NCBI RefSeq assembly: GCF_021246445.1
Contig: NZ_JAJQXW010000006.1
Location: 1 to 35,971 of the forward strand
Source: Rhabdothermincola salaria
Lineage (GTDB): Bacteria > Actinomycetota > Acidimicrobiia > Acidimicrobiales > Acidimicrobilacustridaceae
Direction: 5' to 3'
DNA: 35,971 nucleotides
Below the pieces are notes generated by a model. That model was not told where the DNA came from, searched no databases, and saw nothing but the letters and a program-made list of their open reading frames with translations. Position numbers and translations under genes: made by a program. Below are positions 1 through 35,971 of the stretch, in pieces. The first letter of the stretch is position 1. Every line of letters starts with the position of its first letter.

Positions 1-99
1 CGAGATCGCCGCCGTCAGCGTCGTCTTCCCATGATCGATGTGACCCATCGTGCCCACATTCGCATGGGGCTTGGTCCGCTCGAACTTCTCACGCGCCAT
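1..99 (-). CDS. tuf: Elongation factor Tu, N-terminal 33 residues (gene runs off left edge)
   Basis: This is the 5' end of the gene for EF-Tu, the GTPase that delivers aminoacyl-tRNA to the ribosome. The 33 residues in the window begin [16 protein letters not shown] and contain the P-loop GHIDHGKT followed by TLTAAIS, which is diagnostic of EF-Tu. The ATG is at 99-97. An AGGAGA Shine-Dalgarno sequence (TCTCCT on the plus strand, 106-111) lies six bases upstream and fixes the start. The gene follows tRNA-Met and tRNA-Thr on the same strand and may share their transcript. The rest of the protein lies outside the window. Confidence 0.97.
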
Positions 100-169
100 G
101 GGGGATCTCCTGGGTGCCTTTCGGGGGTGGGATGGGGACTCGCCCGCAGATCGGACGAGGGTGCTTCGA

Positions 170-246
170 TGGTGTCGGCGGTCGGACTCGAACCGACGAC
201 CACTCGATTATGAGCCGAGTGCTCTAACCGTCTGAGCTACGCCGAC
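170..246 (-). tRNA. tRNA-Met (anticodon CAT), elongator type, CCA encoded
   Basis: The minus strand folds into a full cloverleaf. The acceptor stem is GTCGGCG (246-240) paired with CGCCGAC (180-174), and the T arm is GTCGG/TTCGAGT/CCGAC. The anticodon loop is CTCATAA with anticodon CAT. Discriminator A is at 173 and an encoded CCA at 172-170. The perfect G1-C72 pair excludes initiator tRNA. A CAT anticodon could also mark tRNA-Ile2 (lysidine-modified). The Thr-Met-tuf order makes elongator Met the better call, but this is not proven from sequence alone. Confidence 0.9.
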
Positions 247-279
247 AGGCCGCCGACCCGGGAGACCCGGGCCGGAGAG

Positions 280-352
280 AGCCCCCTGACAGAATCGAAC
301 TGTCGACCTTTTCCTTACCATGGAAACGCTCTGCCGACTGAGCTAAGGGGGC
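280..352 (-). tRNA. tRNA-Thr (anticodon GGT)
   Basis: The minus strand gives a complete cloverleaf. The acceptor is GCCCCCT (352-346) paired with AGGGGGC (287-281). The anticodon stem is TTTCC/GGAAA around loop ATGGTAA, so the anticodon is GGT. The T arm is GACAG/TTCGATT/CTGTC. The discriminator is T and CCA is not encoded. It lies 33 bases upstream of tRNA-Met on the same strand, suggesting a joint tRNA-Thr/tRNA-Met(/tuf) transcript. Confidence 0.95.
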
Positions 353-386
353 GCGCTCGGCACGAGGTGCCGCGCACAAGGTCGCC

Positions 387-416
387 ACTATGCCATGCCC
401 CGTCCCGGGTTCCCAA
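387..416 (-). promoter_or_regulatory. Candidate sigma-70-type promoter for tRNA-Thr/tRNA-Met (tuf)
   Basis: On the minus strand a -35 TTGGGA (416-411) is followed after an 18-base spacer by a -10 CATAGT (392-387), each matching four of six consensus bases. Transcription would start near 380, about 28 bases ahead of tRNA-Thr. This is a pattern match only. It also argues against the upstream GTG at 367 being the start of the plus-strand gene. Confidence 0.45.
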
Positions 417-462
417 CTCGGCTCCGCTCAAGGCGGCGGCGTGCCGTGTCGATGCTGCCCGG

Positions 463-1731
463 GTGAGGCTGACCCGGGTCGTCATCGAAGCAGACGGGCG
501 CCGCTTCCACCTGGACATGCACCCCGGGCTGACCGTGGTGAGCGGACTCGACCGGGTGGCCCGGCGCAGCCTCGGCCGCGCCATCGTCTCGACGCTGGGC
601 ACCGGGCGGCCGGGCCTGCACGCCGAGGTGCTCACCGACGACGGGCACCACCTGGCGGTCTTCCGACCGCCCTCGTCACCGGTCCGGGTCGTCGACGTGG
701 ACTCGGCGCGTGACATCACCGGCGACGTCGCACCCGACGGCGGGCCGCCCGACCTGCTCGCCCACTTCGGTGTCGGCCCCACCGAGGCCCCCGCCGTGGT
801 GCTGATGGGACCGCGCGACCTGGAGACCCGATCGGTGGTCGAGCAGCGGATCCTCGAGCTGGCCCACGTCGACCAGCACCGGCTCTGGGACGTGGCCGAC
901 AAGGTCGCCGAACGGGCCGCGCAACTCAGCCAGCTCGGGGGTGAGCCCGAGGAGCTCGACAGCGTCCTCGTGGAGGAGATCGACCGCCGCCACCGGGCCT
1001 TCGAGGCGGCCCAGGCCGAGCACGAGCGGGCCCAGAGGGTGTGGCTGCTGTTCGGTGCCAACGCCGGGCTGATGGCTGCGCCCGTGGCCGTCGCCGCCGG
1101 ATGGGCGGCGGCGATCCCCTTCCTCGGCGCGGCAGCGGCCATGACCGCCTGGTCGGCCCACGAGTGGCGTGTCGTCGAGGCCGCCCGGCGCGAGGAGTCA
1201 GCTGCCCTCGAGGAGGCCGGGGCCACGTCCTACCTCGCCTTCCAGCTGGCCCGGGTCGACCGGGCCCTCGGCACCGAGGCCCACCGACGCCGGCTCGGCC
1301 AACTCGTCGGCGCCCACCGGGCCGCCCTCCAGGAATGGCGCCTGCTCGCCGGCGACACCGACGTCGAGTGGGCCGACCAGCACCGCCGAGAGATCCTGGG
1401 GACCGCCCAGCGCCTGCGGGACGCGGCCCGCGCCGGGGCTCCCTCTCCCGCGGTCATGCCCGGCGACGAGACCGCGCGCGACCGGCTCGACCGGCTACGA
1501 GTGCGCCTCGCCGTCCGCCCCAGCGGCGGGGAGTCCGTTCCCCTCGTCTGCGACGATCCCTTCATCGAGGTGGATCCCGGCGCCAAGCCACCGCTGCTCG
1601 AGGCGCTGGTGGAGTGCGCCCGACAGCGTCAGGTGATCCTGCTGACCGACGACGCCGAGGTCACCACCTGGGCCCGGGTCGAGCGCCTCACGGGAGATGT
1701 CGAGCTGGTGGAGCACGCGCCGGTACGGTGA
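463..1731 (+). CDS. SMC/RecF/YhaN-like protein with degenerate Walker A and internal membrane hairpin
   Basis: A protein of 422 residues from GTG 463. An in-frame GTG at 367 would add 32 residues but overlaps the candidate tRNA promoter. From 463 the N-terminus MRLTRVVIEADGRRF resembles RecF/SMC starts. At residues 24-41 the Walker A position reads VVSGLDRVARRSLGRAI, without GK[ST]. Coiled-coil-like segments (about 140-192 and 233-320) flank a strongly hydrophobic stretch (193-230) able to form one or two membrane helices. The C-terminus has SGGES then a Walker B-like LVCDDPF (361-367) and VILLTDDAE (391-399), the order seen in SMC/YhaN ATPase heads. It appears to be a membrane-bound ATPase relative that has lost the ATP-phosphate loop. 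The precise function is not recognised. The next gene overlaps its stop by four bases. Confidence 0.7.
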   Translation: MRLTRVVIEADGRRFHLDMHPGLTVVSGLDRVARRSLGRAIVSTLGTGRPGLHAEVLTDDGHHLAVFRPPSSPVRVVDVDSARDITGDVAPDGGPPDLLAHFGVGPTEAPAVVLMGPRDLETRSVVEQRILELAHVDQHRLWDVADKVAERAAQLSQLGGEPEELDSVLVEEIDRRHRAFEAAQAEHERAQRVWLLFGANAGLMAAPVAVAAGWAAAIPFLGAAAAMTAWSAHEWRVVEAARREESAALEEAGATSYLAFQLARVDRALGTEAHRRRLGQLVGAHRAALQEWRLLAGDTDVEWADQHRREILGTAQRLRDAARAGAPSPAVMPGDETARDRLDRLRVRLAVRPSGGESVPLVCDDPFIEVDPGAKPPLLEALVECARQRQVILLTDDAEVTTWARVERLTGDVELVEHAPVR

Positions 1732-2222
1732 ACGCCGTGCTGTTGCGCCTCGCCCGCCCCGCCGACGCCGAGGCCATCCGGACCATCTACAACGCGGAGG
1801 TCACCGGCTCCACGGTCACCTTCGACCTGCGCCCCCGGTCCCTGGAGGAGCAACGGGCGTGGCTCGACGCCCGCTCCGGAGCGTTCGCCGTGCTGGTGGC
1901 CGAGGACGAGGGCGAGGTGGTGGGCTTCGCCTCCCTGTCGCCCTACCGGGACCGGCCCGCCTACAGCACCACCGTCGAGGAGTCGATCTACATCCGCCAC
2001 GACCAACGGGGCAAGGGCCTCGGCAAGGCGTTGCTCGGCGAGATCGTGGAGGTGGCCTCCCGCCAGGGGTTCCACACGATCATGGCCCGCGTGGTGGGCC
2101 ACCACCAGGCCTCGATCGGGCTGCACCGATCGGTCGGGTTCGGCGTCGTCGGCGTGGAGCGCGAGGTCGGACGCAAGTTCGGCAAGTGGCTCGACGTCGT
2201 CGTCATGCAACGCATGCTGTGA
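1728..2222 (+). CDS. GNAT-family N-acetyltransferase, phosphinothricin/MnaT-like
   Basis: A 164-residue single-domain GNAT enzyme. It begins VNAVLLRLARPADAEAI, and TIYNAEVTGSTVTFD is typical of the phosphinothricin acetyltransferase/MnaT (YncA) branch. The acetyl-CoA pyrophosphate-binding loop QRGKGLGKALL lies at 93-103 and HHQASIGLHRSVGF at 125-138. These enzymes acetylate the alpha-amino group of amino acids or analogues such as methionine derivatives; the substrate cannot be read from sequence. The GTG start at 1728 overlaps the TGA of the preceding gene (GTGA), suggesting translational coupling. A second in-frame GTG at 1737 is possible. No signal peptide is seen, so it is cytoplasmic. 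Confidence 0.88.
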   Translation: MNAVLLRLARPADAEAIRTIYNAEVTGSTVTFDLRPRSLEEQRAWLDARSGAFAVLVAEDEGEVVGFASLSPYRDRPAYSTTVEESIYIRHDQRGKGLGKALLGEIVEVASRQGFHTIMARVVGHHQASIGLHRSVGFGVVGVEREVGRKFGKWLDVVVMQRML

Positions 2223-2231
2223 GCACGCGCT

Positions 2232-2266
2232 GGCCGGGCGACCGGCCCGGCCCCGCTGCTCGTTTT
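2232..2266 (+). terminator. Candidate terminator after the GNAT gene
   Basis: A perfect 8-bp stem GGCCGGGC (2232-2239) / GCCCGGCC (2245-2252) with a five-base loop starts ten bases after the stop. A short TTTT follows at 2263-2266. The gap to the T run is long, so termination is plausible rather than certain. Confidence 0.4.
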
Positions 2267-2305
2267 CCGTGGCCGGTGGTGGTGTCGCTACAGTGAGTCT
2301 CCCCT

Positions 2306-2387
2306 GGGTCGGTGCCCGAGTGGCCAAAGGGAACGGGCTGTAAACCCGTCGGTTCTGCCTACGGTGGTTCGAATCCACCCCGGCCCA
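2306..2387 (+). tRNA. tRNA-Tyr (anticodon GTA)
   Basis: A class II tRNA of 82 bases. The acceptor is GGGTCGG (2306-2312) paired with CCGGCCC (2380-2386). The anticodon stem is ACGGG/CCCGT around loop CTGTAAA, so the anticodon is GTA. A long variable arm follows, then the T arm GGTGG/TTCGAAT/CCACC and discriminator A. CCA is not encoded. The long variable arm and GTA anticodon together identify tyrosine. Confidence 0.95.
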
Positions 2388-2431
2388 CCGCAGCGCGACG
2401 CCTCGGCGTCGGGCCGCACCGCAGCATCCGA

Positions 2432-2459
2432 GCTCGGCCGCCCTCCGGGGCGGCCGAGC
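2432..2459 (+). terminator. Strong 12-bp hairpin behind tRNA-Tyr
   Basis: GCTCGGCCGCCC (2432-2443) pairs perfectly with GGGCGGCCGAGC (2448-2459) around a four-base loop. No T run follows, as is common for hairpin terminators in high-GC actinobacteria. It lies between tRNA-Tyr and yajQ and probably ends the tRNA transcript. Confidence 0.5.
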
Positions 2460-2504
2460 CGCGTGCGGTCGATCGCGGCGGCGCCATCGCGGTAGACATC
2501 ACCC

Positions 2505-2993
2505 ATGCCCAGCTTCGACATCGTCTCCGAGGTCGACACCCAGGAGGTCCGCAACGCGGTCGATCAGGCCGCCCGCGAGATCGCCAACCGGTTCGACTTC
2601 AAGAACACCGACTCCAGCATCGTCCTCGATGACTCCGGGATCGAGATGCGCTCGGTCACCGAGGACCGGCTCAACGCCATCCGCCAAGTGCTCGAGGAGA
2701 AGCTCGTGAAGCGCAAGGTCTCCCTGAAGGGGATCGAGCACGGCAAGGTCGAGGATGCCGCCGGCGGCACCGTCCGCCAGGTGTCCACGCTGAGCGCCGG
2801 CATCTCCTCGGAGAAGGCCAAGGAGCTGAACAAGGCCATCAAGGGCCTCGGCCTCAAGGGCGTCCAGTCCCAGACCCAGGGCGACCAGGTGCGCGTCACC
2901 GGCAAGAAGCGCGACGACCTCCAGGCCGTGATCGCTGCGCTCAAGGAGAAGGACCTCGGCATCCCCCTCCAGTTCGAGAACTTCCGCGACTGA
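2505..2993 (+). CDS. yajQ: YajQ-family nucleotide-binding protein (UPF0234/DUF520)
   Basis: A 162-residue cytosolic protein, close to the usual family length. The N-terminus MPSFDIVSEVDTQEVRNAVD and the following EIANRFDFKNTDSSI are signatures of YajQ. Members fold into two ferredoxin-like domains. Some bind cyclic di-GMP and act as effectors in Xanthomonas and Pseudomonas; in most bacteria, actinobacteria included, the role is untested. The C-terminus GIPLQFENFRD is also conserved. Start is ATG 2505 with only a poor Shine-Dalgarno sequence. It is monocistronic between the hairpin behind tRNA-Tyr and a hairpin-rich convergent intergenic region. Confidence 0.93.
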   Translation: MPSFDIVSEVDTQEVRNAVDQAAREIANRFDFKNTDSSIVLDDSGIEMRSVTEDRLNAIRQVLEEKLVKRKVSLKGIEHGKVEDAAGGTVRQVSTLSAGISSEKAKELNKAIKGLGLKGVQSQTQGDQVRVTGKKRDDLQAVIAALKEKDLGIPLQFENFRD

Positions 2994-3004
2994 CCCAACC
3001 CTGG

Positions 3005-3054
3005 CGCCCGGACCGGTCGGGCGTCGGGACCCGACTTCGGGACTCGGGGTCCCG
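3005..3054 (+). terminator. Two hairpins just after yajQ, candidate terminator
   Basis: CGCCCG (3005-3010) pairs with CGGGCG (3018-3023). A second stem, CGGGACCC (3025-3032) with GGGTCCCG (3047-3054), follows at once. No T run is present. Their position 12 bases after the yajQ stop suggests transcription termination. Confidence 0.4.
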
Positions 3055-3388
3055 GCGGGTCCTGTCCCGGCCCAGAACCTGACGTGCTCAGTCGCTCAGA
3101 GCGGCAGCTTCGTGGAGCTCTGGCGTAGGTCGACGAGCTCCTCGTCGATCTCATGTGGCGGCCACCGAGCCGCACTCGCTCCTGTGCGCGCGTCAGAACC
3201 GTGGCCCGGGCCACCCCCCGGGACCCGCTCGGACCCGGGTCCATGGAGCCTTCCTCGCGAACTCGTCGGGACGCGATGTGGGCGCCTCGCTGGCCGGGAC
3301 CATGGCGGCGCGGAGCGCCGCGGTGTGGCGGCGACGCTGCGCTTGCCCGCCGCCACCTGACCGCGACCGTCAGCCGACTCGCAACAGC

Positions 3389-3470
3389 CGACGCCGCGCA
3401 GCAAGGAGGCTCAGCCACGGCACGCGTTTCGGCGAAGCCGGCGAGGGGAGCCTGCGACCCGAGCTGAGTG
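3389..3470. repeat. Composite repeat, copy 1 (A-box, 26-base spacer, B-box)
   Basis: A 28-base A-box (3389-3416) matches 3546-3573 at 27 of 28 positions. After 26 bases comes a B-box beginning GAGGGGAGCCTGCGACCCG (3443 on). A hexamer of the A-box, AGGCTC (3407-3412), can pair with GAGCCT (3448-3453) in the B-box. Copy 2 has the same spacing and a compensating change in this stem. Confidence 0.75.
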
Positions 3471-3489
3471 TCAGAGGCGGTGAGGGGAG

Positions 3490-3542
3490 GCTTGCCGACC
3501 CGAACGAAGTGTCACGGCTTGCCGACCCGAAGCAGATGTCAC
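3490..3542. repeat. Tandem pair of 26-base repeats
   Basis: Two adjacent units, 3490-3515 and 3517-3542, share GCTTGCCGACCCGAA at the start and TGTCAC at the end, differing in the short stretch between. The same GCTTGCCGACCCG core recurs at 3608-3620, and a diverged form lies at 3450-3462. They sit between the two composite repeats. Confidence 0.7.
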
Positions 3543-3545
3543 AGG

Positions 3546-3627
3546 CGACGCCGCGCAGCAAGGAGCCTCAGCCTGCGTGAACGGTCGCCGCAGGCGGCGG
3601 AGGGGAGGCTTGCCGACCCGGAGCTAG
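3546..3627. repeat. Composite repeat, copy 2
   Basis: The A-box lies at 3546-3573. The B-box begins at 3600 (GAGGGGAGGCTTGCCGACCCG) after the same 26-base spacing as in copy 1. AGCCTC (3564-3569) can pair with GAGGCT (3605-3610). Compared with copy 1, G has become C in the A-box and C has become G in the B-box, so pairing is kept. The repeat end overlaps the stop codon of the HAD gene (3624-3626). Confidence 0.75.
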
Positions 3628-4109
3628 TCGTAGTAGCCGGAGTGGATGTAGACGCAGGGGATGCCCTCGGTGTGGAACATGTGGACGTTGCGGCGGTCGT
3701 CCTCGAAGGCCAGGCGCAGGTCGAGGCCGTAGTCGCGGAGCTCCCCGACGGTGCGCTGCTTGTAGCCGCGGCTCGAGCCGTGGTCGTGCCAGTCGCGCAT
3801 CACCAGCAGGTCCCAGCGCAGCCCGTAGCGGTCGAGCCAGCCGAGGGTCTGGGGGCGCACCCGGGCCGGCCGGGCGGTGAGCAAGACGATGTGCAGGTCA
3901 TCGTCGAGCACGTCGAGGAGGCGGGCGACCTCGGCGATGAGCTCGTCGTCGCCGCAGGCCGCGAAGAAGGCCTCCCAGTCCCGGTAGGGATGGTCGAGGT
4001 AGTGCTGGCGGCGGGAGGCGTCGGAGAGCACCCCGTCCATGTCGAACACCACGGCGGGGCCCGGCTCGACCGGCCCGTCGCGCCACTGCCAGTTGTCGGG
4101 GAGAGGCAT
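3624..4109 (-). CDS. HAD-family phosphatase (polynucleotide 3'-phosphatase/nucleotidase-like)
   Basis: A 161-residue protein with all four HAD motifs. Motif I is DMDGVLSD (23-30, nucleophile Asp23 and acid Asp25), motif II LLTARP (76-81), motif III Lys117 and motif IV EDDRRN (136-141). It has no large cap domain and resembles the small HAD phosphatases found as stand-alone forms of the T4 polynucleotide kinase phosphatase domain or as 5'-nucleotidases. The true substrate is unknown. ATG 4109 is chosen because the product then begins just before the conserved domain; GTG 4115 is an alternative. It lies 31 bases after acs on the same strand and is probably co-transcribed with it. Its stop lies in a repeat. 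Confidence 0.8.
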   Translation of the reverse strand: MPLPDNWQWRDGPVEPGPAVVFDMDGVLSDASRRQHYLDHPYRDWEAFFAACGDDELIAEVARLLDVLDDDLHIVLLTARPARVRPQTLGWLDRYGLRWDLLVMRDWHDHGSSRGYKQRTVGELRDYGLDLRLAFEDDRRNVHMFHTEGIPCVYIHSGYYD

Positions 4110-4140
4110 CGTCACCCCGCCATGATGCCCCGCTGGCGGG

Positions 4141-6078
<1,938 letters not shown>

Positions 6079-6146
6079 CGGCGTTGCCCCTTCCCCGTGG
6101 TCGCGGTCCCCAGGGGGCCGACACTACCGATCGGGCGACGCCGCCA

Positions 6147-7313
6147 TCACCGCTCGGGCGCGCCGGCTCCGACGTCCCATCGCACGACCACGAAGCCGCC
6201 GAGCCCGGAGGGGTCGAGCAACGCCTCGGCCTCGCTCACCCGGCTGCGGCCTCGCAGGGCCTCGAGGTCGCCCAGGTGGGCGCGCTCGCGCCAGATCCGT
6301 CGCCCTTCTTCGACGAGGTCGTCGATGCCGTTGGCGAGCAGGAAGTCGGCCTGCGTGCTCACCGTCCCTCCCGGGCACCCCCGCAGGAGCTGGTCGACCG
6401 CGACGTCGGCGGTGATGTCCTGGGTGCCGGGGTCGTCGAGGGGGTGCCCGCCCCGTTCGTGGCCTCGGAAGGTGCGCAACCAGGCCAAGGGGGGCCGCTC
6501 GGCCAGGTCGGCATCGGAGGCGCCGTAGTCGACCACGAGCACCTGCCCCTCCGCCAGGCGGTCCCGGGCCCGGCCCACCCATGCCGCGGCCGCCGCCTGG
6601 TGGGGCACCCACACCCCCGCCGGCAACGCCCCGAGCACCACGTCGTCGGCGGAGGTGGGCCCGCGGGGCACGATCACCGGCGCGAACGCGGCGTCGCCGC
6701 CGCGGACCACGCGCAGCTCCTCGACGCCACCGCCGGTCGCCCGGGCCACCGGATCGAACGGGAGGTTGTCGAGCAGCTCGTTGGCCACCACCACCCCTCG
6801 GACGGTGGCATCGGGGAGGTCCGCGGCCGACACGACAGCCGGCCCGCGCCCGGCCCGGGGGGCGGTGACCACGGCCGTGAGGTCGCCACCGGCGCGCTCC
6901 CCCACCCAGGCTGGCTGGTGCGCGCCATGAGCGGCGCGCTGCGCGGCCGATGTCTCGACCAGGACGTGGACCAGTGCCTCGGCGCAGCGAGGACCGGCGG
7001 CCAGCACGGTGCGGGCCAGCGTGCCGGGTCCGGCGCCACCCTCGATGACGACGAAGGGGTCGGGACGCCCGAGCTCGTCCCAGGAGGCGTCGAGCACCCG
7101 GGCCAGCACGGCACCGAACAGCGGGCCGACCTCGGGGCTGGTGAGGAAGTCGCCCCGGCGGCCGGCCCGGCCACCCCCGGCGTAGAACCCTTCGCGGGGG
7201 TCGTACAGGGCGGCCTCCATGAACGACGAGAAGGCCAGAGGGCCGTCGGCGTCGATGCGAGCCAGCAGACGGTCGTGGAGGGACTCGTCCCCCGGGCCGG
7301 GCGGGGATGCCAT
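6147..7313 (-). CDS. MidA/NDUFAF7-type SAM-dependent methyltransferase (complex I assembly)
   Basis: A 388-residue protein of COG1565 (Methyltransf_28), the family of mitochondrial NDUFAF7/MidA. The N-terminus has the family sequence FMEAALYDPREGFYAG (31-46) followed by GDFLTSPEVGPLFG (54-67). The SAM-binding motif I is VIEGGAGPGTLAR (89-101), and VVANELLDNLPF (175-186) corresponds to the family's NE-DxLP motif. NDUFAF7 dimethylates Arg85 of NDUFS2 (the NuoD homologue) during complex I assembly. It lies 18 bases behind nuoN of the 11-gene cluster, in the same direction, so co-transcription and the same job here are reasonable inferences. NuoD of that cluster has the matching arginine (Arg69). 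It is predicted to be soluble and cytoplasmic. Confidence 0.9.
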   Translation of the reverse strand: MASPPGPGDESLHDRLLARIDADGPLAFSSFMEAALYDPREGFYAGGGRAGRRGDFLTSPEVGPLFGAVLARVLDASWDELGRPDPFVVIEGGAGPGTLARTVLAAGPRCAEALVHVLVETSAAQRAAHGAHQPAWVGERAGGDLTAVVTAPRAGRGPAVVSAADLPDATVRGVVVANELLDNLPFDPVARATGGGVEELRVVRGGDAAFAPVIVPRGPTSADDVVLGALPAGVWVPHQAAAAAWVGRARDRLAEGQVLVVDYGASDADLAERPPLAWLRTFRGHERGGHPLDDPGTQDITADVAVDQLLRGCPGGTVSTQADFLLANGIDDLVEEGRRIWRERAHLGDLEALRGRSRVSEAEALLDPSGLGGFVVVRWDVGAGAPER

Positions 7314-7331
7314 GGCGGCCTCCCCCGGCGG

Positions 7332-8843
7332 TCAGCCGCCGAGGCCGAGGAGGGTGACGGACTCGGTGAAGTGGGTGAAGGCCCGGGGGAAGACGCCCAC
7401 GGCCAGGGTGAGCACCGCGGTGATGCTGACGGCGGCCACCAACGACGGCGGCACCCGGATGGGCGTGACGTCGCCGTCGGGCGCGTCGTCCATCCACATG
7501 ACCCGCATGAGGCGGCCGTAGTAGGCGAAGGCGACCACGGAGTTCACGGCCACGAGCACGGCGAGCGAGTAGCCCGAGAAGTTGCCCGCGCTGGCCAGGG
7601 CCCGGAAGATCTCGAGCTTGCCGAACCACCCCGCCGCCGGCGGGATGCCGGCCAGGGCGAAGAGGAAGAGCGTCATGCACACCGTGAGAGCGGGGGCGTA
7701 GGAGAACAGCCCGCCGAAGCTGCTCAGCTCCGCCGAACGGGTCTTGCGGGCCACCGCGATGACCACGGCGAAGGCACCGAGGTTCATAGCCGCGTAGATG
7801 AGCAGGTAGACCACGATCGCCTGCAGCGAGGTGAGGCCCACGTCGCCACCCGTGCCGGCGATGGCCAGCGGGGCGAGGATGTAGCCGGCCTGGGCGATGC
7901 CCGAGTAGGCGAGCATGCGCACCACGTTGGTCTGGCGCAGGGCGATGAGGTTGCCCACGGTCATGGTGACGGCGGCGAGCACCCAGATGAGGGGCCCGTA
8001 GACGTCCTCACGGCCGTAGAGGGCGATGAAGACCAGCTGCAACAGGGCGACGAAGCCGGCGGCTTTGGAGGCCACCGCCAAGAAGGCGGTGATGGGCGTG
8101 GGCGCACCCTCGTAGGTGTCGGGGGCCCACGTGTGGAACGGCACGGCGGACACCTTGAAGGCGAAGCCGATGATCACGAACACGATGGCCAGGGTGACGA
8201 TCGGCTGGGTGTCGGCGGCCCCTCCGACCACTTCTCCGATCTCGGCGAGGACGGTGGTGCCGGTGAGCCCGAACAGCAACGACATGCCGTAGAGCAAGAT
8301 GGCCGAGGCGAAGACGCCCATCAGGTAGTACTTGAGACCCGCCTCGTTGCCCTTGCTGTCGCGCTTGCGCCAGGCGGCCAGCGTGTAGGCGGGGATGGAC
8401 AGCATCTCGAGGGCCACGAACATGGTCACGAGGTCGCGGGACGAGGCCATGACGAGCATGCCCACCACCGAGCCGAGCAGCACCTGGTAGTACTCGCCCT
8501 CCCAGTAGTCGCCCTCGGCGATGTAGTTGGTGGACAACAGCACGACCACGTAGGCCGAGGCGAGGAACAGGGCCTTGAGCACCAAGGCGAAGTCGTCGAC
8601 GACGTAGGCGCCGCCGAACATCACCCGGTCGGTGCCGTCCATGGCCAGGGTGACCAGCGGGATGGCCGCCACGAGCAGGCCGATGCCGGCGATCGTCGAC
8701 GACAGCCACCGACCGCTCTCGTCGGTGAAGGCATCGACGATGAGGACCAGCGACAGCACGCCGACCACGATCAGCTCGGGCGCGAGGGCGTGGAGGTCGA
8801 GCTGGGGGGTCTCCCAGGCGAAGGCGGCCAACTGGGCGAGCAC
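7332..8843 (-). CDS. nuoN: Complex I subunit N, 11-gene cluster copy
   Basis: A 503-residue antiporter-like membrane subunit of NADH-quinone oxidoreductase with about 14 hydrophobic helices. The proton-channel residues expected for NuoN are present: Glu146 in ALEMLSIPAY and Lys230 in FAFKVSAVPFHTWAPD. It forms the proton pump nearest the peripheral arm. Start is GTG 8843, three bases after the nuoM stop. It is the last nuo gene of this cluster and is followed by the MidA-type methyltransferase. Confidence 0.95.
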   Translation of the reverse strand: MLAQLAAFAWETPQLDLHALAPELIVVGVLSLVLIVDAFTDESGRWLSSTIAGIGLLVAAIPLVTLAMDGTDRVMFGGAYVVDDFALVLKALFLASAYVVVLLSTNYIAEGDYWEGEYYQVLLGSVVGMLVMASSRDLVTMFVALEMLSIPAYTLAAWRKRDSKGNEAGLKYYLMGVFASAILLYGMSLLFGLTGTTVLAEIGEVVGGAADTQPIVTLAIVFVIIGFAFKVSAVPFHTWAPDTYEGAPTPITAFLAVASKAAGFVALLQLVFIALYGREDVYGPLIWVLAAVTMTVGNLIALRQTNVVRMLAYSGIAQAGYILAPLAIAGTGGDVGLTSLQAIVVYLLIYAAMNLGAFAVVIAVARKTRSAELSSFGGLFSYAPALTVCMTLFLFALAGIPPAAGWFGKLEIFRALASAGNFSGYSLAVLVAVNSVVAFAYYGRLMRVMWMDDAPDGDVTPIRVPPSLVAAVSITAVLTLAVGVFPRAFTHFTESVTLLGLGG

Positions 8844-8846
8844 CGA

Positions 8847-10406
8847 TCAGCTCCCTGCGTTGCCGAAGGCGGCGACGGTGTTGACGACGGCGGGGTCGGT
8901 GACCTTGAACAGCAGGTTCGGGTAGATGCCGAGCACGACGATCAGGGCCAGCATCGGCGTCCAGGCCACCCACTCGGCGGGCTGCACGTCGGTGATGTGG
9001 GGGTCGTCGGCGAATTCCTCGGTGGGTTCGCCGAACGCCACCCGCTGGTAGAGCCAGAGCAGGTAGGCGGCGGCGAGCACCGTGCCGAGGGCGGCGACGA
9101 CCATGTAGACCCGGAACAGCGCCTCGTTCAGGTCGCCGCCGGGGTTGTAGGCCGAGAGGATCGCCGGGAACTCGCCCCAGAAGCCGGCCAGGCCGGGCAG
9201 ACCGAGCGAGGCCATGGCGGAGAAGCCCAGGATCCAGCCCATGCGGGGAGCCTGCTTGAGCATCCCGCCGAGACGCCCGATCTCGAGGGTGTGGTAGCGC
9301 TCCTTGGTGGAGCCGGCCACGAAGAAGAGCATCCCGGTGATGAGGCCGTGGGCGACCATGCCGAAGATGGCCGCGTTGATGCCGAAGTCGGTGAGGGTGG
9401 CGATGCCGAGCATCACGAAGCCCATGTGGGCCACGGACGAGAAGGCGATGAGGCGCTTCATGTCGGTCTGGGCCAGACAGCACAGCGCCCCGTAGATGAT
9501 GCCGATGACGGCCAGCAACCCGATGAAGGGCGCCCACCGTTCGGCCGCTTCGGGCAGGATCGGCAGCGAGATGCGCACGAACCCGTACGTGCCGAGCTTC
9601 AGCAGCACCGCGGCCAGGATCACCGAGCCCACCGTGGGGGCCTGGGTGTGGGCGTCGGGCAGCCACGAGTGGAACGGGAACATGGGCACCTTGATGCCGA
9701 AGCCCATGAACATGCCACCGAAGATCCACAGGGCCGCACCGATGGAGATGCCCTCGGCGGCGGCCGGCAGCTGGGTCATGTCGAAGGTGTGGCGCATGAC
9801 GCCGTCGACCATGATCTCGTCGGAGAGGAAGTACAGCGCCATGAAGCTGACGATCATGAGCGCCGAGCCGAACAGCGTGTAGAGGAAGAACTTCATCGAC
9901 GCGTAGCGGCGCTTCTCGCCGCCCCACACGCCGATCATGAAGTACATCGGCAGCAGCACGACCTCGAAGAACACGAAGAACAAGATGAGGTCCTGGGCGG
10001 CGAACGTGCCGATCATGCCCGTCTCGAGGATGAGGATCAGTGCCAGGAACGCCTTGGGGTTGTGCGGCTCCGGGAAGTGGTTCCACGAGTACACGATGCA
10101 CAACGGCACCACCAGCATCGTGAGGGCGATGAGCGGCAGCGAGATGCCGTCCATGCCGACGATGTAGCGGCTGTTGATCACCGGGATCCACGCCTTGTCG
10201 ACGAAGAACTGCAGCGCTCCCGCGTCGTCGTAGTCGAAGTTGGTGAACAGCAGCACACCGACCAACGCCACCGCGAGGGAGGTGACGAGGGCGGTGACCT
10301 TGATGAGGTACTCGTCCTTCTTGGGGATGAGCATCACCACGGCCGCACCGACCAGCGGCAAGAACACCGCCAGGCTGAGGCCCCAACCGTTCAGGAAGTC
10401 TTTCAT
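8847..10406 (-). CDS. nuoM: Complex I subunit M, 11-gene cluster copy
   Basis: A 519-residue antiporter-like membrane subunit. Key residues are Glu148 in FFEVVLLPMY and Lys239 in GIKVPMFPFHSWLPDAH, the latter motif being diagnostic of NuoM. The C-terminal half contains GTYGFVRISLPILPEA. The ATG at 10406 has AGGAAA eight bases upstream. It lies 19 bases after nuoL and three bases before nuoN. The product has about 14 membrane helices. Confidence 0.96.
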   Translation of the reverse strand: MKDFLNGWGLSLAVFLPLVGAAVVMLIPKKDEYLIKVTALVTSLAVALVGVLLFTNFDYDDAGALQFFVDKAWIPVINSRYIVGMDGISLPLIALTMLVVPLCIVYSWNHFPEPHNPKAFLALILILETGMIGTFAAQDLILFFVFFEVVLLPMYFMIGVWGGEKRRYASMKFFLYTLFGSALMIVSFMALYFLSDEIMVDGVMRHTFDMTQLPAAAEGISIGAALWIFGGMFMGFGIKVPMFPFHSWLPDAHTQAPTVGSVILAAVLLKLGTYGFVRISLPILPEAAERWAPFIGLLAVIGIIYGALCCLAQTDMKRLIAFSSVAHMGFVMLGIATLTDFGINAAIFGMVAHGLITGMLFFVAGSTKERYHTLEIGRLGGMLKQAPRMGWILGFSAMASLGLPGLAGFWGEFPAILSAYNPGGDLNEALFRVYMVVAALGTVLAAAYLLWLYQRVAFGEPTEEFADDPHITDVQPAEWVAWTPMLALIVVLGIYPNLLFKVTDPAVVNTVAAFGNAGS

Positions 10407-10425
10407 CAGTGGCTTTCCTGGGTTC

Positions 10426-12630
10426 CTAGAGGACGAAGACGAAGACGCCGGCCAAGACCGTGGCAGCGGCGAAGAGGATGGCGCCGTACTGCTGGACCTT
10501 GCCGGTCTGCAGACGACGCAGGAGCTGGCCGGAGGCCTCGGAGGCCGTACCCGAACCGTTCACGAGGCCATCGACCACGAACTGGTCGACGCCGCGGTAG
10601 ACGACGCCGGAGGCCTTCCGGAAGACCGTCGCGGTGCCATCGACGATGCCGTCGATGACGTTCTGGTTGAACCAGTTCGCGGCCCGGGCCAGGGGGCCCT
10701 TGGTGTTGGCCGCGATGATGTCGGTGTAGAGGTGGTCGAGGTAGTACTTGTTCTCGAGGATGGTGTAGCCGCCCCGGGCCAGGCGACTGCGGGCCATGAG
10801 GCCGTGCGGGCCCAGGTTCTTCTCGTAGTACGCGTAGGCCGCGAAGAGCCCGGCGACCGCCAGCACGGTGGACAGCAGCGCCACCCAGGGCACGAAGCCC
10901 GAGTGCGCCACCGCGGGGAAGACGAAGTTCGGCTCGACGTAGTCCTCGAAGGGGTGGACGAACGCGCTGGGGAGCTCGAGGCCGAAGAAGTTCGCCGGGA
11001 AGTTGAAGAACCCGAAGGTCACCGAGGCGATGGCCAGGATGACGAGCGGCACGGTCATGACCCTCGGCGACTCGTGAGGCGTGCCGTGGCCCCGGTACTC
11101 GCCCCAGAAGGTCATCCAGTAGGCCCGGCCCATGTAGGCCGCCGTCATGAAGGCCGTGATGAAGCCCATGACGAGCATGAAGGTGTAGGCCTGCTCCTGC
11201 CCGACCGCGGCGCCGGCGAGGATCTCGTCCTTGGACCAGAACCCGGCGAAGGGGATGATGCCGGCGAGGGCCAGCGTGGCCAACAAGAACGTGATGTGAG
11301 TGGTCTTCATGTACTTGCGCAGGCCACCCATCTCACGCATGTCGAACGTGTGGTGGGCCGCATGGCTGACCGAGCCGGCACCGAGGAAGAGGCAGGCCTT
11401 GAAGAAGGCGTGGGTGAAGAGGTGGAACACGCCGGCCGTCCACGCCCCCACCCCGAGGGCCATGACCATGTAGCCCAGCTGGGAGATGGTCGAGTAGGCC
11501 AGGACCTTCTTGATGTCGTACTGCACGAAGGCGAGGACGCCGCCGATGATGGTGGTGAGCCCACCGATGAGGGCCACGTAGTGGAACGAGCTCGATCCGA
11601 TGGCCAGACCCGACCAGAACACCGGGTACAGGCGGGCGATGAGGTAGACGCCGGCGACCACCATGGTGGCGGCGTGGATGAGCGCAGACACCGGGGTGGG
11701 CCCGGCCATGGCATCGGGCAGCCAGGTGTGCAGCGGGAACTGGCCCGACTTCGAGGTGACACCGGCGAACAGGCACAGCGCACCCACGAGCAGCAGGGTG
11801 GTGTTGGCCCCCGGCGAGAGGGCGTACTCGTTGATGTGCAGCACCCCGAAGCTGGTGGCCCCGGCGGCGAAGAAGGTGATGGTGACGCCGATGATGAGGC
11901 CCATGTCGCCGACACGGTTGGTGAGGAAGGCCTTGAGGGCGGCGTCGGAGTTCTTCTTCTCCTCCCACCAGTGCCCGATGAGGGCGAACGAGCAGAGACC
12001 GACGAGCTCCCAGCCCACCAGCATCTGCAGCGTGTTCGAGCTGATGACGTAGAGCAGCATCGACGCGGTGAACAGCGACAGGAAGGCGTAGTAGTGGGTG
12101 AAGCGCCGATCGCCGCGCAGGTACTCGGTGGAGTAGATGTGCACCAGCAACGAGATGATGGTCACCGTCACCAGCATCATGGCGGTGAGCCCGTCGACCA
12201 GGGTGCCGGCCTTGAACTCGATGCCTCCGATCTGGAACCACGTGACCTCGGCGACCACCGGAGTGACGGCGGCCTCGGCCTTGCCCTCCCCGGCGGCGGC
12301 GGCGAGCTCGCCGGCGGCGCTCTCACCGGTGCCGGGGCCGATGGGCGTGACGACCGCGGCGGAGTGGCCCTCGGCGCCGGCCTCCGCTGGCGGAGGCAGC
12401 TCCACGCCCTGCAGCTCCGAGGAGGGCACCGAGGTCGGCGGGTCGTCGACCCGCTGGATCCACTGGCCGGCCACGACGAGCGACAGCAGCAGGCAGACGG
12501 AGACCGAGGCGATGCCGATGCCGGCAGTGGCCCTGGTGCCCAGACGCTTGCCGAAGAACAAGATGGCCACGAACGACACCGCCATGAGGGCGGGGAGGAT
12601 CCAGACCTGGTCGAGGAGATGGGGGATCAC
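10426..12630 (-). CDS. nuoL: Complex I subunit L, 11-gene cluster copy, with Ala/Glu-rich insert
   Basis: A 734-residue distal proton-pumping subunit with a long C-terminal lateral helix region. Conserved features are GWELVGLCSF with Glu208, TSKSGQFPLHTWLPDAM with Lys294, and SALIHAATMV. It is longer than usual (about 610-650). Much of the excess is an alanine/glutamate/proline-rich stretch at residues about 62-128, between the second hydrophobic segment and IGGIEFKAGTLVDGL, which is unlikely to be folded. GTG start at 12630, seven bases after nuoK. Confidence 0.96.
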   Translation of the reverse strand: MIPHLLDQVWILPALMAVSFVAILFFGKRLGTRATAGIGIASVSVCLLLSLVVAGQWIQRVDDPPTSVPSSELQGVELPPPAEAGAEGHSAAVVTPIGPGTGESAAGELAAAAGEGKAEAAVTPVVAEVTWFQIGGIEFKAGTLVDGLTAMMLVTVTIISLLVHIYSTEYLRGDRRFTHYYAFLSLFTASMLLYVISSNTLQMLVGWELVGLCSFALIGHWWEEKKNSDAALKAFLTNRVGDMGLIIGVTITFFAAGATSFGVLHINEYALSPGANTTLLLVGALCLFAGVTSKSGQFPLHTWLPDAMAGPTPVSALIHAATMVVAGVYLIARLYPVFWSGLAIGSSSFHYVALIGGLTTIIGGVLAFVQYDIKKVLAYSTISQLGYMVMALGVGAWTAGVFHLFTHAFFKACLFLGAGSVSHAAHHTFDMREMGGLRKYMKTTHITFLLATLALAGIIPFAGFWSKDEILAGAAVGQEQAYTFMLVMGFITAFMTAAYMGRAYWMTFWGEYRGHGTPHESPRVMTVPLVILAIASVTFGFFNFPANFFGLELPSAFVHPFEDYVEPNFVFPAVAHSGFVPWVALLSTVLAVAGLFAAYAYYEKNLGPHGLMARSRLARGGYTILENKYYLDHLYTDIIAANTKGPLARAANWFNQNVIDGIVDGTATVFRKASGVVYRGVDQFVVDGLVNGSGTASEASGQLLRRLQTGKVQQYGAILFAAATVLAGVFVFVL

Positions 12631-12637
12631 GGTCAGC

Positions 12638-12952
12638 TCAGCCCTTCAACAGATCGAGCTCGGTGACGTCGATGCTCTGTCGGTTGCGGTAGATCATCAT
12701 CACCATGGCCAGGCCGACGCCGACCTCGGCGGCGGCGATGGCGATCACGAACAGGGCGAAGACCTGGCCCGTCATGTTGGTGATGTCACCGGCGTGCCAC
12801 ATGGCCCCGAAGGCGACGAGGTTGATGTTGACGGCGTTGAGGATGAGCTCGATCGACATCAGGATCATCACGCCGTTGCGGCGGGCGAGCACCCCGTAGA
12901 CGCCGATGCAGAACAAGATCGCGCCGAGGAAGAGGAACTGGTTGACGAGCAT
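12638..12952 (-). CDS. nuoK: Complex I subunit K, 11-gene cluster copy
   Basis: A 104-residue, three-helix membrane subunit. The two conserved membrane glutamates are present: Glu35 in MSIELILNAVNIN and Glu76 in AAAEVGVGLAM. Together they form part of the proton path between NuoH/J and NuoN. ATG 12952, three bases after nuoJ. The length is normal for the family. Confidence 0.97.
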   Translation of the reverse strand: MLVNQFLFLGAILFCIGVYGVLARRNGVMILMSIELILNAVNINLVAFGAMWHAGDITNMTGQVFALFVIAIAAAEVGVGLAMVMMIYRNRQSIDVTELDLLKG

Positions 12953-12955
12953 GGG

Positions 12956-13465
12956 TCAGTCCCGCCTTGCCAGGACGATGGCCCCGACCAGGGCCACGAG
13001 CAGGAGCACCGAGATCACCCAGAAGGGGATCAAGAAGGTGGAGAAGATGGAGTCGCTGACCTCGGCGGTGCGCTGGACGGCGATGTCGCCGAACTCTCGG
13101 TCCTCGAAGCCGTCCCAGAGGGCGAAGCCGAGCAGGCCGGCGAGGATGACCCCGATGCCGGCGGCGACGGCCTTGGCCGGGCCCGGGTTGTCGAGGTCGT
13201 CGGTGCGGCCGATCTTGGAGCGGGTGAGCATGATGCCGAACAGGAACAGCACCATGATGGCGCCGAGGTAGACCAGCACCTGAGTGATGGCCACGAACTC
13301 GGCGGCCAACAAGATGTACTGGGCGGCCACGCCGGCGAGGACCAGCACCAGCCAGAGGGCGGCGTGCATGATGTTCTTGCTGGTGACCACGCGGATGGCC
13401 CCGAAGACCATCAGGGCGGCGATCACGTAGAACGCGATGTTCTGGGCGACGAGCAGGGCGAGCAT
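12956..13465 (-). CDS. nuoJ: Complex I subunit J, 11-gene cluster copy
   Basis: A 169-residue membrane subunit with five hydrophobic helices. It contains the conserved VYLGAIMVLFLFGIML segment, which carries the pi-bulge helix of NuoJ. ATG 13465-13463 overlaps the TGA of nuoI (ATGA), which fixes the start over longer upstream frames. Its partners are NuoA, NuoH and NuoK. The C-terminus ends shortly after the last helix. Confidence 0.95.
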   Translation of the reverse strand: MLALLVAQNIAFYVIAALMVFGAIRVVTSKNIMHAALWLVLVLAGVAAQYILLAAEFVAITQVLVYLGAIMVLFLFGIMLTRSKIGRTDDLDNPGPAKAVAAGIGVILAGLLGFALWDGFEDREFGDIAVQRTAEVSDSIFSTFLIPFWVISVLLLVALVGAIVLARRD

Positions 13466-13968
13466 CAGTCTCGAGGCACCTTCTTGACCTTGGCCTCGGA
13501 GCCGGCCTCGTAGGCGGGGAAGTCCGGGACGGTCTGCATCCACTGGCCCAAGCGGGTCTTGTCGTGGAGCAGGTCGGCGATGCGGACCTCGGAGTACTCG
13601 TACTCGGGGCTCCAGAAGAGGGCCTCGAAGGGGCAGACCTCGACGCAGATGCCGCAGTACATGCACAGGGCGAAGTCGATGTCGAAGCGGTCGAGGGCGT
13701 TCTTCTGGCGGGGCTTGCCGCCCTCACGGCGCGGAGGCGCGAGGTACTTGTGGGCCTCGATGAAGATGCACCAGTCGGGGCACTCGCGAGCGCACAGCAT
13801 GCACGCGGTGCAGTTCTCCTCCTTGAGCGAGATCACACCCCGCGCACGCGGCGCGGGGAGCTCCTTCTCGTGGGGGTAGAGCGTGGTCTGGGGGCCCGAG
13901 GTGAGGGTCTTGACCATCTCACCGAACGTGACACCGAGGCCCTTGATCAGACCTGGGACCTGAGGCAT
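13465..13968 (-). CDS. nuoI: Complex I subunit I (two 4Fe-4S clusters), 11-gene cluster copy
   Basis: A 167-residue peripheral-arm protein carrying clusters N6a and N6b. Two complete ligand sets are visible: Cys53, 56, 59 and 63 in [11 protein letters not shown], and Cys102, 105, 108 and 112 in [11 protein letters not shown]. It passes electrons to NuoB. In a complex without NuoEFG this would be the electron entry subunit. Start is ATG 13968, directly abutting the nuoH stop. It is shorter than the copy in the 14-gene set and has no histidine-rich tail. Confidence 0.97.
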
Positions 13969-15006
13969 CTAGAGCACCACCTTGAGCACGCCGGTCACGA
14001 GGATGTTCACGAGTGAGATGGGGATCAGCACCTTCCAGGCGAAGGACTGCAGCTGGTCCTCACGGAAGCGGGGGTAGGTGAAGCGGACCCAGAAGATGAT
14101 GAACGACACGAGCATCACCTTGGCGAACAGCACGATGGGCCCGAGGACGTAGTACCAGTCGCTCGAGGTCGAGAGCCACGGGACCGCCCAGCCACCGAGG
14201 AAGAGCACCGATGCGATCGCCGCGAAGGCGAAGGCGGTGGCGAACTCGGCGAGGAAGAACAACAGGAACCGGAAGCCCGAGTACTCGACCTGGTAGCCGC
14301 CGACGATCTCGGACTCGGCCACCGGCATGTCGAAGGGGGGCTGGGTGAGCTCGGCCTGCACGGCGGCGAGGAAGATCACGAACCCGACGAACTGGGTGAG
14401 GATGAACGGGTTGCCGATGCCGCCCCAGCCGAAGATCTCGCCGTCGGCCTGGGCGAACACGATGCCGTTGAGGCTGAGGGTGCCGGCCTGGATGACCACA
14501 CCGACGACCGCCAGCACGAGCGGGAGCTCGTAGGCGATGAGCTGCCCGGCGGCACGGAGCGCACCGATGAGGGAGTACTTGTTGGCCGAGGCCCAACCGG
14601 CCATCAGCACGCCGATGACCGACAGCGACGAGACCGCCAGCACGAAGAAGATGCCGGTGTCGAGGTCTTCGACGACGAGGTTCGGTGAGGCGGGGATGGC
14701 CACGTAGACGAGCAGCGTCGAGACGAGAACGACGATCGGTGCGGCCCGGAAGACGAACTTGTCGGCCCCGTTGGGCATGAGGTCCTCCTTCTGGAGGAAC
14801 TTCACGCCGTCGGCGAGCAGCTGCAGGGTGCCACGAGGGCCGGCTTCCTGAGGCCCGAGGCGGCTCTGCATCCAACTCATGACCTTGAAGAGGAAGACCA
14901 TGCCGAGGATGAGGGCGGTGGTGGGGACCACCGCGCTGACCACGAGGACCTTGATGACGGTCGACAGCCAGTAGGGCGGGTCGAACGCGGCGAGGAGGAG
15001 GGTCAT
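13969..15006 (-). CDS. nuoH: Complex I subunit H, 11-gene cluster copy
   Basis: A 345-residue membrane subunit forming the quinone cavity floor, with about eight helices. Conserved loops are SRLGPQEAGPRGTLQLLADGVKF-like at the N-terminus and ELTQPPFDMPVAESEIVGGY in the middle, the latter the acidic loop lining the quinone tunnel. The ATG at 15006 overlaps the nuoD stop (ATGA). RVRFTYPRFREDQL-like residues near the C-terminus are also typical (here WVRFTYPRFREDQLQ). Confidence 0.96.
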   Translation of the reverse strand: MTLLLAAFDPPYWLSTVIKVLVVSAVVPTTALILGMVFLFKVMSWMQSRLGPQEAGPRGTLQLLADGVKFLQKEDLMPNGADKFVFRAAPIVVLVSTLLVYVAIPASPNLVVEDLDTGIFFVLAVSSLSVIGVLMAGWASANKYSLIGALRAAGQLIAYELPLVLAVVGVVIQAGTLSLNGIVFAQADGEIFGWGGIGNPFILTQFVGFVIFLAAVQAELTQPPFDMPVAESEIVGGYQVEYSGFRFLLFFLAEFATAFAFAAIASVLFLGGWAVPWLSTSSDWYYVLGPIVLFAKVMLVSFIIFWVRFTYPRFREDQLQSFAWKVLIPISLVNILVTGVLKVVL

Positions 15007-16178
15007 CGGTCGATGTCACCCAGGATGAAGTAGAGGCTGCCGAGGATCGAGATGAGGTCGGGGACGTAGACGCCCCGGGCCACCCACGGCACGATGGAGA
15101 TGTTGTTGAACGAAGGCGTGCGGATCTTGACCCGGAACGGGACCAGGTCACCCTTGGAGACGACGTAGTAGCCCATGGCGCCGAGGGGGTTCTCGGTCTC
15201 GACGTACGCTTCGCCCTCGGGCACCTTGATGATGCGCGGCACCTTGGCCATGACCGGACCGCCGGGCAGCGAGTCGAGCAGCTGGTCGACGATGAGGGTG
15301 GCTTCGCGGGTCTCCTGCAGACGCACCCACGTGCGGGCGTAGCAGTCGCCGTCGGGGTGGGTCCAGACCTTCCAGTCGGCCTGGTCGTAGGCCAGCCCGG
15401 GCGGGCACGCGTCGCGCCGCAGGTCCCAGTCGACCCCCGAGCCGCGCAGGTTGGCGCCGGAGAGCCCGTAGCTGAGGGCGATGTCGGCGGGGATGATGCC
15501 GATGCCGCGGGTACGAGCCTGGAAGATCTCGTTGCCCATCATCAGGGTCTCGGTCTCGTCGCAGAAGGCTCGGAGGCGCGCCATGGCGGCCTTGGTCTCG
15601 GCGATCCAGCCCTTGGGCAGGTCGTCCTTGAGGCCGCCGATGCGGTCGAAGTTGGGATGGAAGCGACCGCCGGTGGCCGCCTCGATCTGGTTGAGCACGT
15701 GCTCGCGGTCACGGAAGGCGTAGAAGCCCATCGTCATGGCCCCGAGCTGCAGGCCGAAGTCGCCGAGGAACAGCGAGATGTTGGCGATGCGGGCCAGCTC
15801 GAAGAGGATGGTGCGGATGTGCTGGGCCTGCGGCGGGGCCTCGACCTCCATCAGCTTTTCGGCGGCGAGGATGAATGGCACCTCGTTGGCGAAGCTGCCG
15901 AGCCAGTCGATGCGGTTGATGAGGGCCGTGACCTGCGGGTAGGTGCGGACCTCGGTGAGCTTCTCGTAGCCGCGGTGCATGTAGCCCGGGATCGGTTCGG
16001 CGGTGATGATCTCCTCGCCGTCGAGCTTGGCGACGATGCGCAGGGTGCCGTGGGTGGCCGGGTGCTGCGGGCCCAGGTTGAGGGTCATGCCCTCGGTCTC
16101 GAGCTCGACGTTGACGCGGGCGTCGGCGGCCTGCGACGCGATGTAGGCGAGCTGGTCGCGCTCGCTGATGGCGGTCAT
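15003..16178 (-). CDS. nuoD: Complex I subunit D (quinone site), 11-gene cluster copy
   Basis: A 391-residue 49-kDa-type subunit forming the quinone-reduction site with NuoB. It contains [11 protein letters not shown] (34-44, with the quinone-site histidine), [10 protein letters not shown] (65-74) and VRTYPQ with the quinone-site tyrosine. Arg69 in the HRG motif matches bovine NDUFS2 Arg85, the residue methylated by NDUFAF7. The C-terminus ILGDIDR is the family ending. The ATG at 16178 overlaps nuoC by four bases. The other NuoD (30834-32171) has threonine at the arginine position. Confidence 0.97.
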
Positions 16179-16870
16179 TCGCCCTCTCCCTCGTCGTCGC
16201 CCTCACCGGGCAGCGGCTCCACGTCGACGATGCCCGGCCACGGACGCACCCGGCGGCTCAGCAGCGGGAAGTCCTTGCGCAGGGGGTGCCCCTGGAAGTC
16301 GGCCGGGAGGTACAGCTTGATCAGGTTGGGGTGCCCGTCGAAGGTGATGCCGAACATCTCGAAGCACTCGCGCTCGTGCCAGTTGGCCCCCCGGAAGTGC
16401 GGGGTCCAGCTGCCGATGCGCAGGTCGTCGTCGGCGATGTCGGCCTTGAGGTGCACGCCCATGCCGGCGGCGATGGAGTAGAGCCGGCCGATGACCTGGA
16501 AGCGGGTGTCGCCGCCGGCGTAGCCCTGCTGCAGGGGCCCGGGATCCTTGGGCTCGCCGCCGTGGACCGCCAGGTCCTCCTGGGCGTCCATGTCGCGCCC
16601 GTAGGGCGAGGGCAGCCAGTCGATGGCGGAGAGGTAGTCGAAGAAGTCGTAGCCCAGGGCCTTGAGCTCGGCCGCGGCCTGGGGCCAGGCGTCGCGGTCG
16701 ACGCGAACCCAGAGGTCGTCGAGAGGACGGATGTGGGAGCCGACGACGGCGTCGCCGAGGGCCGCGGTGATCTGGCCCAGGAGGGCCTCACGGGGCTCGT
16801 CGACGAGCGGCGCCTCTTCCTCGGGCGCCTCGGTCTCGGTGGACGTGTCAGCCGACGACAATCGGATCAC
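16175..16870 (-). CDS. nuoC: Complex I subunit C (30-kDa type), 11-gene cluster copy
   Basis: A 231-residue peripheral-arm structural subunit. The family signature [17 protein letters not shown] and [16 protein letters not shown] are present near the C-terminus. GTG 16870 lies inside nuoB, overlapping its end by 23 bases; the first 30 residues are acidic and not conserved, so a shorter start cannot be excluded. The C-terminus has a short acidic tail ([10 protein letters not shown]). It is a separate gene, not fused to nuoD as in E. coli. Confidence 0.93.
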
Positions 16871-17348
16871 CCTTCCAACGAGCGGACATGTCCTCGTTCA
16901 AGATGCGCTCCTGGAGCAGGACCACACCCTCGAGCAGGGCCTCGGGCCGAGGCGGGCAACCGGGGACGTAGACGTCGACGGGGATGATCTGGTCGACGCC
17001 CTTGGTCACCGAGTAGCTGTCCCAGTAGGGGCCCCCGCAGTTGGCGCACGATCCCATGGAGATGACGTACTTGGGGTCGGGCATCTGCTCGTAGAGGCGC
17101 AGCACGGCCGGCGAGAGCTTGTCGGTGACGGTGCCGGCGATGACGACGAGGTCGGCCTGCCGGGGCGTGGCCGGGAACGGGATGACGCCGAGGCGCATCA
17201 CGTCGTAGCGGGGAGAGGCGAAGGCGGCCCCCATCTCGATGGCGCAGCACGCCAGACCCCACTGGTACGCCCAGATGGAGTACTTGCGGCTCATGTTCAG
17301 GAGCTTGCCGATGGACTTCGGCATGCGTCCGCTCTCGACTAGGCCCAT
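16848..17348 (-). CDS. nuoB: Complex I subunit B (cluster N2), 11-gene cluster copy
   Basis: A 166-residue subunit holding the terminal 4Fe-4S cluster N2. The expected ligands are present: Cys34-Cys35 in GLACCAIEM, Cys101 in GSCANCGG and Cys131 in [11 protein letters not shown] 17348 overlaps the nuoA stop by ten bases; longer in-frame upstream starts would lie within nuoA and encode non-conserved sequence. With NuoD it forms the quinone pocket. Confidence 0.96.
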
Positions 17349-17713
17349 CGGATGACCCCCTTGCGCCAGGCGTGGAGCAGGCCCAGGGCGAGCAGCACGA
17401 TGACCGAGCCCATGGCCACCAGGCCGAACCAGCCGTAGACCTCGAGACGGGTGGCCCACGGGAAGATGAACACCGCTTCGACGTCGAAGATGACGAACAT
17501 GAGGGCGAAGACGTAGTAGCGGATCTGGCTCTGCGACCAGGCGGTGCCCACGGCGTCGACGCCCGACTCGTAGGTCAGGTACTTCTGCTCCTGGGGGCGG
17601 GTCGGTCGCAGGATGCGACCGAGGCCCAGGAGCCCCGCGGCCAGACCGACGCCGACACCTGCGAAGATGGCGACCGTCAGGTACTGCCGCACGAAATCGG
17701 AGTACTCAGACAT
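17339..17713 (-). CDS. nuoA: Complex I subunit A, 11-gene cluster copy
   Basis: A 124-residue membrane subunit with three helices, first gene of the 11-gene cluster. The conserved [19 protein letters not shown] segment is present. In the loop after helix 1 the sequence is YESG (Ser50), where the other copy has YECG. The ATG at 17713 has no Shine-Dalgarno sequence, and a TAGGCT hexamer ends nine bases upstream, consistent with leaderless or near-leaderless expression. Confidence 0.95.
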
Positions 17714-17722
17714 CGGCGGCTG

Positions 17723-17728
17723 AGCCTA
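17723..17728 (-). promoter_or_regulatory. Candidate -10 element for the 11-gene nuo cluster
   Basis: TAGGCT on the minus strand (TAnnnT type) ends nine bases before the nuoA ATG. This would place the transcript start within a few bases of the start codon. No clear -35 sequence is seen. The absence of a ribosome-binding site and the strong hairpin just upstream at 17836-17870 support a separate transcript starting here. Confidence 0.35.
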
Positions 17729-17835
17729 GTGAACGGCTGCACATGGCAGGAAATCCTCTGGTCAGGCGGGACGGGGAGCCACGAAGGCACCCCGCCGAGG
17801 GCGGATCGGGCGGGTTCGACACAGGGGGTGGGACG

Positions 17836-17870
17836 GCTCCGTCGCGCCCGGTGAAGGGGCGCGACGGGGC
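17836..17870 (-). terminator. Hairpin terminator ending the 14-gene nuo operon
   Basis: GTCGCGCCC (17841-17849) pairs perfectly with GGGCGCGAC (17857-17865) around a seven-base loop, and flanking bases extend the stem with one mismatch. It begins one base after the nuoN stop codon at 17872-17874. There is no T run. Its position between the two nuo gene sets makes it a likely operon boundary. Confidence 0.6.
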
Positions 17871-17871
17871 C

Positions 17872-19512
17872 TCACGGGCCGGTGGGAGCGACGACGCCCT
17901 GGTCGGTGTCGTCGACCTGCACCAGTGCCGGTTGTCCTTCGCGTGCGGGCTGGACGAGGGCGTCGGGCAGGATCCCGTAGAGCACCGTGACGACGACGCA
18001 GAGGCCGATGGCCAGACCGGCGCCGGCTGGGATCGGGAGGCGCTGGGCTCGCGTGGGCACGGTGCCGTCGTCGCCGTCGTCGGCGCCGGACATGAACATC
18101 GCCACCACGATGCGCAGGTACAAGAAGGCGGCGATGACCGCTGACACCATGGCCACGAGGGCCAAGGGGATCGACGAGGCGTCGACCGCCGCGGTGACGG
18201 CGTAGAACTTGGCGAAGAACCCGGCGGTGAACGGCACACCGGCCTGGGCGAACAGCAACAACGTGAACGCCGCCGCCAGCAGCGGGTTGGTGCGGGCCAG
18301 GCCCCGGTAGTCGGCGAGCTCGTGGCGTCCGTCGCCTCGACGGCCGACGACCGTGATGACGCCGAACGAGCCGGCCACCATGAAGGTGTAGGTGGCCAGG
18401 TAGAAGAGCACGGCGGCGGTGCCGTCGGCCGAGCCGGCCTCGACCGCCATGAGGATGAAGCCGGCGTGGCTGATGGACGAGTACGCCATCATGCGCTTGA
18501 CGTTGCTCTGCACGATGGCGAGGGCGGCGCCCAGCACCATCGACAGGATCGCCAGCGCGTAGACGATCGGCTTCCAGGTGGTGCCGTAGTTCTCGAAGGT
18601 GAGGACGAACACCCGCACCAGCCCGGCGAAGGCCGCCGCCTTGACGCCCGAGGCCATGAAGGCCACGACCGGCGACGGGGCGCCGTCGTAGACGTCGGGG
18701 CTCCAGGCGTGGAACGGCACGGCGGAGACCTTGAAGGCCAGACCGACGAGCATCAGGGCCAGGCCGAGCAGGAGCAACCCGTTCTCGGCGGGCACCACCT
18801 GGGCCATGAAGTCCTTGATGGCGATGAGGTTGGTGGACCCGGTGGCCCCGTAGACCAGGGCGACGCCGTAGAGGAAGAACGCCGAGGAGAACGAGCCCAG
18901 CACGAAGTACTTGAGGCCCGACTCCTGGGACTGGGCCCGGCGCAGGTGCATGGCGGCCAGCACGTACACGGCGATGGAGAGCGTCTCGAGGCCGAGGAAC
19001 ACGACCAACAGGTCGTTGGCCGTGGCCATCATGACGCCGCCGCTGGCCGAGAGCAGCATGAGCACGTAGAGCGCGGGGCCCTCGTCGAGGCCTTCGCGGC
19101 GCAGGTAGTCGTCGGCCAGCAGGGCCGTCAGGATGACCGCCATGCACACGACGACGGTGACGAAGAGCCCGAAGCCGTCGATGCCCACCATGCCACCGAC
19201 CGTGCTGAACGGCCCCATGACCTCGGCGCCGTTGTCCCACCACAGCACCTTCTCCCAGCCCTGGACGCGAGCCCATAGGGGGATGGTGGCGATGGCCGCC
19301 ACGGACGCCACGACGACGGTGGCGATGGCGTAGAAGGAGCGGGGGGTCCGGCTGCGCAGCACCGAGGAGAGAGTGAGCATCAACAGGGCGCCCACCATGA
19401 GCACGATGAGGGGCAACAGGCCCCGCCAGTCGACGGATGGTCCCTGCACCTCGACGATCTGGTCCCCCGGGACCGACGAGGCCTGGGCGAAGAAGGTGGC
19501 GAGTGCGCTCAT
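17872..19512 (-). CDS. nuoN: Complex I subunit N, 14-gene operon
   Basis: A 546-residue antiporter-like membrane subunit, last of the complete nuo operon. Channel residues are Glu176 in FLGLETLSIAVYVL and Lys261 in LAFKVSAVPFHAWSPDVYDGAP. The ATG at 19512 overlaps the nuoM stop. It is about 40 residues longer than the copy in the 11-gene cluster, chiefly through a longer N-terminal region and a longer C-terminus. A strong hairpin follows immediately. Confidence 0.95.
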   Translation of the reverse strand: MSALATFFAQASSVPGDQIVEVQGPSVDWRGLLPLIVLMVGALLMLTLSSVLRSRTPRSFYAIATVVVASVAAIATIPLWARVQGWEKVLWWDNGAEVMGPFSTVGGMVGIDGFGLFVTVVVCMAVILTALLADDYLRREGLDEGPALYVLMLLSASGGVMMATANDLLVVFLGLETLSIAVYVLAAMHLRRAQSQESGLKYFVLGSFSSAFFLYGVALVYGATGSTNLIAIKDFMAQVVPAENGLLLLGLALMLVGLAFKVSAVPFHAWSPDVYDGAPSPVVAFMASGVKAAAFAGLVRVFVLTFENYGTTWKPIVYALAILSMVLGAALAIVQSNVKRMMAYSSISHAGFILMAVEAGSADGTAAVLFYLATYTFMVAGSFGVITVVGRRGDGRHELADYRGLARTNPLLAAAFTLLLFAQAGVPFTAGFFAKFYAVTAAVDASSIPLALVAMVSAVIAAFLYLRIVVAMFMSGADDGDDGTVPTRAQRLPIPAGAGLAIGLCVVVTVLYGILPDALVQPAREGQPALVQVDDTDQGVVAPTGP

Positions 19513-21133
19513 CGGTCCGACTCCTCGGCGAGGGCGGAGTGGTCGTCGGCGGCGCCGTCGCCCTCGACGACGATCTCGAGCTCACGGCCGTCCTGGGTCA
19601 CCGGCTGGGTGAAGCCCGGGACCTCGGCCTCCATGCGGGCCACGACCCGCTTCACCGATGGTTCGATGCGGTCGAGGACGGGCTTGGGGTACACGCCGAG
19701 GAACACGATCAGGAACAGCAGCGGGACCATGACCAGGCGTTCGCTGAGGTCGAGGTCCGGGAAGAGCTTGTTGTCCTCGTCGGGTTCGCCGTGGAAGACC
19801 CGCTGGTAGGCCCACAGCAGGTAGAGGGCGGCGACGATGACGCCGGCGGCGGCCACCACGGCCCACCAGCGGTGGGAGATGAAGGTGCCGAGCAGGATCA
19901 GGTACTCGCCCACGAAGCCGTTGAGGCCCGGTACACCGATGGAGGACATCATCACGACGGTGAAGATGCCCGCGTAGACGGGGGCCACCTTGGCGATGCC
20001 CTTGAGCTTGGCGATCTCGTAGGTGTGGCGGCGCTTGTAGAGGAAGCCGAGCAGGATGAACAGCGCACCGGTGCTGATGCCGTGGTTGACCATCTGCAGC
20101 ACCGAGCCCTCGATGCCCTCCACGTTGAGGGCGAACAGCCCCATGACGGCGAAGCCCATGTGGGCCACCGACGAGTAGGCGACGAGGCGCTTGAGGTTCT
20201 TCTGCATGGCGGCGACGATGCCGCCGTAGATGATGCCGATGGCGCCCAGGGTGAGCATGACCGGCGCGAACCACACGGTGGCCTCGGGGAAGAGCTCGAG
20301 GCCGAAGCGCAGGAAGCCGTACGTGCCGAGCTTGAGCAGGATGCCGGCCAGGTCGATGGAGCCGGCGGTGGGGGCCTCGGTGTGGGCGTCGGGGAGCCAG
20401 GTGTGGAAGGGGAACGACGGGACCTTGACGGCGAAGGCCACTGCCATGCCGAGGAACAGCCACCGTCCGGTGTTGGTGGCCAGCGAGTCGCTGGCGATGA
20501 TCTTGGTGAAGTCGAAGCTCACCCCACCGTCGTCGCCGGCCCCGGCCAGCACGGCGAGGGCCACGATGGACACCAGCATGAAGGCCGAGCCCAGCATGGT
20601 GAACAAGAAGAACTTGGTGGCGGCGTACACCCGGCGGCCGTGGCCCCACTTGCCGATGAGCATGTAGAGCGGGATCAGGGTGATCTCGAACATCAAGAAG
20701 AACAGGAACAGGTCGAGGGCGAGGAACGCCCCCATGCACCCGCCCATGAGCACGGTGAGCCAGCCGTAGTAGCCCTTGACGTCGTGGTCGGGCTTGGCCG
20801 CGAACAGCGCGATGGGGAACAGCACGCCGGTGAGGGCCACGAGGAACAGCGAGATGCCGTCGACGCCGAGGAAGAACTTGATGTCGAGGGACTCGACCCA
20901 GGTCTGGCTCACGGTGAACTGGAAGCCGGGGTCGGCGGTGTCGAACTGGACGACGACGACGGCGGCCAGGATGCCGGTGAGCAGCGAGGCCAGCACGGCC
21001 ACCTGGCGGTGCAGCTCCGGCCGGGATCGGGGGATGAGCGCGATCGCCAGCGCCCCGACGAACGGCACCAGGATGAGGGCCGGGAGGATCGGGAAGCTCG
21101 GCGATTCCGCCGCGAAGAGAGAGGCGCTCAGCA

Positions 21134-21134
<1 letters not shown>
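19509..21134 (-). CDS. nuoM: Complex I subunit M, 14-gene operon
   Basis: A 541-residue antiporter-like membrane subunit. It shows Glu150 in FLMFEITLIPLYMLIGKWG, Lys237 in FAVKVPSFPFHTWLPDAHTEAP, and LLKLGTYGFLRFGLELFPEA, all typical of NuoM. GTG start at 21134 overlaps the nuoL TAG by one base. An acidic, probably cytoplasmic C-terminal tail of about 35 residues (ending ALAEESDR) is longer than in the other copy. Confidence 0.96.
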
Positions 21135-23188
<2,054 letters not shown>

Positions 23189-23195
23189 CGGTGCC

Positions 23196-23501
23196 TCAGC
23201 CCCTCAGCAGTCTGATGTCGTCGGCGGTGGCACCGGGCTTGCGCCGGACGACGGCCACGACCAGCCCCAGCCCGACGACGACCTCGGCGGCGGCGACCAC
23301 CAACACGAAGAAGACGATCACCTGCCCGGTGATGTCGTCGAGCATGACGCCGAACGTGACGAAGGACAGGTTGACGGCGTTGAGCATGAGCTCGACGCAC
23401 ATGATCATGACGAGCGGGTTGCGGCGCACCAGCAGTCCGACCGCACCGAGCCCGAACAGCACGGCCGACAGCACCAGGTAGGCCATGTCGAGGTTGCGCA
23501 T
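23196..23501 (-). CDS. nuoK: Complex I subunit K, 14-gene operon
   Basis: A 101-residue, three-helix membrane subunit with the conserved glutamates Glu37 (MCVELMLNAVNLSF) and Glu73 (AAEVVVGLGL). ATG 23501 overlaps the nuoJ TGA as ATGA. The length is normal for the family, and the basic C-terminus is followed by LLRG. Confidence 0.96.
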   Translation of the reverse strand: MRNLDMAYLVLSAVLFGLGAVGLLVRRNPLVMIMCVELMLNAVNLSFVTFGVMLDDITGQVIVFFVLVVAAAEVVVGLGLVVAVVRRKPGATADDIRLLRG

Positions 23502-24103
23502 CAGTGCTCGTCTCCCTCGGCGGGGGCGGTGAGCGGCTCGTCGCCCTGGTCGGTCATGGAGGCCGGCTCACCGATGGGCTCGACGTCCTTGGGTCGACGG
23601 GAGAGCACGACCGCGCCGACCACGGCAATGGTGAGCAGCCCGGCGGTGATCTCGAGCGGGAAGACGTAGGTGGTGAACAGCTGGCGCCCGATCTGGGCGA
23701 TGTTGCCGGCACCCTCCTCGAGGGCCCCGGTGACCGACCGGGCCCCGGTGACGGCGTCGGAGCCGCTGATGACCAGCACCGCGAGCACCGCCCCGACGAG
23801 GACCACCCCGACCAGGCCCGCCAGCGCCCGCTGGCCCACCAGGGGTTCGGTGGTGAGGTCCTCTTCCTGGTCGACGCCGAGGAGCATGAGCACGAACAGG
23901 ATCAGCACCACGATGGCGCCGGTGTAGACGATGACCTGCACGGCGGCCAGGAGCTGAGCGTCCTGGTTGAGGAACAGCACGGCGATGCCGAACAGGCAGG
24001 CCACCAGGCTGAGCGCCGAGTGCACGGGGTTGCGCGAGACGATGACCCCGAGGCCACCGGCCAACACGACGACCGCGCAGATGACGAAGACGGCGGTTTC
24101 CAA
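23501..24103 (-). CDS. nuoJ: Complex I subunit J, 14-gene operon
   Basis: A 200-residue membrane subunit with five helices and the conserved VQVIVYTGAIVVLILFVLML segment, reported here in part as VYTGAIVVLILFVLML. It starts with TTG at 24103, three bases after the nuoI stop; no ATG lies nearer the conserved N-terminus. A polar acidic C-terminal tail of about 30 residues (ending PAEGDEH) is absent from the shorter copy. Confidence 0.94.
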   Translation of the reverse strand: METAVFVICAVVVLAGGLGVIVSRNPVHSALSLVACLFGIAVLFLNQDAQLLAAVQVIVYTGAIVVLILFVLMLLGVDQEEDLTTEPLVGQRALAGLVGVVLVGAVLAVLVISGSDAVTGARSVTGALEEGAGNIAQIGRQLFTTYVFPLEITAGLLTIAVVGAVVLSRRPKDVEPIGEPASMTDQGDEPLTAPAEGDEH

Positions 24104-24106
24104 GAG

Positions 24107-24793
24107 TCAGTGCCCCCCGTGATCGTCGTGACCGGGTGCGTCGTGGCCGTGGTCGTCGTGACCGTCCTCGTCCACGAAGTCCGCCGGTGTGGTCACCCGG
24201 TCCTTGAGCTCCTGGCCGTCCTCGGGGGCGCGGACGCCGTAGCCCAGCTCACCCGACCAGCCGACCGACCCCTCGAAGCGGGCGTCGCCGGACGGCGCGG
24301 TGGCGCGCATCCAGGCCGAGGTGTGCTCGTCCTCGCCGGGTCGCCAGTCCTCCCAGGGCAGGTGCTGAGGACGCCCGTCGTCGTCGACCACCAGCTCTTC
24401 CTTGGTGTAGATGGCGTCGGCCCGGTTGGTGAACGAGAACTCGAACATCTTCGACTCGGTGATGGCCTCGGTGGGGCAGGCCTCGACGCACAGGTCGCAG
24501 TGGATGCAGCGCAGGTAGTTGATCTCGTAGACGTAGCCGTAGCGCTCGCCCGGCGACACGGGATCGTCGGGCGGGTTGTCGGCCCCGCGGACGTAGATGC
24601 AGCGCGCCGGGCACACGCCGGCACAGAGCTCGCACCCGATGCACTTCTCCATGCCGTCCTCGTAGCGGTTGAGGACGTGGCGACCGTGCACCCGGATCGG
24701 CTTGGGGGCCTTCTCCTTGGGGTACTCGGTGGTGACGCGCTGCTTGCGCCCCATCTGGCGCAGGCTGACGAGGAATCCGCCCAGATAGCCCAT
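24107..24793 (-). CDS. nuoI: Complex I subunit I, 14-gene operon, with His/Asp-rich C-terminal tail
   Basis: A 228-residue peripheral subunit carrying clusters N6a and N6b. Ligands are Cys51, 54, 57 and 61 in [11 protein letters not shown], and Cys96, 99, 102 and 106 in [30 protein letters not shown] follows as in actinobacterial NuoI. The final 19 residues (about 210-228) are almost entirely His, Asp and Gly and could bind metal. ATG 24793 lies two bases after the nuoH stop; longer frames upstream would run inside nuoH. Confidence 0.96.
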
Positions 24794-24795
24794 GG

Positions 24796-26001
24796 CTAGT
24801 CCACCACCCCTTCGAGTCGGCGGGCCTTGGATGTGGACAACGCCAGCTTCAGCAGGCCGAAGCCGATGCCGAACAGCGCCAGCGTGCCGCCGACGACGAG
24901 GCCGGCGTTCCAGTCCTGGTCGAGGGCCACCTGGATGACGGCCAGCACCAGCACCCAGCCGAGCGAGAGCGGGATGAGGACCTTCCAGCCCAGGTCCATC
25001 AGCTGGTCGTAGCGCACGCGGGGAAGGGTGGCGCGCACCCACACGAAGCCGAACAGGAAGATGACGACCTTCACGAAGAACCAGATGATGCCCCAGAGCC
25101 AACCCGGGCCGATGAGGGCGGGGCCGGCGGGACCGCCGAGGAAGAGCGTGACGATGATGGCGGCCATCGTGATGCTGTTCATGAACTCGGCCAGGAAGAA
25201 CAGGGCGAAGCGGATCGAGGAGTACTCGGTGTGGAAGCCACCGACGAGCTCCTGCTCGGCCTCGACGAGATCGAAGGGCGGCCGGTTCAGCTCGGCCTGG
25301 CTGGCGACGAGGAACACCACGAACGGCACGAGCCCCGTGAGCAGGATGTTCCAGTTGGGCAGGAAGCCCCATCCGCTGCCGGCCTGGTTGAGCACGATGT
25401 CGTGCGTGCTGAGCGAGCCGCTCAGCAACACCACGGCCACGACCGACAACCCGAGCGCAGCCTCGTAGGAGACCATCTGGGCCGAGGCCCGCACCGAACC
25501 GAGCAACGGGTACTTGGAGCCCGAGGACCAGCCGGCGAGCATCACGCCGTAGACGGCGACCGACGACATGGCCAGCGCGAAGAGGACGCCGATGGGCGGG
25601 TCGGCGAGCTGGAGATAGGTCTCCTTGCCGAACAGCTCGACGGTGCCGTTGTTGCCTCCCGTGAAGTCGCCCCCGATGGGGACGATGGCGAACAACAGGA
25701 ACGCCGGGATCACCGACAGCATGGGGGCGAGGATGAAGACCCGTCGCTCGGCCTTGTCGGGGATCAGGTCTTCCTTGAAGAAGAACTTGGTGCCGTCGGC
25801 GAGGGTCTGGAGGATGCCGAAGGGTCCGGCCAGGTTGGGGCCGATGCGGTTCTGGAGGTCGCCGACCACCTTGCGCTCGAACCACACCATCAGCATCGTC
25901 GAGACCAGCAACAGCACGAAGACGACGACGACCTTCAACACCACGATGAGGACGACGGCGAGGTCGATGTTGCCGGCGAGGAGGGGATCACCGCCCAGCA
26001 T
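24796..26001 (-). CDS. nuoH: Complex I subunit H, 14-gene operon
   Basis: A 401-residue membrane subunit forming the quinone chamber. It has [18 protein letters not shown] near the N-terminus, the conserved loop [19 protein letters not shown] and, near the C-terminus, [20 protein letters not shown]. It is longer than the 345-residue paralogue, mainly through an extra hydrophobic segment at the C-terminus. ATG 26001 has GGAGG at a good distance. Unlike its neighbours it is separated from the upstream gene (nuoG) by about 147 bases. Confidence 0.96.
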
Positions 26002-26148
26002 CGAAACTGCCTCCGTCGTCGGTCTCGGGGTGGACGCGGGGGGCCGGGGTCAGGCCACGCCCGCAAGGGGACGGCCTAGCCCATCGCACGGAGGTGGGGT
26101 CGCGCAACTCTGCTCGTCGGCCGGCTGCCACCGGTGCCCACGGACCCG
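26002..26148 (-). other. 147-base gap between nuoG and nuoH
   Basis: This is the only sizeable gap inside an otherwise overlapping 14-gene operon. I see no open frame of note and no convincing promoter or terminator. The only signal is the GGAGG ribosome-binding site just before nuoH. It separates the dehydrogenase genes (nuoEFG) from the membrane-arm genes. Confidence 0.5.
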
Positions 26149-28881
26149 TCACCGGGCGGTCTCGATGCGCAGGTCGGTGACCGGCACCGTGGCGTCGATG
26201 AGGTCGGTGACCCGGACCTCGGGCTGGTTCACGACCAGCGCTGCGGCCCCGCGGGGCACGCCGGGATCGGCGGCGACGGGCACGGTGACGGTGTGGCGCG
26301 CCGAACGCACGACGACCCGGTCGTGGTCGGCCACACCGAGGCGTTCGAAGTCGTAGGGGTTGATCCGCAGCTCGGTGCCCGGGGCGAGGCCGGACAAGGA
26401 CGACGCGGCCTGGACCTGCGTCCCGAGGTCGTAGAGCTTGCGGGTGGCCACCAGCCGCAGGCTGTAGGCGTCGAGCGGCGGGGCGGGGCTGGCGGCCACG
26501 TGGACGTGGCACAGCAGCTCCGGACGAGGGAGGGCGGCGGGCTCGGCCGACACGGTCTGGTCGGCGAGCTCGCCGTCGTGGTCGGCGAGGTCGGTGGCAG
26601 TGGCCTCGGCCTCGGCGGCGGTGGCCTCGGCCTCGAGGGCCTGGGTCTCGGCCTGGTCCTCGGACGCCGCCGCCTGGGTGGCCAGGGCGTCGGCCTCGGC
26701 GCTGGAGGGTCCGCCGGCGGCGTCGGCAGGCTCCTCGGCGAGCGACTCGGCGTGGGCGGCGAGCGGGACGAGGATGCCTTCGGCTCCGCCCTCGGAGACC
26801 ACGAGCTCACGGGTCACGCCGGCGTGGGCGGGGGCGAGCCGCTCGATCTCGGCCCAGACCGACTCGACCGAGGCGAACCCGAGGTCGGAGCCGAGGCGCG
26901 ACGCCAGCTCGGCGGCGATCATCCAGTCGGGACGGGCCGTCCCCGGCGGGGTCACCCGCTGGGAGAGGGTGGACACGCGACCCTCGATGTTGGTGGTGGT
27001 GCCGGCCTTCTCGGCGAAGCCCGCGGCCGCCAGGACGATGTCGGCCCGGCGGGACGACTCGGTGAGGAAGGTGTCGACGGCGATCACGGTGCGAGCACCG
27101 GTGAGGCCGCGCTCGGCCAGGTCGTGGTCCGGGAAGTCGACGGCCGGGTCGGCGCCGAGGAGCACGAGGACATCGATGCGACCGTCAGCGGCGGCGGCGA
27201 GGATGCCGGCGGTGTCGAGGCCCCGGGCTTCGGGCACCGAGGACCAGCCGTTGCGGTACCAGTCGGCCCCGTCGTCGAGCGTGACCCGGCCGGGCAGCAG
27301 CCCGGGGGCCAGGCCCATGTCGAGGGCCCCGTGCACGTTGCCTCGCCGCAGGGCGGAGAGGAAGCGGGTGTCGGGACGAGCCTGGAGCAGGACGGCGGCG
27401 GCCTCGACCACGCCGTCGGCGGACTCGGCCACCGACGGACGCCCGAGGACCACCGAGACGGGCCCGTCGGCCGCGGCCAGCAGGGCCCGCACCTCGTTGA
27501 CGGCCGCCGGTGAGAGCCCGGCGACCTCCTTGGTGGCGTCAACGGGGGCGACGAGCGCACGCGCCAGCTCGGCGGCGTCGCCCGGGCGGTACAGCAGCGA
27601 CGACGACGCCAGCTCGCTGAGACCGCTGCTGCGCGCCCCCAGCTCGACGAGGGTGACGCGATCCTCGACCACGGCGTGGCGCAGGCGCAGGAAGAGCACC
27701 GGGAGCTCTTCTTTGAGGTCGGGCGCCAGCAGCACGACCGTGCCGCCCGGGGTGCAGACCTGGTCGATGGAGGCCTTGGGCAGGCCGAGCGCGGCCTCGG
27801 CCGGCAAGCCGTCGCCCAGCTGAGCGTCGACGTTGTCGGTGCCGAGCACGCCCTTGGCCAACTTGGCCCAGGCGTAGGCGTCTTCGTTGGTGAGCTGGGA
27901 CCCGCCGATGACGGCGATGGAGGCGGGGCTGGAGGCCCGACCCAGGGCATCGGCGGCGCGGCCGAGAGCGTCGCCCCAACGAGCCGGGCGCAGCGCATCG
28001 CCCTCGCGGACGAGCGGATCGGTGAGACGGCCCTCGGCCTCGATGGACTCGAAGCCGAACCGGCCCTTGTCGCACAGCCAACCCCAGTTGACGGGGTCGA
28101 CGTCGACGCCGTTGAAGCGCAGCACCTGGTCGCGGGAGGAGTCGATGGCGATGCGGCAGCCGACCGCGCAGCCCTGGCAGGTGGACTCGGTGACCTCGAG
28201 GTCCCACGGGCGGGCCTTGAAGCGGTAGCTCGAGGCGGTGAGGGCCCCGACCGGGCAGATCTGCACGGTGTTGCCGCTGAAGTACGACGAGAAGGGCTCG
28301 TCGGGGAAGGTGTTGACCTCGGTCTGGTTGCCTCGGTCGATGAAGTGGATCAGCGGGTCGCCGGCCACCTCCTTGGCGAAGCGGGTGCAGCGGTCGCACA
28401 GGATGCAACGCTCGCGGTCGAGCAGCACCAGGTCGCTGATCGGGATGGGCTTCTCCTTGTGGCGCTTCTCCTCGACGAAGCGGCTCTCCCCCGGGCCGTA
28501 GGCCATGGTCTGGTCCTGCAACGGGCACTCGCCGCCCTTGTCGCAGACCGGGCAGTCGAGGGGGTGGTTGATCAGGAGGAACTCGAGGATGCCGTCCTGG
28601 ACCTTCTTGACGGTGTCGGACTCGGTGTCGACCTTCATGCCGGGGGTGCACTCGAGCATGCAGCTGGGCTGCAGGGCCGGCCCTCGGCCGGTGTCGACCT
28701 CGACGATGCACATGCGGCACATGCCCACCGGCCGCATGCGCTCGTGGTAGCAGAAGCGGGGGATGTAGACGCCGCTGCGCTCGGCGGCTTCGATCAACAG
28801 CTCGCCCTTGTGGGCCACGAACTCGGCGCCGTTGATCTCGACGGCCACACCGTCGGTGGGAGGAGCTTCGGGATCAGGCAT
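26149..28881 (-). CDS. nuoG: Complex I subunit G, 14-gene operon, with long Ala/Glu linker
   Basis: A 910-residue iron-sulfur subunit. The N-terminal third shows all cluster ligands: N1b (Cys44, 55, 58, 74), N5 (His106, Cys110, 113, 119), N4 (Cys159, 162, 165, 209) and the off-path N7 (Cys235, 238, 242, 270). A molybdopterin-oxidoreductase-like domain follows, without a cofactor role in this family. At residues about 708-783 an alanine- and glutamate-rich stretch joins it to a C-terminal domain resembling the molydopterin-dinucleotide-binding fold (INPYDFERLGVADHDRVVV). ATG 28881 overlaps nuoF by eight bases. It receives electrons from NuoF/E and passes them to NuoI. Confidence 0.96.
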   Translation of the reverse strand: MPDPEAPPTDGVAVEINGAEFVAHKGELLIEAAERSGVYIPRFCYHERMRPVGMCRMCIVEVDTGRGPALQPSCMLECTPGMKVDTESDTVKKVQDGILEFLLINHPLDCPVCDKGGECPLQDQTMAYGPGESRFVEEKRHKEKPIPISDLVLLDRERCILCDRCTRFAKEVAGDPLIHFIDRGNQTEVNTFPDEPFSSYFSGNTVQICPVGALTASSYRFKARPWDLEVTESTCQGCAVGCRIAIDSSRDQVLRFNGVDVDPVNWGWLCDKGRFGFESIEAEGRLTDPLVREGDALRPARWGDALGRAADALGRASSPASIAVIGGSQLTNEDAYAWAKLAKGVLGTDNVDAQLGDGLPAEAALGLPKASIDQVCTPGGTVVLLAPDLKEELPVLFLRLRHAVVEDRVTLVELGARSSGLSELASSSLLYRPGDAAELARALVAPVDATKEVAGLSPAAVNEVRALLAAADGPVSVVLGRPSVAESADGVVEAAAVLLQARPDTRFLSALRRGNVHGALDMGLAPGLLPGRVTLDDGADWYRNGWSSVPEARGLDTAGILAAAADGRIDVLVLLGADPAVDFPDHDLAERGLTGARTVIAVDTFLTESSRRADIVLAAAGFAEKAGTTTNIEGRVSTLSQRVTPPGTARPDWMIAAELASRLGSDLGFASVESVWAEIERLAPAHAGVTRELVVSEGGAEGILVPLAAHAESLAEEPADAAGGPSSAEADALATQAAASEDQAETQALEAEATAAEAEATATDLADHDGELADQTVSAEPAALPRPELLCHVHVAASPAPPLDAYSLRLVATRKLYDLGTQVQAASSLSGLAPGTELRINPYDFERLGVADHDRVVVRSARHTVTVPVAADPGVPRGAAALVVNQPEVRVTDLIDATVPVTDLRIETAR

Positions 28882-30220
28882 GGGCGGCGGCCTTGGGGAA
28901 GTCGACGGGCACCGACATCCGGGCTTCCTCGGCCCGGGCGATGGCGGCTTCGAACTCGGGACGGAAGCGCTGCAGCGCGGAGGCGATGGGCGAGACCGCG
29001 GACGGGCCGAGCGGGCAGATGGTGGTCTGCTTGGGCGGCCAGGCGATGCCCGGTGAGATGTTGTCGCAGACGTCCATGAGCAGGTCGAGGTCGCTGGTGC
29101 GGCCGTACCCGTCGTGGATGCGCTGGAGGATGTTCTCGAGCCAGGTGGTGCCCTCGCGGCACGGTGTGCACTTGCCGCAGGACTCGCGGGCGAAGAAGCG
29201 CACGACGCGCAGGCAGGCCTTCACGGCGTCGGTGGTCTCGTCCATGACGACGATGGCCCCCGAGCCAAGCATCGAGCCGGCGCGGTCGACGGTGCCCTTC
29301 TCGAGCGGGAGGTCGAGGTGCTCCTCGTAGAACCACGGCGCCGAGGCCCCACCGGGGATGAACGCCTTGAGCTGGTGGTCGCCCTGGATGCCCCCGGCGT
29401 AGACCGGGGCGTAGATCAGGTCGCGGAAGGTGGTGACGCCGAACTCGACCTCGAACACGCCGGGGTTGCGGACATGGCCCGAGACGGCGAAGACGCGGGT
29501 GCCGCGGGAGTTCTCGGCCCCGAGGTCGGCGAAGGCCTGGCCACCGTTGGTCACGATCCACGGCAGGTTCGACAGCGTCTCGACGTTGTTGACGATGGTG
29601 GGCTGCATGTACAGGCCCTTGGCCGCCGGGAAGAACGGGGGCTTGAGCCGGGGCATGCCCCGGTTGCCCTCGAGGCTCTCGATGAGGGCGGTCTCCTCGC
29701 CGACGATGTAGGCACCGGCACCCCAGGTGAGCACGACGTCGAGGGAGAAGTCCGAGCCCAGGATGTTGCGGCCCACGTAGCCGGCCGTGTACGCCTCGTT
29801 GAGGGCGGCGGCGATGCGCTCCTGGGCCAGGGCCATCTCGCCGCGCACGTAGAGGAACGCTTGGCTGCAGCCGACGGCGTAGCAGGCCAGCAGGACGCCC
29901 TCGATGAGCTGGTGGGGATCGCGCTCCATGAGGAGGCGGTCCTTGTAGGTGCCGGGCTCGCTCTCGTCGCCGTTGACCACGAGGTAGCGGGGCCACACGT
30001 CGGCGGGGGTCAGGCCCCACTTGACGCCGGCGGGGAACCCGGCCCCACCGCGGCCGAGCAGGCTGGCCGTCTTGACCTCTTCGTGCACCTCGGCCGGGCT
30101 CATGGTGAGGGCCTTGCGCAGGGCGGCGTAGCCGCCGGTGGCCACGTAGCGGGCCAGGGTGTGGCTCTCGGGGTCGGAGAACCGTCCGGTGATGATCTTG
30201 GGGGCGTCGGTGATCGCCAT
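28874..30220 (-). CDS. nuoF: Complex I subunit F (NADH/FMN), 14-gene operon
   Basis: A 448-residue NADH-binding subunit holding FMN and cluster N3. LLGRGGAGFPAGVKWG (54-69) is the nucleotide-binding glycine-rich loop. N3 ligands are Cys348, Cys351 and Cys354 in ESCGKCTPCREGT and Cys402 in TTICPLG. ATG 30220 overlaps the nuoE TGA (ATGA) and begins the conserved domain; longer in-frame upstream sequence lies within nuoE. The only NuoF in the window, so NADH entry is encoded once. Confidence 0.97.
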   Translation of the reverse strand: MAITDAPKIITGRFSDPESHTLARYVATGGYAALRKALTMSPAEVHEEVKTASLLGRGGAGFPAGVKWGLTPADVWPRYLVVNGDESEPGTYKDRLLMERDPHQLIEGVLLACYAVGCSQAFLYVRGEMALAQERIAAALNEAYTAGYVGRNILGSDFSLDVVLTWGAGAYIVGEETALIESLEGNRGMPRLKPPFFPAAKGLYMQPTIVNNVETLSNLPWIVTNGGQAFADLGAENSRGTRVFAVSGHVRNPGVFEVEFGVTTFRDLIYAPVYAGGIQGDHQLKAFIPGGASAPWFYEEHLDLPLEKGTVDRAGSMLGSGAIVVMDETTDAVKACLRVVRFFARESCGKCTPCREGTTWLENILQRIHDGYGRTSDLDLLMDVCDNISPGIAWPPKQTTICPLGPSAVSPIASALQRFRPEFEAAIARAEEARMSVPVDFPKAAAHA

Positions 30221-30834
30221 CAGGCTTCGCGCTCCTCGGTGGCGGACATCCACACCGGGATGGCGGTGTCCTCGGGGGTGACGTTGCCGGCCCGGCGTTC
30301 GACGGGGATGTGCTGGCGGACCCGGGCCAGGGTGCCGTGGGGCGGGATGTCGTCGCGCCGGCCGCCGCGGAGGTCGTCGACGAGCTGGTCGAACTCGTCG
30401 TGGGTGATCTTGTGGAAGTACCGGTAGTTGACCTGCAGGCACGGGGCCTCGGTGCAGGCCGCGATGCACTCGACATCCTCGATGGTGAACACGCCGTCGG
30501 AGGTGGTCTGGCCGGGCACGATGCCCAGGCGCTGCTCGGCGTGGTGGAGGAGCTCCTCGCCACCGAGGAGCTGACAGGAGATGTTGGTGCAGATGTTCAC
30601 CATGTAGCGCCCGACCGGCTCGAACTTGAACATCTCGTAGAAGCTGGCCGTGCCCAGCACCTCGGCTGATGTGACGCCGACCAGCTCGGCGATGTGGGCC
30701 ATGGCCTCGTCGGTGACGTGGCCGTCCTGCTCCTGGGCCAGGTGCAGCAGCGGGATCAGCGCCGACTTGGGCCGGGGATAGCGACCCACGATCTCGCGGG
30801 CGACGGTGAGGTTCTCAGGGGTGAAGCGCGGCAT
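30220..30834 (-). CDS. nuoE: Complex I subunit E (2Fe-2S), 14-gene operon
   Basis: A 204-residue thioredoxin-like 2Fe-2S subunit bound to NuoF. Cluster N1a ligands are Cys82 and Cys87 in CTNISC, and Cys123 and Cys127 in ECIAAC. ASFYEMFKFEPVG precedes them as usual. ATG 30834 overlaps the nuoD stop (ATGA). A C-terminal extension of about 45 residues after the family core has no recognised role. Confidence 0.96.
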   Translation of the reverse strand: MPRFTPENLTVAREIVGRYPRPKSALIPLLHLAQEQDGHVTDEAMAHIAELVGVTSAEVLGTASFYEMFKFEPVGRYMVNICTNISCQLLGGEELLHHAEQRLGIVPGQTTSDGVFTIEDVECIAACTEAPCLQVNYRYFHKITHDEFDQLVDDLRGGRRDDIPPHGTLARVRQHIPVERRAGNVTPEDTAIPVWMSATEEREA

Positions 30835-32171
30835 CAGCGATCGACCTCGCCGAGGATCGGGTCGACCGACGAGATGATGGCCACCCCGTCGGCGATCAGG
30901 CCCTCGTGCATCATGTGGGGGAGGGCCTGGAGGTTCACGAAGCTCGGGGCCCGGACGTGCATGCGGTAGGGGTTCGGGGAGCCGTCGCTCACGATGTAGC
31001 AGCCGAGCTCGCCACGCGGGCTCTCCACGGAGACGTAGGCCTCGCCCTCGGGCACCTTGAAGCCCTCGGTGAAGATCTTGAAGTGGTGGATGAGCGCCTC
31101 CATCGATTCGTCGATGCGGGCGCGGGGCGGCGGCGTGACCTTCTTGTCCTGGATCCGGTAGTCGCCCTTGGGCATGCGCTCGAGGCACTGGCGCACGATC
31201 TTCATCGACTCGCGGATCTCGGCCAGGCGGATGGCGTAGCGGTCGAAGCAGTCGCCGTAGCTGCCGACGACGACGTCGAAGTCGACCTGGTCGTAGGCCA
31301 GGTAGGGCAGGTCGCGGCGCAGGTCCCAGGCGTAGCCGGTGGAGCGCAGGATCGGGCCGGTGACCCCGAGGGTGAGGCACTCCTCCGCACTGATCACGCC
31401 GATGCCCTGGAGGCGCTCCTGCCAGATCGGCTGGTTCGACATGAGCGTCTCGTACTCGTCGAGGCGCTCGGGGAGCAGGTCGAGCAGGCGCTCCACGCCG
31501 CCGTGCCACCCGTCGGGCAGGTCGGCGGCCACGCCGCCGGGGCGGATGTAGTTGTGGTTCATCCGCAGGCCGGTGACCTCCTGGAGGAACCGCAGCGCCT
31601 CTTCGCGCTCGCGCCAGCCGTACAGCATCATCGACACCGCACCGAGGTCCATGCCGTTGGTCGCCATGAACAGCAGGTGCGAGGACATCCGGTTCAGCTC
31701 GGTCATGAGCATTCGGATCCACACCGCCCGCTCGGGGACCTCGATGTCGAGGAGCTTCTCGACGGTGAGCGAGAACGCCAGCTCGGTGAACAACGGCGCG
31801 GCGTAGTCCATGCGGGTGACGTTGGTGGGGCCCTGGAGGTAGGTGAGCTCCTCGCCGGTGCGCTCCATGCCCGTGTGCAGGTAGCCGATGATCGGCTTGC
31901 AGCGCAGGACGGTCTCGCCGCGCAGCTCGAGCATGAGGCGCAGCACCCCATGGGTGCTGGGGTGCTGGGGCCCCATGTTGATGAGCATGGTCTCGCCGTC
32001 GGGGGACGGCTGGGACTGGAGGTCGGCGGCCTCGGTCTCGGACAGACGCAGGACGGCGCCGAGCTCGCGCAGCCGTTCGGCGGCGTCGAGCACGTCGCGA
32101 GGTTGCATCTCCTGACCTCCCTCGGAGGTCTGGGCGACGTTGGCCGCGGGGGCGTCGTGGGTGGTGCTCAT
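30834..32171 (-). CDS. nuoD: Complex I subunit D (quinone site), 14-gene operon
   Basis: A 445-residue 49-kDa-type subunit. It has NMGPQHPSTHGVLRLM (65-80), GYLHTGMERT (96-105) and LTYLQGPTNVTRMDYA with the quinone-site tyrosine, and ends ILGEVDR. Thr100 replaces the arginine that NDUFAF7 methylates in mitochondria, as in my recollection of Thermus Nqo4, which also has HTG. An N-terminal extension of about 60 residues precedes the conserved core. ATG 32171 lies 19 bases after nuoC. Confidence 0.97.
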   Translation of the reverse strand: MSTTHDAPAANVAQTSEGGQEMQPRDVLDAAERLRELGAVLRLSETEAADLQSQPSPDGETMLINMGPQHPSTHGVLRLMLELRGETVLRCKPIIGYLHTGMERTGEELTYLQGPTNVTRMDYAAPLFTELAFSLTVEKLLDIEVPERAVWIRMLMTELNRMSSHLLFMATNGMDLGAVSMMLYGWREREEALRFLQEVTGLRMNHNYIRPGGVAADLPDGWHGGVERLLDLLPERLDEYETLMSNQPIWQERLQGIGVISAEECLTLGVTGPILRSTGYAWDLRRDLPYLAYDQVDFDVVVGSYGDCFDRYAIRLAEIRESMKIVRQCLERMPKGDYRIQDKKVTPPPRARIDESMEALIHHFKIFTEGFKVPEGEAYVSVESPRGELGCYIVSDGSPNPYRMHVRAPSFVNLQALPHMMHEGLIADGVAIISSVDPILGEVDR

Positions 32172-32190
32172 CGGGCAGATACCGCCTGGT

Positions 32191-32730
32191 TCACCGGTTG
32201 GCCGGTGCAGCTTTGAACTGCACGGGGATGCGGCCGGCGTCGTAGTCCTTGCGCAACGGGTGACCGACCCAGTCCTCCGGCATGAGGATGCGGGTGAGGT
32301 CGGGGTGGTCGGTGAAGGCGACGCCGAACATGTCGTAGGCCTCTCGCTCCATGGCCTCGGTGCCGGCGTAGAGGTCGAAGAGCGACGGGGCGACCGGTTC
32401 GGATTCGGGCACCTGGACCCGGACCCGGACCCGCTCTCGCCGGGCGTGGCTCAAGAGGTTGACCACGACCTCGAAGCGCTCGGGGTCGATGCCGGGCGCA
32501 AGGGCACGACCCGGGTGGGCGAGGTAGTCGACGACGGTGAGGTCGATGCAGACCAGGAAGCCCTCGTCGTGGAGCGCCTCGATCAGGGGCCGGTACTGCT
32601 CGAGACCGGTGTGGAGCACGGCCTGGCCGTGCGACCAGATGAGCGGTGCGCCGTGGCGCGTCTCGGGTTCGTCGACCGCGGTCGCCTCGTCGGCGCCCTC
32701 GGGACCTTCGGTGGTCTCGTCGTCCGCCAC
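32191..32730 (-). CDS. nuoC: Complex I subunit C, 14-gene operon
   Basis: A 179-residue structural subunit of the peripheral arm. The family signature MEREAYDMFGVAFTDHPDL and MPEDWVGHPLRKDY are present. An acidic N-terminus of about 25 residues is not conserved. GTG start at 32730, two bases after nuoB. It is shorter than the 231-residue paralogue, chiefly at its N-terminus and in mid-domain loops. Confidence 0.95.
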   Translation of the reverse strand: MADDETTEGPEGADEATAVDEPETRHGAPLIWSHGQAVLHTGLEQYRPLIEALHDEGFLVCIDLTVVDYLAHPGRALAPGIDPERFEVVVNLLSHARRERVRVRVQVPESEPVAPSLFDLYAGTEAMEREAYDMFGVAFTDHPDLTRILMPEDWVGHPLRKDYDAGRIPVQFKAAPANR

Positions 32731-32732
32731 GA

Positions 32733-33320
<588 letters not shown>

Positions 33321-33788
33321 CTACGCGGCCTCCCCACTGGTGACGGGCTCGCGGCCCTCGGTGCCCACTCGCCGGATGGTGCTGGTGATCGACCGGGCCG
33401 GCGAGACGAGCGGTGACGTGCGCACCCGCTGGATGGGACCCCAGTCGAGGGCGCCGTTGCCGATGAGGTAGACGAACGACTCGAAGACGGCGGCCACGAA
33501 GATGACGATCGCAACGATGCCGTAGCCGCCGAGCTCGCGGTACACGACGGCGTACGGGAACAAGAACACGATCTCGATGTCGAAGACGATGAAGATCATG
33601 GCCACGAGGAAGAACTTCACCGGGAAGCGCTCCGGCGGGTCGACGCTGGGGACGATGCCGCACTCGTAGGGCGCCGACTTGGGCACCGACGGGCTACGGG
33701 GAGCCAGCAGCCTCGACGCCACTCGGCTGAGCCCGGCGAACAGCAGGGCCAGCACCAGCATGGCGAAGATGGGGAGGTACTGGCCCAT
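33321..33788 (-). CDS. nuoA: Complex I subunit A, 14-gene operon
   Basis: A 155-residue, three-helix membrane subunit. The conserved YECG (Cys43) in the first loop and MIFIVFDIEIVFLFPYA are present. A C-terminal extension of about 35 polar, basic residues follows the last helix. ATG 33788, three bases after the upstream gene's stop. This close spacing means the nuo operon is probably transcribed from further upstream, together with the cytochrome c genes. Confidence 0.95.
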   Translation of the reverse strand: MGQYLPIFAMLVLALLFAGLSRVASRLLAPRSPSVPKSAPYECGIVPSVDPPERFPVKFFLVAMIFIVFDIEIVFLFPYAVVYRELGGYGIVAIVIFVAAVFESFVYLIGNGALDWGPIQRVRTSPLVSPARSITSTIRRVGTEGREPVTSGEAA

Positions 33789-33791
33789 GGC

Positions 33792-34736
33792 TCAGGCGTC
33801 CTTCGAGGCGGCCTCGGCGGCGGCCTTGTTCTTCATCAGGGTCTTGTCACGGCTGTGCAGGACCCAGGCGAACAGGACGAACAACGACGTCGAGATCACG
33901 AAGTAGAGGAAGGGCAGGAGCCGCACGCTGCCGAGATCACGGACCATGACGACCGAGACGACCGGCGCGTCGGGGTCGACCTCGGGCAGGGGCGGGGCCT
34001 CACCCTCGACCGGCGTCTGCTCGATGACGGCCTGCACCTGCACGATGGCGTAGTGGGTGGGGTGGGTGAACTGGAAGCTCTTGCGCACCCGGTACCAGGC
34101 CCGGCACAGCGCACCGTCGTCGGGGCAGGCCTCGGCCCGGGTCTGCTTGCCGCCGAAGGAGAACGTGTCGAGGCGCTCGAACTCCGTGGGGCCACCGAAG
34201 TAGCCGGCGTCGACGAGGGCCACCTCGGCGGCCGCCTGGGCCTCACCGGCGGCGCTCGGGGAGATGATGCGCCAGCCGTTGAGGGCCTCTTCGTCGAGGT
34301 ACTGCTCGAGGAGCTCGGGATGCGACGTGGTCAACTCCGAGATGAGGAACCCGTTGGGGTACTCCTCGGAGAGCTCGGGGTTCTCGGCCAGGATCCGGTC
34401 GGCCTGGGGCAGGTCTTCGGGCTGGGGCAGCTGCTCGGCCGCGTCGGTGCGTGGTGTCTCCGGGCCGTCGACGTAGATCTCGACGGCTTGCCACGACGGG
34501 TTCTCGCCTCGCGGCCCGATGGCCGGGGGCATCAGCCACCAGATGAAGGTGAGGATGACCATCCAGCCGGCCAAGCCGGCGAGCGACAGCAGCAGGCCCA
34601 GGCGGGCGCCCACGTTGGTGCCGAGCAGCAGGTAGACCGACCCGCACAGCACGCCTACGCCGACGACCACGATGAGGATGCCACGGATGCCCGGGTCCCA
34701 GGCGAGGCCGGCGAAGAGGTTGACGGTGGCAAGCAT
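33792..34736 (-). CDS. Membrane protein of unknown function between cytochrome c and nuoA
   Basis: A 314-residue protein not recognised as a known family. Hydrophobic segments lie at about 18-38, 44-69 and 273-294. They enclose a polar domain of about 200 residues (70-272) that is acidic, contains a PELSEEYPNG/ PELLEQYLDEE stretch and has two cysteines (204 and 211) seven residues apart. A short basic C-terminus (HSRDKTLMKNK) suggests it ends in the cytoplasm, which would put the central domain outside. ATG 34736 is chosen; GTG 34745 would overlap the upstream stop as GTGA and add three residues. Its place between a cytochrome c gene and nuoA suggests a respiratory accessory role, by inference only. 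Confidence 0.75.
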   Translation of the reverse strand: MLATVNLFAGLAWDPGIRGILIVVVGVGVLCGSVYLLLGTNVGARLGLLLSLAGLAGWMVILTFIWWLMPPAIGPRGENPSWQAVEIYVDGPETPRTDAAEQLPQPEDLPQADRILAENPELSEEYPNGFLISELTTSHPELLEQYLDEEALNGWRIISPSAAGEAQAAAEVALVDAGYFGGPTEFERLDTFSFGGKQTRAEACPDDGALCRAWYRVRKSFQFTHPTHYAIVQVQAVIEQTPVEGEAPPLPEVDPDAPVVSVVMVRDLGSVRLLPFLYFVISTSLFVLFAWVLHSRDKTLMKNKAAAEAASKDA

Positions 34737-34741
34737 CGGGG

Positions 34742-35869
34742 TCACAGGCTCCGCTCGTATTCGACGACGGCCGCGATCTGCTCCTGGGTGAGCATCACCT
34801 GGTCGGGGCTCAGCCGGGCCGTCTCGGGATCGATGGCGTTGGGGTTGGCCCCGAAGCCGGGCATGGCCCCCTCGGAGAGGCCGAACTGGCCGTAGGCCGT
34901 ACCAAACGGCTGGTAGTTGGTGACGAAGTCGATCTGGCTCTGCGCCGTGGGGAACTGGCGCAGGGTGGAACCGCCGGTGAGGTTGGGGCCCATGGCTCCG
35001 CCACCGGGAACCTGGGGCTCGCCGTAGGACCAGCCCTTGGTGTGGCAACGCCCACAGGAGTAGGAGCCGCCGGCGAAGCCGTCGTAGAGGCCGAGGTTGA
35101 AGATGGCCTCACCGAGGGTCTCGTAACGCACGCTGCCACCGGGACTGGCGGGGTCGTTCGTCGTGCAATTGCCGTCGGCGTCGGGGGCGCAGACCGTCTC
35201 GATCTGCTCGTCGACGGCGGCGCGGGCCTCCTCGGCGCTGAGCTGGATGCTGAAGAGGTAGTCGACGATGTTGTCGAGCTGTTGGTCGGTGAGCGGACCT
35301 CCGCCCTCGGCTCCCCACGCCGGCATGGGCGAGAACGCACGGCCGTAGATCAGGATCGACTTGACCTCTTCGGCGGTGTAGCGGAACAGCACGTCGTCGA
35401 GCGACGGCGCCTTCCAGCTGACGCTGGCGATGAAGTCGCCGTTGTCGCCCGTGAGCGTGAAGTTGGCCACGCCCCCCACACCTTCGGGGCCGTGGCACGA
35501 GGCGCACTGCGCGCCGTTGACGTAGAGGTCTTCACCGCGGGAGACGAAGACCTCCTCGAAGTTGGCCACCGCGTCCTCCTGGCGACCGGGTTCGGCCAGC
35601 CAGTACAGCGGCAGGGTGACACCGATGACGGCGAGGGTGGCCAGACCCAGCCCGAGGGTGCGATCGAGCTTCTTGGTCTCGAGCTCCTCGTCGTCCATGT
35701 AGGGACGGCGGTTGGCGGCGAGCTCGAGCTCCGAGCCGACCTCGGCCCGGCCCTTGCGCATGTTGACGATGACTCCGATGCCGAAGCCGACGATGAGGAC
35801 GATGGCGACGATGATGCCGATCGTGCGCTGGGTGTTGGCCAGCACGACGGTCGCGAGAAGGTTCGACAT
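34742..35869 (-). CDS. Membrane-anchored dihaem cytochrome c
   Basis: A 375-residue protein with two haem c attachment motifs, CASCH (122-126) and CGRCH (272-276). Candidate axial methionines are Met182 (SPMPAW) and Met336 (GAMPGFG). Two hydrophobic helices (about 16-37 and 71-92) anchor it, with both haem domains following and therefore expected outside the membrane. It could be the cytochrome c subunit of a bc-type quinol:cytochrome c reductase or an electron carrier to the oxidase; sequence alone does not decide. ATG 35869 shares one base with the upstream stop (TGATG), which supports this start over a TTG one codon earlier. A Met-rich C-terminal region is absent. Confidence 0.9.
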   Translation of the reverse strand: MSNLLATVVLANTQRTIGIIVAIVLIVGFGIGVIVNMRKGRAEVGSELELAANRRPYMDDEELETKKLDRTLGLGLATLAVIGVTLPLYWLAEPGRQEDAVANFEEVFVSRGEDLYVNGAQCASCHGPEGVGGVANFTLTGDNGDFIASVSWKAPSLDDVLFRYTAEEVKSILIYGRAFSPMPAWGAEGGGPLTDQQLDNIVDYLFSIQLSAEEARAAVDEQIETVCAPDADGNCTTNDPASPGGSVRYETLGEAIFNLGLYDGFAGGSYSCGRCHTKGWSYGEPQVPGGGAMGPNLTGGSTLRQFPTAQSQIDFVTNYQPFGTAYGQFGLSEGAMPGFGANPNAIDPETARLSPDQVMLTQEQIAAVVEYERSL

Positions 35870-35971
35870 CAATGGGATCCGGCTCCTACGCAGTGGGGTC
35901 CTTCGGCTTCCTGGCCGGTGGTGTTGACCCCGATCGGGGCACCCTGGATGATCATGCCGGTGTTCACGGTG
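35869..35971 (-). CDS. C-terminal end of an unidentified gene (runs off right edge)
   Basis: The minus strand from 35970 to 35872 encodes an uninterrupted 33-residue C-terminus (including MIIQGAPIGVN and ending CVGAGSH) closed by TGA at 35871-35869. The stop overlaps the cytochrome c ATG by one base, which is the main evidence that the frame is real and translationally coupled. The tail is too short to assign. By position it may be a cytochrome b, Rieske or related subunit. Confidence 0.6.
   Translation of the reverse strand, partial: TVNTGMIIQGAPIGVNTTGQEAEGPHCVGAGSH

Follow-up and report, generated by a model that had tools for sequence, protein, structure and literature searches.

A midA/NDUFAF7-type methyltransferase gene joined to one of two coexisting complex I gene clusters in Rhabdothermincola salaria

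Human NDUFAF7 methylates Arg85 of NDUFS2 (PMC3829151); the initial annotation of the DNA analysed here had named it as a mitochondrial complex I assembly factor that methylates NDUFS2. Both the human protein and its Dictyostelium counterpart are reported to bind NDUFS2 (PMC9006661). The equivalent arginine is described as symmetrically dimethylated in complex I of cattle, humans, Pichia and Paracoccus denitrificans (PMC3750175, 2013; PMC8042128), as an unmodified arginine in E. coli, and as a threonine in Thermus (PMC3750175, PMC8042128). A proteobacterial origin of MidA was argued in a 2018 Cell Reports paper, as judged from a PDB entry title and from the papers citing it (PMC8042128, PMC9006661, PMC6651691). 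Since the Paracoccus modification and the origin of MidA have both been published, enzyme and target are of known kinds; the family of the enzyme, the arginine it targets and one instance of the modification in a bacterium were already on record, and the bacterial role, which the initial annotation had called little studied, is less open than it supposed.

An inter-subunit arginine switch has also been described (Hameedi 2021, PMC8042128): Thermus carries threonine in NuoD and arginine in NuoB, and Yarrowia the reverse, Arg83 of Thermus Nqo6 occupying the position of Thr122 of Yarrowia NDUFS7 as a compensating switch. Two nuo clusters, one of them an 11-gene form without nuoEFG, have been reported in the marine Actinobacteria Candidatus Actinomarinales, with F420 proposed as donor for the 11-gene form (PMC7771536). 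The word "methyltransferase" is absent from the main text of that paper, and the accessible portions of it contain no Arg/Thr swap. Haloarchaea also lack NuoEFG (PMC8305020), and the electron donor of 11-subunit complexes is treated as an open question in the literature (PMC11238625).

Here, we analysed a stretch of 35,971 nucleotides of the R. salaria genome (contig NZ_JAJQXW010000006.1, positions 1 to 35,971, forward strand), referred to as the window, which holds two nuo clusters, as in Ca. Actinomarinales, together with a midA gene. The encoded protein shares its family with human NDUFAF7 and Dictyostelium MidA, and its fold with the latter, and the target of the human enzyme is the arginine equivalent to Arg69 of one of the two NuoD proteins (PMC3829151, PMC3750175). 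Unlike the human and Dictyostelium genes, midA of the window lies beside the genes that encode its presumed target; the bacterium has two complexes I, and midA goes with the 11-subunit one, which lacks NuoEFG. In contrast to the Thermus and Yarrowia comparison (PMC8042128), both states of the arginine switch coexist in this one genome, in adjacent clusters. New with respect to this background is that, where two complexes I coexist, midA is attached to the one of Arg type. The arrangements vary and include, at the extreme, a lone nuoD-midA pair separated from the genes of the remaining subunits. The literature matches listed included no report of midA next to nuo genes; the 2018 Cell Reports paper might contain one.

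The methyltransferase gene and the two nuo clusters of the window

Positions 6147-7313 encode a protein of the NDUFAF7/MidA family (COG1565, PF02636), both by family and by predicted fold, as had been proposed in the initial annotation. The reading frame begins with ATG on the minus strand and specifies 388 residues in the ORF list, its codon GC content (0.83/0.55/0.91 at positions 1/2/3) is of coding type, and it is the sole PF02636 match in the R. salaria genome according to a genome-wide profile search. A plus-strand ORF at 6084-10658 (1524 aa), antisense to midA, nuoN and nuoM, was taken as a shadow of the GC-rich minus-strand genes and discarded.

A search of solved structures by sequence returned three distinct relatives at E ≤0.01. 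Two of them, 4f3n/4g67 from Burkholderia and 1zkd from Rhodopseudomonas, are bacterial COG1565/DUF185 structures and stand nearest among solved bacterial proteins in both sequence and fold; the third (5ztz/5zu0/5zzw) has the entry name protein arginine methyltransferase NDUFAF7 homologue. MidA is named in the titles of 5zu0 and 5ztz, and its source is Dictyostelium (PMC6651691). The predicted model of the window protein, built with 69 aligned sequences, has a mean pLDDT of 92.9, and nearly its whole chain matches the MidA fold. The six best Foldseek matches to it, each a COG1565/DUF185 or MidA chain, have E values of 8.2e-25 to 2.1e-21 (next, 4.5e-6), and VIA-align gave Z scores of 34.9 to 32.4 for COG1565/DUF185 and MidA entries (33.9 to 5ztz; 34.0 to 5zu0 over 346 residues, rmsd 3.3). 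The next family reached Z 15.0, and no other family came near Z 34 among the VIA-align matches listed. Alignments show that a glycine-rich motif, which we take to be the SAM motif, and the acidic motifs NE..D, DYG and PG..D, whose assigned roles we likewise presume, are kept in the protein; the columns invariant in the 69 sequences include N178, E179, L180, D182, N183, D262, Y263, D299 and T301.

Upstream of midA, two complete nuo clusters lie in tandem, comprising 25 genes on one strand, 14-gene first and then 11-gene, so that the 14-gene cluster is directly upstream of the 11-gene one. The midA-linked cluster is nuoABCDHIJKLMN (17713 down to 7332), and within the window nuoEFG are confined to the neighbouring 14-gene cluster. 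The features are as follows.

4141-6078, minus strand: acetyl-CoA synthetase-like gene (acs), 68 bases after midA (profile match)
6147-7313, minus strand: midA, NDUFAF7-type SAM-dependent methyltransferase, 388 aa (PF02636 Methyltransf_28, 92.2 bits against a cut-off of 23.3; sequence and fold comparisons)
7314-7331, minus strand: gap of 18 bases between nuoN and midA, with the ribosome-binding-like GGGGGAGG
7332-8843, minus strand: nuoN, 11-gene cluster (TIGR01770, 389.3 bits against a cut-off of 332.6)
8847-10406, minus strand: nuoM, 11-gene cluster (TIGR01972, over cut-off)
10426-12630, minus strand: nuoL, 11-gene cluster (TIGR01974, over cut-off)
12638-12952, minus strand: nuoK, 11-gene cluster (PF00420)
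12956-13465, minus strand: nuoJ, 11-gene cluster, start placed at 13465 (PF00499)
13465-13968, minus strand: nuoI, 11-gene cluster (NuoI models best though below their cut-offs; 4Fe-4S domains)
13969-15006, minus strand: nuoH, 11-gene cluster (NF004741, over cut-off)
15003-16178, minus strand: nuoD, 11-gene cluster, Arg type, proposed substrate (profile match, alignment)
16175-16870, minus strand: nuoC, 11-gene cluster (profile match)
16848-17348, minus strand: nuoB, 11-gene cluster, start placed at 17348 (alignment)
17339-17713, minus strand: nuoA, 11-gene cluster (profile match)
17872-33788, minus strand: 14-gene nuo cluster with nuoE, nuoF and nuoG, an unlinked paralogue that serves as internal control (profile matches); its end genes are nuoA (33321-33788) and nuoN (17872-19512), and nuoE is at 30220-30834

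The coordinates and the TIGR01770 match thus bear out the earlier statement that midA follows nuoN by 18 bases on one strand, joined to the 11-gene cluster. No promoter-like or terminator-like sites were found in 5950-7700, where hardly any would be expected by chance either. Upstream of the 14-gene cluster, an ORF at 34742-35872 has weak, below cut-off matches to cytochromes c (SoxX, c550, CcoP).

Arginine and threonine in NuoD and NuoB near cluster N2

The two clusters differ reciprocally at the sites of the described arginine switch.

15972-15974, minus strand: codon CGC of NuoD Arg69, 11-gene cluster, aligned with the HRGxE arginine of Yarrowia (Arg121; bovine Arg85)
17130-17132, minus strand: codon of NuoB Thr73, 11-gene cluster, at the Yarrowia Thr122 site (site identity from the text of PMC8042128)
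31872-31874, minus strand: codon ACG of NuoD Thr100, 14-gene cluster, equivalent site without a methylatable arginine (alignment)
33060-33062, minus strand: codon CGG of NuoB Arg87, 14-gene cluster, aligned with the Thermus Nqo6 arginine

The genome therefore holds a partner NuoD with the target arginine, Arg69, which aligns gap-free at the site with the HRGxE arginine of the Yarrowia (NUCM), Pichia and cyanobacterial chains. NuoD of the 14-gene cluster reads GYLHTGMERT; opposite its Thr100, the Thermus chain and 8e9g likewise have threonine. In NuoB the residues are exchanged: the 14-gene protein has AGR (Arg87), aligned to Thermus, and the 11-gene protein AGT (Thr73), aligned to mitochondrial chains.

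The same exchange was found in other genomes. In 40 hand-picked clusters (34 in genomes with MidA, 6 in MidA-negative ones), NuoD-Arg was combined with NuoB-Thr in 20 of 20 clusters of one kind, and NuoD-Thr with NuoB-Arg in 20 of 20 of the other. Across 100 NuoD sequences read for the site residue, a selection from those listed, the residue follows NuoD type: the 11-type has 62 Arg and 1 Thr (63 sequences), and the high-scoring type 34 Thr and 3 Arg (37 sequences). A change of residue with MidA status within either NuoD type was considered and rejected, since Arg or Thr follows the NuoD type in genomes with and without MidA alike.

Because the midA-linked cluster encodes the target arginine and its neighbour lacks it, MidA very probably matures the 11-gene complex I, judging from sequence. 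More specifically, we consider it likely that MidA dimethylates Arg69 of the NuoD from its own cluster, beside N2 and during assembly, and that it is dedicated to the 11-subunit complex. In this mechanism, MidA would bind AdoMet and would dimethylate, presumably in symmetric fashion, Arg69 of newly made NuoD from the 11-gene cluster. In line with proposals for mitochondria (PMC8042128, PMC6651691), methylation would precede or accompany the docking of NuoD with NuoB around N2, and it may affect assembly. In the 14-subunit complex, NuoB would supply the arginine on that side of N2, and NuoD has none at the site for MidA to modify.

Linkage of midA to nuo genes within the class and outside it

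The neighbourhood survey that the initial annotation had set as its refutation test revealed recurrent linkage. Of 30 loci from related genomes, 29 have a nuoN of the 11-gene type ahead of midA; the remaining one (L016) is a second PF02636 copy of G010, a genome that carries its other copy at the usual position. Among the best 80 named loci, nuoN was found upstream of midA on the shared strand in 74, the distance between aligned ends being within 400 bases in 70 of them and 825 to 3976 bases in four. In the six loci without nuoN, the sequence upstream of midA extends for no more than 1.6 kb in three (L189, L197, L249), for 2.6 kb in two (L213, L219) and for 10 kb in one (L252). The titles of these 80 loci are mostly Acidimicrobiia, Acidimicrobiales, Acidimicrobiaceae, Microthrix, Ilumatobacter or unclassified Actinomycetota, with three Acidobacteria and one Rubrobacter, and the counts of 29/30 and 74/80 are not independent because four loci are common to both sets. 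Arginine was present in all 40 NuoD sequences readable in the best 80 loci, and threonine in all 20 readable NuoB sequences. The nuo-midA contig titled Rubrobacter sp. (JADDPU010000310.1; L054, L212) resembles the class of the window, its NuoD being 79% identical to that of the window, and is probably a contamination of that assembly.

A profile search detected MidA in 53 of 61 relatives. Among the matches listed, and with NuoD type assigned by score, MidA occurs together with 11-type NuoD in 50 relatives (one of these NuoD being a fragment) and without it in three, six have neither, and two have 11-type NuoD without MidA (Fisher, 50/3 vs 2/6, p 4e-5; descriptive only, as kinship is ignored). 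The three MidA relatives without 11-type NuoD are fragmented drafts whose midA contigs (L005, L009, L025) still show nuoN before midA. In the two with 11-type NuoD and no MidA, only about 3.6 and 4.3 kb of contig remain beyond nuoD on the side where, in the window, midA lies 7.7 kb away.

Part of this class-level linkage may be plain synteny, since acs follows midA on the shared strand in 65 of the best 80 named loci, at less than 1 kb in 47. We know of no role of acs in complex I, and this frequent neighbour of midA, with no evident tie to the complex, is not thought to be part of the function. Taken to its full extent, inherited gene order would mean that midA lies between nuoN and acs in the class by chance, with no functional tie to complex I. 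Such an explanation is in keeping with the MidA tree of 46 rows, in which the nuoN-linked rows group together (2 changes), apart from the nuoD-linked rows; this tree included one in three of L002-L031, with overlong ORFs trimmed to their last 420 residues and with L016, L025, L052, L055, L057, L059 and L060, which gave no ORF hit, left out. We nevertheless regard it as improbable, given that among the relatives MidA follows the presence of the 11-type cluster, and given the arrangements found outside the class.

In a sample of the phylum, PF02636 was detected in 89 of 296 genomes and the NuoD family, among the matches listed, in 275. By hand, 45 of the 89 MidA genomes were chosen to spread over families, along with 54 of the 207 genomes without a match, and 40 midA regions were fetched as a selection from those listed. 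Within the 39 hand-chosen MidA genomes outside the class, midA is at most 10 kb from an Arg-type (11-type) nuoD in 13, belonging to eight of 20 families, and no Thr-type nuoD was found within 10 kb of midA (13 to 0); in those outside-class genomes with both NuoD types, midA lies near the Arg type rather than the Thr type by 11 to 0. The other 26 of the 39, many of them fragmented, have no placed nuoD within 10 kb of midA. A binomial evaluation of this linkage, with a chance rate of 2% set by the analyst, is descriptive only. Eighteen of the 40 fetched midA loci hold nuoD, and each of the 17 that reach the site has arginine.

The arrangement of nuoD and midA varies among these loci: the genes may be convergent and 30 bases apart (L048), overlap by 4 bases (L047, L068) or lie on one strand (L061). 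In 11 of 12 fetched nuoD-linked loci nuoD is the sole nuo match, the exception being a 4-kb contig (L069) in which a 31% nuoC match adjoins nuoD. All nine genomes examined for it have such a split pair, with a NuoB 66-70% identical to the 11-type NuoB of the window encoded apart from nuoD-midA, on another contig in six (drafts and one seven-contig genome) and 125, 197 and 281 kb away in three; this NuoB has threonine at the site in 9/9. One of them is G083, a single contig of 9.17 Mb that from its size and family looks like a Streptomyces chromosome, where nuoABC-HIJKLMN with no nuoD match is at 5.177-5.187 Mb and nuoD-midA at 4.978-4.980 Mb. There, the convergent pair (L058) is about 197 kb from the second nuo cluster (L301, G083:C1:5173500-5190500), and it adjoins genes that by eye resemble a two-component system.

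In the MidA tree, the nuoD-linked label requires 4 changes, at least 2 of them forced by well supported branches. Taken together, the repeated nuoD linkage, its varied arrangements and the tree indicate that inheritance of a single ancestral gene order is not enough to account for the data. The claim that genomic context argues for an action of bacterial MidA on complex I is thus supported as an inference of that kind, by recurrent linkage and an Arg-type partner; what did not stand is its generality, as the tie is to one of two complexes I and not to complex I at large. In 14 named control genomes, PF02636 was found in three (Caulobacter vibrioides, Synechococcus elongatus and Haloferax volcanii), and the NuoD family, among the matches listed, in eleven, including these three.

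Possible substrates of MidA and the purpose of a proposed methyl mark

Several results argue against an exclusive pairing of MidA with Arg-type NuoD. Three of the 45 chosen MidA genomes (G151, G264, G334) showed Thr-type NuoD only, an Arg NuoD being read in the other 42, and in the two whose clusters were fetched (G151, G264) NuoB has Arg. High-scoring-type NuoD in MidA genomes has arginine in three of 29 cases (G242 twice, G306). In the MidA-negative genomes, arginine was present in 31 of 32 11-type NuoD read, and the proposal that Arg-type NuoD alone explains the presence of MidA was consequently rejected. A Fisher comparison of the chosen genomes (42/3 vs 29/25, p 1e-5), in which the 29 are 11-type matches of at least 250 bits, two of them unread, ignores kinship and is descriptive only. 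Arg-type NuoD without MidA, together with the unmodified arginine of E. coli, implies that the mark is not generally needed.

The three Thr-type genomes would also suit a MidA acting mainly on some other substrate, be it protein, RNA or DNA, its linkage to complex I reflecting shared regulation only. The presence of several PF02636 genes per genome, as in G245 (four contigs), G182 and G223 (families f66, f69), suggests other substrates for some members, and DNA methylation in E. coli has been reported for a Wolbachia MidA, a result that its authors call preliminary (PMC12455994). For the gene studied here we find this explanation improbable, somewhat more so than inherited order, as the linked partner is precisely the NuoD paralogue with the target arginine and as midA is paired with nuoD alone in some loci. 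That MidA is in these bacteria an assembly chaperone of NuoD without catalysis, as the binding of NDUFS2 by NDUFAF7 of human and Dictyostelium (PMC9006661) could suggest, is very improbable in view of the invariance of N178, E179, D182, D262, Y263 and D299 in 69 sequences, of which E179, D182, D262, Y263 and D299 are shared with the Dictyostelium protein in the alignment.

Dimethylation of Arg69 in the 11-subunit complex remains the reading that we prefer, and one genome offers for it a matched pair, a complex I with a methylatable NuoD arginine and a complex I without, the enzyme being attached to the former. Bacteria thereby offer an internally controlled way to test the purpose of the mark, which is unsettled in mitochondria, and midA linkage provides a gene-based predictor of which coexisting complex I is modified. 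As a tentative extension, which we think rather unlikely, MidA might serve in Actinomycetota with two complexes I as a maturase reserved for the 11-subunit complex, and the methyl mark on Arg69 might act as an identity check that licenses NuoD for Thr-type NuoB only and prevents the mixing of subunits between the two complexes; break-up of the cluster would then leave nuoD-midA as the minimal pair, and the two genes would stay together in evolution for that reason.

Two irregular nuo reading frames, which may reflect sequencing error, decay or recoding, were also encountered during the survey: a nuoM with one in-frame TGA (G067:C100:4850-6379) and a nuoD fragment with two (G082:C2:8-589).
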